Assembly: GCF_004765795.1 (NCBI RefSeq)
Contig: NZ_SBIV01000004.1
Span: forward strand, 248,001-312,000
Length of the DNA stretch: 64,000 nucleotides
Reading direction: 5' to 3'
Origin: Halorussus marinus
GTDB lineage: Archaea > Halobacteriota > Halobacteria > Halobacteriales > Haladaptataceae
Below are positions 1 through 64,000 of this stretch, piece after piece. A program made the translations under genes and the position numbers. The notes beneath the pieces were generated by a model. The model saw nothing but the letters and a program-made list of their open reading frames with translations. It was not told the DNA's origin and ran no database searches. Positions within the stretch are counted from its first letter, which is position 1; the number at the start of each line of letters is the position of its first letter.

Positions 1-453
1 GTCTGGGTCGCCGACACCGCGAACGTCCACGAGGACGCGACCCTTCAGGGGCCGGTCGTCGTCGGGCCCGACTCGGAGGTCCGACCGGGCGCGGTCGTCG
101 GTCCGTTCGCGGCGGTCGGTCGGAACGCGACCGTCGGCGCGAACGCGGTCGTCTCGCGGTCGGTGCTCGACACCGACACGCGCGTCGGGCCGAACGCCAC
201 CCTGCTGGACTGCGTGACCGGACAGGCCGTCTCGCTGGGCGCCGGCACGACGGTGCCGGGCGGGCCGGGCGACGTGCGCGTCGAGGACTCCGTCTACGAA
301 GGCCAGCGCCTCGGCACGCTGGTGGCCGACCGCGTCCGGGCGGCCGGCGACGTGAGCTTCGCGCCCGGCACGCTGGTCGGGCCGAACGCCACCCTCCACA
401 CCGGCGTCTCGATTTCCGAAAACGTCACGGAGGGCGCGGAGGTGTTCCGGTAG
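1..453 (+). CDS. GlmU-like sugar-1-phosphate nucleotidyltransferase/acyltransferase, C-terminal part (5' end outside window)
   Basis: The reading frame is open from base 1 to the TAG at 451-453, so only the last 150 codons are present. They are a run of hexapeptide-type repeats (short hydrophobic residue plus Gly-Pro-Asn/Asp turns, e.g. VGPNATL twice), the signature of a left-handed beta-helix acyltransferase domain. In haloarchaea this domain usually follows an NTP-transferase domain in bifunctional enzymes that make UDP-sugars. The next gene, glmS, starts 1 bp after the stop, so the two are probably one operon for amino-sugar nucleotide (UDP-GlcNAc) synthesis. Which sugar and acyl group are used cannot be judged because the catalytic N-terminal half is missing. 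Confidence 0.8.
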   Translation, partial: VWVADTANVHEDATLQGPVVVGPDSEVRPGAVVGPFAAVGRNATVGANAVVSRSVLDTDTRVGPNATLLDCVTGQAVSLGAGTTVPGGPGDVRVEDSVYEGQRLGTLVADRVRAAGDVSFAPGTLVGPNATLHTGVSISENVTEGAEVFR

Positions 454-454
454 C

Positions 455-2245
455 ATGTGCGGCATCATCGGGTGTACGGGCCGGGAGACCGAGACCCTCG
501 ACGTCCTCCTCCACGGGCTCGACACCCTCGAGTACCGCGGCTACGACTCGGCGGGCGTCGCGCTCGCCAACGGGACGGTCGAGGTCTGCAAGCGCGAGGG
601 CGAGATCGACCGCCTCCGGGCGGCGGTCGACCCCGCGATGGACGGCCCGGTCGGTATCGGCCACACGCGGTGGTCGACCCACGGGCCGCCGACCGACGAA
701 AACGCCCACCCACACACAGACTGCACCGGCGACGTGGCCGTGGTTCACAACGGGATCATCGAGAACTACGACGAGCTCAAGGCCGAGCTGACGGCGGCGG
801 GCCACGAGCTCGAGAGCGACACCGACACCGAGGTCGTCCCCCACTTCATCGAGGACGCGCTCGCCGACGGGATGAGCCGCGACGAGGCGTTCCGGTCGGC
901 GGTCGCCCGCATCGAGGGGAGCTACGCGCTCGCGGCCGTGTTCGCCGGCTCCGAGGCGATTTTGGCGACCCGCGAGGGATCGCCGCTGGTGGTCGGAGTC
1001 GGCGACGACGCGGCGTACCTCGCGAGCGACGTCCCCGCCTTCCTCGAGTACACCGACCGCGTGGTGTACCTCGACGACGGCGAGTTCGCGCGGCTCGAAT
1101 CCGGCTCGTGGACCGTGACCGACGCCGAGGGCCGACTGCTCGAGAAGTCGATCTCGCAGGTCGAGTGGGACGCCGAGGAGACCGCAAAGAGCGGCTACGA
1201 CCACTACATGCTCAAGGAGATCCACGAACAGCCCCGGGCGCTCCGGAAGTGTCTGCGGGGCCGGGTCGACGAGCTGACCGGGACGGTCGACGTCGAGGCG
1301 CTCGAGGGGCTGACCGCCGAGTCGGTCCAGTTCGTCGCCTGCGGGACGAGCTACCACGCCGCCCTCTACGGCGCCCAGCGCCTCCAGGCGGCCGGCGTGC
1401 CCGCACAGGCGTTTCTCGCAAGCGAGTACGCGACCGCGCCCGCGCCGGTCACCGAGGGGACGCTCGTGGTCGGCGTGACCCAGAGCGGCGAGACCGCCGA
1501 CACGCTGGCGGCGCTCCGGCGTGCGCAGGCCCGAGGCGTCGAGACGCTCGCGATGACGAACGTCGTCGGCTCGACCGCCGCCCGCGACTGCGACCGGACG
1601 CTGTTGATCCGGGCCGGCCCCGAGATCGGGGTGGCGGCGACCAAGACCTTCTCCTCGCAGGTGGTCGCGTGCAACCTGCTGTCGGCGACGCTTGCCGACC
1701 GCGGCGACTCCCGAGAGATCGTACAGGCGCTCCGGGACCTGCCCGGACAGATCCAGGAGGTGCTCGACGCCTCGCGCGCGGAGGCGGTCGCCGAGCGGTT
1801 CGTCGACAGCGACGGCTACTTCTTCATCGGACGGGGCCACCAGCACCCCGTCGCGCTCGAGGGCGCGCTCAAGATGAAAGAGATCACCTACAAACACGCC
1901 GAGGGGTTCCCGGCGGGCGAGCTGAAACACGGGCCGCTCGCGCTCGTGACCGGCCGGACGCCCGTGTTCGCGATCGTCACCGGCACCGACGAGGAGGCGA
2001 CCAAGACCGTCGGGAACGTCAAGGAGGTCGAGGCCCGCGACGCCCCCGTGGTCGCGGTGACCGACGGCGCCTCGACGGTCGACCGCTACGCAGACGCGGT
2101 GTTAGAGCTCCCAGAGACGGAACCGTGCGTCGCGCCCGTGCTGGCGAACGTCCAGTTACAGCTGGTGGCCTACCACGTCGCGAACAAGCTCGGCCGATCG
2201 ATCGACAAGCCCCGGAATCTGGCCAAGAGCGTGACGGTCGAGTGA
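455..2245 (+). CDS. glmS: glutamine--fructose-6-phosphate aminotransferase (isomerizing)
   Basis: The enzyme makes glucosamine-6-phosphate from fructose-6-phosphate and glutamine, the entry step to UDP-GlcNAc. The 596-aa protein starts MCGIIG, so Cys2 becomes the N-terminal nucleophile of a class II glutamine amidotransferase domain (about residues 2-220). Two SIS sugar-isomerase domains follow, with the CGTSYHA motif near residue 290, and the C-terminus PRNLAKSVTVE is the standard GlmS tail with the active-site Lys. Length is normal for the family. ATG 455 lies 1 bp after the stop of the GlmU-like gene, which indicates translational coupling. Its product could feed the surface-glycan genes further along, but that link is inference. 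Confidence 0.97.
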   Translation: MCGIIGCTGRETETLDVLLHGLDTLEYRGYDSAGVALANGTVEVCKREGEIDRLRAAVDPAMDGPVGIGHTRWSTHGPPTDENAHPHTDCTGDVAVVHNGIIENYDELKAELTAAGHELESDTDTEVVPHFIEDALADGMSRDEAFRSAVARIEGSYALAAVFAGSEAILATREGSPLVVGVGDDAAYLASDVPAFLEYTDRVVYLDDGEFARLESGSWTVTDAEGRLLEKSISQVEWDAEETAKSGYDHYMLKEIHEQPRALRKCLRGRVDELTGTVDVEALEGLTAESVQFVACGTSYHAALYGAQRLQAAGVPAQAFLASEYATAPAPVTEGTLVVGVTQSGETADTLAALRRAQARGVETLAMTNVVGSTAARDCDRTLLIRAGPEIGVAATKTFSSQVVACNLLSATLADRGDSREIVQALRDLPGQIQEVLDASRAEAVAERFVDSDGYFFIGRGHQHPVALEGALKMKEITYKHAEGFPAGELKHGPLALVTGRTPVFAIVTGTDEEATKTVGNVKEVEARDAPVVAVTDGASTVDRYADAVLELPETEPCVAPVLANVQLQLVAYHVANKLGRSIDKPRNLAKSVTVE

Positions 2246-2292
2246 GGCGACCGACCGCCCGTCGCGGTGTCGGTCCGGGCCCTCGACCCGCA

Positions 2293-2319
2293 CGATTTAT
2301 TCTCGCGCGGCGGGAGGTC
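2293..2319 (+). promoter_or_regulatory. TATA-like element and Shine-Dalgarno for the CMD-family gene
   Basis: An AT stretch (GATTTATTC, about 2294-2302) lies roughly 27 nt before the ATG at 2325. A strong GGGAGGTCA (2311-2319), complementary to the archaeal 16S 3' end, sits 5 nt before the start. Together they support this start codon. The TATA call is by eye. Confidence 0.45.
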
Positions 2320-2324
2320 AGCCC

Positions 2325-2900
2325 ATGGCTCGCGTCCCGTACGTCGATCCGGAAGACCTGCCCCCGGACAGACAGTCGCTACTGGACACGCTCTCGGACG
2401 AGGCCGAATCGAGCGACGCCCACTCGCTGGGCGGCGAGACGCTGAACGTCTATCGGGCGATGGGGAACAACGCCGACCTCCTGGCGGCGTTTCAGACCTA
2501 CGGGTCGGCGGTGTGGGACGAGAGCGGACTGTCGGCCCGCGAGCGGGAGTTCGTGATCCTGTCGGTCGCGTTCCACGCCGACTCGGCATACGAGTGGCAC
2601 CAGCACGTCCGGGTCGCGCTCGACGAAGGGCTGACCGTCGAGGAGATCCGGGCGGTCTCGGGCGGGGACCGCGAACGGTTGGACGAAGACGCCCGCACGC
2701 TCGTCGCGTACGTCGGCGCGTTCGTCGACGGGACCGTCGACGACGACGACCACGACCGGCTCGCCGCCCGCTACGACGACGAGACGGTCGTCGGCATCGA
2801 CCTGCTCGCGGGCACCTATCTTGGCCTCGGGCGGGCGCTCGACGCGCTCGCGGTCGAGACCGAGGTCGAGTTCGTCGGGTGGGACCTACAGAACCGCTGA
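2325..2900 (+). CDS. carboxymuconolactone decarboxylase family protein (AhpD-like fold)
   Basis: The 191-aa protein has the all-helical CMD/AhpD pattern: LSAREREFVILSVA followed by a Tyr-Glu-Trp-His-Gln-His stretch near residues 90-95, then a helical C-terminal region. Members with a CxxC pair act as alkylhydroperoxidases; this protein has no cysteine, so peroxidase or thiol chemistry of the AhpD type is unlikely and a decarboxylase- or isomerase-like role is more probable. It stands alone between glmS and a convergent M20 peptidase gene. A strong GGAGG six bases or so before ATG 2325 decides the start. The substrate is unknown. Confidence 0.8.
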   Translation: MARVPYVDPEDLPPDRQSLLDTLSDEAESSDAHSLGGETLNVYRAMGNNADLLAAFQTYGSAVWDESGLSAREREFVILSVAFHADSAYEWHQHVRVALDEGLTVEEIRAVSGGDRERLDEDARTLVAYVGAFVDGTVDDDDHDRLAARYDDETVVGIDLLAGTYLGLGRALDALAVETEVEFVGWDLQNR

Positions 2901-2936
2901 GCGCGGCTCGGACCGCGGGTCGGGCGACGGCGGTCC

Positions 2937-4232
2937 TCAGGCCGTCTCGCACCAGTCGACGGCGGTGAGCGCGACGGTCTGGGCGACTTCGACGAGCGAG
3001 TCGACGTCGACGTACTCGTCGGCGCCGTGGACGCGGCCGCCGGTCGGCCCGACGCTCGGACACGGGATGTCGTAGTAGTTGACGTAGAACCGCTCGTCGA
3101 GCCCGGCGAGCCCGCCGGTCCACTCGCCGTCGGCGCCACAGACCGCCTCGGCGTTGCGTTTGGTCAACTGGGCGAACTCGTGGTCCGTGTCGAGGTAGTG
3201 GGGGTTCGCGTTCCACCCGAACCACTCCAACTCCGGGGGGTTGTCGGCGAGCCACTCGTCGGCCTCGACGACCGACCCGACGGCCTCGCGGACCTGTTCG
3301 CGGACCTCCTCGCGGGTCTCGCCGGGCGGCCACCCGATGCGACACTCGACGGTCGCCTCGTCGGGAACCGTCGAGGGCCAGTCGCCGGACTCGAAGATGC
3401 CGACGTTGAGGTTGGTCACCTCGCCCTCGGCGTCCGGATACTGGTTTACCGCCGGCTCGAACGAGATCCGGGACTTGCGCTCTCGGTCGAGGTCCGCGAG
3501 CGCCTGAACGATGTCGACCGCTTTGTTGATGGCGTTGACGCCGGCGAACCCGTGTGCGGCGTGGGCCGCCGTTCCGGGCACCGTGATCTGGAAGTACATC
3601 GCGCCGGCGCTCGCGACGCCGACGTTCGGGACGCCGTACGGCTCGGTGATGATGGCGGCGTCGGGGCGATACCCGCGTTCGAGCGCCGAGAGCGCGCCGC
3701 CGGTCCCGCCCGCCTCCTCGTCGATGGTCGACTCGATCACCACGTCGCCGGCCAGTTCGACGCCGAGGTCCCGCAACGCTTCGATGGCAAAGACGTTGGC
3801 CGCGAGGCCGCCCTTCATGTCGCAGGCCCCGCGACCGTACACCCTGCCGTCCTCGCGGGTCGCGGTCCACGGGTCGTGGGTCCACTTGTCTTCGGTGACC
3901 GAGACCACGTCGATGTGACCCGCGAGCGCGATCGACCGGCCGGTTCCGGTCCCCTCGACGGTGGCCGCGACGTTCGGCCGGTCGTCGTAGCCGTGTTCCT
4001 CGTAGGTGTTGGTGTCGAAGTATCCGGGGTGGTCCCGGAGGGCCTCGACGTCGGGCTCCCAGACGTCGACGTCGAGTCCCATCGACTCCAGCTTCTCGAC
4101 GACGACCGACTGGGCCGCTTTCTCGTGGCCGGAGACCGACGGTTCCTCGATCAGGTCCGCGAGCAACGACAGCATCCGATCGCGGTTCTCGTCGACGTAC
4201 GAGCGAATCTCGCGGCGGAGCTCGGAGTTCAT
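2937..4232 (-). CDS. M20-family metallopeptidase (ArgE/DapE/ACY1/CPG2 type)
   Basis: This is a zinc-dependent amidase or deacylase of the ArgE/DapE group, acting in the cytoplasm on N-acyl amino acids or small peptides. Metal-site motifs are visible in order: AGHIDVVS, DMKGG, and the catalytic base region DEEAGGTGG. A dimerisation insert with the conserved AAHAAHGF region follows. I chose the ATG at 4232 (protein begins MNSELRREI); an in-frame GTG five codons upstream at 4247 is the alternative. The product is about 431 aa, normal for the family. It converges on the CMD-family gene. The exact substrate cannot be read from sequence. Confidence 0.88.
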   Translation of the reverse strand: MNSELRREIRSYVDENRDRMLSLLADLIEEPSVSGHEKAAQSVVVEKLESMGLDVDVWEPDVEALRDHPGYFDTNTYEEHGYDDRPNVAATVEGTGTGRSIALAGHIDVVSVTEDKWTHDPWTATREDGRVYGRGACDMKGGLAANVFAIEALRDLGVELAGDVVIESTIDEEAGGTGGALSALERGYRPDAAIITEPYGVPNVGVASAGAMYFQITVPGTAAHAAHGFAGVNAINKAVDIVQALADLDRERKSRISFEPAVNQYPDAEGEVTNLNVGIFESGDWPSTVPDEATVECRIGWPPGETREEVREQVREAVGSVVEADEWLADNPPELEWFGWNANPHYLDTDHEFAQLTKRNAEAVCGADGEWTGGLAGLDERFYVNYYDIPCPSVGPTGGRVHGADEYVDVDSLVEVAQTVALTAVDWCETA

Positions 4233-4345
4233 GCGTGAGTATGTCACGCAAATGACTGCAAAAAGTCTACGGGTCTCGGAGGGAGAGTCCCGACGGAAAA
4301 CCGCACGGTCGGCCCCGCGGCGACTCGGACGGCGAGCGGTCGCCG

Positions 4346-6019
4346 TCAGTCCCGGATCAGCGCGTCGACCACCGACGGGCCGGCGGCGTCGACGGCCTCC
4401 CGGATCGTCGCTTCGATCTCGTCGGGCGACTCCGCGCGGTGGGCGGTCGCCCCGTGGCTCTCGGCGTTGGCCGCGAAGTCGACCCCGGGGTCGAAGTCCA
4501 TGCCGGTGAACTCGTAGTCGGACTCCTCGCCGCCGAGCATCCGGAGCGTGTTGTCTTTCAGGATGCGGTAGTTGCCGTTGTTCGCGACCACGACCGTCAG
4601 ATCGACGTCGTAGCGAGCCGCGCTGTACAGCGTCTGGGGGTAGTAGAGGTACGAGCCGTCGCCCACGAACCCGATCACGTCTCGGTCGCCGCCGGCTTCG
4701 GTCTCGGCCATGGCCGCCCCGACGGCCGCCGGCAGGCCGTACCCGAGCCCGCCGCTCTTGTTCGAGAGGTAGCCCTCGGCCTCGAAGTCCATCTCCCGGC
4801 GCAGGGCGATCCCGCTCGTGACGGCCTCGTTGACGACGAGCGCGTCGTCCGTGGCGTTTCGAATCGCCTCTGCCAGTTGGGTCTTGGTCGCCGGGCCGTC
4901 CGCCGGGGGCGATTCGTCGCTTCCGCCGACCGAGTCGGAGACCTCCCGCACGCGGGCCAGCCGCCGCTCTCGCTCGGCGTCGTCGACCCTGCCGGCGACG
5001 TCGTCAGCGATGGCGCCGAGGATGCGTCCCGGATCGCCGACGACCGCGACGTCCGCCGGCTCGTTCTTGCCGACCTCCCACGCGTCGTCGCTGACGTGGA
5101 CGAGCGTGGCGTCGCTGGGAAGCCGCTCGCCGGCGTACTTGAAGGAGGTCGTGTCGGTCGACCGCCCGACCAGCAAGAGCACGTCGGCGCCGTCGGTCAA
5201 CTCCGCGACCGCGTCGCCGTCGCCGGGGAAGCTCGACACCCACTGCTCGTGGCCGGTCGGCATGTTCACCTCGCTCGTGATGTACTCGCCGTGGACGCGG
5301 GCGCCGCTGACCTCGGCGAGTCGCGTCGCGCTCTCGACCGCGTCGCTCCCCGACCGGGCGATGGCGTCCCCGAGGACGAACACCGGCTCGTCGGCGTCGA
5401 CGATGGCGTCGGCGGCCGCGGCCACCTGCTCGGGGTCGCCGGCGCCGGCGTCGGGGATCGCTCCGAGTCGCTCGGGCGCGTCGTCGGTCTCGTCTCGCAT
5501 CACGTTGGCCGGGAGCCCGAGGAAGACCGGCCCGGTCGGCGGGGTCAGCGCGACCCGGACCGCGCGCCGAAGCATCGTCGGCAACGCCTCGACGTCGGTC
5601 ACCTCCGCGCTCCACTTGGTGAAGGGCTCGGCCATCTCCGCGACGTCGCCGTGGAGGATGGGCTCCTCGTGCTGGAAGTCGGTGCTGTAGTTGCCCGCGG
5701 TCACGAGCAGGGGCGCTCCCGCGAACTCCGCCCCGTAGAGGTTCCCGAGCCCGTGGGCCAGCCCCGGTGCGACGTGGAGGTTCACGACGCCCAGCGGGAG
5801 GACGTCCGGGTCGACGTCGGCGTGCTGGCGGCGCGTGGACGCATAGCCCGCGGCCATCCCGACCGCGACGTCCTCGTGGAGGCCGAGCACGTAGTCGATC
5901 CCGGTGTCGGGCAGGGCGTGGACCACCGGCAGTTCCGTCGTCCCGGGGTTCCCGAAGAGTTTGCTCACGCCGTACTGGTCTAACGCGTCGAGGAACAGGT
6001 CGGCTCCAGTCCGTGGCAT
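4346..6019 (-). CDS. thiamine-diphosphate enzyme, benzoylformate decarboxylase/acetolactate synthase-like
   Basis: The 557-aa protein has the three-domain ThDP fold. The N-terminal PYR domain has GNPGTTELP near residue 23 and the cofactor-activating Glu49 in GLHEDVAVG; a central domain follows; the C-terminal PP domain carries GDGSYLYYP and the matching VVANNGNYRIL, which form the Mg-ThDP site. The GNPGTTELP start resembles benzoylformate decarboxylase more than acetolactate synthase, so a 2-oxo-acid decarboxylase is the best guess. No small regulatory subunit gene is adjacent, which also argues against a biosynthetic acetolactate synthase. It is monocistronic by position. Confidence 0.85.
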   Translation of the reverse strand: MPRTGADLFLDALDQYGVSKLFGNPGTTELPVVHALPDTGIDYVLGLHEDVAVGMAAGYASTRRQHADVDPDVLPLGVVNLHVAPGLAHGLGNLYGAEFAGAPLLVTAGNYSTDFQHEEPILHGDVAEMAEPFTKWSAEVTDVEALPTMLRRAVRVALTPPTGPVFLGLPANVMRDETDDAPERLGAIPDAGAGDPEQVAAAADAIVDADEPVFVLGDAIARSGSDAVESATRLAEVSGARVHGEYITSEVNMPTGHEQWVSSFPGDGDAVAELTDGADVLLLVGRSTDTTSFKYAGERLPSDATLVHVSDDAWEVGKNEPADVAVVGDPGRILGAIADDVAGRVDDAERERRLARVREVSDSVGGSDESPPADGPATKTQLAEAIRNATDDALVVNEAVTSGIALRREMDFEAEGYLSNKSGGLGYGLPAAVGAAMAETEAGGDRDVIGFVGDGSYLYYPQTLYSAARYDVDLTVVVANNGNYRILKDNTLRMLGGEESDYEFTGMDFDPGVDFAANAESHGATAHRAESPDEIEATIREAVDAAGPSVVDALIRD

Positions 6020-6082
6020 TCGGTACGATATCTCAGCAAAGCGCCTTAACTGTTCGTGCCGCTCGCCGGGACACGACGGGGG

Positions 6083-6712
6083 CTACTCGCGGTCGGGCCG
6101 GTCGGGCGGCTCCGGCGGTTCGAGCGCGGCCCGGAGGAGCCGAACCGAGCGCGCTCTCGCGAGGGCGTCCCACGGCGCCGTGATCCGGGTTCCCGCGAGC
6201 GCGAGTCCGAGCGCGACGACGCGGACGAGGATCGCCTCGGTCGAGAGCGAACCGGCGAGTCCGACGAGGGCGGTGTTCGCGAACACGCCGAGCGCCGCGA
6301 CGAAGCTCACAGCGCGAATCGGGGCGTCCCGGAGCGCAGTCGTCGTTTCGGCGCCGAGCTCCCGGAGACCCGAGGCCAGCCAGACGCGCTCGACGACCGG
6401 CCCGACGCGGTCGAGGAGCGCGACGAGCGGACCGACCGCGTAGGTGTCTCGGAGGTCGATGACGATGACGTCGGGGTCGGGGTCGGTCGTGAGCCATCGA
6501 TACAGCGCGGCGTTCCGGACGTATCGTCCGAGGCGTCGGCCCGCGCGCGCCAGCGTCGACTGGCTACTCGCGACACCGAGATCGCGCGCCGACCCCGCCC
6601 AGACGCCGGCGAGCCACGAGGCCGCGAGCCAGACTCGGACCGACTCCACGGCAGACCGGGCGACCCCGACCGCCGTCGACCCGTCCGTCGCACGGTCGGA
6701 TTCGGCGACCAT
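6083..6712 (-). CDS. small membrane-associated protein of unknown function, partner of the DUF4330 gene
   Basis: The 209-aa protein has an Arg-rich middle, a short VIVIDLRDTYAVG stretch that could be a beta-alpha unit (residues about 88-100), and two hydrophobic segments in the C-terminal third (about 133-175) that look membrane-spanning. I recognise no catalytic motif. Its ATG overlaps the TGA of the upstream DUF4330 gene by one base (TGATG), so the two are almost certainly translationally coupled and probably act together at the membrane. Function is not known. Confidence 0.7.
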   Translation of the reverse strand: MVAESDRATDGSTAVGVARSAVESVRVWLAASWLAGVWAGSARDLGVASSQSTLARAGRRLGRYVRNAALYRWLTTDPDPDVIVIDLRDTYAVGPLVALLDRVGPVVERVWLASGLRELGAETTTALRDAPIRAVSFVAALGVFANTALVGLAGSLSTEAILVRVVALGLALAGTRITAPWDALARARSVRLLRAALEPPEPPDRPDRE

Positions 6713-7194
6713 CAGTTCCCGGGTGAAAACGCCGTGACGTGTCCGTCGAGGGTCACCGGGCCGAAGTCGAGTTTCAGCTGTCGGCCGACTTCCAGGGGTT
6801 CGCCCTCGAAGCGGACGCCGTCGTCGGTCTCGGTGGTGTTGAGAGTCAGTTCGAGTGTCACGGTCTGCTTTCGCGGGTGGGTCCGCTCGTGGAGGTTCCC
6901 GTTCTGGTCCTTGACTACGACTTCGGTCGGCCGGACCGACTTGTTCTCGACGGCCGCGACCGATTCGGAGTCGATCGGCCCCTCGGGGACGGCGTCGGCG
7001 ACGTACGGCTGGACGCCGCTGATTTCGAAGGCGACGGTGGTGGTCGTCTGGCGATCAGTGTTCGTCTGTTGACCGTCGTCGCCGAGGACCAACGCCGCGC
7101 CGGCGGCGACGACCGCGAGAACGAGGAGGACGGCGAGCGCGTCGATGATGTTGACGGTGCCGAAGAGCCGGCCCTTGTCGTCGATGAGATCCAT
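6712..7194 (-). CDS. DUF4330 family membrane-anchored protein
   Basis: The protein (160 aa from ATG 7194) begins MDLIDDKGRLFGTVNIIDA, the typical DUF4330 opening, followed by one transmembrane helix (about residues 18-42) and an exported beta-rich domain containing EISGVQPYVADAV. A longer frame reaching 7374 exists, but the MDLIDDKG start is the family start. It overlaps the next gene by one base. Families of this type are haloarchaeal and cyanobacterial membrane proteins without an established role. The domain would face outside, judged from the single N-terminal helix and the Thr/Asp-rich linker after it. Confidence 0.78.
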   Translation of the reverse strand: MDLIDDKGRLFGTVNIIDALAVLLVLAVVAAGAALVLGDDGQQTNTDRQTTTTVAFEISGVQPYVADAVPEGPIDSESVAAVENKSVRPTEVVVKDQNGNLHERTHPRKQTVTLELTLNTTETDDGVRFEGEPLEVGRQLKLDFGPVTLDGHVTAFSPGN

Positions 7195-7412
7195 AGTTCG
7201 TGACTCCGTCTCTGTGTTCACAAGCGTGGTCAGGCCGGTCGTTAAACTGTTGTGTTTCTCGCGCGGATCGCCTCCAGTACGGGGGAGCGGTTGCCGCCAC
7301 CCTCGTCTCGACGTTCCACGTCGAACTGAGCCGCGAGATTCCGGCGCTATTTCGCCACACGCCACCGGAAACAAACAGGTAAGCTGACGTTTTGGGGTGA
7401 GTAGGGATCGGT

Positions 7413-8639
7413 ATGCTACAGATTGACGCGGACCGATTCCGGGAGAGCTTCGAGTCGTACTCCGAGATCGGCGCCACCGACGACGGCGGCCTGCATCGCC
7501 TCGCGCTGACCGACGCCGACGAGCGGGTCCGCGAGACCTTCGTCGCGGACCTCGAATCGCTGGGGCTCGACGTCCGGGTCGACGCGGTCGGCAACGTCTT
7601 CGGCCGGCGCGAGGGGACGAATCCGGACGCCGATCCCGTCCTCGTCGGCTCTCATCTGGACTCCCAGCCGTACGGCGGGCGCTACGACGGCCAACTGGGC
7701 GTGCTCGCGGCCCTGGAGACGCTCCGAACGCTCGACGACGAGGGGATCGAGACCGACCGCCCGATCGAGATCGTCGACTGGACGAACGAGGAGGGGTCTC
7801 GCTTCCAGCACGCGATGCTGGGAAGCGGGGTGTTCGCGGGCGTCACCGACCTCGACGAGGCGCTCGCGCTGACCGACGCCGACGGCGCCAGTCTGGGCGA
7901 GGAACTCGAACGCATCGGCTACGCCGGCGACGCCGACGTCTCGCCGTTCGACGTCCACAGCCACCTCGAACTCCACGTCGAACAGGGGCCGACTCTCGAC
8001 GCCAACGAGACGTCCGTGGGGGTCGTAGAGGGCGTCTTCGGCATGGCGTGGCAACGAGTCACCATCCGCGGGGAGTCCGACCACGCCGGGCCGTCGCCGA
8101 TGCACACCCGCACCGACGCGATGGCCGCCGCCGCGGACGCCGCCTCGGAGCTCAACGACCTGCCGAACCGACTCGGCCCGGACGCGGTGGCCACCATCGG
8201 GGAGTTCTCGGTCGAGCCCGACTCGGTGAACGTCATCCCGAGCCGCGCCGAGTTCACCGTCGACGTCCGATCGTACGACGACGCGCTGGTCGCCGATGCC
8301 AAGGCCGCGATCCGCGACGAGGTCGAGGCGGCGTGTCGGCGCCACGGTACGGACTACGAGATCGAAGACGTCTGGGAGATCCCCCACACCGAGTACGATC
8401 CGGAAGTGCGGAAGGTGGTCGCCGACGCCGCCGAAAGAGCCGACGTTTCGTACGAACGAATCGTCAGCGGGGCGGGCCACGACGCCAAGTACGTCAACAA
8501 TCTGGCGCCGACCGCGATGGTGTTCGTGCCCTCGGTCGACGGCATCACTCACAACGAGGCGGAGTTCACCGAGTGGGACGACTGTGTCGCCGGCGCGAAC
8601 GTCTTCGCGAATGCGACCGTAGAGCTGGCGACGGAGTGA
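7413..8639 (+). CDS. Zn-dependent amidohydrolase, N-carbamoyl-L-amino-acid hydrolase/allantoate amidohydrolase type (M20)
   Basis: The 408-aa enzyme belongs to the hydantoinase/carbamoylase branch of M20. Diagnostic stretches are GSHLDSQPYGGRYDGQLGV (metal ligands, about residues 79-97), NEEGSRF (about 127), HLELHVEQGP (about 187) and the dimerisation part with DHAGPSPM (about 225). Substrates in the family are N-carbamoyl amino acids, ureidoglycolate or allantoate. The gene is divergent from the DUF4330 gene and followed 3 bp later by a convergent MOSC gene, so it is probably transcribed alone. Length and motifs are complete. Which ureido compound is used is unknown. Confidence 0.88.
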   Translation: MLQIDADRFRESFESYSEIGATDDGGLHRLALTDADERVRETFVADLESLGLDVRVDAVGNVFGRREGTNPDADPVLVGSHLDSQPYGGRYDGQLGVLAALETLRTLDDEGIETDRPIEIVDWTNEEGSRFQHAMLGSGVFAGVTDLDEALALTDADGASLGEELERIGYAGDADVSPFDVHSHLELHVEQGPTLDANETSVGVVEGVFGMAWQRVTIRGESDHAGPSPMHTRTDAMAAAADAASELNDLPNRLGPDAVATIGEFSVEPDSVNVIPSRAEFTVDVRSYDDALVADAKAAIRDEVEAACRRHGTDYEIEDVWEIPHTEYDPEVRKVVADAAERADVSYERIVSGAGHDAKYVNNLAPTAMVFVPSVDGITHNEAEFTEWDDCVAGANVFANATVELATE

Positions 8640-8642
8640 CGC

Positions 8643-9419
8643 TCACTCGATCACGTCGACGGGATCGCCGACGCGGAGCGTTCGTCCCCGGTCGGACTCG
8701 GGAACCCGGGCGATGAGCATCAGCGTGTAGTAGTGGTCGAACGCCTCCTCGTCGGCCCAGTCGGGGAACGTCTCCTCGCGTTTTTGGACGAATCGCTCGC
8801 GGAACTCGGAAAGCGGCTCGCCCGTGTCCGGGTCGCGCTCGGGGACGACACACCGACCGCAGGGCGTGACGCCCTCGAACCGAACGCCGCCGACCGCGAA
8901 CGCGGGCGCGTCCTCGCCGACGAATCGGTCCTCCCAGAACGCCGGGACGCCCGAAACCTCGACGTTGGCCCGGTGGCGTCGACGCGCGCTCTCGACGCTC
9001 ATTCCGTCGAACCACGAGGCGACGGTCTCCAGCGTGGCGGTGCTGACGACCGACGGACCCATCTCCCGGCGGTCGACGAACCCGAGCGTCCGATCCCGAC
9101 GGAGCGTCAGGTCGGCCTCGAAGGCGTCGCCGAACCAGTCTTCGGCGCGTTCGCGGTCGCGAGCGTCGTCGAGGTCGAACCGATTGGTCTCGTCGCCGGG
9201 GCTCGTGACCGTGAACTCGCCCGACTCGGGGTCGAAGTCCGTCCGTAGGTCGTGGACCCGGTCGGTTCGCTTGCCGTTGATCACGTCGCCGTCGGCGTCG
9301 AACAGCGCGAACTCCCGGTCGCGCGCGAGGGTACCGCTGTCGAGGATCGCTGTCGCGTCGACGTCGATTCCGTCGAGGCCCTTCACGGGGTAGACCGTGA
9401 GCCGTTCGAGCTCTGGCAT
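8643..9419 (-). CDS. MOSC domain-containing protein (molybdenum-cofactor-binding type)
   Basis: The 258-aa protein has an N-terminal MOSC_N beta-barrel (LTVYPVKGLDG near residue 6, then a basic/acidic strand pattern) followed by a MOSC domain with GVTPCGRCVVPERDPDTGE (about residue 198), whose Cys is the expected Mo-ligand position. Relatives are mARC-type amidoxime reductases and YcbX, and MOSC domains deliver or hold sulfurated molybdenum cofactor. No Moco biosynthesis gene is adjacent. The ATG at 9419 is the only reasonable start. Confidence 0.85.
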   Translation of the reverse strand: MPELERLTVYPVKGLDGIDVDATAILDSGTLARDREFALFDADGDVINGKRTDRVHDLRTDFDPESGEFTVTSPGDETNRFDLDDARDRERAEDWFGDAFEADLTLRRDRTLGFVDRREMGPSVVSTATLETVASWFDGMSVESARRRHRANVEVSGVPAFWEDRFVGEDAPAFAVGGVRFEGVTPCGRCVVPERDPDTGEPLSEFRERFVQKREETFPDWADEEAFDHYYTLMLIARVPESDRGRTLRVGDPVDVIE

Positions 9420-9552
9420 GGGTGCTGTTCTCCTAACGGCGCGCCACGTATTTCAGTCTACGTGTGGAGCCCGCCCGTCCCGGTGCGTGGGCCCGGGTCC
9501 GGCTCGACGCGCTGGCGGCGCACGTCGAGCGGTCGGGCTGGCTGTCGTCGGC

Positions 9553-10806
9553 TCACTCGTCGACTCGGAGCGGCGGCGACGCGCTGACGACGAACAGCGC
9601 GCCACTCCCGACAGCCGCCGCGAGCACGCTCATTCCCACGCCCACGACCTGCACGGACAGTTCGAATCCGAGTCGGGGCGTCGCGGCGCCGATGGCACCG
9701 CCCATCACGATGGGCGTGAGCGTCGAGGTCAGCCGCCCGGTCCCCTCGCCGAGGCTCACGAGGCCGCCCCGGAGGTCCGGGGGCGCCAGCGTGGTGATGA
9801 TACTCCGGTACAGCGAGAGCACGATCCCGAACCCGACGCCCATAACGACGACCCCGAGGAAGGCGATCGGAAGGCTCCCGGCGGCGAACACCACACAGAG
9901 CCCGCCGCCCATCGCGGCGTTCATCGCGACGAGCGGGTAGAGCCGGCTCTCGAAGCGCGCCGTGATGCGACCGGCCTGGGTCGCCGCCAAGGCGTAGCTC
10001 AGGCTCCCGACGGCCGCCAGGAGCCCCGCCTGGGCCGGAGAGCCGCCGAGGAGATCGACCACGAGGATCGAGTTGTAGGTGAGAAACCCGAGCCAGACGA
10101 CGTTTGGCGTGCCCCGCGCGAGGATCATCGCCCACGCGCGCCGCTGGGCGACGAGTTCCCGGAGGTCGGCGAGCTGACGCCGAACGGGCGCGTCGTCGGC
10201 GGTCGGGTCGACGTCGGGGTCGACCGGCTCCTCGAACCAGACGTAGACGACCGCGGCGATGGGGAACGCGATGGCATACAGCAAGAACGGGTACTGCCAC
10301 GCCACGCCGACCAACACGCCCGCGCCGAGCGGGAACACTGTCTGGGAGAGCCCCGAGCCCGTGAATCGGAGTCCCTGTGCGGTCGCCTCCTTCGTTCCCG
10401 CATAGAGGTCGCCGATGCTGGTGATGATGATCGGCGTGAGCGAGGCGAACCCGATGCCCTGGAGTAATCGGAGAAAGAGTGCGACCCGGAAGTCGGTGGT
10501 GAGCGCGATCGCGGTGCCGGCCGACCCGAACACGAGGAGTCCGAACAGGATCACCGGTCGTCGCCCGTACCGGTCGGCGATCACGCCGATGATCGGGATG
10601 ACGACGACGGCGGGCGCCGTGAACGCCGACATCAGCAGTCCGATGTTCGCCGGCGTCGCGCCGAACGGGCCGATGAGCGACCCGAGGACCGGCGAGAGCA
10701 GCGCCGTGCCGAGCGGCGGGAGCAGGTTCGCGACGAAGAGCAGTTGGAACGGTCGCTCGGTGAGGACTTCGGCGTCCGCTCCGAGGACCGACGAGAGGGA
10801 GGCCAC
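9553..10806 (-). CDS. MFS transporter
   Basis: The 417-aa protein has about 12 hydrophobic segments, the motif A loop GVIADRYGRRPVI between TM2 and TM3 (about residue 75), and LRLLQGIGF in TM4. This places it in the drug/sugar efflux-type major facilitator group. It starts at GTG 10806; no upstream in-frame ATG was found. It resembles the MFS gene at 59257 in motif order, suggesting paralogues. The 5' flank (10.8-11.5 kb) is non-coding by eye and then runs into insertion sequences. The substrate is unknown. Confidence 0.85.
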   Translation of the reverse strand: MASLSSVLGADAEVLTERPFQLLFVANLLPPLGTALLSPVLGSLIGPFGATPANIGLLMSAFTAPAVVVIPIIGVIADRYGRRPVILFGLLVFGSAGTAIALTTDFRVALFLRLLQGIGFASLTPIIITSIGDLYAGTKEATAQGLRFTGSGLSQTVFPLGAGVLVGVAWQYPFLLYAIAFPIAAVVYVWFEEPVDPDVDPTADDAPVRRQLADLRELVAQRRAWAMILARGTPNVVWLGFLTYNSILVVDLLGGSPAQAGLLAAVGSLSYALAATQAGRITARFESRLYPLVAMNAAMGGGLCVVFAAGSLPIAFLGVVVMGVGFGIVLSLYRSIITTLAPPDLRGGLVSLGEGTGRLTSTLTPIVMGGAIGAATPRLGFELSVQVVGVGMSVLAAAVGSGALFVVSASPPLRVDE

Positions 10807-11471
10807 AGGTAGTGGTTGCTGCGGTGGGGATTAAATATGGCTGTCCGTCTCTGCTGGGCTTTCAGGTTGGTAGGTAGTAACATTGTGTCCGCGGCGAGGC
10901 GAATGGCTCGCAGGTTCTGGGCGAGTACGATCGCGAGTGACCTACCAATTATACTGAGGCGGGCTACGCGCTATTGCTTTGATCGTTCCGCTGAAGGTCT
11001 GTCTGTGCATGGTTATCAACCCCAGAATCGGGGATGGGAATCATTTCCTCTTGAATCCCTGTCCCGTAATTGGTCTATCAGGTTTGCAATTCGCCCGTTA
11101 GAGCGATGTCCTTCTTGATCGGGTGGTCGCAGTGGTGAACCGTCCCATTCTGGGTCGTGAGGACGACTCATGCAGGTTCGATTCGTGTGTTGGTGATACG
11201 TGCGCGACGGCTCCGCAGCCTCGTTTGACTGTTCCGGCTGTGATGCCGTTCACTGTCTCCGATTCGTTGCCAAAAGGTTTGATTGTGGCTGTCGTGGTTG
11301 TCTGTTTGCCCGGAAAAATGTTGCCGTTTCGATTGATGACCAGTAATGTGTGAGTATCCGTGAGGATTGAGAGTGTTTGACCGAGTCGGACCGGGCGGCC
11401 GAAGAACTCCCGCTGATCGTTCAGATACACCGTCTAATAATTTACACCGAGAGCGACGCGTTTCTTCTGGG
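10807..11471. other. 665-bp stretch without a recognisable gene
   Basis: It lies between the MFS gene and the first IS end. Only short open frames are present (largest about 110 aa, minus strand 11098-11430) and none matches a family I recognise. A 9-bp inverted repeat (TTGGTAGGT at 10867-10875 and ACCTACCAA at 10940-10948) is the only clear structure. The base composition is lower in GC than the flanking gene. It may hold eroded mobile-element sequence, but I cannot show it. Confidence 0.4.
11464..11471. repeat. left 8-bp target-site duplication of the IS6-family element
   Basis: CTTCTGGG here is repeated exactly at 13628-13635, just outside the other end of the element. Eight bp is the size expected for IS6-family insertions. 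Confidence 0.75.
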
Positions 11472-12000
11472 CGCACTGTCTAGTTGAGCCAGTTTGAGGA
11501 ACGAGCAGGCCGTTGAGTTTCTTGATCAAGATGCTCGCAGACCTGCTCAAACGGAACGTAGAGACGGACTTAGAAGAAACTGGGGAGGATAAACGGACGG
11601 CGGCGCCCGTTAGGGCGTTCGCCGTCCGGCTTCACGAAACAGGCTGTTCGCTTCGGGAAACAACAGTAATTTGTCGGTCTTAGACGTTCAACGGTCTCAC
11701 GGAGCGGTCTGGAGGTGGGTGCATCTGCTGGCTGACAGCGGGTCGCGGTTGACGAGACCGCTGTCAAGATTAACGGTGAGTGGTCTTGGGTGTATGCTGC
11801 AATCGACATCGAGACAAAGGTACTGCTCGATGTCGCGTTGTTTGGGCGGCGTGGCACTGACCCAGCAGCTACGTCTGCATCAACTCACCGAGAAATACGA
11901 TCTCTCGGATGCAACGTTTCTCGTCGATGGTTACGTCTATCTGACTGCCGTCTTACGGTTAAGATTGATCAATCGGCTCGACTACACTGACCGAAACCAC

Positions 12001-12008
12001 GTCGAAAA
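12001..12008. repeat. left 8-bp target-site duplication of the IS4-family element
   Basis: GTCGAAAA at this position recurs at 13446-13453 on the other side of the IS4 element. The element is inserted in the IS6 transposase gene at the codons for VEN/K. Confidence 0.85.
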
Positions 12009-12060
12009 CTGTGCCGTTTCGAGTAGTTAAATCCGGCGCGAGCGCGTCATATTCGGTTTG

Positions 12061-13230
12061 ATGGGAACACAGATTGACTCACCGATCGACAGTTCATCTC
12101 CATCATCCGTCGGGGCTGAGTTCTACTCGCTGCTCGACGCAGTCGACAGCGAGTCTATAGCCGATGATTTCGAGATCGGCACCTACACCGCCAAACACGA
12201 CTTTGTCAACCATCTCAAAGTCGCCGTCTTCGAGGGTGTACACCCATCCGACTCGCTCGACGAGCTCGCTGAGAGAACGGACACGCACGATGAGTTAGAG
12301 TACATGGCTGGCTCGACCTTCTCTCGACTGACGAACGACCGCGACTACCGCGCGGTCGTTCGTCTCTTCTTCGAGCTACTCCACTCACCTCAGCTCTACC
12401 ACCAACGTGGTGTCCAACGCAAACAACTCGACTGGCTAGAGCGAGCTGTTGTGGCGACTGATTCCACGAATCTCACCCTTACCCGGTCGGTCGCAGTCCC
12501 TAGCGAGAGCCGTGCTACCGAGATTTTGCACGTGATAGAACCAGGTGAGAAGGGCCTTCATTTCAATCTTGCCGCACGCGTTGACGGCAACGCCAAGCAT
12601 CCGCTTGGCGTGACGCTCACGCCAGGCGTGATGCGGGAACCGACTCAGTTCGACCATCTCCAGAGCGATGTCGAGGTCTTTGCAGACCTCGACTCGCCGA
12701 TTCACGTGTTCGATCGTGGCTATCTCGATTACGAGCGATTCTGCTCACTCAAGAAGCAAAACAAGGACTTCATTTGTCCGCTCCAGACAGACGCGCGCGT
12801 CGACGTCCTGGAACACGTCCAGGACGTCGAGATTACCGACGAACAGGGGACACGACACCTCCGCGATGAACGAATCGAGCTCGCTGAGACCAACGAAGAA
12901 TTCCGCCGCATCGTCTTCGAAGACGTCGATAGCGAAGAACTCGCGTACCTGACGACGTTGTCGTCAGGATACGCTCCCGTAGAGGTGATCAGCATCTACA
13001 CGCTTCGAACCATGGTCGAAATCCTCTTTCGAGAACTGAAACAGTACACGAATATTGAGAATTTCCACTCACAGTCGCTGAATGGCGTCTTATTCAAGAT
13101 ATTCTGTACGTTGATTGGGTATGTGCTTGTCGAGTGGTTCCGGCAACGCCACCCCCTGCAGGGTGGCGTGCCGGGAACGATTCGCACAATCCGAACGCGG
13201 TGGAACACGTCGCTGCGAACCTATGGCTGA
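12061..13230 (+). CDS. IS4-family transposase (ISH8-like)
   Basis: The protein is 389 aa from ATG 12061; a TTG three bases earlier is an unlikely alternative. DDE catalytic residues are visible: Asp in VVATDSTNLTL (about residue 137), Asp in HVFDRGYLDY (about 219), and Glu in the IS4 signature region TLRTMVEILFRELKQYT (Y-x2-R-x6-E-x2-K spacing, about 328-340). The frame is intact and ends TRWNTSLRTYG, typical for haloarchaeal members. It catalyses cut-and-paste transposition of the surrounding element using the terminal repeats. Nothing in the sequence shows that it is inactive. Confidence 0.93.
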   Translation: MGTQIDSPIDSSSPSSVGAEFYSLLDAVDSESIADDFEIGTYTAKHDFVNHLKVAVFEGVHPSDSLDELAERTDTHDELEYMAGSTFSRLTNDRDYRAVVRLFFELLHSPQLYHQRGVQRKQLDWLERAVVATDSTNLTLTRSVAVPSESRATEILHVIEPGEKGLHFNLAARVDGNAKHPLGVTLTPGVMREPTQFDHLQSDVEVFADLDSPIHVFDRGYLDYERFCSLKKQNKDFICPLQTDARVDVLEHVQDVEITDEQGTRHLRDERIELAETNEEFRRIVFEDVDSEELAYLTTLSSGYAPVEVISIYTLRTMVEILFRELKQYTNIENFHSQSLNGVLFKIFCTLIGYVLVEWFRQRHPLQGGVPGTIRTIRTRWNTSLRTYG

Positions 13231-13253
13231 ATACGTCTCGCGGCGATTGGAGC

Positions 13254-13273
13254 GCCGCCGCTCCAGCGGCGGC
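13254..13273 (+). terminator. hairpin after the transposase stop
   Basis: GCCGCCGC (13254-13261) pairs perfectly with GCGGCGGC (13266-13273) around a 4-nt loop, 23 nt after the transposase stop. It could end or protect the transposase transcript. There is no clear T-run after it, so this is only a candidate. Confidence 0.35.
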
Positions 13274-13445
13274 ACTCCTCAGTCGGTTAGTTTCTCGTCA
13301 ACATCCGGGAGCTGATCCGAGATGGACGCCCTCTCTCCAGGTTGTTCTTCCTGAGAATGTTGTGCTGCTCGAGCACAGATACGGTCGTCGACTCGAATCT
13401 ATTGCGTCGCTTGCTCGGTGACTTTATCAACTCGAAATGGGACAG

Positions 13446-13453
13446 GTCGAAAA
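13446..13453. repeat. right 8-bp target-site duplication of the IS4-family element
   Basis: GTCGAAAA is identical to 12001-12008. From here the reading of the IS6 transposase resumes as KWFHTP. Confidence 0.85.
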
Positions 13454-13627
13454 GTGGTTTCACACCCCCAAGATGCGGATCGACCGCTTCCACAACTCAG
13501 GGGTGGGCAGTCAGGCGAGCGTCCGCGAGTAGCTTGAACAGTTTGTGCATTACTATAATCGGCAGCGACCGCACCAAGTACTCGACGGAAGGACACTAAC
13601 TGAGGAGGTGCTGAACTAGGCAGTGAG

Positions 13628-13635
13628 CTTCTGGG
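13628..13635. repeat. right 8-bp target-site duplication of the IS6-family element
   Basis: CTTCTGGG is identical to 11464-11471. It lies about 50 bp upstream of the first gene of the glycan locus, so the older insertion marks the left border of that locus. Confidence 0.75.
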
Positions 13636-13687
13636 TAATTAGAATCCAAAAGTACTTATTCATACAGCAGTAGATGACAAGTAATCA

Positions 13688-14647
13688 ATGGCAATCGTTC
13701 CTTCCCCTCGCTCCATCTCACGCTTCGTACTTGACGTTACGGATAGGGTCCAAACGGACGGAAAATCAGGATTAACATGGGCGGGACTTCGAGCGTATCA
13801 GCGACTCTGCGTCGACAATTTTCCAGAGCTATTTGACTATCCATGGACAAATGCTTTTAAACGTGATTGGGATGTCCTTATTCTTCTTGACGCTTGTCGA
13901 CTTGACTTACTCCAAGACGTCGAAACCCAGTACGACTTCCTAAAAAATGCACAGCAAGATTCAGTGTATTCACCAAGTGGACTCTCGCATGGATGGATGG
14001 AAGCTACGATAACGGAAGATGTTATTAATACTATAATAAAATCCACGTATATTACTGGAAACCCTCACACAGAATTTGTTGAGATGACAAACCAGTTTGC
14101 TCAACTTGACGAAGCATGGCGTAATGACTGGGACGATAGTTTAGGAACAATTCCAGCGAGACCACTCACTAACCGTGCTATTTGGTATTGGCGGAACACG
14201 GATACTGACCGGATGATCGTCCACTATATGCAACCACACTTCCCCTCTATTCCGTGTATTGAGATAGGTTCTGAGTTGAGTATAGATAAAATTGGATCTG
14301 AATGGAAAAATAGCGTTTGGGATAGACTGCGAAAAAATGAACTCACTTATGAGCGGGTCTGGGACGCATATAAACAAAACTTAGAATATGTTCTCGATGA
14401 CGTCCAACTCCTCCTTGAAAATATTGACGCTCAACAAGTAGTAATCAGTGCAGACCACGGTAACGCTATCGGAGAATACGGTTTCTACGGCCATGGGAAG
14501 ATACCACTCACCTGCGTTAGAGAAGTTCCATGGTACGAAGTATCTGCCACAGATGATAGAACACACGAACCCCCGAAACCAAATCGGAACCCTGAGGATA
14601 GTGTCGGAACTAAATCTAAGCTACGCTCACTAGGTTACCTTGAATAA
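13688..14647 (+). CDS. alkaline-phosphatase/sulfatase-superfamily enzyme in the glycan locus
   Basis: The 319-aa protein has DWDVLILLDACRLD near residue 58, the N-terminal metal-binding strand of the superfamily, and QQVVISADHGNAIGEYG near residue 254, the C-terminal metal site (Asp-His). It ends with a family-like KLRSLGYLE tail. Such proteins in archaeal surface-glycan clusters may add, remove or transfer phosphate or sulfate groups. No standard C-x-P-S-R sulfatase motif is visible. A TATA-like TACTTATTCAT (about 13651-13661) lies about 30 nt before the ATG. The gene is AT-rich like its downstream neighbour, which starts 5 bp after its stop. Transfer from another lineage is likely. Confidence 0.75.
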   Translation: MAIVPSPRSISRFVLDVTDRVQTDGKSGLTWAGLRAYQRLCVDNFPELFDYPWTNAFKRDWDVLILLDACRLDLLQDVETQYDFLKNAQQDSVYSPSGLSHGWMEATITEDVINTIIKSTYITGNPHTEFVEMTNQFAQLDEAWRNDWDDSLGTIPARPLTNRAIWYWRNTDTDRMIVHYMQPHFPSIPCIEIGSELSIDKIGSEWKNSVWDRLRKNELTYERVWDAYKQNLEYVLDDVQLLLENIDAQQVVISADHGNAIGEYGFYGHGKIPLTCVREVPWYEVSATDDRTHEPPKPNRNPEDSVGTKSKLRSLGYLE

Positions 14648-14652
14648 CCACC

Positions 14653-15777
14653 ATGAAATTGTCAGTTCTCCACTTAACTAATAATCTAAAAAGTGGAGCA
14701 ATTCCACACACTATTATTGAGCTCTCCCCACACCTCTCAAAAGAGTTCAACATATTTGCGGGCGGGCTTCTGGCAGGAAGTGATGCCCGAGTTAACGAAG
14801 AAGTAATTAATGAGTTAGAAGAGGTAGGAGTGACCCCACTACGATTCCAGTTTGACGTAAAACCGTTCTACAAGGCCATTCGTGAATTATATAATTCATT
14901 AGAATGTATAGATATATTACATACACATCTCGTCCGATCCGGCATCTTTGGGCGTGTTCTTGGCAATATCGCCGGTACACCCTGTATAGTTTCAACTGAA
15001 CAGTCTGTGCATACGGCTGACCAATACAATAAGAAACAGCGCTTTCTAAACAGTGTAACACTTCCACTCGCAGATTATGTAGTACCCATCTCATCAGCAG
15101 TAGAGAAATCGTTTAATTGGTGGGTGAAGTCAACGATACCTTCAAATCGTCGGAGAATTATTCACAATCCAGTTGATGGTAAAAAGATTCAATCATATCG
15201 TGAGGGGTCGATTGCTAGTCCAATTAGACCATTCATTTCGCAATCTTCACCGATTGTAGGTAGCGTAGGCAGACTTGCACCGGTAAAGAACCACGAACTT
15301 CTTCTGGACGCTGTTGCACCACTTACTGACCAGTATCCTGACCTTGGAGTCGTACTCGTCGGGGATGGTCCTCTTGAAGCAACTCTTCGTGAACAGGTGC
15401 AGCAGTTGGGTATAGAAGATTCGGTGCTATTTACGGGCCGAATCGAACGGAGTATGGTTTACACTCTCCTACACGAATTCGACGTGTTCGGAATGCCATC
15501 ACTCCACGAAGGACAGGGGATCGCGCTCTGTGAGGCGATGTGCGCTGGGACACCGATTGTAGCGTCAGATATCCCAGTATTTCGTGACATTCTCGGTGAC
15601 TCGGGACGACTCGTTGACTTCCATGCCGAAGACTGGTCGTCCGAACTTCGTCAAGCAATTTCGGAGAACGACGTAAGAGAGGATCTTCAAGTTCGCGCAC
15701 AAGAGAAATTTTCCCCGCAAAAGACAGCCGCCTTATATGAAGAAATATATAAAAACTCATTGAGGAACAGTGACTGA
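14653..15777 (+). CDS. GT4-family glycosyltransferase
   Basis: The 374-aa GT-B enzyme has an N-terminal Rossmann half (LHLTNNLKSGAIPHT, then DILHTHLVRSG near 92) and a C-terminal Glycos_transf_1 half with VGSVGRLAPVKNHELL (about 201), GDGPLEATL (about 238), and the E-x7-E donor-site motif in PSLHEGQGIALCEAM (about 280). It would transfer a sugar from a nucleotide donor to a lipid-linked oligosaccharide in the cytoplasm. It follows the sulfatase-like gene by 5 bp on the same strand, so they are probably one operon. Donor and acceptor are unknown. Confidence 0.9.
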   Translation: MKLSVLHLTNNLKSGAIPHTIIELSPHLSKEFNIFAGGLLAGSDARVNEEVINELEEVGVTPLRFQFDVKPFYKAIRELYNSLECIDILHTHLVRSGIFGRVLGNIAGTPCIVSTEQSVHTADQYNKKQRFLNSVTLPLADYVVPISSAVEKSFNWWVKSTIPSNRRRIIHNPVDGKKIQSYREGSIASPIRPFISQSSPIVGSVGRLAPVKNHELLLDAVAPLTDQYPDLGVVLVGDGPLEATLREQVQQLGIEDSVLFTGRIERSMVYTLLHEFDVFGMPSLHEGQGIALCEAMCAGTPIVASDIPVFRDILGDSGRLVDFHAEDWSSELRQAISENDVREDLQVRAQEKFSPQKTAALYEEIYKNSLRNSD

Positions 15778-15787
15778 GGGGTTGTGA

Positions 15788-17239
15788 TTAACTTGAAATA
15801 ATATCTCGCAAGGATCTAATTATTAATGTGATCTCGTCTCTAGAAACACCACCGATACCATATAGTATTATAAAGTAAAGTACAGCCGATGAGAGAATGG
15901 TGAACCAAATATTCTCGATCCACAACTGTCTGGCCAGGATATACATGAGGATGGCCGCGGTTCCAATCTTATTGACACCGGGAAAATGACTGTGAATTCC
16001 TAATTTCGAGCGAGACCATAATAGGATCACTGACAATACTAGCAGATATGAAACAACCGTCGTGATTACTGCTCCGAATAAGCCGAGTATCGGGATGAGG
16101 ATAGCATTCAGGATGACGTTAATTACTGCGCCAGAGAACCGAATAGAGGCTATCCTCTTCGGGGATTCTGCCGCAAAAAACAAACTACTATAAAGACGAA
16201 TCAGACTCCAAAGTGCTATGCCTATCCCGAGAGCAGGCAAAAGGTTCGCTGCCTGGACTGCGATTGACTCAGGTGCGATTAATCTTAGCAGAGACTCTCC
16301 TACAAGGAGGAATCCCAAGATTGAGGGGACACAAAGCGTTAGAAAATACCGCACGCCAGAGTTGAGGTATTGAATCGCCCTCTGACTTTCTCCGTCTTCC
16401 CAGAGGTTACTAAATTCGGGGAAAAATGAATTATTCAGCGGGAGTGCGAACAGGAGTATGAGGTTAGAAACTTTGTATGCAGTAGTGTAAACACCAACTG
16501 CGGTCGGCCCAAGGAAATAGCCAATGAGAAGTCGATCTGCACGGCTTAGAAATCCGCTCGAAACCTGACTAATCATAAATAGTGCTGAGTAATCAAATAT
16601 ACCTGGAATAGTTTGGAATTTAGGTACAGTGATTCCGATTCTCCGAATGACATCCGCCTGTAAAATAAGGAAAAAACAAATTTCTATGCCAATGATAGCA
16701 GTAACGACATCAGATAAGGATCCTGACATTATTACAACAATATAACTCACCATGCCTATCGTCACATACGTTTTCAAACCGTCTATGATCGAATAGAGTT
16801 TCAAAAACCTAGACGACTTGTAATAGTTTTTGACTATTCTGTTTAGGATACTAAGTGGCACAAGAACTGAACCCATCTGATACATTGCAGTATACTCTGT
16901 GTCTCCTAACGTCAGAGTTGAGATCTGACTTGAGTAAAAATAAAGAATCGCAGATATAGCGAACCCTATTAATGCAACAAAAGCTAATACGTCAAAATAT
17001 ATAATACATTTTTCTTTTTTATCTGTGCATCGCTGGAAATATCTGATGAGACCAGCATGGAGCCCTAGCCCAAATATTCCTGCAAATAAATTTGTGACGA
17101 CAAGGAGCTGAGCGTAGGCTCCATAGGCGCTGGTACCGAGATAAAATGTGATAATGGGTATGAAGAAAATACCACGTCCTTTTTGTGCTATCTTAACAAC
17201 TGTAGAAACAATAACATCTGATATTATCTTATCTTTCAT
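15788..17239 (-). CDS. Wzx-like lipid-linked oligosaccharide flippase (MOP/polysaccharide transporter family)
   Basis: The 483-aa protein has about 12-14 predicted membrane helices. The start resembles the family (KIAQKGRGIFFIPIITFYLG) and a mid-region SGFLSRADRLLIGYFLGPTA (about residue 225) is typical of polysaccharide exporters. It would move a lipid-linked glycan from the inner to the outer face of the membrane, the role proposed for AglR-type proteins in Haloferax. Its ATG at 17239 lies inside the 3' end of the polymerase gene (11-bp overlap), so the two are coupled. The codon use is AT-rich like the rest of this island. Confidence 0.85.
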   Translation of the reverse strand: MKDKIISDVIVSTVVKIAQKGRGIFFIPIITFYLGTSAYGAYAQLLVVTNLFAGIFGLGLHAGLIRYFQRCTDKKEKCIIYFDVLAFVALIGFAISAILYFYSSQISTLTLGDTEYTAMYQMGSVLVPLSILNRIVKNYYKSSRFLKLYSIIDGLKTYVTIGMVSYIVVIMSGSLSDVVTAIIGIEICFFLILQADVIRRIGITVPKFQTIPGIFDYSALFMISQVSSGFLSRADRLLIGYFLGPTAVGVYTTAYKVSNLILLFALPLNNSFFPEFSNLWEDGESQRAIQYLNSGVRYFLTLCVPSILGFLLVGESLLRLIAPESIAVQAANLLPALGIGIALWSLIRLYSSLFFAAESPKRIASIRFSGAVINVILNAILIPILGLFGAVITTVVSYLLVLSVILLWSRSKLGIHSHFPGVNKIGTAAILMYILARQLWIENIWFTILSSAVLYFIILYGIGGVSRDEITLIIRSLRDIISS

Positions 17240-18668
17240 TTTTATTTCTATAATATATAAAAATAATAGGAGAAAGTAATAATAAATGGTTCGAAATCAA
17301 CCAGAGAGCATTATTACCTAACTCTCCAGAGGCTACCGAGGCAAGACAGACACTGTACACAAGTAAAAAAACAGGAGAGTGGCGGTTCTTTACGAGAGTC
17401 TGGTAGAGAAGTCGAAGTGTGAACCCAAATAAGAGTGCTCCAACAATGATAGCAACGAGGCCACCATCAACGTATAACCGACCAATCATTCCGGGAGGTC
17501 TTCCACCATTTGCATCTGGACGGAATATTCTTCGAATTAATGAACCCACCGTAAGTACCGGTTTATCGGGCCAGACTGATCGAGGAATATAGTTGAGTGG
17601 AACTCGGAAAACAAATGTCCCCCAGAAGTACCCAATCTGTTCCGGAACAATTGATACTGTTACGAGGAGGTTATCTAAGTGACTATTATGGATGCCGAAG
17701 GTCAATATTTCGATGAGCCTGGCAGTATCGAACGACCCCGTTAGATCTCCCCCACTACGAAGACCACCCGAAACGACCGTACCGATTCCGATAAGTACGC
17801 CGAGCACTGGGAGTGACAACTGCTTCACTCGACGGTGTAAGCGATCAGCAGTGAAGTGGATATGACCCGACTTCGTTTCGAGAACGGGATATATATGCAC
17901 GTAGTACATCATAATAACTGAGATTAATATTATCAGAATAACCTGTCCGCGACCTCCTAATAGGAAGAAGAAACCAGAAATAGGAATGAGTGGAAGTAAG
18001 TGCGCGATCCCTGTTCGATTCCCGTCAATAAGCGTCCCAGTTATCCAAACAAGATAACCAATGTACATCGAACGGGCACCCAACTTGAAATGCGTCGCTC
18101 CATCGAACACGTTACTTCGCGGTTCCATCGTCGTATAGAGATATAAGAGGTTCCAATCAAGTGCAGACGCCACGAGTAGGATGTAGGACAACGTACCAAA
18201 GACCATGTACAGTAATCCAGCACGGCGGAACATCGTTCCGTCGTGGTCCCCGGAATCAGAAAAGAAAGTAGGTACCGTAATCCACCGCTCGATTTTAAAG
18301 TAATAGCCAATCAGCAACATCCCGTAGAATAGCACGTATAGTACTGAAACAATGAAAAACGCCGTAGAAAACTCCCAAGAAACCCACTTAGGATATCTAA
18401 AGTAGGGGTCTTGGAGATACACACGATCGAATATCGCTACGGTGGTCATGAACATAAATATTGAATAAAATACAATTGGTTCGAAGATATCGAACGTACC
18501 TCGAATGAGAGAAACAACGGTCGGAATCGCACAAACTAGAAAGAGTAATGCAATCAGCACAGATTGTAAGCCAAAGAAAAAGGAAAGGAGACCGCTAAGT
18601 GTACCGACTACTACGGCTACAAGTGCGACAGACACGTTCCGGTATTTGCCCTCCACAGCTGTATTCAT
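17229..18668 (-). CDS. Wzy-like oligosaccharide repeat-unit polymerase
   Basis: The 479-aa protein is mostly membrane helices (10 or more). Two loops match the O-antigen/oligosaccharide polymerase families: GGRGQVILIILISVI near residue 230 and VPLNYIPRSVWPDKP near 360, the latter a hallmark of this family. It would join repeat units on the outer face of the membrane. It overlaps the flippase gene by 11 bp. Together they point to a polymeric glycan, not only a short N-glycan, which is unusual next to an STT3 gene. The sugar is unknown. Confidence 0.82.
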   Translation of the reverse strand: MNTAVEGKYRNVSVALVAVVVGTLSGLLSFFFGLQSVLIALLFLVCAIPTVVSLIRGTFDIFEPIVFYSIFMFMTTVAIFDRVYLQDPYFRYPKWVSWEFSTAFFIVSVLYVLFYGMLLIGYYFKIERWITVPTFFSDSGDHDGTMFRRAGLLYMVFGTLSYILLVASALDWNLLYLYTTMEPRSNVFDGATHFKLGARSMYIGYLVWITGTLIDGNRTGIAHLLPLIPISGFFFLLGGRGQVILIILISVIMMYYVHIYPVLETKSGHIHFTADRLHRRVKQLSLPVLGVLIGIGTVVSGGLRSGGDLTGSFDTARLIEILTFGIHNSHLDNLLVTVSIVPEQIGYFWGTFVFRVPLNYIPRSVWPDKPVLTVGSLIRRIFRPDANGGRPPGMIGRLYVDGGLVAIIVGALLFGFTLRLLYQTLVKNRHSPVFLLVYSVCLASVASGELGNNALWLISNHLLLLSPIIFIYYRNKNER

Positions 18669-18718
18669 TGAGCGTCCTTGGTTAGTAACATGCTTGTTTC
18701 TAGGAATACTGTTTCTAA

Positions 18719-19885
18719 CTACGTGGCAAGGGATTCGAGCAATTTCTCATATCGTTCGACATAGCGTCCCATAGAGTACTCCTGAACAATATGTTCGCGC
18801 CCAGAAGTCCCAAGATCAGTCGCATACCCGGGGTTTTCGATGAGCGTTCCTAATGCTTGCGTTATCGATTGGGCATTTCCAGGTTCGACAAGTAATCCCG
18901 TTTCACCGTCTTGAACGACCTCGCTAGTGCCACCGACGTCAGTAGCAACGACAGGACGCTCCATGGCGAGAGCCTCCCGTACAGCACCGGGTATCCCTTC
19001 ACCAAACGACGGCAGCACAAACACGTCAAGGTCGTCGAGAAACGTGGGCATGTCTTCAACCCAACCGACAAAGGTCACGATATCATCTATTCCCTTTTCC
19101 TTTACTCTATTCTCAAGTCGTTGTTTATATGGGCTATCACTGACATTTGGTGGCTTACCAGCAATTCGCAGTTCGATACTCATGCCATTTTTGTACAGAT
19201 CTTCAATTGCTTCGATGAGATACTCAATTCCCTTCCTTTCGGAAAGCACAGCAGCAGTTCCAATCACTGTCGGGAATTCCCCAGGACTTGGTTGTTTTGA
19301 TGGAGAAAACTCATCCACATCTATTCCTTTATGGAAAAAAGTGAATTTATTACTATAAGTATTTTGTTGTCTATTTGTAAATACTTGGTCCGCTTGCTCT
19401 TCGTACTCCATGAATACAGTATCTGCGACTCGTAGTCCCAGTTCATTCAGATATGCCATTTTACCCTTTGATTGGAGTCCGAGCCCGATATTCCAGATGA
19501 TAGATGCATCTACAACGAATGTATTTGGGACGAGAGTAAGGACTTCACGAATGTTTTTACACCATATAACATCAGATTTCTTAAGTAAATATTTAGCCTC
19601 AACGTTAAATTGGAAAATCCGAGCCCCTGTTTTCATCACCTTAGCGGGTGAGAACGAAAGTAGCTCTCGATTATATGTGTCTAATATCCCACGAAAGGGA
19701 ACGATTTCGACTTCGATTCCTTGTTCTGCTGCACGTTGGCATAACTCATCAGAAGACTGCGAAAGAACAATTGGAAGAAACTTGTCTCGATCAATTGATG
19801 TTAGTAATCGGAGGAGCATCTGCGATGCACCACCAAATGATTCGTAAGCAGTGTGGAAAAAAAGGACGGTCGTACGGTCACTCAT
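18719..19885 (-). CDS. GT4-family glycosyltransferase
   Basis: The protein is 388 aa from ATG 19885 (begins MSDRTTVLFFH, a normal GT-B start); a frame extension to 19948 is not expected to be coding. Visible motifs are FGGASQMLLRLL, the donor-side VLSERKGIEYLIEAI, and the E-x7-E motif in LPSFGEGIPGAVREALAME followed by ATDVGGTSEVVQDGETG. It is a retaining-type sugar transferase acting on the lipid-linked precursor. It is encoded upstream of and in the same direction as the polymerase and flippase (50-bp gap), so they are likely one transcript. It is divergent from the second sulfatase-like gene. Confidence 0.9.
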   Translation of the reverse strand: MSDRTTVLFFHTAYESFGGASQMLLRLLTSIDRDKFLPIVLSQSSDELCQRAAEQGIEVEIVPFRGILDTYNRELLSFSPAKVMKTGARIFQFNVEAKYLLKKSDVIWCKNIREVLTLVPNTFVVDASIIWNIGLGLQSKGKMAYLNELGLRVADTVFMEYEEQADQVFTNRQQNTYSNKFTFFHKGIDVDEFSPSKQPSPGEFPTVIGTAAVLSERKGIEYLIEAIEDLYKNGMSIELRIAGKPPNVSDSPYKQRLENRVKEKGIDDIVTFVGWVEDMPTFLDDLDVFVLPSFGEGIPGAVREALAMERPVVATDVGGTSEVVQDGETGLLVEPGNAQSITQALGTLIENPGYATDLGTSGREHIVQEYSMGRYVERYEKLLESLAT

Positions 19886-20031
19886 TGTAATGGCTCCTCT
19901 GCACCTGTAATACTTTACTTTAAGGATTTGAGTCGATGACTCACCCATCTGAATATCGTTACGTCTAAATCCCGTTAGTTGGTTTAATGCTAGCTGAACG
20001 CTTAGACAAACCCACCTAAAATCGCTGACTC

Positions 20032-21483
20032 ATGAATTCTCCTAACATCGTACTAGTGGTGATGGATACTGCCTGCGCTAATGAAATAATACCACAAAAT
20101 GCACCGAATATAACGGATATCGCAAAGTCAGGAACCCAATTCTCAAACACATTTGCTACTGCTCCATGGACACTTCCTTCCCATGCAGGGCTCTTCACTG
20201 GAACTTACTCATCGAAGCATGGCGCACATGCAGGCCACAAACAACTGAACGGAAGGTTGGCAACACTTGGAGAAACCTTCCATTCCGCATCATACGAAAC
20301 CATTGCAATTTCGAATAATACGTGGATCAACGACGAGTTTGGATTTGGGCAGGGATTCAAGACGTTCTACAAGACATGGCAATACCTCCAGTCGGACGTG
20401 GATCTCACAGAAACTATCCGTAAAACCGAAGGGTGGGGGAAAATCCAAGCCGTTGCTTCAGAAATTATCGGAGGAAATCCTTTCATCAATTTCGTGAACG
20501 CAGCATACCGAAAGTTCGTGCGAAAAAGCGACGATTACGGCGCGAAGCGAACCAACCGGTGGATTTCCAACTGGCTCGACGACCGCGACACCCACCGACC
20601 GTTCTTACTCTTCGTGAACTACCTCGAACCGCATCTCGAATACCAGCCGCCGAAGGCACACGCCGAGCGGTTCCTCCCGGACGGCTGTCCCTTCGAGGAA
20701 GCGATGGAGGTCCCACAGGACGCCTGGGGGTACATCGCAGGGAACGTTGAAATGTCCGAAAGTGACTTCGAGATACTTCGCGCACTGTACCGAGCCGAGA
20801 TCTCGTATCTGGACCAGCGAATTGGAGAACTGCGTGACGAACTGATAGAGAGGGGTGAGTGGGAAGACACCGTGTTCGTCGTCACGGGTGACCACGGTGA
20901 AAACATAGGAGACCACGGTCTCATGGATCACCAGTACTGCCTCTACGATACGCTGCTCCACGTTCCGCTGGTCATCAACGGCGGCCCCTTCGAAGGCGGC
21001 GGAACCGTCGACGACCTCGTTCAACTCGTGGACCTCGCACCGACGCTACTGGACGTCGCGGACATCGACGCACACGAGATGCGAGCCCAGTTCCAAGGGC
21101 AATCGTTCCACCCGGACGCGGACCCGACCCGCGACCACGTAATCGCGGAGTACATGGCTCCCCAACCATCGATGGACGCGCTCGAAAAACGCGTCGGGAC
21201 ACTCCCCGAATCGGTGCGAACCTACGACCGCTCGCTTCGCGCAATTCGGACGGAAGACCACAAACTCATACGCGGTTCGGACGGGTCGCGAGAGTGCTAC
21301 CGAATTGGTGAGGATCCGAAGGAGACGACCGACTGTAGCAACGAGGATCCCGACTGGGCGTCCACGCTCGAAGCCGACCTCGACGACTGGCTCGGTTCGT
21401 TCGAACACGCCACCGTCGATGGATCGGTCGCGATGAAAGACGACACGAAACGACAACTCGAGGATCTCGGGTACCTTCAGTGA
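20032..21483 (+). CDS. sulfatase-family protein with Thr at the formylglycine position
   Basis: The 483-aa protein opens MNSPNIVLVVMDTACAN (metal site with Asp12) and has the active-site stretch APWTLPSHAGLFTG at residues 44-57. It aligns with the sulfatase C-x-P-S-R-x3-x-T-G motif, but Thr47 replaces Cys, so a formylglycine cannot form. The C-terminal metal site FVVTGDHGENIGDHG is present near residue 280. A Thr nucleophile is known in phosphotransferases such as LtaS, so phosphate or phosphodiester chemistry on a glycan is as likely as sulfate removal. The first 490 bp are AT-rich and the rest is typical high-GC haloarchaeal sequence. It overlaps the convergent glycosyltransferase gene by 7 bp. 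Confidence 0.85.
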   Translation: MNSPNIVLVVMDTACANEIIPQNAPNITDIAKSGTQFSNTFATAPWTLPSHAGLFTGTYSSKHGAHAGHKQLNGRLATLGETFHSASYETIAISNNTWINDEFGFGQGFKTFYKTWQYLQSDVDLTETIRKTEGWGKIQAVASEIIGGNPFINFVNAAYRKFVRKSDDYGAKRTNRWISNWLDDRDTHRPFLLFVNYLEPHLEYQPPKAHAERFLPDGCPFEEAMEVPQDAWGYIAGNVEMSESDFEILRALYRAEISYLDQRIGELRDELIERGEWEDTVFVVTGDHGENIGDHGLMDHQYCLYDTLLHVPLVINGGPFEGGGTVDDLVQLVDLAPTLLDVADIDAHEMRAQFQGQSFHPDADPTRDHVIAEYMAPQPSMDALEKRVGTLPESVRTYDRSLRAIRTEDHKLIRGSDGSRECYRIGEDPKETTDCSNEDPDWASTLEADLDDWLGSFEHATVDGSVAMKDDTKRQLEDLGYLQ

Positions 21484-22574
21484 ACGAGCGACCGTAGTTG
21501 GCTTGTCGTTTGCTCGACCGTCGTCTCCCATTCTTGAACGCCCGCAACCGACGTTGGGACCTCGTCGGTTTCGAGCCAGTTGTTGACGCTTCGAGCGAAC
21601 GCTTCCGTTGACTTGATGTCGACCAGTTCGCCGCGCCCATCGACGAGCTCACGGAGCTGGTCCAACTGCGAACACACTGCTGGAACTCCCGACGCCATCG
21701 CTTCCAGCACTGTCCGCGGTAGTCCCTCGGCCCTGCTCGGGAGTACCAGCACGTCTCCGCTCCGATACACTCTCGGCATCTCGTCGTAGGGGACGTGTCC
21801 GAGGAAGTAAACGGACTCCGAAATACCAAGTTTGGCAACGAGTTCCTCAAGGGTTCCGCGCAGCGGGCCATCGCCGCACAGGTACAGGTTGATCTCTGGG
21901 TGTTGCTCCTGAAGGCGAGCCACTGCCCTAATCGCGTCTTCGGGTCGCTTACCTTTCACTAATCGACCCACGAACAGCACCACTAAGCTCTCACTTTCGA
22001 TCAAATCGCTCTTTGGTCCGTCCGGCGTGAACCGCTGAGTGTCGATTCCGTTTGGAACAACTTCGATCCGCGAGCGCACTCCTAAATCCCGCACGCGTCG
22101 TTTGTCTGTCTCTGTGTAACAGAACACCACGTCCGCCTGCTCGAACGTCCACCGACCCAGCGTCCGGAGATACGCGTCGAACACCCGCTCTGTCGCAGAC
22201 TGCGAGTACAGACCGTGATTCGTGATCGCGAGCGGAACATCTCCCAGTCGTCGCTTTAGCGCGGCCAAGTTCGTCGAGAAGTACAGATGCGAGTGAGCGT
22301 GAATTACGTCGAACTCTTCCCCATCGATACCCCACAGATACCGCGCAACGGCCGGGGAGATGTCGTTACCAGCAATCGTCACGCCCGGCGAGAGGCGAAC
22401 TACCGTGTAACCGCACGTTTCCTCGACCGAGGGTAGGTCGGGGCCCTCTTTCGTCGTCAACACTGTCACGTCGTGGCCCATCTCGGCCTGGTCTCGGCTC
22501 ATGGCGTGGACATGGTACTGTCCGCCACCCTTGGTATCGGGGTACAACTTCTGTGCGACGCGAAGGATCCGCAT
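21477..22574 (-). CDS. GT4-family glycosyltransferase
   Basis: The protein is 365 aa from ATG 22574 (begins MRILRVAQKLYPDTKGGGQ, whose Gly-rich loop binds the acceptor side); the frame runs upstream to 22661 without coding features. The C-terminal half has VVLFVGRLVKGKRPEDAI, LYLCGDGPLRGTL and the E-x7-E motif in LPSRAEGLPRTVLEAMASG. It is a GT-B retaining glycosyltransferase for the surface glycan. In contrast to the first two GT4 genes it has ordinary high GC, so it may belong to the native part of the locus. Confidence 0.9.
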   Translation of the reverse strand: MRILRVAQKLYPDTKGGGQYHVHAMSRDQAEMGHDVTVLTTKEGPDLPSVEETCGYTVVRLSPGVTIAGNDISPAVARYLWGIDGEEFDVIHAHSHLYFSTNLAALKRRLGDVPLAITNHGLYSQSATERVFDAYLRTLGRWTFEQADVVFCYTETDKRRVRDLGVRSRIEVVPNGIDTQRFTPDGPKSDLIESESLVVLFVGRLVKGKRPEDAIRAVARLQEQHPEINLYLCGDGPLRGTLEELVAKLGISESVYFLGHVPYDEMPRVYRSGDVLVLPSRAEGLPRTVLEAMASGVPAVCSQLDQLRELVDGRGELVDIKSTEAFARSVNNWLETDEVPTSVAGVQEWETTVEQTTSQLRSLVH

Positions 22575-22786
22575 TTGCTGTTCGGTTGCTAGTATGCAGG
22601 TATCAACGTGACGATGTACATCAGTACTACACATGCTCTCGACTGGATTAGACCGCGCCACAGGAGGTGGACCCGGAATAGGAACCTTGATATGGAGTCA
22701 TTCAACTACGTCTTATCGTTGATTAATCACGGAACCCTCTACAGCAGGTATGGCCTACTGACCGTAGCTGTAGGAAACAAATGGAC

Positions 22787-22793
22787 GGAGGAT
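22787..22793 (+). promoter_or_regulatory. Shine-Dalgarno that decides the epimerase start
   Basis: GGAGGAT at 22787-22793 lies 5 nt before the ATG at 22799. The upstream in-frame ATG at 22781 overlaps this site, so translation must start at 22799. Confidence 0.6.
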
Positions 22794-22798
22794 ATTAC

Positions 22799-23776
22799 AT
22801 GAGCATTCTCATTACTGGTGGGTCAGGTTTCATCGGCTCTCACCTCGCCGATCACCTACTCGACGAGTCGAACGACAAAATACTCGTCTTGGACGACTTT
22901 TCGACCGGGGATGCCGGTAACCTCGACCACCTCGACACTGACCGAGTTGAGGTCCGCGACGGAGATATCCGTGACGCCGAGACCGTCCGCGAGACAGTCG
23001 GCGACGCCGACGCCGTCTACCACCTCGCAGCCGCAGTCGGCGTGCAGAACATCGTCGAGAATCCGCTTAACTCCCTGAAGACGAATCTCGAGGGAACCGA
23101 GAACGTCCTCGAAGCCGCAGCCGAAGACCGAACCCCGGTCTTCCTTGCCTCCTCGTCGGAGGTGTACGGCAAGTCCGAGGACGTACCTTTCAGCGAGTCC
23201 GACGACGCCGTCTACGGCCCGACGACGACGACTCGCTGGGGCTACGCGACCGCGAAGGCGACCGACGAATTCCTTGCCCTCGCCTACGCCGACGAACGTG
23301 ACCTTCCGGTCGTCATCGGTCGGTACTTCAACATCGTCGGCCCGCGACAGACCGGGCAGTACGGGATGGTGATCCCGACGTTCGTCGAGCAGGCGCTCGC
23401 GGGCGAGGACCTCACCGTCTACGGCGACGGCACCCAGACACGGAGTTTCACCCACGTCGCGGACGCGGTCGAACTCACCCACGAACTCCTTGAAAACGAG
23501 GACGCCCACGGTGAGATCTTCAACGTCGGCGCACCCGACCCGACGTCCATCAACGACCTCGCCGACCGCGCGATCGAGCTCACCGACTCCGACTCCGAGA
23601 TCACCCACGTTCCCTTCGAGAAGGTGTACGGCGAGGACTTCGAAGAGCCGGACCAACGTGAACCCGACGTGACGAAACTCCGTGAGACGCTCGGCTGGAC
23701 TCCGGAGGCGGACCTCGACAGGATCCTGACCGACGTGATCGACGAGCGAACCTCTGAGGAGGTCGTCGCGGAATGA
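22799..23776 (+). CDS. NAD-dependent sugar-nucleotide epimerase/dehydratase (extended SDR, GalE-like)
   Basis: The protein is 325 aa from ATG 22799. ITGGSGFIGSHL (about residue 5) is the NAD-binding Gly motif, ASSSEVYG (about 117) carries the catalytic Ser, and WGYATAKATDEF (about 144) contains the Y-x3-K pair. The enzyme would change the configuration at C4 of a UDP-hexose or dehydrate a nucleotide sugar. Its TGA overlaps the ATG of the dehydrogenase gene (ATGA), so the two act in one pathway, probably epimerisation and oxidation of the same UDP-sugar. The exact substrate is open. Confidence 0.88.
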   Translation: MSILITGGSGFIGSHLADHLLDESNDKILVLDDFSTGDAGNLDHLDTDRVEVRDGDIRDAETVRETVGDADAVYHLAAAVGVQNIVENPLNSLKTNLEGTENVLEAAAEDRTPVFLASSSEVYGKSEDVPFSESDDAVYGPTTTTRWGYATAKATDEFLALAYADERDLPVVIGRYFNIVGPRQTGQYGMVIPTFVEQALAGEDLTVYGDGTQTRSFTHVADAVELTHELLENEDAHGEIFNVGAPDPTSINDLADRAIELTDSDSEITHVPFEKVYGEDFEEPDQREPDVTKLRETLGWTPEADLDRILTDVIDERTSEEVVAE

Positions 23777-25140
23777 CGGACCGTCCAGCAAACGACCTCC
23801 AGACGCGACTCCAAGACCGAGACGCGCGAATCGGCGTCATCGGCCTCGGCTACGTCGGTCTTCCCCTGAGCCTCGAATTCACGAATGCAGGCTACTCAGT
23901 CGCTGGTTTCGACATTGACACCGATCGCGTCGCGTCCCTCAAAGAGGGTCGGAGCTACGTAGACGACGTGTCCGACGACCAACTCTTGACTGCCCTCGAC
24001 GCGGGGTTCACGCCCGACGACGACCCATCCGTCGTCACCGACTGTGACGCCTACGTACTCGCAGTCCCGACGGGCATCTCGAACGGAGAACCCCAAATGG
24101 ACGCCGTCGAGAGTGCGACGCGGACGGTCGGCGAGCAGGCTGGCGACCGTGACACCCTCGTCGTCGTTAGCAGCACCGTCTATCCAGGCGCGACGAACGA
24201 GGTTGTCGAGCCCACCCTCCACGAGCACTGCGACCCCGACCGAACCCACATTGCGATGGTCCCCGAACGACTCAACCCCGGCGGGGGTGTCCCGGTCGAG
24301 GAGATTCCCCTCGTGGTCGGTGCGGACGACGAGACCGCTCGCACCGCTGCCTCCACGCTCTTCCAGGCGTTCGTCACGGACACGCACCCCGTCGATAGCG
24401 TGACGACCGCCGAACTGACGAAGACCCTAGAGAACACCTACCGGATGGTGAACACTGCACTCGTCAACGAGCTCACCGCGTTCGCCGAACGGTTCGACGC
24501 CGACGTCTGGAACGCCATCGAGGCCGCCTCGACCAAGCCGTTCGGCTTCCAGGCGTTCTATCCCGGTCCCGGCGTCGGCGGCCACTGCATCCCCATCGAC
24601 CCGCAGTTCCTCACGTGGCGGGCGTCCGAACTCGGCACCGAACTCTCGCTCGTCGACGAGGCCCAGCGCATCAACGAGTGGATGCCCTCGGTCGTGGTCG
24701 AGCGAATCGAGCATGTGCTCGCCGAGCGCGGCGTTGAGCCCTGCGAAGCCTCGATCGTCGCCCTCGGACTGGCATACAAAGCCGATGTCGGCGACACCCG
24801 CCGCTCGCCAGCGCTCGAGATCTCGGAGCGCCTCGACCACGACGGGAACGTCATCGCGGTCGACCCCCACGTGGACGCGGTCGAGAGCGACCTCGCAGTC
24901 GTCAAATCGACGGCCGAGGTTCCCCTTGAGGACGCGGACCTCGTCGTGCTCCTCGTCGATCACGAGGCATTCGATATAGACGCAATCACGGCTCGTACCC
25001 CATTGATATTTGACACGCGCGATGCCGTTTCGGTCGACAGTGATGCGGAAGTCGTCACGCTCGGCGATGAGTCCGCTGCACTGAAACAGTCCGTGAAACG
25101 ACGTGAGGAGGAGCAACTCAACTCGACTCCCCGTCGGTAA
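23773..25140 (+). CDS. nucleotide-sugar dehydrogenase (UDP-glucose/UDP-ManNAc dehydrogenase family, AglM-like)
   Basis: The 455-aa protein has the N-terminal Rossmann motif IGVIGLGYVGLPL (about residues 21-33), the central four-electron dehydrogenase site PGPGVGGHCIPIDP with catalytic Cys272, and the C-terminal UDP-binding domain with ALGLAYKADVGDTRRSPA. It oxidises a UDP-hexose(NAc) to the uronic acid with two NAD+. Haloferax AglM has the same role in N-glycan synthesis. It is translationally coupled to the epimerase upstream. It could make UDP-GlcA or UDP-ManNAcA; the sequence alone does not say which. Confidence 0.9.
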   Translation: MTDRPANDLQTRLQDRDARIGVIGLGYVGLPLSLEFTNAGYSVAGFDIDTDRVASLKEGRSYVDDVSDDQLLTALDAGFTPDDDPSVVTDCDAYVLAVPTGISNGEPQMDAVESATRTVGEQAGDRDTLVVVSSTVYPGATNEVVEPTLHEHCDPDRTHIAMVPERLNPGGGVPVEEIPLVVGADDETARTAASTLFQAFVTDTHPVDSVTTAELTKTLENTYRMVNTALVNELTAFAERFDADVWNAIEAASTKPFGFQAFYPGPGVGGHCIPIDPQFLTWRASELGTELSLVDEAQRINEWMPSVVVERIEHVLAERGVEPCEASIVALGLAYKADVGDTRRSPALEISERLDHDGNVIAVDPHVDAVESDLAVVKSTAEVPLEDADLVVLLVDHEAFDIDAITARTPLIFDTRDAVSVDSDAEVVTLGDESAALKQSVKRREEEQLNSTPRR

Positions 25141-25191
25141 CTTTGATCCGGGTTTCGTTCGATAACCGTCTCCATTTCTCGATTAGCGCGC

Positions 25192-26613
25192 CTACTTCTC
25201 GCGCTCGTCCGCTCTAATTTCGAGGAGGTCCTCGAACACCTGCCAGAACTGCCGGACCACGATCTCTACGTCGAACCACGGCGACTGCTTGCGGATGTAC
25301 TCAATGTCGTACCTGATCTTCTCGGCCGGTTCTTTCCCCGTCGCGTCGTTGATCTGCGCGAGCCCGGTCAGTCCCGGTTTGACGAACCATCGCTGTCGCC
25401 AGATGTTCACCTCAGATTCGTATTCAGGCTCCAGTTCGGTTATCGCAGGGCGAGGTCCGACGACGCTCATATCGCCGACGAGGATCGACCACAGCTGGGG
25501 GATCTCGTCCAAATGGGTCTTCCGGAGGAACTCGCCAAGGGGCGTCTTCCGATCTCGTTCGATAGCTAAACTCACCTTCTCCTCTGGCTCCGGCTTGAGC
25601 GTCCGGAACTTGTATATCTGAAAGGTATCTCCGAATCGATACGTCCGCTCTTGCGTGTAGAACACGGGACCGTGTCCCTCGATTTTGATGGCAAGCGCAA
25701 TGAGCAGGATAATCGGAGAGAGGGCCAGCAGCGCCGTTCCGGCGAACGCCACGTCGAACAGTTGCTTCAGCAACCGGTCCTGCCAGTCCCACGGTTCAAG
25801 GTCGATCTCCACGACGGAGTCGTCCGCATCGCCCGGCGTCAGCACGGTGTCGGAGTGCTTGCGGTGGACCATCGCCCTGACGCCGTGTTCGTGGCAGGCG
25901 TGGAGCGCGCCGAAGAATTCGGCCCGGTCGGTCCGGTCGAACGCCAACACTGCCGTATCGACATCGTACTCAACGAAGACCTCGTCGAGTTGCGAAAGGC
26001 CGTCGAGCCGTTCGACGGCGTCCGGCGACCATCCGCTCCCGTCAGCGACGACGGGGTTCTCGGCGAGTCGGGGGTCCGTCTCGGTCTCATACGGACTCGG
26101 CGGCGCGACGTAGCCGACGACCGGCATGTCGATGGCTTCGAGTACCTCTAGTATCTCCTCGATGTCGTCGCCGACTACCACAGCACGTTTGCTACCTGTA
26201 GGCCGACGACCGATTGCTACGAACCACGGCGGAAGAACGACTAGCATTGTCATCACGGCCACCCCAAGCGTAGCGCGTGGCAGTCGATACGAGTAGTTTG
26301 CATAGCTGATTGCTGCGAGTGCGAATCCCGAGAGAACCACTCGCTTCTGGACGAGCAAGACCGTATCCAGCAACCGCCGTGGACGAGGCTTGAAAAGCGG
26401 AACGAAACTCGCCGTGACCATGGCAACTGTAGTTAGAAGGGCTATCACTAGATCGCCCCCTCCTAGTACAACGGGCGATAGTCGTCGCACGAGGGGGATG
26501 TGAGTCGTCACCTCCGATTGGACGACGGGGAGGTTACCGACGAGGACGCCGAGCACAGCCGCGGCGACGGTTCCCCCGACGCTCACGACGCGGTACCGGT
26601 GACCGGAGACCAT
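25192..26613 (-). CDS. polyprenyl/dolichyl-phosphate sugar-phosphate transferase (WcaJ-like initiating enzyme)
   Basis: The protein is 473 aa from ATG 26613; a GTG five codons earlier (26628) is possible. The N-terminal half has four or five membrane helices and a soluble nucleotide-binding-like part. The C-terminal 200 residues are the bacterial sugar transferase domain: a membrane-re-entrant helix, then GPVFYTQERTYRFG, TLKPEPEEK, and DEIPQLWSILVGDMSVVGPR. It attaches the first sugar-phosphate to the lipid carrier, starting glycan assembly. It is convergent with the dehydrogenase gene (51-bp gap). Archaeal use would be with dolichyl phosphate. Confidence 0.88.
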   Translation of the reverse strand: MVSGHRYRVVSVGGTVAAAVLGVLVGNLPVVQSEVTTHIPLVRRLSPVVLGGGDLVIALLTTVAMVTASFVPLFKPRPRRLLDTVLLVQKRVVLSGFALAAISYANYSYRLPRATLGVAVMTMLVVLPPWFVAIGRRPTGSKRAVVVGDDIEEILEVLEAIDMPVVGYVAPPSPYETETDPRLAENPVVADGSGWSPDAVERLDGLSQLDEVFVEYDVDTAVLAFDRTDRAEFFGALHACHEHGVRAMVHRKHSDTVLTPGDADDSVVEIDLEPWDWQDRLLKQLFDVAFAGTALLALSPIILLIALAIKIEGHGPVFYTQERTYRFGDTFQIYKFRTLKPEPEEKVSLAIERDRKTPLGEFLRKTHLDEIPQLWSILVGDMSVVGPRPAITELEPEYESEVNIWRQRWFVKPGLTGLAQINDATGKEPAEKIRYDIEYIRKQSPWFDVEIVVRQFWQVFEDLLEIRADEREK

Positions 26614-26682
26614 CACGCTATCCCCCACACCCAGTCAGCTTAAAAGCTATGAAGTACCGCCTCTGTATAGTGATTTAATACC

Positions 26683-27669
26683 TCACGACTTCCGCACGAG
26701 CGGTTCGTACCAGTCTCTATTCTCTTGATACCACTCCGTAAACTGCTCGACGCCCTCTCGAATTGTCGTCGTCGGCTCGTAATCGAGCAGCTCTCTCGCC
26801 TTCGAGACGTCGGCGTGGGTGTGTTCGGCATCGGCGTCGTTGCGCTCGTCGTACACCAGATCTAGCTCCGGCGCGAGCTGGTCTCGGATTTCTTCGGCCA
26901 GCACTCGAATCTCGATGTTGTCCGTACTGCCGATATTCATCGCCTCGCCATCCGCCGCGTTCGTCTCCAGCAGCGTCCCGTTCGCACGCACCACGTCGTC
27001 GATGTACGTAAAGTCCCGGGTTTGGGTCCCTTCTCCGTAAATAACGGGCGGCTCGCCGTTCATACACCGCGAGACGAAGTTCGAGATGGCCATATTCGGG
27101 CGCATCCGCGGGCCGTACACCGTGAAGTACCGCAGCGACACCGTCGGCAGCCCGTACACCTCGTTGTACACGCGCGCGTACTGTTCCTCGGCGAGCTTCG
27201 ACGCGCCGTAGGGGCTCACGGGCGTCGTCGGATGCTCCTCGTCGTACGGTAGGTAGTTGGGCTTGCCGTACACCGACGAGGAACTCGCGACGACCACGCG
27301 CGTGGTGTCGGAATTGCGGGCTGCCTCCAGTACGTTCAGCGTCCCATCGACGTTGATCTCGTTGACCTTCTGGGGCTGCTCGACGCTCGTCCGAACGCCC
27401 GCCTGCGCGGCCTGGTGGAAGACGAAGTCAGCGTCGCCGACGTACTCGTCGATAAGCTCCTCATCACGAATATCCCCCTGAATCAGTTCGTAACTACCGT
27501 CACTCTCCTCGGCTGCACGCCGACCCTGTTCGACGTTGTGTTCCTTGATGCCGAGATCGTAGTACGGCTCAAAGTTGTCGAGCGCGACTACGTCGTGGCC
27601 GTTATAGGCAAACTGCTCAGCGAGGTGACCACCGATGAAGCCCGCGCCGCCCGTCACGAGGATCTCCAT
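26683..27669 (-). CDS. NAD-dependent epimerase/dehydratase (UDP-glucuronate 4-epimerase-like)
   Basis: The 328-aa extended SDR has VTGGAGFIGGHL at residue 5, SSSSVYG near 128 and SPYGASKLAEEQ near 150 (Y-x3-K). The DNFEPYYD stretch near residue 33 is typical of UDP-glucuronate epimerases. With the nucleotide-sugar dehydrogenase in the same locus, a UDP-GlcA to UDP-GalA conversion is a reasonable inference. It lies downstream of the AglF-like gene in the same direction (52-bp gap), so they probably share a transcript. Confidence 0.88.
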   Translation of the reverse strand: MEILVTGGAGFIGGHLAEQFAYNGHDVVALDNFEPYYDLGIKEHNVEQGRRAAEESDGSYELIQGDIRDEELIDEYVGDADFVFHQAAQAGVRTSVEQPQKVNEINVDGTLNVLEAARNSDTTRVVVASSSSVYGKPNYLPYDEEHPTTPVSPYGASKLAEEQYARVYNEVYGLPTVSLRYFTVYGPRMRPNMAISNFVSRCMNGEPPVIYGEGTQTRDFTYIDDVVRANGTLLETNAADGEAMNIGSTDNIEIRVLAEEIRDQLAPELDLVYDERNDADAEHTHADVSKARELLDYEPTTTIREGVEQFTEWYQENRDWYEPLVRKS

Positions 27670-27721
27670 TATGTTCGAGTCCCCGAATTCCCCTTACAAA
27701 AAGCCACCGAGTTTGTCACAG

Positions 27722-28480
27722 TCAGTTCACGGACGCCTCAACCGCGTCTGACTCATCTACTTCGATATCCTCACCACGCAACAACTTCTCGGCCTTCTCA
27801 CGGTCCTCGGGATAGCCAACATCGATGCGCCAGCCGTCCATCCGGATCGCGTCAATCGTCCGGCCGCTCTGGATTAGCAAATCGATTGCCTCGCTAATCT
27901 CGTACTCGCCCCGGTTCGACGGCTGCACTAGATGACAGGCGTGGAAGATAGCTGACGTAAACGTGTAGAAACCAGTCATCACGAGATTCGACGGCGGGTC
28001 GTCAGGCTTTTCGACAACATCAGTTATCTCGCCGTAATCGTTCGTGTCACAGACGCCGTACCGACCGGCGTCCTCGTAGGGCACCTCTTCGACCAGGAAG
28101 GCAGCATCCGCACGGTCCTCCTGCTGTCGGTTGACCACGTCGCCGAGGTTCGCGTCAAAGACGTTATCGCCGAGCATCAGCATGAAGTCGTCATCGATGT
28201 GCTCCTCGACAGTCAGCAGGGCATGGGCGAGCCCCTTCTGTTCGCGCTGGTGCGCGTAGGTCATCGGAATCCCATCGAATTCATCGCCATAGTGGTCGAT
28301 AATGTCCTGTTTCCGGTAGCCGACGACGACGACGAATTCGTCGGCGCCGAGCTCGGCCAACTGCTCAAAGCAGCGGGTTAGAATGGGCTTTCCGTCGACC
28401 TCAACCATCCCCTTGGGCTTGTCCTCGGTCAGCGGCCGCAGGCGAGTTCCCTCGCCGGCCGCGAGTACGACTGCTTTCAT
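27722..28480 (-). CDS. aglF: sugar-1-phosphate nucleotidyltransferase (AglF-like, UTP--glucose-1-phosphate uridylyltransferase type)
   Basis: The 252-aa protein opens MKAVVLAAGEGTRLRPLTED, followed by KPKGMVEVDGKPIL: the G-x-G-T-R-x6-K-P signature of nucleotidyltransferases. LMLGDNVFDANLG (about 140) carries the Mg-binding Asp. It would make UDP-Glc (or a dTDP/UDP sugar) for the epimerases and dehydrogenase of the locus. In Haloferax volcanii AglF has this role and its gene lies near aglB, as here. The symbol is given by this similarity and position; substrate specificity is not proven by the sequence. Confidence 0.8.
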   Translation of the reverse strand: MKAVVLAAGEGTRLRPLTEDKPKGMVEVDGKPILTRCFEQLAELGADEFVVVVGYRKQDIIDHYGDEFDGIPMTYAHQREQKGLAHALLTVEEHIDDDFMLMLGDNVFDANLGDVVNRQQEDRADAAFLVEEVPYEDAGRYGVCDTNDYGEITDVVEKPDDPPSNLVMTGFYTFTSAIFHACHLVQPSNRGEYEISEAIDLLIQSGRTIDAIRMDGWRIDVGYPEDREKAEKLLRGEDIEVDESDAVEASVN

Positions 28481-28485
28481 GTACT

Positions 28486-28800
28486 GTTGGCCCTCACTGG
28501 AGTATTAAATAGCTTTAGACTCAATGACGGTACCCTCTTTAGATGCGGGTTTCTATTCTTTGTCTCGACTGCGTGATCAACCACCACCTTGGCATACTGA
28601 GAGGGTGAGACAGGGTCGGCGAACCCGACAACAATCTCATGAGCGACGCGTATCTCGTCAGCCAAGCACTGCCGTTCTAGCTGGTCGAAGTATGCAGCGA
28701 GTCGCAAGATTCAAGCGGCTTGAGAGTTTTCGAGCCTCAATCGCAATTCTGCTAATATACCGGAATACTGCTCCGTGATGTTCAGGCTTTGGTAGTACGG
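28486..28800 (-). pseudogene. degenerate coding remnant of unknown family between aglF and the MITE
   Basis: On the minus strand a frame open from 28707 reads like real protein (FDQLERQCLADEIRVAHE, then VGFADPVSPSQYAKVVVDHA). In the same frame upstream of a TGA there is more protein-like text (LNITEQYSGILAELRLRLEN). There is no start signal or clean 5' end, and the 3' end runs into the upstream region of aglF. I do not recognise the family. It looks like the tail of a gene cut and left behind by rearrangement. Confidence 0.4.
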
Positions 28801-28807
28801 AGTTACA
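28800..28807. repeat. left 8-bp target-site duplication of the MITE
   Basis: GAGTTACA occurs here and again, identically, at 29040-29047, directly outside the element ends. Confidence 0.88.
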
Positions 28808-29039
28808 GGCACTGTCTAGTTAAGCGATTCGTAGAAATATTGGCGTGAGAGTACCTCTCTAACCGGTGGTGGAGCAACACTATTCATGCACTGGGGCCGA
28901 GATGTTTGCCGAGCTGGTCGAATTGGGGCCGCTCAGGGATTCCCGGCTGTACGTCTCACTGTTCAGACACTGGTTTTGCTCCAAATGAGCTACGGTCATC
29001 GTCCTACCCGCTGGCGATTTTGCCTAACTAGACAGTGCC
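28808..29039. mobile_element. 232-bp MITE with IS6-family-type terminal inverted repeats
   Basis: The left end is GGCACTGTCTAGTTAAGC and the right end, GCCTAACTAGACAGTGCC, has the reverse complement GGCACTGTCTAGTTAGGC (17 of 18 identical). Both ends are flanked by the perfect 8-bp repeat GAGTTACA. The ends match those of the decayed IS6-family element at 11472-13627 over GCACTGTCTAGTT. The inside has no transposase-like frame. It would be moved in trans by an IS6-type (ISH14/ISH15-like) transposase. It lies 41 bp beyond the stop of the STT3 gene and so may affect the 3' end of that transcript. Confidence 0.88.
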
Positions 29040-29047
29040 GAGTTACA
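29040..29047. repeat. right 8-bp target-site duplication of the MITE
   Basis: GAGTTACA is identical to 28800-28807. The perfect match indicates a recent insertion. Confidence 0.88.
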
Positions 29048-29080
29048 CTTCGTAACGAAAATGATTATTCCCCAAGACGT

Positions 29081-31453
29081 CTATTCTTCCACACTAATGT
29101 TCCCGCCGTTCTCGACCGCCCGCTCGGACACCGAAACGCTCTGATCTCCGACCGAGTAGGTGCCGGGATACGAGACAGTCACCGAGAAAGTCCCGTTCTG
29201 GGTGGTCTCAACGCTCCGACGGTACTCGAAAGTGGTGTTTTCGATCTCAACGTCAGTTGAGACAGTCACGATTTCACCAGCGGGAGCCGTCCCGGTAATG
29301 TTCGCCCCAGGAACGAGCGCGAACGCCTTCACCGACCCGTCGTCGCTAGCGTACACCGTCCGATAGTGGCCGACACCCGGTGCACCGTCATCGCCCGCAC
29401 TCCCGAACCGGAAGTGAAGCCGGGAGTACATAATGTCAGACGGCACTTGTCCGGGAAGGTCGAGATCCTTCGTGATGACGAAACCGACCTGATCGTTGAG
29501 CCGCTGGTACTGTGCTTCGGAATTGTTCGCCGCGAGGAACGGCTCGTAGTTGTTATCTGCGAACCCGTAACTCCGCGCCTCCCCGTTCACGAAGTAGTTG
29601 TACATTCGGTTGCGACCCCACTTGCTCAACACGTAGTTCTCGGGAGACTCCAGTCCACGATGGTCGGCATAGGCGTTAATCGACTGGGCCGCCGCGTAGT
29701 TGTCGCTGCCAATCTTCACCTGCTCGTGACGGACGGTCGTCTGGACCGCGCCTGCACTTGTGACGAACAGGAACAATATAGCGAGCGTCGTAATCGTACT
29801 CCGACTGGGAAGTCCAAGCGACAGACTTTCGTCGGAACCGCCGCGAGACGACTTCGATTCGCCGTTCACGAACGCAGGCCAGCGGACGATATCCATCTTT
29901 GCCGCGAAGGCGACGAATCCCCAGCCGGCGAGGATGGCGAAGAAGGGCCCGAGCTCGCCGACGAACCGTCGCTGGAGCGCCGCCAGCACCAGAAAGTACC
30001 CGCCGTAGGTCACAACGACGAGCCACGAAGAGTGATTAGTACGGTACGCTCGCCAGCCGGCATAGATTAGCACTGGGAAACCGAGTACCCAAACGAACCC
30101 GAGTTCTAATAGCGGGCCGAGGAGCAGTTGAATTGGTCCACCACCGAACATAGAGCGGTTTTCAGCTATTCCCGTCCGGAAAAGCAGGAAATCAAGCCGC
30201 TGCATCAACACGTCCATATACGACGGTAAAAATAGCTGTAACACTGCTAACCCACCTAGTGCGCCTGCGACCTCGGTCGTCCCGAAAGCAAATGCAGGCA
30301 ACTCCCTGCGATAGAACGCCTCCCCAATAAGCGACACCCCAACGACCCCGACAAGCACCAGCGCGGGCGAGTATGTGACTACCTCTGAGTGCCATCCGAA
30401 TGCGGTATGGGCAAGATGAGAGAGTACCGATGCGAACGCTAGCCCCGCAACGATCGGTGCGTTCGGGGCCAGCGACGACTCGCCCGCTCGGACGTAAGCC
30501 ACGGTCCGAACAGCAACGAAAACCCCCAGTGCGCCGACCAACAGCGGACCGGCCTCCCAGGCCATCACCTGTCCGGCGACCGCGACGCCGAGCACGCCCG
30601 ACGCGAGCCACGTCCGCGTATCCTCAAGTTCAGGGTGTCCCACATCCGCCAGTTCTACCAGCGCGAGGGCAGTCAGCGCAAGCCATGGGTAGTCGAACGC
30701 GTGGTGGTCGGAGAACCCAAGCCCCGTCCGGTAGGCAAAGGCGGGAATCACCCCGAGCAGCAGTACTGACGCGATACCAACACGGCGGTCGCCGGTTACC
30801 CGGACTGCAATAGCGTACACGAGGACACCGACGACGAGCGCCGACAACACGGGATACCACGCCAGCACCGCGCCGCTGGCGTCCGCACCACCCAGGGCGT
30901 TCGTCACCCACCACAGCGTCGCGACCATCAGCGGTTCGCCGTTCGCGACAGCACCGGGAAGATCCGAAAGTACGCTGAAGTCGAAAATACCGACCGCCTC
31001 GGCCGAGAGCTGGTCAACCCAGTAGCGGTAGTAGTAAGGATCGTTCGAGGAGAGCAGGACGCCGTCCGGGCGGAACACGTGACCCACAAAGTAGGCACGC
31101 ATTGCCGCAACGAACAGTAGTGCCCCGGCGAGCGCGCCAGCGGTCTCCCGCGACACGGAGGGAAGCCAGAGCGACGAGAACGCTGACCTGCTCAATTGAT
31201 CGCCATCGTCCGGTTCGTCGTCGCCGTCCAGACTCGCTCGGACAGCGTCCGGATCGACGACTTCGTACTCGCCGCCCGCTTTCGTTACGATGTCCCGCGA
31301 GACCAGCTCGCCGAAGGTTCCCGAGTCGAACGGTACGTCATCGAACGTCCACCCGTCGGCGCGCTCGTCTACCGCGAGGAGTTCGCGGAGGTCGGATTCG
31401 AGCTCCGGCTTCTCCGCGAGGAGATCGTCAGTCGCCTCGCGTACGTCAGTCAT
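29081..31453 (-). CDS. aglB: STT3/AglB-family oligosaccharyltransferase lacking the WWDYG motif
   Basis: The protein is 790 aa from ATG 31453 (begins MTDVREATDDLL; an upstream extension to 31510 is unlikely). Residues 1-95 are an acidic, winged-helix-like cytoplasmic region. About 12 membrane helices follow. Acidic site 1 is SSNDPYYYRYW (Asp138), acidic site 2 is FSDHHAFDY (Asp249), and the external-loop motif GIAEN holds Glu431, all as expected for STT3. The soluble C-terminal domain is shorter than in Haloferax AglB, and where WWDYG should be it has SKWGRNRMYNYF (Lys611-Asn615). It would transfer a lipid-linked glycan to Asn, but acceptor binding must differ. It could be a paralogue of a canonical AglB elsewhere. 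Confidence 0.85.
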   Translation of the reverse strand: MTDVREATDDLLAEKPELESDLRELLAVDERADGWTFDDVPFDSGTFGELVSRDIVTKAGGEYEVVDPDAVRASLDGDDEPDDGDQLSRSAFSSLWLPSVSRETAGALAGALLFVAAMRAYFVGHVFRPDGVLLSSNDPYYYRYWVDQLSAEAVGIFDFSVLSDLPGAVANGEPLMVATLWWVTNALGGADASGAVLAWYPVLSALVVGVLVYAIAVRVTGDRRVGIASVLLLGVIPAFAYRTGLGFSDHHAFDYPWLALTALALVELADVGHPELEDTRTWLASGVLGVAVAGQVMAWEAGPLLVGALGVFVAVRTVAYVRAGESSLAPNAPIVAGLAFASVLSHLAHTAFGWHSEVVTYSPALVLVGVVGVSLIGEAFYRRELPAFAFGTTEVAGALGGLAVLQLFLPSYMDVLMQRLDFLLFRTGIAENRSMFGGGPIQLLLGPLLELGFVWVLGFPVLIYAGWRAYRTNHSSWLVVVTYGGYFLVLAALQRRFVGELGPFFAILAGWGFVAFAAKMDIVRWPAFVNGESKSSRGGSDESLSLGLPSRSTITTLAILFLFVTSAGAVQTTVRHEQVKIGSDNYAAAQSINAYADHRGLESPENYVLSKWGRNRMYNYFVNGEARSYGFADNNYEPFLAANNSEAQYQRLNDQVGFVITKDLDLPGQVPSDIMYSRLHFRFGSAGDDGAPGVGHYRTVYASDDGSVKAFALVPGANITGTAPAGEIVTVSTDVEIENTTFEYRRSVETTQNGTFSVTVSYPGTYSVGDQSVSVSERAVENGGNISVEE

Positions 31454-31713
31454 GGTGGTCGAATATCGTGAAGGGCGCATAAACCCTGCGACACTCGATG
31501 CCGACACCACGTGACTGGATAATACGCTCTTCTGTAGGAGATCGTTGGTACAGTCGTCACTAGTTGAGTAGGAACGCTAGTTGATTTCCTAAGCACCTCT
31601 ACCGTGGACTCACGATTCAATCCTCACAGCCGAAAATCGCAACACTGTAGTCCATCAGCAATGATCTACGCAAGAGCGATTTTCGTACGCTCATCCGTAG
31701 CACATTGTTGATT
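31454..31713. other. spacer between the STT3 gene and the IS1595 remnant
   Basis: About 260 bp upstream of the STT3 start. On the minus strand it contains a protein-like tail (CEINNVLRMSVRKSLLRRSL) after the IS1595 stop, possibly the untranslated end of that old element. A CTAGTTGAG at about 31560 recalls IS6 ends but has no partner. No clear promoter for the STT3 gene was seen. Confidence 0.35.
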
Positions 31714-32150
31714 TCACAGCGTCGCTCGAACAGCGTGCTTGAGACCGTCTCGGCCGGGTTTTCGAAACAGCTCAGGGCGTAGCTGAAACCTCTGAGATAT
31801 TGTGTCAACTTGTCTTTGGAGATACCTCGGTGAGGCGAGAGCCACCCGTCGAACCTGCGACGCCTGGCTCTCGCAAGTGTTGACGTGTACCTCGTCATCG
31901 GCGTATTCGCCGTCGCTGTGGACGACGTATTTGCGGTCGGATGCGTCGTCCGCTTCGAGTGGTTCGTACGCCCGAAAGCCATCGGTATACACGGTCAGCG
32001 ACTCCTGCTGGCGGTCGGCCAGCAGGAGTCGAATCGTCGATTCGTCTGCGGCTTTCGCTGGGATCACGTACCGCTGTCGAGTGCCACGGTCGGCGATGGT
32101 GAAAATCGGTGGCTTGTCCCCGCTATGCGAAAAGACACCGCCGTTGTAGC
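31714..32150 (-). pseudogene. IS1595-family transposase remnant (ISXO2-like), frameshifted and lacking its N-terminal half
   Basis: The readable part begins SHSGDKPPIFTIADRGTRQR, continues KAADESTIRLLLADRQQ and VYTDGFRAYEPL, and reaches VHVNTCESQASQVRR. A frameshift near 31865 moves to WLSPHRGISKDKLTQYLRGF in another frame, and a second near 31795 returns to QLRPELFRKPGRDGLKHAV and the stop at 31714. This is the DDE region of IS1595-type transposases. The N-terminal zinc-ribbon half is absent. It is an old, dead insertion between the STT3 gene and the surface-protein block. Confidence 0.8.
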
Positions 32151-32331
32151 ACCGATCAAAAGCACCGCAATGAACAGGATTAAACCCCGACCCCAACCTG
32201 CCCACGACGCCGAAAAGACGAGAGACAGCGGAGAATCGAACGGTACTTCCATCCCGAAAAGGACCATATTTTAATAGAAGGGTTAATTGAAACAGCCACA
32301 AATTCGGAATAGTCGTATCCCCCGATTCGCA

Positions 32332-34044
32332 TTATTGCCTTCGAATGGCTACGAGGAAGCACCCAACGAGAACAATGATCGTAGTAATCGCTCGAAAGCC
32401 AGGAACGGATTGGGAGTCTTCGATCGTTTGTTGATTGATCGGAGATTCCGGGTTTCCTGATGATGCTTGAGTGATACCCGCTTCAGTCGCTGCTTCGTTC
32501 GTAGTCGTCTTCGATGTGGTCGTACGAGTCGTTTTGGTTGTTTCTCGAGTCGTCGTTTGAGTCGTCGACGTGGTCGTAAAAGTCGATTCCTTCGTAGTGA
32601 GCGACGCAGGGACGGTTTTATTGTATTCTGGGATCTCAACGGAAAGATTCCCAGTCGAAGATGCGTCACTAAGATCAAAGTTCGCGGTAAAACCGCCAGT
32701 CTGATTGACCACGACACGCTGGTTTTTTGTGAAGCTTGAAGATCCCTCATTATAGTGTACCTGAACATCGAACTGGGATCCGGGTTCCACTTTTGCTTCT
32801 CCCGTGACCGAGGCATCTTCCGTCAGGGTGATTTGATCGCCGGTGTAATTAAGCCGAACTTCCCATATTCGCACGGCAGAGTACTTTTTGTTCTGATCAG
32901 AGAGCGTGATGGTAAATCGGTCACCGCGTCGCACATCACTAAAATCGAACGTGGTCTGGAACGTCTGATTTGCCCGGACCGTTGCCTGTTTCGTTTCGAC
33001 GAAGGGTGGGATCCCGTCATACGATGCCGTTATATTTATCCTCTCGCCCGGGGGTAGCGTTGTCGTCCCCCTGATAGTGTCTGTCCCGTTGACTTGAATC
33101 GGATCCGTCGCGTGCTCTAACTGTGCTCGGGCCGTAACGACGCTGAAATCCGCGGTGGTTGACGGTTGGCCATCGACGAAGGGATTGTCTCCAACAACCG
33201 AAACGTTCGCCCGATACCGATCGCCGGCCTCAATTCCGTGACGGCCCGTGTTGACGAACGCGTAAAGCGAGTCCGTCTGAGGTTCGTTGACGAACTTTTC
33301 GATGTCCGTTTCGTCGAACCGATTCGGTTGCACGTTCATCGTCGAACTTTGCTGTTCGAACTGTGCGGTAAACAGATCGGAGGCATTCTCAGACGAGCGA
33401 AGAAATCCGTTACTGAATTCAGACGTGTTGACTGCGAGGACGACCCACCGGCCTTTCGCGACGGAGGGAATAGTCCCCGAATCGACAGGGATCGAACCTT
33501 CCGTTTCGACCGGATCGGTGACTTCGCTAACGTCCGTCGTCGGTGGGATAATCCACTGGTCGATGTTACCGCTGAATTCCGGCGGTGATCGCGGCTTGAT
33601 GATGAACTTGCCGAGTGCGACCTCACGCCCGTCGACGGTGATATTCATGTCGTACGTCGCGGCCGCCAGCGGGCGATCGACCTCTTTGACCTTTTTCGTC
33701 AGGCTTCCGCCGCCGCTGACGATTTGCTCGACGCTCGTCTCGTAGGTGTTGAGACTGATTTCGGTCGAGCCGCTGATCTCCATCTGCACCCAGAATCCAT
33801 TTCCGGGCGAACCGAGGTTGAGCGTCGCCGGACCATCGACCGATGCGGAGATGTTGAGCGTGTTCCCTCGGGTTCCCCGTACGACTTTCGGGGAAAAACT
33901 GCCATCGACTGATTGCGTCGCGAGGATCGCACTACGCTCGGAACCCGTCGCTTGACTTACCGCGAGGGGGGATAGTATCGAACCGGAAACGACGAAGAAC
34001 ATCGTCGCAAGCGCGAGCGTTTGAGAGAGCGAGGGCATGTTCAT
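32332..34044 (-). CDS. PGF-CTERM surface protein (BGTF-like, archaeosortase A substrate)
   Basis: The 570-aa protein has an N-terminal signal peptide (hydrophobic stretch about residues 8-30, small residues after it), beta-rich repeats resembling haloarchaeal surface glycoproteins, many N-x-S/T sequons, a long Thr/Ser-rich linker (about 465-520; O-glycosylation type) and the C-terminal tripartite signal: Pro548-Gly-Phe550, a hydrophobic helix, then RRQ. PGF-CTERM proteins are cut and lipid-anchored by archaeosortase A. It follows the archaellin gene in the same direction. It is probably a cell-wall or appendage-associated glycoprotein and a likely customer of the nearby STT3. Its specific role is unknown. 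Confidence 0.85.
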   Translation of the reverse strand: MNMPSLSQTLALATMFFVVSGSILSPLAVSQATGSERSAILATQSVDGSFSPKVVRGTRGNTLNISASVDGPATLNLGSPGNGFWVQMEISGSTEISLNTYETSVEQIVSGGGSLTKKVKEVDRPLAAATYDMNITVDGREVALGKFIIKPRSPPEFSGNIDQWIIPPTTDVSEVTDPVETEGSIPVDSGTIPSVAKGRWVVLAVNTSEFSNGFLRSSENASDLFTAQFEQQSSTMNVQPNRFDETDIEKFVNEPQTDSLYAFVNTGRHGIEAGDRYRANVSVVGDNPFVDGQPSTTADFSVVTARAQLEHATDPIQVNGTDTIRGTTTLPPGERINITASYDGIPPFVETKQATVRANQTFQTTFDFSDVRRGDRFTITLSDQNKKYSAVRIWEVRLNYTGDQITLTEDASVTGEAKVEPGSQFDVQVHYNEGSSSFTKNQRVVVNQTGGFTANFDLSDASSTGNLSVEIPEYNKTVPASLTTKESTFTTTSTTQTTTRETTKTTRTTTSKTTTNEAATEAGITQASSGNPESPINQQTIEDSQSVPGFRAITTIIVLVGCFLVAIRRQ

Positions 34045-34144
34045 TGGGTATCTCGACGGTTTATATCGGGTGTACGTAAATCTAAGTGTTCGAATGCGGT
34101 GAACGGCGTATCTCTCTGTTCGTGTGTGAAACCAACGACTGGCG

Positions 34145-34160
34145 CGTTTAGTACTAAACG
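34145..34160. promoter_or_regulatory. 16-bp perfect palindrome between archaellin and PGF-CTERM genes
   Basis: CGTTTAGTACTAAACG reads the same on both strands. It is 58 bp past the archaellin stop and about 100 bp upstream of the next start, so it may be a regulator binding site or the archaellin mRNA terminator stem. Confidence 0.4.
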
Positions 34161-34218
34161 AGTTATGTCTATCAGGTTCGACAGTCCCGCAAAAATAATC
34201 GCGCGAAGGGAGAACTGC

Positions 34219-35595
34219 CTATATCGAGACGGCTTCCTGGTTGGCGAGCGAGTCGGGGACGCGGAGCAGCACGGTCTTCGTCGCGCCCGACGGCGTCGTA
34301 ATCGACATCTCGGCGGTCGAGCCGGCTTCGAGAGTACCGGGATCGACTTTTATCGTGAATCGGTCGCCGGACGAGAGCACGGGCATGGTCCCGTCTTCAT
34401 CCTGAATCGCGGTCAGGGAGAATTCGCTGTCTTCGGCCGGGGTTTCGCTGTCGGTGTAGACCAGGTCGTGACTTCCGTCAGGAGCGATAAAGTTAATCGT
34501 GGTTTTACCCATGTCGATGTCGCTCGCACCGGGCGACTGCGTCACGATGATTTCGATACTATCGACTTTCGACTCGGTACCAGCATTGCTGGCATCAACG
34601 TAGGCGAGCGATGCTGAGTCGACACCACCCTTAATCGAGATATCCTCGCCGTCGTTACTGAGGATCACATTCGTGGGATCCCCAGCACCGTCGTTGAAGG
34701 TAAGGGTCTCCGAGCTGTGAACCTCGATAGAGTCTCCGGACGGGCCGGTGACTTCGTAGTGGTATTCAGAAGTCGTCTCGTTCTTGTAGAGGACCGATAT
34801 CGAGAGTTTGAATTCCTCAGAGTCGGCGTCGATATCGAGGGATTCACCATTACCGTCAGTGACCTGAACCGCGGGATCCTGTGCATCGACCACGAGTTGG
34901 CCACCGTCGAGAACGTCGAGCGTACCGACGGTGTCACCGAAGGTTAGCTCTGCGGCCTCGCGCTTGATAACCTCGTCCGAGGCACCACCAGTTCCGATAA
35001 CAACGTCGCTGTTTTGACCAGCAACGTTAGTGAATGTAAGGGTGATATCGGAACCGCTCCCCGCAGTCAGAGTTTCGTCTTTTTCGAGGTTGACAGTGAA
35101 CGAGTTCGAGGTGCTATCGGCGTCAGTAACGGTGTAAGCAGTCTCGTTGATCGCGATGATCTCTAATCCTTCCTGACCCGTTCCAGCGATAGAGATAGTA
35201 TTACCGTTTCCATCGCCTATCTTGGAACTGGCAGTTGCCGTCGCGTACACGACAGTTTCGTTAGCGTCGATGGTGTATCCGGTATTACCACCAGCAGAGA
35301 TACTGAGGTTCAGGACGGTCGACTGTGCAGACGACGCACCCGTCGTCACCTGCCCGGTCGTACTGATCACTTGCAGTTGATTGGTGACCTGTGCACCACT
35401 CTCTTCGCCGGTCTGTTCGGCACTCGATTGCAGGAATCCGGCCGTGTTGATCAGGACGCCCGCGGCGATGGCTGCCACGAGGACCATGGCGATGAACACG
35501 ATCAGGGTACCGATACCAACTTGCGCCCGCTCCCATGTGTCGGGGAGGCGGTCGCCGATCCGCTCGAACGGTTTTTTGAGGTTGTCTCGTATCAT
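34219..35595 (-). CDS. archaellin (archaeal flagellin), large variant
   Basis: The protein is 458 aa from ATG 35595. The class III signal peptide ends at RA/QVGIGT (cut between Ala24 and Gln25 by the PibD-type prepilin peptidase), followed by the standard hydrophobic stem [20 protein letters not shown] and [15 protein letters not shown]. The exported part is beta-rich, Asp/Thr-rich, with several N-x-T sequons (NETV, NETA, NETTS). It is about twice the length of common archaellins, through extra beta-domain sequence. It is a filament subunit and a probable N-glycosylation target. No other arl/fla gene is beside it, so it is an orphan archaellin unless the operon lies elsewhere. Confidence 0.92.
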
Positions 35596-35603
35596 TGGTC
35601 TCA

Positions 35604-35626
35604 CAAGCATCCGCGTCGGATGCTTG
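35604..35626 (-). promoter_or_regulatory. strong hairpin immediately before the archaellin start codon
   Basis: CAAGCATCCG (35604-35613) and CGGATGCTTG (35617-35626) form a perfect 10-bp stem with a 3-nt loop, ending 8 nt before the ATG at 35595. It may be a 5' mRNA hairpin that protects the transcript or controls translation, or an operator dyad. Confidence 0.55.
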
Positions 35627-35650
35627 ACTATCTCCGTATTTAGATAGGAC

Positions 35651-35660
35651 TGATAAATAA
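35651..35660 (-). promoter_or_regulatory. TATA-like element of the archaellin gene
   Basis: On the minus strand TTATTTATCA reads as a TATA box. Transcription would begin about 27 nt on, near 35628, right at the outer edge of the hairpin. A second AT-rich TCTAAATACG lies closer (35637-35646) and is the alternative. Confidence 0.4.
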
Positions 35661-35870
35661 CTATAGGCCTAATATCAACGCTGATAATCCGGTGTCTGAC
35701 AGGACTATTCGAACCGGCCAATAAATAAGCATCTGGAAAAAGATCAGATCGAGCACTCGAATCGCCGGATTTGTCGGTGCTCTTCTCGCATCCTTGAGCA
35801 GTGTGCGCGAACGTCGTAGTTATGGCCGCCCAAAGAGAGTACGCAGAGCCTACCAGACAGGTTCGAGGAT

Positions 35871-37520
35871 CTACATTTTTCGATTCAGCAGGTGACGAAC
35901 GATCGCCACCAACGGCTGATACGAATCCCACGTCGAAGGCCACCGACGAGCTATCGCGACGATGTGGCTCTGGGCTTCGAATTCGAACCGTTCCAGGGAC
36001 TGCCATCGTTGGCATTCGTTTTGGCCCGCGTGCGCCGTTACGACGTACTGGCCCTCGGGGAGTGGGTTTCCGGAGTGCTGTGGCTGGTGTTCTGGGTTGT
36101 GCTCGGCGTTAGCGCCGAGCCACGAGTAGGTTCGAGCCCTCAGTTGCTCCGGTGTTCCGGGTGGGCGTGTGGCGAGTGTCCCGTTCGGCCGGGCCGAGAA
36201 CTCCACGACACCGAGATCCGAGACGATTCGTTCGACGCGAGGATCGAGGAGATGACGAGCAGGGAAAAACGTCGTCGTCAAATACGTCGTCGCGATGTCC
36301 ACGGTCGTCGACTGCGTTCGTCCATCGCGACCCGACAGCGTTACCGTCCCGGTCCACGACTGCGATCCGCCCGACGAATCGATTCGGTGAACTCCGAGGC
36401 GGATCGGGAGCGGTCCGGCGGAGTTGGTCGACTCGATTTCGAGTCGGTGTTTCACGACCGGTCGAACGAAGGACCGAGCCGTCTCGACCGGCACATGTTC
36501 GGGCGGGAACCGCTCGGGGACGATTGACCGTGTGAGTGTGAATTGCGTCTCCAAATGGGGGCGGCAACCCACGGATGTGGGTTGCGGAGTGACCGATGGA
36601 GACCCGGCCGTCTCCGACGTTTCGGCATCTGACGACACATGTCCACTTGGTTGTGAACGTCCGAACTGGACGGAGACCGCGAGGAGATAGCCGCCGCCGA
36701 GCCCGAGCGTATGAGCGACGACGTTCGGAACGTAACCGGCCGAAGCCGACGGGTGAGGAAACAACAGGGGGACGAGAACCCCGAGCGCGACCCAACAGCA
36801 GAGAATCAACCCGAACGCCAAGCGATGTCGAGACACCGCGGTAACGATCGCTGAACCACCGGTCTGGTCGCTACGGTGACGGCGGGAAACTGTGAGAAAA
36901 CCGATGCCGATGAAAATGGCGGTAAACAGAATCGCTTTGAGCCAGCGTAGTCCAGTCGTGGGATAGGTTTCGAGTAGTAGACCGAACAGCGAGAGGAGGA
37001 TCACGAGCGTCCCGAGCATCGCGGCCCGGAGGTCGAACCGAACCGCGAGGTAGCTCGTGAGAAAGCCAAAGAGAACTCCGACGTATCCTCCGACCACTCC
37101 GGAGAACCCCATCGAGACGCTCGCAGAGAGTTCCCTGAATAGTCGCTCGAAAGCGAGGTCGGTCGCGAAGCCGAGTGGAAGTGGAAAGACAATGAGTACC
37201 ACGAGAACACACGTCCAGAAGTTGAGACGACTCTGTTGGCGGACGGCGAGCACCCACGCGGGGACAATGGCGAGACCGTACGCGATTATGTTCCCGACCA
37301 GGTGGGCCCAACTATAGTGAACGAAGGCAGAGGACCACATCGTCACCAGCGTTGGGTCGGCGTGATCGAGAGCGAGTTGCCCCCGAGTAGTCCGGGGAAC
37401 CAAGACGTGAATGCCACACACTAACCCGGCGATAGTGAGGAGACCGAAGATATCACCACATAGAACCGCGATCCGCTTCGGTGTCCATCGATTGAACGCC
37501 ATCTCTGCTACATCACACAT
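35871..37520 (-). CDS. rhomboid-family intramembrane serine protease with a C-terminal domain of unknown function
   Basis: The 549-aa protein has a rhomboid core in residues 1-290: six or more helices, His68-x4-His73-x3-Asn77, the nucleophile motif G-F-S140-G, and His270 of the catalytic dyad in [12 protein letters not shown]. After a Ser/Thr linker (about 290-320), a soluble beta-rich domain of about 230 residues follows, with no family I recognise. GTG/ATG choice: ATG 37520 begins [12 protein letters not shown], and ATG 37502 (MAFNRW) is equally plausible. It lies between the CetZ and archaellin genes on the same strand, suggesting processing of a surface or motility protein. The fusion is the odd feature. 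Confidence 0.82.
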
Positions 37521-37592
37521 CCAAGCCGAGTCTCAAATAGATAGTGGACCTCGTAGATACTGACATATAAATTATAGGATTGGCGATCTCTC

Positions 37593-38687
37593 TCAAGCGT
37601 CGGCTATCTTGAGATCATCGAGTCGGGGAGTGTCCTGTATGCCTCCGAGAAGAACGAGTACAGTGAGTTGACTGCTGTTCTGGTTCGGCGCGTCTCCAGT
37701 TCGTAACTGAGCCGAATCGATCTCCTCGGACAACCAACGCTGGCCGTCTGCGATGGCCTGTTGATGAAGCCAGTCCGGCGGACCCGAAACCACCAGTAAT
37801 CCGCTGGTCGCGGAGGCGAGTGGGCAGTCAAACGTTAATCGGCCCCGAGCCGCCCGACGTAGCGTCGTCTCGACTGCCTTGATAGCCGAGACGTCGTCCA
37901 CGTCATCGTCGTCAGTAGACAGGCGTCCACGAAGACGACCGAGAAGCGACGAGTCACTCGACTGCCGATCCGGTTGCACGTCTTGGCGGGCGTACCCGAT
38001 CGTCGCGAGACCGCCCTCGTCGAGTGTCGAGATGATCTCGCTCGCGTCGACCACACGCTGGCCGACCGAGTCTCGAGTCACGGCCTCGCCGGCACTCAAT
38101 AGTGTCCCGATCCGTTCAGCGAGTTCGCGATTGAGCATTTCTGCGTCGTCTTCGAGAGAACTCTCCGAGTCGAACCAAGCGTCGTTGTCGAAGACCAGTT
38201 GCGCGTCGACTACGCTATGTGTGGTCTGGAGTCCGTGTGCCGGATTTTCTGGGGGAACCTCCTCGTGAGAGGCTGGGAGGACGGAGACCGTGTAGATAGG
38301 CCGATCGTACACCTCCCGAAGCGCTCGGGCGAGCGCAGGAGTCACACCAGATCCTGTGCCGCCGCCGAGTCCCGCGACGAGTATAATCGCGGCCGCATCA
38401 GAGGTGACGGCCGTATCGATGCGACGACGCATTTCGAGAATATCGTCTTCGATCGCAGTGATGGCTTTGGACCGGTCTCCGCCAGTACCCGTACCGCCGG
38501 TTTCGACGTGCCCGAACAGATGTCGCGCCTCTGGTGGGACAGATTCAAGCGCGGAAAGGGCCGTCTCGTCGGTGTCCAGAACGCGAGCCCCGACCAGATA
38601 CGAGGCCGAGCGAGTATCGCTATCACGCCAGAGCGCATCGACGATCCGCCCGCCTGCACCGCCGACGCCAATAGTCACAACGCGCAT
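37593..38687 (-). CDS. CetZ-type tubulin/FtsZ-superfamily GTPase homologue
   Basis: The protein is 364 aa from ATG 38687 (begins MRVVTIGVGGAGGRIVD, the nucleotide-binding T1 loop). The tubulin signature GGGTGSG is at residues 108-114. LVFDNDAW near 170 and VVDASEIISTLDEGGLATIGYA near 220 match the CetZ pattern better than FtsZ. CetZ proteins shape haloarchaeal cells and affect rod form and motility. A 72-bp gap separates it from the rhomboid gene downstream. Relative to well-known CetZs it has an insert of Asp residues near 260 and may be a divergent paralogue with its own role. Confidence 0.85.
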   Translation of the reverse strand: MRVVTIGVGGAGGRIVDALWRDSDTRSASYLVGARVLDTDETALSALESVPPEARHLFGHVETGGTGTGGDRSKAITAIEDDILEMRRRIDTAVTSDAAAIILVAGLGGGTGSGVTPALARALREVYDRPIYTVSVLPASHEEVPPENPAHGLQTTHSVVDAQLVFDNDAWFDSESSLEDDAEMLNRELAERIGTLLSAGEAVTRDSVGQRVVDASEIISTLDEGGLATIGYARQDVQPDRQSSDSSLLGRLRGRLSTDDDDVDDVSAIKAVETTLRRAARGRLTFDCPLASATSGLLVVSGPPDWLHQQAIADGQRWLSEEIDSAQLRTGDAPNQNSSQLTVLVLLGGIQDTPRLDDLKIADA

Positions 38688-39249
38688 AGCAGGAACTTCA
38701 GAAAGTAAGTATAAAATAACTATCGTCAGTTTCACTTCTTCTTGTGAGCGACTTTCCAGCCAGCCCAAATGGGTTACGTGTCGCGGCGGCGCCGTCGCCT
38801 GCCGCGACGATGGTCATACACGGTATCGGACAGCGTCCGTGGAGTCCCTATTCTTCGACCGGTGTCGATGGCGCCGAACGGCGATTAACTGACATGGCGT
38901 GCCAGACCGAATGCCGACCGCCACGGAGTAGTTGTTAAACAAGTATCATAATATCGAGTCTACCAGACATCCTTGCCGGAGCATTCCCCAGCCATTGACA
39001 GTCGACCTCGCAAACAGATTGCTTCGGTCACCGACCATTACATACCGCCGAAGGGTGGTACGGTCACTTATAGTCGGAAACCGCCGTATCTGCCGTTTTC
39101 GTGCCACAATCGCGGAATTTTCTAAATGACTCAGAGCGCGCCAACACACCGCTTCTCGATATTTCCGCACACGAGTTGAATATAATACATGTGTGTGGTC
39201 GGCGGTGTTATGGATAATTTTTAATACGAAATCGGAGAGCTACCAGAGT
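38688..39249. other. 562-bp intergenic region
   Basis: No convincing gene is seen; the open frames are short and lack family likeness. It contains a perfect 8-bp inverted repeat (GTCGCGGC 38780-38787 and GCCGCGAC 38801-38808) and is AT-rich towards its right end. It separates the divergent CetZ and amidohydrolase genes and probably carries both promoters. Confidence 0.6.
39218..39226 (+). promoter_or_regulatory. TATA-like element of the amidohydrolase gene
   Basis: TTTTTAATA centred near 39222 is 28 nt before ATG 39250, the spacing of a leaderless haloarchaeal promoter. Confidence 0.5.
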
Positions 39250-40824
39250 ATGGCTCACCAGAGCGAACTCCTACTGCGTAACGGTGACGTTCATCTGTTC
39301 GACGACGACCGAACCGTCGCCGAGAGCGTCCTGTTTCGCGGCGACCGGATCGCCGCCGTCGGATCGACCGACGACGTCGAAAGCGCGGCGGACGACCCCG
39401 ACGTTGTCGACCTCGACGGTCGGACGGTACTGCCGGGGTTCAACGACGCACACACCCACATCCTCTCGGTCGGGATCCAACTGATCGAGACCGATCTCTC
39501 GGAGGCCGACGACAGGGAGCAAGCGCTGGCGATGCTTTCGGAAAATGCCCGAGACACCGCCGACGGAAACTGGGTCCTCGGGTTCGGCTACGACGAGAGT
39601 ACGTGGCCCGAAGGCGACCGGAGCTACCTGTCGCGGGCCGAACTCGACGGCGTCACCGAGACGAACCCCGTCGCGGTCACTCGTGTCGACGGCCACACGG
39701 TGTCGTTGAACTCGGAGGCTCTGGAGAAAGTCGACTTCGAAGGAGTTGAACACGACGTAATCACCGACGAGCAGGGCGACCCGACCGGCCGGGTCGTCGA
39801 AGACGCCGCGGGGCGGGTCAAGATAGCGTCGCGACCCGACGTCGAGAAAGCCCGCCGGGCGCTCGACGCCGCGATCACCAGATCCCACGAGCTGGGGATC
39901 ACGTCGGTCCAGACCATGGCCGGACTCACCGCCGTCAGGGACCACGGCAACCTCGTTCAGGAGACGCTCCAGAAGGCGTGGGAAGACGACGATCTCACCC
40001 TCCGGGTCACCTACTACGTCCACGCGTCCCAGGCGGAGTCGCTTTCGGACCTCGAACTCGCGCCCGGCTTCGGCGACGAGTACCTGCGCGTGGGCGGGCT
40101 GAAGACGTTCTCCGACGGGTCGCTGGGGTCCCGCACCGCCAAAATACACGGCGAGTACGCCGACGACCCGAGCACCGACGGCCAGATGGTCCACGACGGG
40201 GACGAACTCGAAGCCTGGTTCCGGGAGGCGGCGCGGGCCGACCAGCAGATCGCGACCCACGCTATCGGGGGACGGGCGATCGATATCGTCCTCGACCGGT
40301 ACGAGGCGGTCCTCGACGAGTACGAGATCGAGGAGCCGAGGCTCCGGGTCGAGCACGTCGAACTCGCGACCGACGAGGCGCTCGATCGGTTCGCCGATCA
40401 CGACATCGTCGCGAGCATGCAACCCAACTTCCTCCAGTGGTCCAAGCCCGACGGCCTGTACGAAGCCCGACTGGGGACGGACGCGCTCCCGACGAACAAC
40501 CGCTTCCGGGACATCGACGGGGCGGACGTTCCGCTAGCGTTCGGTAGCGACAAGATGCCGCCGGGTCCGCTGTACGGGATCCACCACGCGACGAATTCGG
40601 AGTACGATCCCCAACGCCTCGACGTCGATCGGGCGATCGCCGCCTACACCCGCGGGGCGGCGTACGCCGAACACGCCGAGGAGTTCAAGGGGACCTTAGA
40701 GCCCGGGAAGCTCGCCGACGCCGTGGTCCTCGGTCGGGACCCGTTCGAACACCGGGCGGAGATCGAGGAGATCGACGTGGAGCTGACGATCGTCGGCGGG
40801 GAGGTCGTCTACGAGAGCTCGTAG
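39250..40824 (+). CDS. amidohydrolase (YtcJ-like, amidohydrolase 3 family)
   Basis: The protein is 524 aa from ATG 39250 (begins MAHQSELLLRNGDV). The metal-site strand PGFNDAHTHIL is near residue 68, WVLGFGYDESTW near 112, and HAIGGRAIDIVL near 338; the C-terminal small beta domain (GTLEPGKLADAVVLGRDP) closes the composite sandwich. It hydrolyses an N-acyl, N-formyl or cyclic amide substrate in the cytoplasm. It lies 74 bp upstream of the peptide-importer ATPase genes in the same direction, suggesting that it processes imported compounds. The substrate is unknown. Confidence 0.87.
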   Translation: MAHQSELLLRNGDVHLFDDDRTVAESVLFRGDRIAAVGSTDDVESAADDPDVVDLDGRTVLPGFNDAHTHILSVGIQLIETDLSEADDREQALAMLSENARDTADGNWVLGFGYDESTWPEGDRSYLSRAELDGVTETNPVAVTRVDGHTVSLNSEALEKVDFEGVEHDVITDEQGDPTGRVVEDAAGRVKIASRPDVEKARRALDAAITRSHELGITSVQTMAGLTAVRDHGNLVQETLQKAWEDDDLTLRVTYYVHASQAESLSDLELAPGFGDEYLRVGGLKTFSDGSLGSRTAKIHGEYADDPSTDGQMVHDGDELEAWFREAARADQQIATHAIGGRAIDIVLDRYEAVLDEYEIEEPRLRVEHVELATDEALDRFADHDIVASMQPNFLQWSKPDGLYEARLGTDALPTNNRFRDIDGADVPLAFGSDKMPPGPLYGIHHATNSEYDPQRLDVDRAIAAYTRGAAYAEHAEEFKGTLEPGKLADAVVLGRDPFEHRAEIEEIDVELTIVGGEVVYESS

Positions 40825-40898
40825 GTCGAGTCGAGACGGCGCTCGAGACGCTTTTTGACACAACCTTGATAACGATGTGCACAAGTTAACGAATTACA

Positions 40899-41903
40899 AT
40901 GAGCTCGTCGACAGAACAAGGCCGCGACGGTCGAGAGAACGCCGACACGCTTCTGGAAGTCTCGGACCTGGTCACGCAGTTCGAAACGTATCGCGGGACG
41001 GTCGAAGCGCTCGACGAGGTGTCGCTGACGGTCGGAGAAAACGAGATCGTCGGGATCGTCGGCGAGAGCGGGTGCGGAAAGTCCGTCACGGTCCGTTCGA
41101 TCCTCCAACTGATTCGGGAGCCGGGCCGGATCGTCGGCGGCGAGGTGGCGTATCACGGCCGGGACCTCCTCGAGTTGTCCGACAAGCAGATGCGCGACGA
41201 GATCCGGGGGACCGAGCTGGCGATGATCTTTCAGAACCCCACGAACGCGCTCAACCCCGCGTACACCGTCGGCCACCAGATCGCCGAAGTCGCACGGGAG
41301 GTCAGAGGGGTAGGCGACGAGGAGGCGAGATCGCGCGCGATCGAGCTGATGGACGACGTCGGGATTCCGAAAGCCGAGGAGCGCTACGGCGACTACCCCC
41401 ACGAGTTCTCGGGCGGGATGAAACAGCGGGTCCTGATCGCGAAGTCGCTCGCCTGCCAGCCAAACCTCCTGATCGCCGACGAACCGACGACCGCCCTCGA
41501 CAAGACGACCGAGGCCCAACTGCTCGATCTGGTCGACGAGATGCGCGAGGAGTACGGGCTCTCCGTGCTGATAATCACCCACGACCTGCGGGTGATCTCG
41601 CGGCTCTGCGATCGGGTCGTCGTCATGTACGCGGGCCAGATCGTCGAGACCGGCTCGACCCGCGACGTGATCAAGAACCCGGTCCACCCCTACACGAAGG
41701 GGCTGGTCGAGGCGATCCCGCGCCTCGGCGACGAGCAGACCGACCTCGAGTCGATCGACGGCACCGTCCTCGACCTCGTCGATCCGAACTCCGGGTGTCG
41801 GTTCTACGAGCGGTGCCCGATCGCACAGGAGCACTGCCGGGACGAAAAGCCCGCCCTCGAAGAGAAAGAGCCCGAACAGTACGCCGCGTGTTTCGAGGTG
41901 TGA
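40899..41903 (+). CDS. oligopeptide/dipeptide ABC transporter ATP-binding protein (DppD-like)
   Basis: The 334-aa protein has the Walker A GESGCGKS (about residue 54), the LSGGQ-type signature FSGGMKQRV (about 168), Walker [13 protein letters not shown], and the C-terminal oligopeptide/dipeptide ABC extension with [14 protein letters not shown]. It powers import of peptides through the DppB/DppC permeases encoded further on. The companion ATPase gene begins 3 bp after its stop. With the amidohydrolase upstream it likely forms one operon. Confidence 0.93.
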
Positions 41904-41906
41904 TTC

Positions 41907-42932
<1,026 letters not shown>

Positions 42933-42983
42933 GACCCGGTTGTTCGGCCCCGAACTGGGTTGGCCGGTTCGTTCGACGAATCG

Positions 42984-43808
42984 TCAGCCGTTTCGATAGT
43001 CGTTCGCGACGGTGCTCGCGTCGGCGAACGTGATCTCGGGGTCGGCCTTCAGCGTCTCCAAGAGCGCTTCGAGGTGCGAGACGAACGGGGCCCGACCCGC
43101 ACACTGGGGGTGGAGCAACAGGACGAAGACGCCGTCGTCGACGTTGCGTTTCATCCACTCGATCTCGGCGCGCCAGCGGTCGAACACCGCTTGCTCTTGG
43201 GAGTACCCGACCCACTCGGGTCCGGTGACGACCGGGAACAGTTGCATCCAGTCGTCGCGGTGCCACACCAGCGGCACCTCCACGAGGTCGGATTTCGGCC
43301 CGCGCTCGTAGGGCTCTTCGAGGGTGGGTCGGGGATCTTTCGTGAGCGTGTACGGCCGGAAGTCGTGGGCGCTGTCGCTCGAATCCCACTCGAAGTCGAG
43401 CTCTTCGAGGATGTCGATCGTGTGTTCGGAGAAACTCCCGTCGGGGGTGCGATAGCCCGTCGGACGTTCGCCGGTCAGATCGACGATGCTCTCGATGCCG
43501 CGTTCTATGTCTGCCTTCTCGGCCTCTCGATCCGCGAAGTCGTTCGGCGAGCGGTGGGTCCAGCCGTGGTGTTGGATCTCGTGGCCCCGATCGTGCACGT
43601 CGCCACAGATTTCGGGGAAGCTCTCGATGGTGTGGCCCGGGACGAACCACGTCGAGGGGACGTCGTACCGGTCGTGGAGATCGAGGAGTCGCGGCGTCGC
43701 CACCTCGGCGCCGTACACGCCCCACGACGCGAACCCGGGCATGTCGTACGAGAGCCACGCCGCGACCGCGTCGAGGTCGTACGTGAGACAGACCGTCGAA
43801 TCGCCCAT
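42984..43808 (-). CDS. polysaccharide deacetylase (CE4, NodB-like) family protein
   Basis: The 274-aa protein has the N-terminal CE4 metal motif TYDLDAVAAW (Asp pair, about residue 9), and HEIQHHGWTHRSPNDF (about 83), where HGWTH carries the His-x3-His ligands. GYRTPDGSFSEHTI (about 118) and LLHPQCAGR (about 235) complete the fold. Substrates of this group range from N-acetyl sugars to allantoin-type amides; no signal peptide is visible, so it acts inside the cell. It lies between the two halves of the peptide importer on the opposite strand, so its link to peptide uptake is only positional. Confidence 0.85.
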   Translation of the reverse strand: MGDSTVCLTYDLDAVAAWLSYDMPGFASWGVYGAEVATPRLLDLHDRYDVPSTWFVPGHTIESFPEICGDVHDRGHEIQHHGWTHRSPNDFADREAEKADIERGIESIVDLTGERPTGYRTPDGSFSEHTIDILEELDFEWDSSDSAHDFRPYTLTKDPRPTLEEPYERGPKSDLVEVPLVWHRDDWMQLFPVVTGPEWVGYSQEQAVFDRWRAEIEWMKRNVDDGVFVLLLHPQCAGRAPFVSHLEALLETLKADPEITFADASTVANDYRNG

Positions 43809-43927
43809 ACCGGCCAGTACGTGTAATAATAGTAAAATTTTTCGGCGGCGTAGGAGAAGTCGGTCGTTGAGGATTATTACTTATATCTTTATTCATACTC
43901 GTCGGTACCATGTGTAATATTGCCAAG

Positions 43928-43938
43928 GCTTTATAGGG
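43928..43938 (+). promoter_or_regulatory. TATA-like element of the peptide-binding protein gene
   Basis: GGCTTTATAGG is centred 27 nt before ATG 43960, so the gene is probably leaderless and has its own promoter apart from the upstream ATPase genes. Confidence 0.5.
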
Positions 43939-43959
43939 GTCGCGCGTGCGTCGTGTGAT

Positions 43960-45672
43960 ATGGTGTCGCATAACGAGAAACGCTCGCAGGAGTCGTCCGA
44001 TGGATCGCGACGGTGGTTTCTGAAGACGGTCGGAGCGGGGACGACCGTCGCGCTCGCGGGCTGTACCGGGAGTGACGAACCGAGCGGCGAGAGCACCGAT
44101 TCGGAGCCGGCCGGAACCGACGACCAGCAGAACGTCGACGACGCCGACTCGGAGATGCAGTCGGACGCGGTCACGTACGTCAACGCGAAAACCCAACCGC
44201 TCGCGCACCTCGATCCCCACGCGATCAACGACGGGACGATGGTACAGCTCGGACTCGTGTACGACCAGCTCCTTGATTACGCGCAGGGGGACCCGACGAC
44301 GATACGGCCGGGGCTCGCGACCGACTGGGAGTCCCAGAACGGCGGCGAAGAGTGGGTGTTGACCCTCCGGGAAAACGTGACGTTCGACGACGGCACGCAG
44401 TTCGACGCGTACGCCGCCCGGCGGTCGCTCGAACGGGCCAAGAACCTCACGGCCGGCCAGTCGAAGCCCTACGACTGGATCGACAGCGTCGAGGAGACCG
44501 GCGACTACGAGATCACGGTCCACTGCGACGGCGCGTTCGGGCCCGCTCCGGCCGCGCTCACGTTCATCACGACGAGCGTGATCAACCCGACGGTGATGGA
44601 CGAACACCAGGACGACGACAAGCTCGGTCACGAGTACTTCCAGCAGAACGTCCACGGCACGGGACCGTTCAAGTTAGAGTCGTGGGACAAGGGCAACGAC
44701 TTCGTCGCGACGCGAAAGGAGGGCCACTGGCGCGACGAGGCGAGCGATCTGCCGGACAACCTCGCGATTCCCGACGACGCGAACATCGAGGAGTACCGCA
44801 ACAACATCGTCCGGGAACAGCTGACCCAGAAACAGCAACTGGCGCAGGGCGACATCGACCTCCCGCGGGACCTGACGTGGACGAACATCCAGGAGGTCGT
44901 CCAGGAAGACGGGGTCGAACTCTACGAGGGGCCGCCGGACCTCTACAACAAGTACGTGTTCATGATGTGCCAGCGCGAGCCGACGAGCGACGTCCAGTTC
45001 CGGAAGGCGCTGGCCTACGCCGCCGACTACGAGGGGATCGCGAAGGAACTGATCGGCACGGCGATCCCGTGGGGCACCCCGTGGCCCGAGGGGATCTGGC
45101 CTCGCGTCACGGACGGTCAGTACCAGCGGAACCTCGAAAAGGCCAAACAGCACCTCGAACAGTCGGCCTACAGCGGCGAGGAGCTGACGTTCCGGTCGAT
45201 CAAGGGGCCCGAAAACGACAAGGTCGGCGAGGCGCTCGTCGCGAACTTCAAGGAGATCGGCGTGACCGTCGACCACGAGGACATCCCGTGGGCCGATCTG
45301 TACGAACAGCTCACGTCCGCGGAGACGATGCCCGATCTCCTCATGTACAACGGCTGGCCGGACTACGCCGACCCCAACGGACCGGCCATCCGATACTGGG
45401 GCGAGTACTGGCCCGCCGACGGGTGGAACACCGCCTACTACCAGAACGACGAGTACGACGAGATGTTCATAGAGGCGCGCAGTTCCGGCGACCGCAAACA
45501 GCGCGAAAAACTCTACAAGCAAATGCAGGAGATCCTTCTGGACGAGGTGCCGATCATCTGGCTCTTCCAGAACAAGTGGGTGCGCGCCCACCGCGCGGAG
45601 ATCTCGAACCTCACCTACACGCCCGGGGACAACAACTACGTCCCGGTCCACCAGTTCCACAAGGACACCTGA
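43960..45672 (+). CDS. peptide ABC transporter substrate-binding lipoprotein (DppA/OppA-like)
   Basis: The 570-aa protein has an N-terminal twin-arginine-type signal (SRRWFLKTVGAG) and lipobox ALAGC with Cys at about residue 35, a Ser/Asp-rich linker, and a large SBP_bac_5 domain (LTLRENVTFDDGTQFDAYAA, about 135). It would be anchored to the outer face of the membrane and bind peptides. It has its own promoter and is followed by the two permease genes (19 bp then 5 bp). With the ATPases at 40899-42932 a complete importer is encoded. Confidence 0.93.
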   Translation: MVSHNEKRSQESSDGSRRWFLKTVGAGTTVALAGCTGSDEPSGESTDSEPAGTDDQQNVDDADSEMQSDAVTYVNAKTQPLAHLDPHAINDGTMVQLGLVYDQLLDYAQGDPTTIRPGLATDWESQNGGEEWVLTLRENVTFDDGTQFDAYAARRSLERAKNLTAGQSKPYDWIDSVEETGDYEITVHCDGAFGPAPAALTFITTSVINPTVMDEHQDDDKLGHEYFQQNVHGTGPFKLESWDKGNDFVATRKEGHWRDEASDLPDNLAIPDDANIEEYRNNIVREQLTQKQQLAQGDIDLPRDLTWTNIQEVVQEDGVELYEGPPDLYNKYVFMMCQREPTSDVQFRKALAYAADYEGIAKELIGTAIPWGTPWPEGIWPRVTDGQYQRNLEKAKQHLEQSAYSGEELTFRSIKGPENDKVGEALVANFKEIGVTVDHEDIPWADLYEQLTSAETMPDLLMYNGWPDYADPNGPAIRYWGEYWPADGWNTAYYQNDEYDEMFIEARSSGDRKQREKLYKQMQEILLDEVPIIWLFQNKWVRAHRAEISNLTYTPGDNNYVPVHQFHKDT

Positions 45673-45691
45673 TCTCGTGGCACTTATTTAA

Positions 45692-46711
45692 ATGAAATTC
45701 CGCACGTATCTCGTACGTCGATTAGTGGCGATGGCGGTGACGTTCTGGGGCATCCTGACGCTCGTGTTCGTCATCGCCCGCGTGGTGCCCGGCAATCCGG
45801 CCGCGGTCATCGCGGGCTCGAAAGCCACCGAGGAACAGATCGCACAGATCCGGGAGACGTACGGGCTGGACGATCCGCTCCACGAGCAGTACGTCGACTT
45901 CATCGTGGATCTGGTGCTCCACCAGGATCTGGGGATGTCGATCGCGACCCAGCGGCCGGTCGCCCAAGAGATCGCCCAGCGGTTTCCGGCGACGTTCGAA
46001 CTCACGACGTTGGCGGTCGTCTTCGCGCTGACGATCGGGATCCCGCTCGGCATCGCGTCGGCGATTCACAAAGACGAGCCCGTCGACCACGGCTCGCGAC
46101 TGGTGGCGATCAGCGGCGTCTCGATCCCGCAGTTCTGGATCGCGATACTCGCACAGCTGTTCTTCTACTACCAGCTCGGGTGGCTCCCGTCGGGCGGACG
46201 ATTCACCAGCCAGATGACGCCGCCGCCGAACGTGACCGGGCTCTACCTCGTCGACAGCCTGCTCGCGCTCGACTTCGGAGCGTTCGTCACCTCGTTCACG
46301 CATCTGTTGCTACCCGCGGCGGTGCTCTCGCTGGGAACGCTCGCCCAGACGACCAGGATCATGCGCTCGTCGATGATCGAGACGCTGAACACCGACTACA
46401 TCGAGTGGTCGCGGGCCCACGGGTTCCGGTCGAGGATCATCCTCCTGCGCCACGCGCTCAGGAACGCGGTCATGCCGACGATCACCGCGGTCGGGCTCTC
46501 GTACGGCCTGTTGCTCGGCGGATCGGTCGTCATCGAGATCGTGTTCAACATCCGCGGGCTGGGCCTGTTCCTCTACAACGCCGTCATCAGCACCGACTTC
46601 AACGGGATACTCGGCGTGACGATCGTGTTCGCGCTCGGGTATCTCATCGTCAACTTCGTCGTCGACGTGCTACACAGCTACATCAATCCGGAAGTCGAGT
46701 TGGGTGAGTGA
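45692..46711 (+). CDS. peptide ABC transporter permease (DppB-like)
   Basis: The 339-aa protein has six membrane helices. It opens with the typical RTYLVRRLVAMAVTFWGI, and the cytoplasmic EAA-type loop EWSRAHGFRSRIILLRHALRN lies near residue 230-250. It forms half of the membrane channel. It starts 19 bp after the SBP stop and ends 5 bp before the second permease. Confidence 0.93.
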   Translation: MKFRTYLVRRLVAMAVTFWGILTLVFVIARVVPGNPAAVIAGSKATEEQIAQIRETYGLDDPLHEQYVDFIVDLVLHQDLGMSIATQRPVAQEIAQRFPATFELTTLAVVFALTIGIPLGIASAIHKDEPVDHGSRLVAISGVSIPQFWIAILAQLFFYYQLGWLPSGGRFTSQMTPPPNVTGLYLVDSLLALDFGAFVTSFTHLLLPAAVLSLGTLAQTTRIMRSSMIETLNTDYIEWSRAHGFRSRIILLRHALRNAVMPTITAVGLSYGLLLGGSVVIEIVFNIRGLGLFLYNAVISTDFNGILGVTIVFALGYLIVNFVVDVLHSYINPEVELGE

Positions 46712-46716
46712 TACGT

Positions 46717-47631
46717 ATGGCTTCACAAGACGCGACGTCACCGACGCAGCGCTCGTTCACCGACAGATACCGAGGCGTCATCGAGGCGTTCCGACGGTCG
46801 TTCTACATCCTCGGCCGGAATCGGCTCACGATCGTCGGCATCGGGATGGTGCTGTTCATCGCCCTGATCGGACTGCTCGCGCCCGTGATCGCCCCGTACC
46901 CCAGCCACGTCGGGTCGGTGACCGAGTTCGGCCAGTCGCTCCAACCGCCCTCGAGCGAACATCTGTTCGGGACCGACCGGCTCGGTCGGGACATCTTCTC
47001 GCGGGTCCTGTTCGGGGCGCGGATCTCGATGAAGATCGCGGTGTTCGTCGTCGGCGCCGCGCTCAGCATCGGCATCCCGCTCGGCCTCGCGGCGGGCTAC
47101 ATCGGCGGGCGCGTCGAGATGCTCATCATGCGCGTCACCGACATCTTCGTCTCGATCCCCCGGTTGATCCTCCCCGTCGCGGTCGCGGGGGCGCTGGGGC
47201 CGAGTCTCGAGAACGTCATGCTGGCGCTCATCGTCACCTGGTGGCCGTGGTACGTCCGATTGCTCCGGAGCGAAGTGAAGGAGGTAAAAGAGTCCGAGTA
47301 CATCCAGGCCATCGAAGGCCTCGGCGCCAGTCGGCTCCGGGTCATGTTCGTCCACCTGTTGCCAAACAGCCTCACGAGCCTCCTCGTGCAGGCCACGATG
47401 GACATGGGCTGGGTCATCCTCGTCGCGGCGTCGCTGTCGTTCATCGGCATCGGCGCCTCCCCGCCGACCCCCGAGTGGGGACTCATGGTGGCCCGCGGGC
47501 GGGAGTTCATGCCGACCCACTGGTGGTTCTCCGTGTTCCCCGGGCTGTTCATCTTCATCAACGTGATGGGGTTCAACCTGATCGGGGACGGCCTCCGGGA
47601 CATCCTCGATCCGAAGTCCCGGATGGAGTGA
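46717..47631 (+). CDS. peptide ABC transporter permease (DppC-like)
   Basis: The protein is 304 aa from ATG 46717 (begins MASQDATSPTQRS); GTG 46708 is an alternative that overlaps the dppB stop. The N-terminal cytosolic segment, first helix, GTDRLGRDIFSRVLFGAR (about residue 90) and the EAA loop EAIEGLGASRLRVMFVHLLP-like region near 195 are typical DppC features. It completes the importer and ends the second block. Confidence 0.93.
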   Translation: MASQDATSPTQRSFTDRYRGVIEAFRRSFYILGRNRLTIVGIGMVLFIALIGLLAPVIAPYPSHVGSVTEFGQSLQPPSSEHLFGTDRLGRDIFSRVLFGARISMKIAVFVVGAALSIGIPLGLAAGYIGGRVEMLIMRVTDIFVSIPRLILPVAVAGALGPSLENVMLALIVTWWPWYVRLLRSEVKEVKESEYIQAIEGLGASRLRVMFVHLLPNSLTSLLVQATMDMGWVILVAASLSFIGIGASPPTPEWGLMVARGREFMPTHWWFSVFPGLFIFINVMGFNLIGDGLRDILDPKSRME

Positions 47632-47831
47632 TCCGGTCGCCGTTCGGGCCCGTTTTTCGCGGCGGCATCTCGCGGTGGACCGCGCCATCGGGTCCAGTTC
47701 CACGAGAAACGAGCTAGCAGTACAGTACTCTCTCGGCGGTGTCGAGTCGACGCCGGGCACTTCGGCGGGATTTTTCCCGTTCGGTCGTCGTGATCGAGAG
47801 CAGGGCGCGCCGACCGGGAAATCGTTCGGGA

Positions 47832-48035
47832 TCAGTCGCGAGTGGGACTCGACCGCGTCAGCGCGCCGTCACAACGCGGACACGTCGACGGAACCTCCGC
47901 GTCGATCTCGACGGTGTAGCCACAGTCCGTGCAGGCACAGGTCTCGGACTGTCCGCGGTCCGCGGGGACGGTGTTTCCGTGCGGGTTCGCCGTGGGGTGG
48001 TCGAGCCCGATCGGCGGGGCGTCGCTCGTGGCCAT
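47832..48035 (-). CDS. small zinc-ribbon/rubrerythrin-type metal-binding protein
   Basis: The 67-aa protein carries Cys33-x-Cys35-x2-Cys38 and a second pair Cys52-Pro-Arg-Cys55 separated by a short acidic beta hairpin, a zinc-ribbon layout. Many haloarchaeal small zinc-finger proteins have this form and affect stress or biofilm behaviour, but no specific role can be assigned. A TATA-like ATATTTACG (48060-48068, minus strand) lies about 28 nt before the start, suggesting a leaderless transcript. It is divergent from the BMP-family gene. Confidence 0.75.
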   Translation of the reverse strand: MATSDAPPIGLDHPTANPHGNTVPADRGQSETCACTDCGYTVEIDAEVPSTCPRCDGALTRSSPTRD

Positions 48036-48108
48036 ACAGGACGGGACGGTCCGAGCCCGTAAATATGTTCCATAGCCGACGACACATACTTTCGGCGCGC
48101 GTATTATT

Positions 48109-48120
48109 CCGATTAATCGG
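48109..48120. promoter_or_regulatory. 12-bp palindrome in the zinc-ribbon/bmp divergent region
   Basis: CCGATTAATCGG reads the same on both strands and sits between the divergent promoters, about 45 bp upstream of the bmp TATA element. It is a candidate operator for a dimeric regulator. Confidence 0.4.
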
Positions 48121-48160
48121 CGCGGCGGATCGCCGAGATACTCTTCAAATATATACGATA

Positions 48161-48170
48161 TTTTATATAA
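48161..48170 (+). promoter_or_regulatory. TATA-like element of the BMP-family gene
   Basis: TTTTATATAA is a strong haloarchaeal-type TATA box. Transcription would start about 48190-48195, close to the GTG at 48196 and 16-20 nt before ATG 48211. Confidence 0.5.
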
Positions 48171-48210
48171 GGATAGTTTTTAGCATGCGCGTGATGTGTA
48201 CACCCACGGA

Positions 48211-49329
48211 ATGGCTCACAGCATGGGGGAACGCGACAGTTCGGGGGGATCAAGCGCCGAACGGTCGTCGACGGTCAGTCGGCGGACAGTGCTCGCATCG
48301 GGGGCGGCCGTGCTCGGCGGAACGATCGCCGGCTGTGTCGGCGCCGGCGGTAGCCAAGACGCCACGACGAACGTCGCGATCGTCTCGAGCCCGGCGGGGT
48401 TCGACGACAACGCGTTCAACGACCTCGCGCTCGAAGGGCTCCGGAGCGCCGCCGAGGAGTACGACGTCGAGATCAATCGGGTCGAGGAGACCGAGCAGGC
48501 CCAGTACCAGTCGACCCAGTCCCAGCTCGCCCAGAGTGGCGACTACGACCTCATCGTGCTGGTCTCGTACAACCACACCGAGGCGCTGACCCAGAACGCC
48601 GTCGACTACCCGGACCAGAACTGGATGCTCATCAACGACTACGTCGACGAGCCCAACGTCGCCGGCTACACCTGGGCGAACCACCAGATGTCGTATCTGG
48701 CGGGCGTCCTCGCCGGGACGATGACGACCGAAGAACTGGACCACGAGGGGGGTTCGACGGCCCCGGAGACCGCGCAGGTCGGGTTCGTCGGCGGCGAGGA
48801 CGGCTCGCTGATCAACGCCTTCGAGCGGTCGTACGTCGCCGGCGCAGAGTGGGTGAACGGCGACGTCGAGGTGAACGTCGGCTACATCGGCAACTACACC
48901 GACACGAGCACCGCGGCCGACATCGCGAGCTCGCAGTACGACGACGGCGCGGACATCGTCTACCACGCCGCGGCGGCCGCCGGCCGAGGCGTCTTCGAGG
49001 CCGCACAGGAGAACGGCCGGTTCGCGATCGGGGTCGACGCCGACCAGTCGCGGACGCTCCCCGATTTCCAGGACGTCATCCTCGGCTCGGCGGTCAAGTA
49101 CATAAACGAGGGGACCCGCGAGGTCGCCGCGGCGGTCGCCGAGGGCGACTTCGAGAGCGTCGCGGGCGCCAACACGCTGGGGCTCGAAGACGAGGCCGTC
49201 GACTGCGTCATCGGGCAGGCGTTCGATGGCCAACTGCCCGACGCGGTCGGAAAGAACCTCGAGGAGGCAAAACAGGCCATCGTCGACGGCGACGTCGAGG
49301 TGCCGTGTACCGCCGCCGGATGCGAGTGA
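48211..49329 (+). CDS. BMP-family substrate-binding lipoprotein (nucleoside/simple-sugar ABC importer)
   Basis: The protein is about 372 aa from ATG 48211; GTG 48196 and ATG 48223 are other possible starts. A twin-arginine signal (VSRRTVLASGAAV) and lipobox TIAGC precede a PnrA/BmpA-type domain: NVAIVSSPAGFDDNAFNDLA, then VGFVGGEDGSLINAFERSY. Family members bind purine nucleosides. The three genes after it encode the matching ATPase and two permeases, so the four form one importer operon. The ligand is likely a nucleoside, but that is by family only. Confidence 0.9.
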   Translation: MAHSMGERDSSGGSSAERSSTVSRRTVLASGAAVLGGTIAGCVGAGGSQDATTNVAIVSSPAGFDDNAFNDLALEGLRSAAEEYDVEINRVEETEQAQYQSTQSQLAQSGDYDLIVLVSYNHTEALTQNAVDYPDQNWMLINDYVDEPNVAGYTWANHQMSYLAGVLAGTMTTEELDHEGGSTAPETAQVGFVGGEDGSLINAFERSYVAGAEWVNGDVEVNVGYIGNYTDTSTAADIASSQYDDGADIVYHAAAAAGRGVFEAAQENGRFAIGVDADQSRTLPDFQDVILGSAVKYINEGTREVAAAVAEGDFESVAGANTLGLEDEAVDCVIGQAFDGQLPDAVGKNLEEAKQAIVDGDVEVPCTAAGCE

Positions 49330-49370
49330 CGCCCCGATCGTCAGACTACCGCCGATGACAGCCCCCGATC

Positions 49371-50987
49371 ATGGCGCCACCTGAGACGGCGGCGCCCGCG
49401 GTCCGACTCGACGGCATCACCAAGCGGTTCGGCGACGTGGTCGCCAACGACGGCGTCGACTTCACGCTCGAACGCGGGACGGTCCACGCCCTGCTGGGCG
49501 AGAACGGCTCGGGCAAGACGACCCTGATGAGCGTCCTCTACGGGCTGTACGATCAGGACGCCGGGACGATCGCGATCGACGGCCAGCCCCGGGCGTTCGA
49601 CTCGCCCAGAGACGCCATGGACGCCGGGGTCGGCATGATCCACCAGCACTTCCAGCTCGTCGAGCCGATGACCGTCCTCCAGAACGTCATCCTGGGCCAC
49701 GAGCCGACCGAGAACGGACTGGTCGACGAGGCCGCCGCGAGAGACGACGTCGAGGCGATCTGCTCGCGGTACGACTTCGACGTCGACCGGTATCTGGACA
49801 CGCCGGTTCGGGAGCTCGACCTCGGCGCGCGCCAGCGCGTCGAGATCGTCAAGAGCCTCTACCGGGGCGCCGAGATCCTCGTCCTCGACGAGCCGACGGC
49901 GGTGCTCACCCCACAGGAGGCCGATCGGCTGTTCGACGTGATGGACGAGCTCACCGCGTCGGGGCGCTCGCTCGTCTTCATCACCCACAAGCTCGACGAG
50001 GCGCTGACCGCCGCCGACGAGATCACCGTGCTCCGGGACGGGGCGGCCGTCGGGACGGTGGCGGCCGCCGACGCCACCGAGCGGGAACTCGCGCGGCTGA
50101 TGGTCGGCCGGGAGGTGCTGTTCGACCGCGAGCGTCGCGAGACGGCGCCCGGCGAGCCCCTCCTCGCGGTCGAGGACCTCCGGGTCCGGGGCGACCGCGG
50201 GCTCGAACGGGTCCGGGAGGTCGGGTTCACGGTCCGCGAACGCGAGATCCTGGGCGTCGCGGGCGTGCAGGGCAACGGCCAGACCGAACTGGTCGAGGCG
50301 CTCGCCGGGCTTCGCCCCGTCGCGTCGGGCGCCATCCGGTTCCGCGGCGAGGACGTGACCGGTCTGAGCCGGCGCGAGCGGATCGAGGCCGGCATCGCCT
50401 ACGTCCCCGAGGACCGACAGACCGAGGGGTTGGTGCAGGACTACGACCTCGTGCACAACGCGTTGCTCGGGAATCATACCATCGAACCGTACGCGCGCCG
50501 GGGGTTCGTCGACTGGGCGGCCGTCCGGGAACACGCCGAGGAGATCGTCCGGGAGTACGACGTCCAGCCGCCGACCCCCGACGCGGAGGCGGCGTCGCTG
50601 TCTGGCGGGAACCAGCAGAAGTTCATCGCGGGCCGGGAGATCGAACACGACCCCGACGTCATGGTCGCGGCCCACCCCACGCGCGGGGTCGACGTCGGCT
50701 CGATCGAGTTCATCCACGACCGCCTGCTCGCACTCCGCGACGCCGGGCTGGCGATCGTGCTGGTCTCCTCGAAGCTAGAGGAGATCCGGACCCTCTCCGA
50801 CCGGATCGCGGTCATGTACGAGGGCGAGTTCGTCGACACGGTCGACCCCGACGCGGTGACCGACGAGGAACTGGGACTGCTGATGGCCGGCCGCGATCGC
50901 GGCGAGGACCCGACCGACGCCCGACGCGGGGAGGCGGAAGTCGAACCGGACCGCGCCGACGGACCAGACGGAGGCGGGCGAGCGTGA
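49371..50987 (+). CDS. nucleoside/simple-sugar ABC transporter ATP-binding protein, two-domain
   Basis: The 538-aa protein has two fused ATPase domains. The first has Walker A GENGSGKT (about residue 43), the signature LGARQRVEIVK (about 147) and Walker B LVLDEPTAVLTPQ. The second has the degenerate Walker A GVQGNGQTELV (about 302) and signature LSGGNQQKFIAGREI (about 407). Inactive-looking second sites are normal in this class. It powers the permeases encoded next, and its stop overlaps the first permease start by 4 bp. Confidence 0.93.
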   Translation: MAPPETAAPAVRLDGITKRFGDVVANDGVDFTLERGTVHALLGENGSGKTTLMSVLYGLYDQDAGTIAIDGQPRAFDSPRDAMDAGVGMIHQHFQLVEPMTVLQNVILGHEPTENGLVDEAAARDDVEAICSRYDFDVDRYLDTPVRELDLGARQRVEIVKSLYRGAEILVLDEPTAVLTPQEADRLFDVMDELTASGRSLVFITHKLDEALTAADEITVLRDGAAVGTVAAADATERELARLMVGREVLFDRERRETAPGEPLLAVEDLRVRGDRGLERVREVGFTVREREILGVAGVQGNGQTELVEALAGLRPVASGAIRFRGEDVTGLSRRERIEAGIAYVPEDRQTEGLVQDYDLVHNALLGNHTIEPYARRGFVDWAAVREHAEEIVREYDVQPPTPDAEAASLSGGNQQKFIAGREIEHDPDVMVAAHPTRGVDVGSIEFIHDRLLALRDAGLAIVLVSSKLEEIRTLSDRIAVMYEGEFVDTVDPDAVTDEELGLLMAGRDRGEDPTDARRGEAEVEPDRADGPDGGGRA

Positions 50988-52114
50988 CCGACCCAGACGC
51001 GGGCGGGGGCCGACGGCTCGATCGGGCCGCCGACCGCATGCTCGGCGCGTCGGCGGTCCAGCGGCTCCTGATCGCGACCGCGTCGACGGTGCTGGCGCTG
51101 GTCGTCGGGCTGGTGGTCGTGGCCGCGGCCGGCTACGATCCGGCGACCTTCCTGGTGAACGTCTTCGAGGGGTCGTTCGGCGACGCGACCGCGGTCGCAC
51201 AGACGCTTCGGTCCACGACGCTGTTCGTGCTGACCGGGGTCGCGGTGGCGGTCGCGTTCCGGGCCGGCGTGTTCAACATCGGCGTGCAGGGCCAGTTCGT
51301 CGTCGGCGGGTTCGCCACCGTCGTCTCGATCCTGTGGCTCGCCCCGCTGGCCCCCGAGAACGCGGTCGGGGGCGCCGCACTCTTGGTCTGCGGGGCGCTC
51401 GCGGCCGTCGTCGCGGGCGGCCTCTACGGCGCGCTCCCGGGCGTCCTGAAGGCGTACGCCGACGCCAACGAGATCATCACCACGATCATGCTGAACTTCA
51501 TCGCGATCGGGGTGGTCGGGTGGCTCGTCGACGGGCCGTTCCGGGGCGAGGGCCAGCGCGCGCCCAACACCGCCCGGATCCCCGAGCACGTCGGCCTCCC
51601 GCGGCTCGTCTTCGACGTGCCGGACTTCTCGGTCGTCGGGCTCGCGGTCGCGCTCGTCGCGGTCGGCGCGATCGCTGTGGTCATGGAACGGACCCGGCTG
51701 GGGTACGACATGATCACCAGCGGCCATCAGGAGGCGGCGGCCGCGTTCTCGGGCGTCGACGCCAAGCGCACGATCGTCGCCACCATGACCCTCTCAGGGA
51801 TGGTCGCGGGCGTCGCGGGCGCGGTGTTCGCCGTGATGATTCAGGGCTACTACAGCGACCCGAGCGGGATCGGCACGTACGGCTTCGACGCCATCGCCGT
51901 CAGCCTGCTCGCGGCGAACAACCCGCTCGGGGTCGTCCCGGCCGGACTGCTGTTCGGCGGGCTCGACGCCGCCGGCAGGCACATCGGCATCTACAGCGAC
52001 GTGCCCGTCCAGTTGATCGACGGGGTCGTCGGGCTCGTCGTCCTGTTCGTCGCCGCGCCAGAGCTGTTCCGGATGGCGGCCCGGCGGACCGGGCTCGGGG
52101 GCGAGGACCGATGA
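50984..52114 (+). CDS. nucleoside/simple-sugar ABC transporter permease (BPL_2 type)
   Basis: The 376-aa protein has about 8-10 membrane helices, with FNIGVQGQFVVGGFATV (about residue 95) and NEIITTIMLNFIAIG (about 165), the conserved parts of the branched-chain/nucleoside permease family. It overlaps both neighbours by ATGA-type junctions (4 bp), so the three proteins are made together. Confidence 0.93.
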   Translation: MTDPDAGGGRRLDRAADRMLGASAVQRLLIATASTVLALVVGLVVVAAAGYDPATFLVNVFEGSFGDATAVAQTLRSTTLFVLTGVAVAVAFRAGVFNIGVQGQFVVGGFATVVSILWLAPLAPENAVGGAALLVCGALAAVVAGGLYGALPGVLKAYADANEIITTIMLNFIAIGVVGWLVDGPFRGEGQRAPNTARIPEHVGLPRLVFDVPDFSVVGLAVALVAVGAIAVVMERTRLGYDMITSGHQEAAAAFSGVDAKRTIVATMTLSGMVAGVAGAVFAVMIQGYYSDPSGIGTYGFDAIAVSLLAANNPLGVVPAGLLFGGLDAAGRHIGIYSDVPVQLIDGVVGLVVLFVAAPELFRMAARRTGLGGEDR

Positions 52115-53160
52115 GCGTCGCCGACTACGCCGCCCGCAACCGCGTCCGGATCGGCGCCGCGGTCGGCCTGCTCGCCGGCGCGGCGCTCCTCGCGGCCCTG
52201 CTCGACCTGCCGGTCGCGGCCATCGTGACCGTCGGGTTCGTCGAGCGGACGCTCCAGGCGGCGACCCCGATCGCGCTCGCGGCGGTCGGCGGGCTCTACG
52301 CCGAGAAGAGCGGCGTGTTCAACATCGGCCTCGAAGGGTTCATGATCTTCGGGGCGGCCAACGCCGGCGCCGTCGCGTGGCTCTCGGGCGGCGGATCGCC
52401 GACCCAGCTCGACCTCTGGGTCGGCATCCTCGCGGCGGTGCTCCTCAGCCTCGCGTACGGCGCGATCTTCGCCGCGCTGACGATCCGGTACGAGGCCGAC
52501 CAGATCGTCGCCGGCCTCGCGGTCTGGTTCGTCGGGCTCGGGTTCGGCCCGTTCACCGCGGTCGTCCTCTGGGGCAACCGCAACAGCCCGCGGCTCGCGA
52601 GCGTCGCCGATCTCACCGTCCCGGTGCTGTCGGAGCTCCCGGTGGTCGGTCCCGTGCTGTTCGACACGTCGCCGCTGGTGGCGCTCGCCGCGCTGGCGGT
52701 CGGGATCTCGTGGGTGGTGCTGTACCGGACCAGATACGGCTACTGGCTCCGGGCGGCCGGCGAGAACCCCGAGGCGCTCGACACGGCGGGGGTCAGCGTG
52801 GCCCGCGTCCGGTACGGGGCGGTGATCTTCTCGGCCGCGATGGCGGGGCTTGCCGGCGCCGTCCTGCTGGCCCACGCCGGGTCGTTCACCGGCACCGGCG
52901 ACACGATGGTCAACGGCCGGGGGTGGATCGGGATCGTCGCGTATCTGTTCGGCAACTACAACCCGATCGGGGCGGGCGCGGCGGCGGTGCTGTTCGGCGG
53001 GCTGGACATGCTCCAGATCCAGTTCCAGACCGCCGGCATCGAGGTGCCAAACCGGCTCGTCAATCTGTTCCCGTACGCGGCGGTCGTCGTCGTGCTCACC
53101 GTCTGGGGCTCGACCCGGATGCCCGCGGCCGTCGGCGAACCCTACGAGAGCGAGGAGTGA
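52111..53160 (+). CDS. nucleoside/simple-sugar ABC transporter permease, second subunit
   Basis: The protein is 349 aa from ATG 52111, whose ATGA overlaps the previous stop; the open frame continues upstream but is only a shadow of the first permease. FNIGLEGFMIFGAANAG (about residue 70) and TRMPAAVGEPYESEE at the C-terminus are typical. It completes the importer and is the last gene of the operon; a convergent TIM-barrel gene follows 28 bp later. Confidence 0.93.
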   Translation: MSVADYAARNRVRIGAAVGLLAGAALLAALLDLPVAAIVTVGFVERTLQAATPIALAAVGGLYAEKSGVFNIGLEGFMIFGAANAGAVAWLSGGGSPTQLDLWVGILAAVLLSLAYGAIFAALTIRYEADQIVAGLAVWFVGLGFGPFTAVVLWGNRNSPRLASVADLTVPVLSELPVVGPVLFDTSPLVALAALAVGISWVVLYRTRYGYWLRAAGENPEALDTAGVSVARVRYGAVIFSAAMAGLAGAVLLAHAGSFTGTGDTMVNGRGWIGIVAYLFGNYNPIGAGAAAVLFGGLDMLQIQFQTAGIEVPNRLVNLFPYAAVVVVLTVWGSTRMPAAVGEPYESEE

Positions 53161-53188
53161 GCCCCGACCCCGTCGAGTCGCCGCGGGC

Positions 53189-53965
53189 TCACAGCAGTTC
53201 GTCGAGGTGGCTCCGGGAGTACTCGAGGTACTCGAGCGACCGCGTGCCGATTTCGAGCGACAGCGTCCCGGTCCACCCCGACGGGAACGCCTCGAAGATG
53301 GGCTCGAAGTCGAGGTTTCCCGCGCCGAACGGGAGGTGTTCGTCGGCCGGCCGGCGGGTGTCGTTGAGGTGGACGTGCGAGATCCGATCGGCGTGATCGG
53401 CGACGAACGCGGCGGTGTCGGCGGCGTCGTAGCCGGTGACTCGGGCGTGGCCGGTGTCGAGGGTCATCGACGCGTCCGTGTTCGCGAGCAGTCGGTCGAT
53501 GTGTTCGATCGTGTACGCGCTGTCGAAGATGTTCTCCGCACAGATCTCCAGCCCGCGGTCGGCGCCGTAGGCGGTCAGGTCGGCCACCGACGCGTCGATG
53601 TGATCGCGGAGCGCCGCGTCCTCCCAGGCGACCTCCCACGCCGACGACTCGGGGTGGAGGACGCCCTTCTCGGCGCCGAGATCGGCCGCGACGTCGATGC
53701 ACGTCCGCTGGGTCTCGATCGCGCCGTCGCGGACGCCCGGATACGGCGAGCCGATGTCGGTCGGGAACGGGAGGTGGACGACCAGATCGAGCCCGTGGTC
53801 GGCCAGCGTGGCCCGGACGTCAGACGCCCGCGATGCGAGGGTTTCGTGGGCGTGTGGCCCGTCCATCAGCACTTCGACGTAGTCGAAGTCGCCGGCGGCG
53901 GCGAAGTTCAGTTGGCGGTCCAGCTCCGATGCGACTGACGTGACGAAACCGATGCGTGGGTTCAT
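53189..53965 (-). CDS. sugar phosphate isomerase/epimerase (xylose-isomerase-like TIM barrel)
   Basis: The 258-aa protein has the AP-endonuclease-2 barrel pattern: IGFVTSVASELD at the start, ICAENIFDSAYT (about residue 134, Glu ligand), LDTGHARVTGYDAA (about 163, Asp/His ligands) and SHVHLNDTRRPADEHLPFG (about 193). Metal-dependent isomerisation or epimerisation of a sugar or polyol is likely. Its ATG overlaps the HAD gene stop by 4 bp, the last cistron of the Ugp/Mal-type operon, so it probably converts the imported sugar. Confidence 0.85.
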   Translation of the reverse strand: MNPRIGFVTSVASELDRQLNFAAAGDFDYVEVLMDGPHAHETLASRASDVRATLADHGLDLVVHLPFPTDIGSPYPGVRDGAIETQRTCIDVAADLGAEKGVLHPESSAWEVAWEDAALRDHIDASVADLTAYGADRGLEICAENIFDSAYTIEHIDRLLANTDASMTLDTGHARVTGYDAADTAAFVADHADRISHVHLNDTRRPADEHLPFGAGNLDFEPIFEAFPSGWTGTLSLEIGTRSLEYLEYSRSHLDELL

Positions 53966-54663
53966 TGTGGTCTCCGGGGAGAATCCGTGTCGGTCGATCG
54001 CGCGGGCAGGTCGGTCAGGTCGGCGAGGCTCTCGATGCGGTAGGTCGGCTCGGCGTCGAGGCGGTACTCCCGGCGGTGCGGGCGCGCGACGAACGCGGAG
54101 TCGACGCCGGCGGCGTTCGCGGCCGCCACGTCGACGCGGCTATCGCCCACGTAGAGGGCCGACCGGACGTCGAGCGCGTCGAGCGCCGTTTCGAGGTACG
54201 ACGGGTCGGGCTTGCGCCGCGCCAGTCCCTCTAGGGTCGGATCCCGGCCGTAGTGGGCCTCGAACGTCGCGAGGTCGAACTCGTCGACGACGCGCTCGAT
54301 CGTCGCGTGCTGATTGTTGCTCACGATCGCGGTCGGCACCGAGAGATCGGCGACGACGTCGACGTCGGCGTACAGCGGCTTGCGGCCCTCGCGGATCGCG
54401 CTCGCCTGGACGGCGGTCCGGTGGCGCTCGTTGCGTCGCCAGAACCGCTCGGCGTCGAGGCCGTACCGGTCGGCCAGTTCCCGGACCGTCTCGACCGAGA
54501 GGTCCTCGACGAGCGCCCGGACGTCCCCGGCGTCGGGGTCGACGTCGAACGCGCCGAACGCCTCCCGGGAGGCCGCGAGCAGGAGCGACTCGTCGGTCGG
54601 ATGCGTGAGCACGCCGTCGTTGTCGAAGACGACCGCGTCGTATCTGGCGGCGACGTGGGTCAT
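53962..54663 (-). CDS. HAD-family hydrolase (phosphoglycolate-phosphatase-like)
   Basis: The protein is 233 aa from ATG 54663. Motif I is VVFDNDGVLTHP (about residues 10-21, nucleophile Asp), motif II IVSNNQH, the Lys in RRKPDP and motif IV YVGDSRVDVAAA. It removes phosphate from a small metabolite, possibly glycerol-phosphate or a sugar phosphate brought in by the adjacent importer. It overlaps the ATPase gene upstream and the isomerase gene downstream by ATGA junctions. The precise substrate is unknown. Confidence 0.87.
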   Translation of the reverse strand: MTHVAARYDAVVFDNDGVLTHPTDESLLLAASREAFGAFDVDPDAGDVRALVEDLSVETVRELADRYGLDAERFWRRNERHRTAVQASAIREGRKPLYADVDVVADLSVPTAIVSNNQHATIERVVDEFDLATFEAHYGRDPTLEGLARRKPDPSYLETALDALDVRSALYVGDSRVDVAAANAAGVDSAFVARPHRREYRLDAEPTYRIESLADLTDLPARSTDTDSPRRPQ

Positions 54664-55805
54664 CGTCGCTCCGGGCTCCCGTCGGCGAGGAGGGGCTCGG
54701 CCTCTGTGGCGTCTAACTCCGTCGAGGAGTGGTACAGCGCTTCGCCGGATTCGGGGTCGAACAGGTGGAGTCGCTCCGGGTCGGCGGCCAGCGACACCGC
54801 GTCGCCGACGCCGACGGGCGAGCGCGCCGGCAGGCTCACCTCCATCTCGGCGCCGCCGACGGTGCCGCGGGTGAGCAGCGAGTCGCCCAGCGGCTCGGTC
54901 ACCGTGATCTCCATCCGGAGCGGTCCGTCGCGCTCCTGGCGGAGATCCTCCGGGCGGACGCCGAGGACCGCTCGACCGTCGACGCGGTCGGCGACCCTCC
55001 CGGCAGACGGGAGCGTGAGCTGGTTCGAGCCCCACGTCGCGACCGCGTCGTCCCCGCGGCGTTCGAGAGTCGCCTCGACGGTGTTCATCCCCGGACTGCC
55101 GATGAACTCGGCCACGAACCGGGTGTCGGGCGCGTCGTACAGGCGTTGGGGCGGCGCGACCTGCTGGAGTTCGCCGTCGTACATCACCGCGACCCGGTCG
55201 CCGAGGGTCATCGCCTCGACCTGATCGTGGGTGACGTACAGCGTCGTCGTCTGGAGCTCGGCGTGCAACTCCGCGAGCTCGGCGCGCATCTGAACCCGGA
55301 GCTTCGCGTCGAGGTTCGAGAGGGGCTCGTCCATCAGGAACACCTCCGGGTCCCGGACGAGCGCGCGGCCGATCGCGACCCGCTGTTGCTCGCCGCCCGA
55401 GAGCGCCGCCGGCGTCCGGTCGAGCAGGTCCTCGATGTCGAGAATCGCGGCCGCCTCCGCGACGCGGTCGTCGACCTCCCCGGACCCGAAGTCGGTGGCG
55501 GTCCGGACGCCGAAGGTCATGTTCTCCCGGGCGGTCATGTGTGGGTACAGCGCGTAGCTCTGGAACACCATCGCGACGTCCCGGTCGCCCGGCGGGGTGT
55601 CGGTCACGTCGCTGTCGGCGATCTCGACCGCGCCCTCGGTCGGGGATTCGAGCCCCGCGAGGAGCCGAAGCGTGGTCGATTTCCCGCACCCGGAGGGCCC
55701 GACGAGGACCAGAAACTCTCCGTCGCGGACGTTGAGGTCGACGCCGTCGACCGCGGTGACGTCGTCGAAGCGTTTCACCAAGTCAGTGGTCGTGATTCCT
55801 GTCAT
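54660..55805 (-). CDS. ABC transporter ATP-binding protein (UgpC/MalK-like)
   Basis: The protein is 381 aa from ATG 55805 (begins MTGITTTDLVKRFDD). Walker A GPSGCGKST is near residue 36, the signature LSGGEQQRVAIG near 140, Walker B FLMDEPLSNLDAKLR, and the C-terminal TOBE regulatory domain (GVRPEDLRQE near 300). MalK-type motors serve sugar or glycerol-3-phosphate importers. It overlaps the permease gene upstream and the HAD gene downstream by 4 bp each. Confidence 0.93.
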   Translation of the reverse strand: MTGITTTDLVKRFDDVTAVDGVDLNVRDGEFLVLVGPSGCGKSTTLRLLAGLESPTEGAVEIADSDVTDTPPGDRDVAMVFQSYALYPHMTARENMTFGVRTATDFGSGEVDDRVAEAAAILDIEDLLDRTPAALSGGEQQRVAIGRALVRDPEVFLMDEPLSNLDAKLRVQMRAELAELHAELQTTTLYVTHDQVEAMTLGDRVAVMYDGELQQVAPPQRLYDAPDTRFVAEFIGSPGMNTVEATLERRGDDAVATWGSNQLTLPSAGRVADRVDGRAVLGVRPEDLRQERDGPLRMEITVTEPLGDSLLTRGTVGGAEMEVSLPARSPVGVGDAVSLAADPERLHLFDPESGEALYHSSTELDATEAEPLLADGSPERR

Positions 55806-56668
55806 TCTGCGAGTCCGAACGTTTCGAGCAGCGGGCCCCGGAACGCGATGAGCGCGACCAGCGGCGGCAGCAGCGTCAACACGGCGCCCGCCATGATGAG
55901 TCCCCAGTCGGTCTGGCCGGCGTTGCCGACCGACTGGAGGTACTTCATTCCGACCTGTACGACCTGCTTGTTCTGATCGGAGATGACGATAAGCGGCCAC
56001 AGATACTGGTTCCACGCGTAGATGAACGTGATCACGCCGAGACCGCTGATCATCCCCCGCGACATCGGGATCAGCACGTCCCAGAGAAATCGCAGTGGGC
56101 CGACCCCGTCGAGCTTCGCCGACTCGACCAGCGAGTCGGGGATAGACAGGAAGTGCTGGCGCAGGAGGAACACGGCGGTCGCGCTCGCCAGATACGGCCC
56201 CGTGAGCGCCAACAGCGTGTTCGACCAGCCCCAGGCGGCCATCAGTTCGTACAGCGGGACGATGCGGACCGGCACCGGGACCATCAGCGTGAACAGGATG
56301 AGAAAGAAGATCGCGTTCTTGAACCGGAACCGATAGAACACGAGCGCGACCGCCGCAAGCAGGCTCACCGCGATCTTGCCGACGGTGACGACGACCGACA
56401 TCACCAGCGAGTTGAGCATGTACGACGCCATCTCGTAGGTCGTCAACACCTCGAGGTAGTTGGCGAGCCCGTCGCTCCCGGCGCCGATATTCGTGATGTC
56501 GTACACCTCCGGAACGGTCTGGGTGCTCATCACGAACGCCAGCAACAGCGGCGAGGCCATCAGCAGGATCGAGCCGATCAGTCCCGCGTGGACGGGCCAC
56601 TGCTCGGGAACGAGCGTCGCGTCCGTGATCGCCGACGGCGCCGCGTCGTCTTGTGTTTCGTGAGACAT
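55802..56668 (-). CDS. ABC transporter permease (UgpE/MalG-like)
   Basis: The protein is 288 aa from ATG 56668. It has six helices and the EAA loop SLVESAKLDGVGPLRFLWDV (about residue 190). The frame extends upstream but only as the shadow of the UgpA-like gene; TAATG junction with that gene. It forms the channel with its partner permease. Confidence 0.92.
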   Translation of the reverse strand: MSHETQDDAAPSAITDATLVPEQWPVHAGLIGSILLMASPLLLAFVMSTQTVPEVYDITNIGAGSDGLANYLEVLTTYEMASYMLNSLVMSVVVTVGKIAVSLLAAVALVFYRFRFKNAIFFLILFTLMVPVPVRIVPLYELMAAWGWSNTLLALTGPYLASATAVFLLRQHFLSIPDSLVESAKLDGVGPLRFLWDVLIPMSRGMISGLGVITFIYAWNQYLWPLIVISDQNKQVVQVGMKYLQSVGNAGQTDWGLIMAGAVLTLLPPLVALIAFRGPLLETFGLAE

Positions 56669-57555
56669 TAGTAGTGTGCGTAGCGGTCGGACACGCGCAA
56701 CTGGACGTAGGTGAGTCCCGCGACGAGGACGAACAGGATCACCGACTCGGCCGACGCGAGTCCGAGGTTGTTGAACTGGAACGCGTCGCGGTACAACTGG
56801 TAGATCATCAGGTTCGTGGCGTTCGTCGGGCCGCCCTGCGTCATCAGGTCGATCAGCGCGAAGCTCCCGAAGAACGCGTAGATCGTGTTGATCACGACCA
56901 GAAAGACCAGCGTCGGCGACATCAGCGGGACGTACACCCGGACGAGCCGGCGCCACGTCTCGACGCCGTCGAGCTCGCAGGCCTCGTTCAACGCTTCGGG
57001 AACGTTGTTCAGCGCCGCGAGCATGAAGATCACGTTGTACCCGACCTGCTTCCAGATGGCCGCCACCGCGAGCACGGCGAACGCCTGCCAGCCGACGGTG
57101 AACCAGTCGAGTTCGACCCCGAACCACGCCTCGAGGTAGTGGGTGTAGATCCCGACGCTCGGGTGGGCCAAGAACAGCAACACCGTCCCGGCGACGGCCG
57201 TCGGGAGCGCGTACGGCCAGATCGCGGCCACCAGATACGCGGCCTTGCCGTCGCTCACCTCGTACAGCAGGAACGCCACGAACAGCCCGATGGCCAGCGA
57301 TCCCGCGACCACGATCGCCGCGAACGCGAACGTCAGGCCGACGCTCCCGAGGTACGTCTGTGAGCTCAGCAGTTCGGCGAAGTTCGCCAGCCCGACGAAC
57401 CGCGTGTTCTGGCCGAACAGGAACGTCTTGTAGAGGCTGAGCCGGAGCGTCTGGAGCGACGGGTAGTACAGGAACGCCCCGATCGCGACCAGCGTCGGCA
57501 ACAACAGGAGGTACGCCCCCAGCGTGCTGTCGAAGGTGTTCTCGTGGACGCCCAT
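56668..57555 (-). CDS. ABC transporter permease (UgpA/MalF-like)
   Basis: The 295-aa protein has six helices and the EAA loop ALNEACELDGVETWRRLVRV (about residue 195). The ATG at 57555 is 1 bp after the SBP stop (57557). It is the first permease of the operon and pairs with the UgpE/MalG-like protein. Confidence 0.92.
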   Translation of the reverse strand: MGVHENTFDSTLGAYLLLLPTLVAIGAFLYYPSLQTLRLSLYKTFLFGQNTRFVGLANFAELLSSQTYLGSVGLTFAFAAIVVAGSLAIGLFVAFLLYEVSDGKAAYLVAAIWPYALPTAVAGTVLLFLAHPSVGIYTHYLEAWFGVELDWFTVGWQAFAVLAVAAIWKQVGYNVIFMLAALNNVPEALNEACELDGVETWRRLVRVYVPLMSPTLVFLVVINTIYAFFGSFALIDLMTQGGPTNATNLMIYQLYRDAFQFNNLGLASAESVILFVLVAGLTYVQLRVSDRYAHY

Positions 57556-57556
57556 C

Positions 57557-58972
57557 TTAGCTCCCTTTGCTCTCGATGTAGTCCTGGAGGGCGGCGTCGG
57601 CCTCCGTCTTCATCTGACCGAGCTTCTCGTCGACGCCGACATCGGAGTTGATCATGCTGATGTAGCCGTCCTGGATGATGTCCCGGACCTTCGAGGCCGG
57701 GCCGGCCTGCCAGCCCTGCGTGGCGGTGGTCGTCTCGGTCTCTTTGAGCTGGTCGAACGCGGTCCGGAAGTTGGGGTTGTCGTCGAACCAGCCGTCGTCG
57801 TCTAACTGCTCGACCGCGCTGTCGCTGATCGGGAAGTAGCCGGTGTTGCGGTGCCAGAACGCCTGCTGTTCGGCCTCCGCCAGCCAGAGGAGGAAGTCGG
57901 TGACCGCCTCCTTCTTGGCGTCGGAGAGCCCGCGGGTCATCCACAGCGACGCCCCGCCGATGACGACGCCGGTCCGGGTGTCGCCCGGCGTCGGGAAGTA
58001 CGCCGTCCCGAGTTCGAACCCGTTGTCCGCCGCGCCCTCGGTCGCCGCGGCGACGCCCGCGGTCGAGGAGATCCACATCGCGGTTTTGCCGTTGAGGAAC
58101 GCCTGCTGGGCGGCGTCCCACGCGCCCTTCCCGGCGTGGTTGTACAGCCCGTCGTCGTACATGTCGGCCCACCACCCGAAGATCCGGTCGGCGGTGTCGG
58201 TGTCGAGGTTGATCTCGGTCGGGTCGTCCGCCCGGCCGTTCTCCTCGTTCACGAGCGGGACGCCGGCCTCCGCGAACCACTGCTCGGGGAACCACGAGAC
58301 GTTGGCGAAGGTGATCCCCTGCTCGGCGACCCCCTGATCGACGACGGTCTCGCTCGCCGCCCGGATGCCCTCGAACGTGGTCGGCGGCGACTCGGGATCG
58401 AGCCCGGCCTCCGCGAACTTGTCCTTGTTGTAGTAGAAGATCGGCGTCGAGGAGTTGAACGGCAGCGAGTACACCGTGTCGTCGAACGAGTAGTAGTTGA
58501 TCACCGGGTCCTGGAAGTCCGACCAGTCGATCCGGTCGCTCGGGAGCGCCTCCTCCATCGGCTCGAACGCCCCGCTGTCGATCGCGAGTCGACACCCGAG
58601 GTCGACGATCTGTGCGAGGTCCGGCGCCTCGCCCGCCCCGATCGCGGAGGTGACCGCGTTGAGCGTCTCGGTGTAACTGCCCTTGTAGCTCGTCTCGACG
58701 GTCACTCCGTCGGACTGCTCGTTGAAGTCCTCGGCGAGCGCATCGACCGTCTCGCCGAGGTTGCCCCCCATCGCGTGCCACCACTCGATCGTCGTCTCGC
58801 CACTGCTCGTGTCACTCGCACTCGACTCCGAACTGCCCCCGGAGTCGTTCGAGCCGCCGGAGCCGATCGAGAGGGTCCCCAGACAGCCCGCGGTCGCGAT
58901 GGCGCCCGCGGTGATACCGGTCGTTTTCAGGAAGCGACGCCTGTTCTCGGACGAGTCGTTTGGACTGACCAC
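57557..58972 (-). CDS. extracellular solute-binding lipoprotein (UgpB-like)
   Basis: The 471-aa protein starts at GTG 58972. Tat signal ENRRRFLKTTGIT and lipobox ATAGC (Cys about residue 29) are followed by a Ser/Gly/Asp-rich linker and an SBP_bac_1 domain with TIEWWHAMGGNLGETVD (about 69), where the WWHAMGG stretch is typical of UgpB-type glycerol-3-phosphate/glycerophosphodiester binders. A TATA-like TTTAAATA at about -27 supports the GTG start and a leaderless transcript. It is the first gene of the operon that ends at 53189. Confidence 0.91.
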   Translation of the reverse strand: MVSPNDSSENRRRFLKTTGITAGAIATAGCLGTLSIGSGGSNDSGGSSESSASDTSSGETTIEWWHAMGGNLGETVDALAEDFNEQSDGVTVETSYKGSYTETLNAVTSAIGAGEAPDLAQIVDLGCRLAIDSGAFEPMEEALPSDRIDWSDFQDPVINYYSFDDTVYSLPFNSSTPIFYYNKDKFAEAGLDPESPPTTFEGIRAASETVVDQGVAEQGITFANVSWFPEQWFAEAGVPLVNEENGRADDPTEINLDTDTADRIFGWWADMYDDGLYNHAGKGAWDAAQQAFLNGKTAMWISSTAGVAAATEGAADNGFELGTAYFPTPGDTRTGVVIGGASLWMTRGLSDAKKEAVTDFLLWLAEAEQQAFWHRNTGYFPISDSAVEQLDDDGWFDDNPNFRTAFDQLKETETTTATQGWQAGPASKVRDIIQDGYISMINSDVGVDEKLGQMKTEADAALQDYIESKGS

Positions 58973-58992
58973 ACGCTCATGTTCGCGAATCG

Positions 58993-59002
58993 GTATTTAA
59001 AG
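58993..59002 (-). promoter_or_regulatory. TATA-like element of the UgpB-like operon
   Basis: CTTTAAATAC on the minus strand is centred about 26 nt before GTG 58972. It supports the GTG start and a leaderless mRNA. Confidence 0.5.
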
Positions 59003-59019
59003 GATTATAATAGGTCTAT

Positions 59020-59038
59020 GTGGCCGTACGGCGGCCAC
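59020..59038. promoter_or_regulatory. inverted repeat upstream of the UgpB-like operon promoter
   Basis: GTGGCCG (59020-59026) and CGGCCAC (59032-59038) are perfect reverse complements with a 5-bp spacer, about 20 bp upstream of the TATA element. This is a likely regulator site. Confidence 0.45.
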
Positions 59039-59059
59039 GAGACGGTCAACAGTCGTCGA

Positions 59060-59105
59060 GAGCGGACCGGAACGCTATATTGAGATAAGAGCGGTCCGTA
59101 ACGCT
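59060..59105. repeat. 17-bp direct repeat pair in the ugp/MFS divergent region
   Basis: GAGCGGACCGGAACGCT (59060-59076) recurs as GAGCGGTCCGTAACGCT (59089-59105) with two mismatches and a 29-bp period. The spacing is close to three helical turns, as for cooperative binding of one regulator. The position between two divergent transporter genes fits an operator. Confidence 0.5.
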
Positions 59106-59256
59106 CCCGACCGGTGGGCGTCCCTCGCCCCGGGCGTCCCGGCGACGCCCCGACCGAACTCGCACCGCGTCCGGCCGTCGAATCCGTCCGATCGGGGCGA
59201 GACGAAGTCGGTAGGATAAGGTGGCCCGAATCGCATCTCGGAGACGGACCCTCCAG

Positions 59257-60462
59257 ATGAGTACCGACGCGACCGCGACCGCCGAGTCGTCGATCCCGTG
59301 GCGTTCGAGCACGCTGTACGTCATCCTGTCGAGTTCGCTCATCGGCGTGATGGGCGTCTCGTTGCTCAGTCCGGTGCTCCCGTCGCTCCGATCCGTGTTC
59401 GCGATCTCGGACTCGCAGGTCGGGCTCGTCATCACCGCCTACACCCTGCCGGGTATCTTCCTGACGCCGTTCATGGGACTTGTCGCCGACCGGCTCGGCC
59501 GGCGGCAGGTCATCATCCCGCTCCTGTTTCTGTTCGGGGCGGCGGGCGCGGGCATCTCGCTGTCGAGCAGTTTCGCCGAGGTGCTCGCCCTGCGCTTTCT
59601 CCAGGGGATCGGCGCCAGCGCGCTCGTCACGCTCGCGGTCACGCTCATCGGGGACTTCTACGAGGGCGGACGACGGAACGCGATCATGGGGCTCAACGGG
59701 AGCATGGTCGGGGCGGGCGCCGCGGTCTACCCCCTGATCGGCGGGGCGCTCGCGGGCATCCGGTGGAACGTCCCGTTCCTCTTTTTCGGGACCGCGATCC
59801 TCGTCGGACTCGCGGCGGTGTTTGTCCTCGACGAGCCCGAACAGGGCGAGCCGACCGGCGTGCCCGAGTATCTCCGCCGGATGCGGGACGTGATCGTCCT
59901 CCCCGAGGCGCTGGCGATCTTCGCGGTCATCCTGGTCGTCTTTTTCGTCTTCTACGGCGCGGTCCTCACCGCCCTGCCGCTCCTGTTGAGCGACGAGTTC
60001 GGGCTCGGCTCCGGACAGATCGGCCCGATCCTCGCGATGGTGTCGCTCGCGAGCGCGACCGTCTCCTCCCAGTACGGGCGGGTCTCCCAGTGGCGGACCG
60101 CCCCGGAACTGCTCGCGCTCGGGTTCGTGGCCTACGGGACGAGCCTGCTCGGAGTCTGGCTCGCGCCCTCGCCGATCTTCGTCGGCGCGGCGCTGCTCGC
60201 GTTCGGCGTCGGCTTCGGCGTCGTGATGCCGTCGATCGACACCACGGTGGTCACGCTCGTGTCGGGGGACCTCCGGGCGGGGATGATGGGGATGCGGACC
60301 AGCATGCTCCGGCTCGGCCAGACGCTGGGACCGATCGCGTTCACGTTCGTCGCCGACACCGCGTTCGCCTCGTCGCTGACGGGTTACCGGACGCTGTTGC
60401 TCGTCGCGGGCTGTGTCGTCGCCGCCGCCGGGAGCGTCGGGTACGCGCTGTTGCGGCGCTGA
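59257..60462 (+). CDS. MFS transporter
   Basis: The protein is 401 aa from ATG 59257 (MSTDATATAESS); a GTG at 59221 would add 12 residues. It has 12 hydrophobic segments, motif A GLVADRLGRRQVI (about residue 74) and LRFLQGIGASALV in TM4. It resembles the MFS protein at 9553 in the same motifs. It is divergent from the UgpB-like operon and shares its regulatory region. The substrate is unknown. Confidence 0.87.
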   Translation: MSTDATATAESSIPWRSSTLYVILSSSLIGVMGVSLLSPVLPSLRSVFAISDSQVGLVITAYTLPGIFLTPFMGLVADRLGRRQVIIPLLFLFGAAGAGISLSSSFAEVLALRFLQGIGASALVTLAVTLIGDFYEGGRRNAIMGLNGSMVGAGAAVYPLIGGALAGIRWNVPFLFFGTAILVGLAAVFVLDEPEQGEPTGVPEYLRRMRDVIVLPEALAIFAVILVVFFVFYGAVLTALPLLLSDEFGLGSGQIGPILAMVSLASATVSSQYGRVSQWRTAPELLALGFVAYGTSLLGVWLAPSPIFVGAALLAFGVGFGVVMPSIDTTVVTLVSGDLRAGMMGMRTSMLRLGQTLGPIAFTFVADTAFASSLTGYRTLLLVAGCVVAAAGSVGYALLRR

Positions 60463-60522
60463 GACGTCGGCGCCGTCTCGACTCGCCCGACTCCGCCCCG
60501 GCCACCGCGAGTATCGAACCCT

Positions 60523-61665
60523 TCAGAGCGCGTACTCGTGGTACTCGCCCTCGCAGGGCGGGCCGCGCTGGCCCAGCAGTCGCCGGCCGGCGAGGTCGAT
60601 CACGAAGCTCGCGTTCGTCTGGCCGTACTCGACCGCCGGCACCGACTCGTCGACGTGACTGCAGATGCTCGACGGCCGCCCGAAGTGGTCCCGGAGCGCC
60701 GCCTGCACGTCGGCCGGCTCGATCCCCTCCTCGGCCTCGGCGGCGAGCAGTCGACGAAGCCGTGGCCCGCGATACAGCGTGCTCGGGCTCCGGCGCTCGT
60801 TGATGCTCTCGACGGCGTCGGTCTCGAAGTGGTTGGCGTGGGTGAGGACGCCGTCCTCGGGGTAGATCGTGTTGACGAGGTCCGGGGCGGCCTCGAGGTC
60901 GATCACCTCGCCGTCGGCGTGGCCCACTAAGACGTTCGCCGAGCAGACCCGGTCGGTCTCGACGATCGGCCGGAGGGCGTCGTCGAACCGCTCGGCGTCG
61001 AGCACCTCGCGGAACCGGACGTGGTAGGGCTTGCGGAGCGCGTTCGTCCCGTCGCCGTCCGAGATGAGGCCGTTGACCGCGAGGCCGATGCCGTGTTCGT
61101 TGACGCCGATCTTCCCGCCGACGATGCCGGCCTCGGTCATCGCGAGCAGATCGGGGGCGTCGTCGCGGCGCAGTTCCATCAGAAAGAGGTTGTCCGCGAC
61201 CGACGCGAGCCAGTCCCAGTTCTGGCCGACGTAGGTCCCCCCGTCGGCGGTCGCCGGCGGGGCCACCCCGAAGCTCGTACAGCCGTCGACGGGCGATTCG
61301 CCCGATCGGCCGGCCCGCTCGTCGCCGTCGGTCGCCGCCTCGGTCTGGTCTTTCCACGCGGGGTAGATCACCTCCCAGCGGACGTTCAGCATCGCCACGT
61401 CGGCCAGCGGGACGCCGCTTCCCTCGGCGACGCCGCGCATCTCCTCGGCGTAGCCGGGGTTCTCGCGCTCGATGACGTCGACGTACTCGGCGGCGTGGTC
61501 CCGGATCGCGTCGAGGTCGACGCCCTCGTGGGCGAACCGTTCGCGGTACAGTTCGACGTTCGACGCGACGGCGTCGGCGAACCGCTCGCCGTGTTCGCGC
61601 CCGCGCTCGGCCGGCGACCCGGACAGCACCACCCGCTCGAACCCGTCTGTGGGACTCGTTGACAT
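60523..61665 (-). CDS. C45 autoproteolytic acyltransferase/hydrolase
   Basis: The protein is 380 aa from ATG 61665 (begins MSTSPTDGFERVVL). It resembles penicillin acyl-CoA:6-APA acyltransferases: RGREHGERFADAV near residue 21, then the self-cleavage site VDGCTSFG, where Cys129 would become the N-terminal nucleophile after processing. NGLISDGDG, SANVLVGHADGE and LTHANHFET also fit the Ntn-type family. It would cleave or form amide bonds on small molecules. The next genes are a DUF3100 membrane protein and a dipeptide-epimerase-like gene. The substrate is unknown. Confidence 0.85.
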   Translation of the reverse strand: MSTSPTDGFERVVLSGSPAERGREHGERFADAVASNVELYRERFAHEGVDLDAIRDHAAEYVDVIERENPGYAEEMRGVAEGSGVPLADVAMLNVRWEVIYPAWKDQTEAATDGDERAGRSGESPVDGCTSFGVAPPATADGGTYVGQNWDWLASVADNLFLMELRRDDAPDLLAMTEAGIVGGKIGVNEHGIGLAVNGLISDGDGTNALRKPYHVRFREVLDAERFDDALRPIVETDRVCSANVLVGHADGEVIDLEAAPDLVNTIYPEDGVLTHANHFETDAVESINERRSPSTLYRGPRLRRLLAAEAEEGIEPADVQAALRDHFGRPSSICSHVDESVPAVEYGQTNASFVIDLAGRRLLGQRGPPCEGEYHEYAL

Positions 61666-61922
61666 CGTACGTTCGGTGTTCGACGCGCCGGGCCATAAGA
61701 ATACGTCTCGAAGCAGTCCGCGGGGGTTTTTCGGCGCGGTCGCCTCGAAGTCCGGATTCGCGGGTCGGCGCCGCCGGTCGGCGAATCGCCAGACGCTCTG
61801 GCCGATTTCTACTGGCGTCGGGCGAACTGCCACCTCCATCGGACGAACGACCGGCAACGAATCAGCATCTTTATGCGACGGTCCTGTGCACCCTCGGATG
61901 CACACTATTCGCGTGCGATACA

Positions 61923-62822
61923 ATGCCAAGTGAAGACTCGGAGAGCCGCTGGGCACCCATCCGCACCGCAGGTCGGGTCACTGCCCACGCCAAGACGCAT
62001 CTCACGGTCCTGCTCATCGTCGTCGGGGCCGAACTGATCGGCACCCAGACGTTCGCCGTCGGGCCCGGACAGGTCGTCCTGTTGCCGATGCTGTTCGCCG
62101 TCGTCGTCGGCGTCCTCGTCAGCTACAGCGTCCTCGGTCAGTACGTCGCGCCGCTCCGGAAGATCGTCACCGAGGAGGTGAGCCGGATCAGTAGCCCGAT
62201 GCTCGTGATCGCGCTCATGCCGCTGGGCGTGAAGTACGGCATGATGGTCGGCCCCTCGTTCAGCGAACTGGTTCAGGCCGGTCCGGCGTTCGTCCTCCAG
62301 GAGTTCGGGAATCTCGGGACGATACTCATCGCGCTCCCGTTCGCGCTCGTGCTCGGCCTGAAGCGGGAGGCCATCGGCGGGGCGGTCAGCATCGCCCGCG
62401 AGCCGACCCTCGGCGTCATCACCGACAAGTACGGCATCGAGTCCCCGGAGGGCCGGGGCGTCCTCGGGACGTACCTGACCGGGACGGTACTCGGCACCGT
62501 CTTTTTCGGCCTGCTCGGGGGCTTTGCGCCCGCGACCGGACTCCACCCGCTCGCGCTCTCGATGGCCTGCGGGATGGGTAGTGCGAGCATGATGACCGCG
62601 TGTTCGTCGTCGCTGGCCGAGGCCGTCTCGGCCGTCCCCGAGGACCAACTGCTGTCGTTCGCCGCCACGAGCAACCTCCTCACCGGCGTCACCGGTCTGT
62701 ACATGGTGCTTTTCATCGGCCTGCCGGTCATCACGCGGCTGTACGGCGTCCTCGAACCAGTCATCGGTCGAGGCGACCCGGAGCCGGACGCCGACGCCGT
62801 CCGAGACGCGGGGGGTGACTGA
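61923..62822 (+). CDS. DUF3100 membrane protein
   Basis: The protein is 299 aa from ATG 61923 (MPSEDSESRW); the longer frame upstream overlaps the divergent C45 gene. It is highly hydrophobic with about eight helices; GMGSASMMTACSSSLAEAV in the last third and GVITDKYGIESPEGRGVLGTY in the middle are distinctive. The family may be transporters. It is followed after 2 bp by a small membrane protein gene and both probably form one complex. Confidence 0.75.
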   Translation: MPSEDSESRWAPIRTAGRVTAHAKTHLTVLLIVVGAELIGTQTFAVGPGQVVLLPMLFAVVVGVLVSYSVLGQYVAPLRKIVTEEVSRISSPMLVIALMPLGVKYGMMVGPSFSELVQAGPAFVLQEFGNLGTILIALPFALVLGLKREAIGGAVSIAREPTLGVITDKYGIESPEGRGVLGTYLTGTVLGTVFFGLLGGFAPATGLHPLALSMACGMGSASMMTACSSSLAEAVSAVPEDQLLSFAATSNLLTGVTGLYMVLFIGLPVITRLYGVLEPVIGRGDPEPDADAVRDAGGD

Positions 62823-62824
62823 GC

Positions 62825-63307
62825 GTGTCGAACGCCTCCCGATCCGCGATGGAACTGCCCGAATTCAGCGTCGAGTCGCTCAAGATGCTTCTCGTCGTCG
62901 GCGCGCTCACGCTGACCGCGAACTGGGTCGGCTACGGCATCAGCCCGCTCGACGCCGCCCCGGGCATCGGGCTCGTCGTCGCGATCGGATTCGTCTCGCT
63001 CGTGCTCGGACGCGTGCTCCCGCTCGACCTCCCGTCGTTCGCCTACGCGATGGTGATCGCGTTCCTGCTCGCGATCCCGTTCTCGCCGGTCCAAGGACAG
63101 GTGCTCGCGATGACCGAGCAGATCGACTTCCTGGCGACCACGACGCCGATCCTCGCGTACGCCGGTCTCTCGATCGGGCTCCAGACCACTCGGATGAAGG
63201 AAGTCAGCTGGAAGCTCGTGTTGGTCGCCGTGCTGGTCTTCTTCGGCACCTACTTCGGCTCGGCGCTCATCTCCCACCTCGTTCTGGCGGCCCAGGGGAT
63301 CATCTGA
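62825..63307 (+). CDS. small four-helix membrane protein, probable partner of DUF3100
   Basis: The 160-aa protein starts at GTG 62825 (ATG 62849 is an alternative). It has about four helices and a cytoplasmic end rich in charged residues. I recognise no motif. Its start lies 2 bp after the DUF3100 stop, so it is translated with it and probably forms a two-part membrane system. Confidence 0.65.
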   Translation: MSNASRSAMELPEFSVESLKMLLVVGALTLTANWVGYGISPLDAAPGIGLVVAIGFVSLVLGRVLPLDLPSFAYAMVIAFLLAIPFSPVQGQVLAMTEQIDFLATTTPILAYAGLSIGLQTTRMKEVSWKLVLVAVLVFFGTYFGSALISHLVLAAQGII

Positions 63308-63344
63308 CCGACTCGTCCCCCGTCGGGCAGTCGTCCGGAACCGG

Positions 63345-64000
63345 CTACTCGGGCGGCGTCACGCCGTGACCCGGCCCCGAGATGCGGTGGGTCGGGCCGC
63401 CGCCGTCGTCGTCGATGACGTCCTCGGCGAGCAGTCGGTTCCCGTCGAGGTCGACGTACGAGAAGGCGCCGGTGCCGGCGACGAGGTGGGCGCTCGCGTG
63501 GATGCCGACCGCGCTCTCGAGCATACAGCCGACCATCAGTTCGAGGTCGGCCCCCCGCGCGATCGCGGCGATGTCGGCGACCGCCAGCGGCCCGGACTTC
63601 CCGAGTTTGGCGTTGATCACGTCGGCGGCCTCCTCGCGCACGATCCGGACGGCATCGGCGGGCGTGAACACCGCCTCGTCGGCCGCGACCGGCACGTCGA
63701 CGAGGTCGCGCGCGGTCGCGAGCCCGGCGACGTCGGCGGCCGGTACGGGCTGTTCGATCAGGTCGAGGCCGACGCCGCGCTCGCCGACCGCGTCGGCGAA
63801 CCGGGCGGTCTCCTTGGGCGTCCAGCCCTGATTGGCGTCGACCTTGAGGGCGGCGTCGGGCGCCGCCTCGGCCACCGCCGCGACGCGCTCGACGTCGGCC
63901 GACACCTCTGTGCCGGTCTTGATCTTGAGGTGGCGATAGCCCGTCTCGACCGCCCGGCTCGCCCGCTCGGCCGCGGTCCCGGGGTCGACGATCGGGATCG
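63345..64000 (-). CDS. dipeptide epimerase-like enolase-superfamily enzyme, 5' end outside window
   Basis: The frame is open to the window edge; 218 codons of the C-terminal part are present. HLKIKTG holds the K-x-K catalytic lysines, ALKVDANQGW and IEQPV the metal ligands Asp and Glu, VAADEAV the third Asp, and INAKLGKSGPL the other catalytic Lys. YVDLDGNRLLAED near the end is the D-x-D typical of L-Ala-D/L-Glu (dipeptide) epimerases. It would change the stereochemistry of a dipeptide. Haloarchaea have no murein, so the substrate is another dipeptide, possibly one taken up by the Dpp system. Confidence 0.82.
   Translation of the reverse strand, partial: IPIVDPGTAAERASRAVETGYRHLKIKTGTEVSADVERVAAVAEAAPDAALKVDANQGWTPKETARFADAVGERGVGLDLIEQPVPAADVAGLATARDLVDVPVAADEAVFTPADAVRIVREEAADVINAKLGKSGPLAVADIAAIARGADLELMVGCMLESAVGIHASAHLVAGTGAFSYVDLDGNRLLAEDVIDDDGGGPTHRISGPGHGVTPPE

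Follow-up and report, generated by a model that had tools for sequence, protein, structure and literature searches.

A conserved haloarchaeal family of AglB-like oligosaccharyltransferase paralogues without WWDYG, associated with Asn-2 of S-layer proteins

The STT3/AglB/PglB family of oligosaccharyltransferases is regarded as using the sequon without exception, an ability attributed to the WWDYG motif. The window analysed here, a 64 000 nucleotide stretch of the genome of Halorussus marinus, encodes an AglB-like protein without this motif, which raises the question of whether the protein is an oddity or a second oligosaccharyltransferase with a donor and an acceptor of its own. Frame and translation of the window place the ORF from an ATG at 31453 to 29081 on the minus strand (790 aa), with the following features:

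29081..31453, minus strand: AglB-like oligosaccharyltransferase paralogue without WWDYG, 790 aa (Pfam/NCBIfam matches, AlphaFold2 model, PDB match)
29609..29623, minus strand: KWGRN, residues 611-615, in place of WWDYG; consensus across the family xWGxNR[MV]YNYFVNG (family alignment)
31169..31453, minus strand: extra N-terminal domain, residues 1-95, common to haloarchaeal EMC3/TMCO1-like insertases and missing in canonical AglB
29159..29308, minus strand: AglB_L1 peripheral domain, residues 716-765 (Pfam)

The original prediction, made from the sequence alone, quoted D138, D249, E431 and K611-W612-G613-R614-N615 followed by RMYNYF, and all of these residues were confirmed. Its claim that WWDYG is missing also held: a search for a displaced WWDYG across the whole 790 aa found none, and the sole WW, at residue 181, lies within a TM helix. 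The protein had been called shorter than Haloferax AglB; we compared it instead with the canonical AglB of its own genome, and it is indeed shorter (790 versus 1055 aa). That canonical AglB, the second gene for which a check had been proposed, is a separate gene with SWWDYG that scores 950 bits against NCBIfam archaeo_STT3 (TIGR04154), and its presence elsewhere in the genome led us to reject the paralogue as the sole AglB. The paralogue scores 29.4 bits for Pfam STT3 and 40.9 bits for AglB_L1, above the respective cut-offs of 24.5 and 23.6, and reaches 146 bits against archaeo_STT3, well below the cut-off of 450, so that the threshold for the canonical subfamily is not met. The TIXE motif of external loop 5, also expected of canonical AglB, is not met either, the paralogue family keeping the Glu only. 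Because canonical AglB was present in all eight genomes checked, we infer that the paralogue represents an added function.

A scan of named genomes returned 52 related loci, all haloarchaeal, and alignment of the 52 sequences showed that the KWGRN form is neither an oddity nor a sequence error, and that it marks a conserved, separate haloarchaeal family. Residues W612, R616 and N619 are invariant (52/52), as are N137-D138 and R496; E431 is present in 51/52, and N615 (48/52), Y618 (50/52) and G624 (50/52) are near-invariant. Position 611, equivalent to the first W of WWDYG, varies freely, most members have Gly where WWDYG has Asp, and none of the 52 sequences has WWDYG at this position. An order-wide search (394 genomes) returned many further full-length members, and it is likely that most haloarchaea carry this second version. 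A phylum-wide sample of 394 genomes contained no member outside the haloarchaea: the 45 genomes with a match all belong to the same order. The original prediction of a paralogue with altered acceptor recognition is thus supported as regards a conserved separate family; altered acceptor choice itself is still inferred. The prediction would have been refuted had the KWGRN form belonged to a known subfamily that uses sequons normally; no such case was encountered in the open-access literature searched, where we found no description of this subfamily; subscription journals may hold earlier notice.

The second metal motif (residues 249-251) reads DHH in Haloarculaceae- and Halorussus-type members; in those of the Natrialbaceae and Halorubrum types it is EHR or DHQ. 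It is possible, from the sequences only, that metal binding differs between these two subclades.

The fold was predicted with AlphaFold2 from 46 relatives (pLDDT 90.5). The best PDB structural match of the model is Archaeoglobus fulgidus AglB (7e9s, E 9e-24), with bacterial PglB and eukaryotic STT3 at ranks 5-19, and the GT-C multi-TM fold with a C-terminal globular domain that characterizes the STT3/AglB/PglB superfamily is present. A profile search against PDB sequences aligned N137-D138 with A. fulgidus D47, D249-H-H with D161-H-H163, E431 with E360 and R496 with R426, landmarks whose roles have been described (PMC8342417). The metal and catalytic residues of the superfamily are therefore present as D138, D249/H251 (D/E and H/R/Q across the family), E431 and R496, and the paralogue is an AglB-fold protein, as modelled, that keeps these residues and has WWDYG replaced. 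The profile-profile alignment to canonical AglB covers the TM part only (100-528), ending before the DK/MI motif, which in canonical AglB forms the Ser/Thr pocket, and the WWDYG equivalence rests on a common [VIL]-[ML]-S-x-W anchor, not on structural superposition.

Like archaeal AglB (AfAglB, PDB 7e9s/3wak/5gmy, and the Hfx. volcanii and Hbt. salinarum enzymes), the paralogue has a 13-TM GT-C fold, an AglB_L1 domain, the first Asp motif (GND/SND), a DHH second motif in most members, the catalytic Glu of external loop 5 and the phosphate-site Arg. It differs in having no WWDYG, only the Glu of TIXE and an extra N-terminal domain, in falling ~260 aa short of the canonical AglB encoded in its genome, and in being tied to donor genes for dolichol pyrophosphate (Dol-PP) rather than Dol-P. 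Bacterial PglB and eukaryotic STT3 have in common with it the fold and, on the donor inferred below, a Dol-PP/Und-PP-type carrier; they differ in that both have WWDYG and require a sequon.

The N-terminal domain resembles that of an EMC3/TMCO1-like membrane insertase of haloarchaea (locus L030, 1372-2349; 37% over 73 aa), the gene for which sits between adenylate- and cytidylate-kinase-like genes. That the domain couples the paralogue to secretion is possible, and remains speculation. A domain held in common with an insertase, together with the drift of the second metal motif away from DHH in Natrialbaceae and Halorubrum, could suggest a non-catalytic or regulatory AglB relative, acting as a decoy or partner of canonical AglB. 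We consider this very unlikely, given the invariance of N137-D138 and R496, the near-complete retention of E431 and the tight linkage of the paralogue to its own donor pathway.

That donor pathway can be read from the surrounding genes (profile matches unless another basis is given):

32332..34044, minus strand: surface protein encoded immediately upstream of the paralogue, having a BGTF surface domain and a PGF-CTERM-like tail; putative acceptor
27722..28480, minus strand: AglF-type UTP--glucose-1-phosphate uridylyltransferase (NF041313, above cut-off)
26683..27669, minus strand: NAD-dependent sugar epimerase/dehydratase
25192..26628, minus strand: polyprenyl-phosphate sugar-1-phosphate transferase (Bac_transf), which initiates pyrophosphate-linked glycans; single copy in genome
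23773..25140, plus strand: nucleotide-sugar dehydrogenase
22781..23776, plus strand: NAD-dependent sugar epimerase
21477..22661, minus strand: family 4 glycosyltransferase
20032..21483, plus strand: sulfatase/phosphodiesterase-fold enzyme
18719..19948, minus strand: family 4 glycosyltransferase
17229..18668, minus strand: Wzy-like O-antigen polymerase (19.9 bits, under the Pfam cut-off of 24.2)
15788..17239, minus strand: Wzx-type flippase (Polysacc_synt)
14653..15777, plus strand: family 4 glycosyltransferase

The paralogue heads a minus-strand run that continues with the AglF-type uridylyltransferase, the epimerase and Bac_transf. A polymeric donor had been suggested as a possibility in the original prediction, and is supported by the adjoining Wzx/Wzy-like and sugar-1-phosphate transferase genes; the link to Dol-PP glycans, the Halobacterium salinarum copy beside an S-layer gene and the Asn-2 acceptor signal, all considered below, go beyond it.

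Across 57 paralogue loci the commonest conserved neighbour is Bac_transf (34 loci). In a comparison of 80 genomes, Bac_transf was found in 39 of the 41 with the paralogue versus 12 of the 39 without it (Fisher p=8e-10), usually as a single copy per genome; its presence without the paralogue in those 12 genomes counts against strict coupling. Both the linkage and the co-occurrence are shown. Enzymes of the Bac_transf class make a pyrophosphate-linked sugar, and the donor of the paralogue should therefore be Dol-PP, unlike the Dol-P of haloarchaeal AglB. We infer from these two lines of evidence that the donor is a Dol-PP-linked glycan, often polymeric. In Haloferax volcanii a PF02516 match, our control, was present and no Bac_transf match was found, and the AglB-independent low-salt oligosaccharyltransferase of that species is probably a different enzyme.

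The gene surroundings resemble an exopolysaccharide or O-antigen cluster, and the exopolysaccharide clusters of H. hispanica adjoin glycosylation genes (PMC9943897). These points favour a rival explanation in which the paralogue is a polymer ligase or O-linked transferase, moving a Wzy polymer to lipid, Ser/Thr or another surface anchor during exopolysaccharide or capsule making. PglL/WaaL-type O-oligosaccharyltransferases and ligases likewise transfer Wzy polymers beside Wzx/Wzy genes; none was among the structural matches of the model with E ≤1e-3. This rival is unlikely, as the fold and residues are those of an Asn-oligosaccharyltransferase, nearest to A. fulgidus AglB, as the paralogue is linked to S-layer genes and associated with Asn-2, and as the Dol-PP polymer known from H. 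salinarum is an N-glycan.

The case of H. salinarum bears directly on the acceptor of the proposed second oligosaccharyltransferase. Its S-layer Asn-2 bears a glycan of repeating units that is assembled on dolichol pyrophosphate. Replacement of Ser-4 by Val, Leu or Asn does not abolish this glycan, and neither an explanation nor a second transferase was known (PMC2952790). The puzzle is reported to date from 1998, and the Asn-2 transfer activity has reportedly been known since the 1980s with its gene unidentified; later papers left open whether AglB transfers this glycan (PMC6591318; PMC3871713). One genome in our set (G083) encodes a bacteriorhodopsin 100% identical to that of H. salinarum over all 259 aligned residues, and on this identity we take it to be H. 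salinarum. In addition to the Dol-PP glycan pathway of that species, it encodes the paralogue (C1:932308-934617), with the S-layer gene 3.3 kb away and its only Bac_transf 5 kb away, and with canonical AglB on another contig. The mature S-layer N-terminus reads ANAD, in which Asn-2 is present without a sequon. The traits expected of the unidentified Asn-2 transferase (Dol-PP donor, polymer glycan, S-layer Asn-2, dispensable Ser-4) match those of the paralogue; the identity is unproven and the transfer inferred. Our evidence for the species is confined to G083, the laboratory strains NRC-1 and R1 lying outside the search.

To extend this comparison, S-layer proteins were recognized by TIGR04216 and the ends of their signal peptides were read, only alignable proteins being entered; a mechanical rule scored Asn in either of the first two positions that follow the signal-peptide Ala run. 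Asn-2 was found in 18 of the 26 genomes with an intact paralogue versus 1 of the 18 in which it was lacking or interrupted (p=3e-5). The pattern had first been noticed in 15 genomes and was then tested on others, with paralogue presence rescored in full; the later-collected set gave 10/17 versus 0/12 (p=0.001), and within-genus permutation gave p=0.0016. The rule miscalls a few genomes (G164 and G374 scored as positive, G355 as negative), and hand reading gave 17/26 versus 1/18. In g7, a Halorubrum-like genus, the four genomes that encode the paralogue have VNAD, ANAG, VNVT and ANSG, versus IQEG, VDGS and TPSI in three without it. In genomes with both genes on one contig, paralogue and S-layer gene lie within ~55 kb of each other in 9/9 Asn-2 genomes versus 2/9 others (p=0.002). 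The association is shown; it may partly reflect co-inheritance, or joint replacement, of S-layer alleles with glycan islands. Three non-Asn-2 genomes have interrupted paralogues (G275:C39:190933-193652; G079:C3:2360527-2363007; G236:C50:53905-56265), which could represent either real decay or sequencing error.

The association has exceptions. All eleven Halorussus genomes have a single S-layer type, ADVQRGG or a close variant of it, in which Asn-2 is absent, for which reason only two of them entered the test. Asn-2 is likewise missing from some Haloarcula S-layer proteins, although in both cases the paralogue is intact. Either a different protein serves as acceptor in these organisms, or the Asn-2 hypothesis is not the whole account.

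Most Asn-2 sites have no Ser/Thr at +2 (NAD, NEV, NRG, NER, NAR, NAG, NSG, NSN), and some are also sequons (ANAS, VNQS, VNVT, SNDS). The latter, the unidentified Halorussus acceptor and the retained catalytic residues would fit a rival explanation in which the paralogue transfers a Dol-PP glycan to ordinary NXS/T sequons, the +2 hydroxyl being read by the R616/N619 element. The absence of Ser/Thr from most sites, the dispensability of Ser-4 in H. salinarum (PMC2952790) and the Gly in place of the WWDYG Asp argue against this reading, which we regard as improbable.

On balance, and by a modest margin, we favour a second haloarchaeal oligosaccharyltransferase for Dol-PP-linked, often polymeric glycans, sequon-relaxed and directed to the N-terminal Asn-2 in many genera; there is no biochemistry, and activity, donor and acceptor are all inferred. 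In this model, the Bac_transf enzyme would put sugar-1-phosphate on dolichol phosphate, glycosyltransferases would lengthen the Dol-PP-linked sugar, Wzx would flip the lipid-linked glycan, and Wzy, where present, would polymerize it outside. The paralogue would then move the chain from dolichol pyrophosphate to protein via the usual metal site (D138, D249/H251, E431, R496), the acceptor in Halobacterium, Halorubrum and several other genera most likely being Asn-2 of the mature S-layer glycoprotein. No NXS/T sequon would be needed, because in place of the WWDYG pocket, which reads the +2 Ser/Thr, the paralogue has a different conserved element (W612, R616, N619). A bolder reading, for which the evidence falls a little short, is that of a sequon-independent enzyme that recognizes the freshly processed S-layer N-terminus and adds polymeric Dol-PP glycans to Asn-2. 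Such an enzyme, inherited together with the genes for its acceptor and donor, would be the one still lacking for the prokaryotic N-glycan that has been known the longest.

If the favoured model is true, this large natural family, its catalytic site kept and its pocket rebuilt, would reveal a way in which an oligosaccharyltransferase can lose or replace sequon reading. It would also provide a candidate gene for the Halobacterium enzyme that transfers the Dol-PP repeating-unit glycan, and would account for an Asn-2 glycan that survives mutation of Ser-4.

Several further observations concern the window itself. The surface protein at 32332-34044 has no homologue near other paralogue loci, and so is not supported as a conserved acceptor. 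An archaellin-type (PF01917) ORF of 598 aa (34219-36015, minus strand), whose N-terminal extension is long if translation begins at the first start, also lies near the oligosaccharyltransferase and has no relative in the other paralogue loci. GC content is 0.42-0.44 over positions 14000-20000, which hold the Wzx, Wzy and glycosyltransferase genes, versus ~0.70 in the flanks, and a DDE transposase (12058-13227) lies by these low-GC genes; together they indicate an acquired glycan island. Upstream of the island lies a CetZ tubulin-like gene (37593-38768, minus strand).
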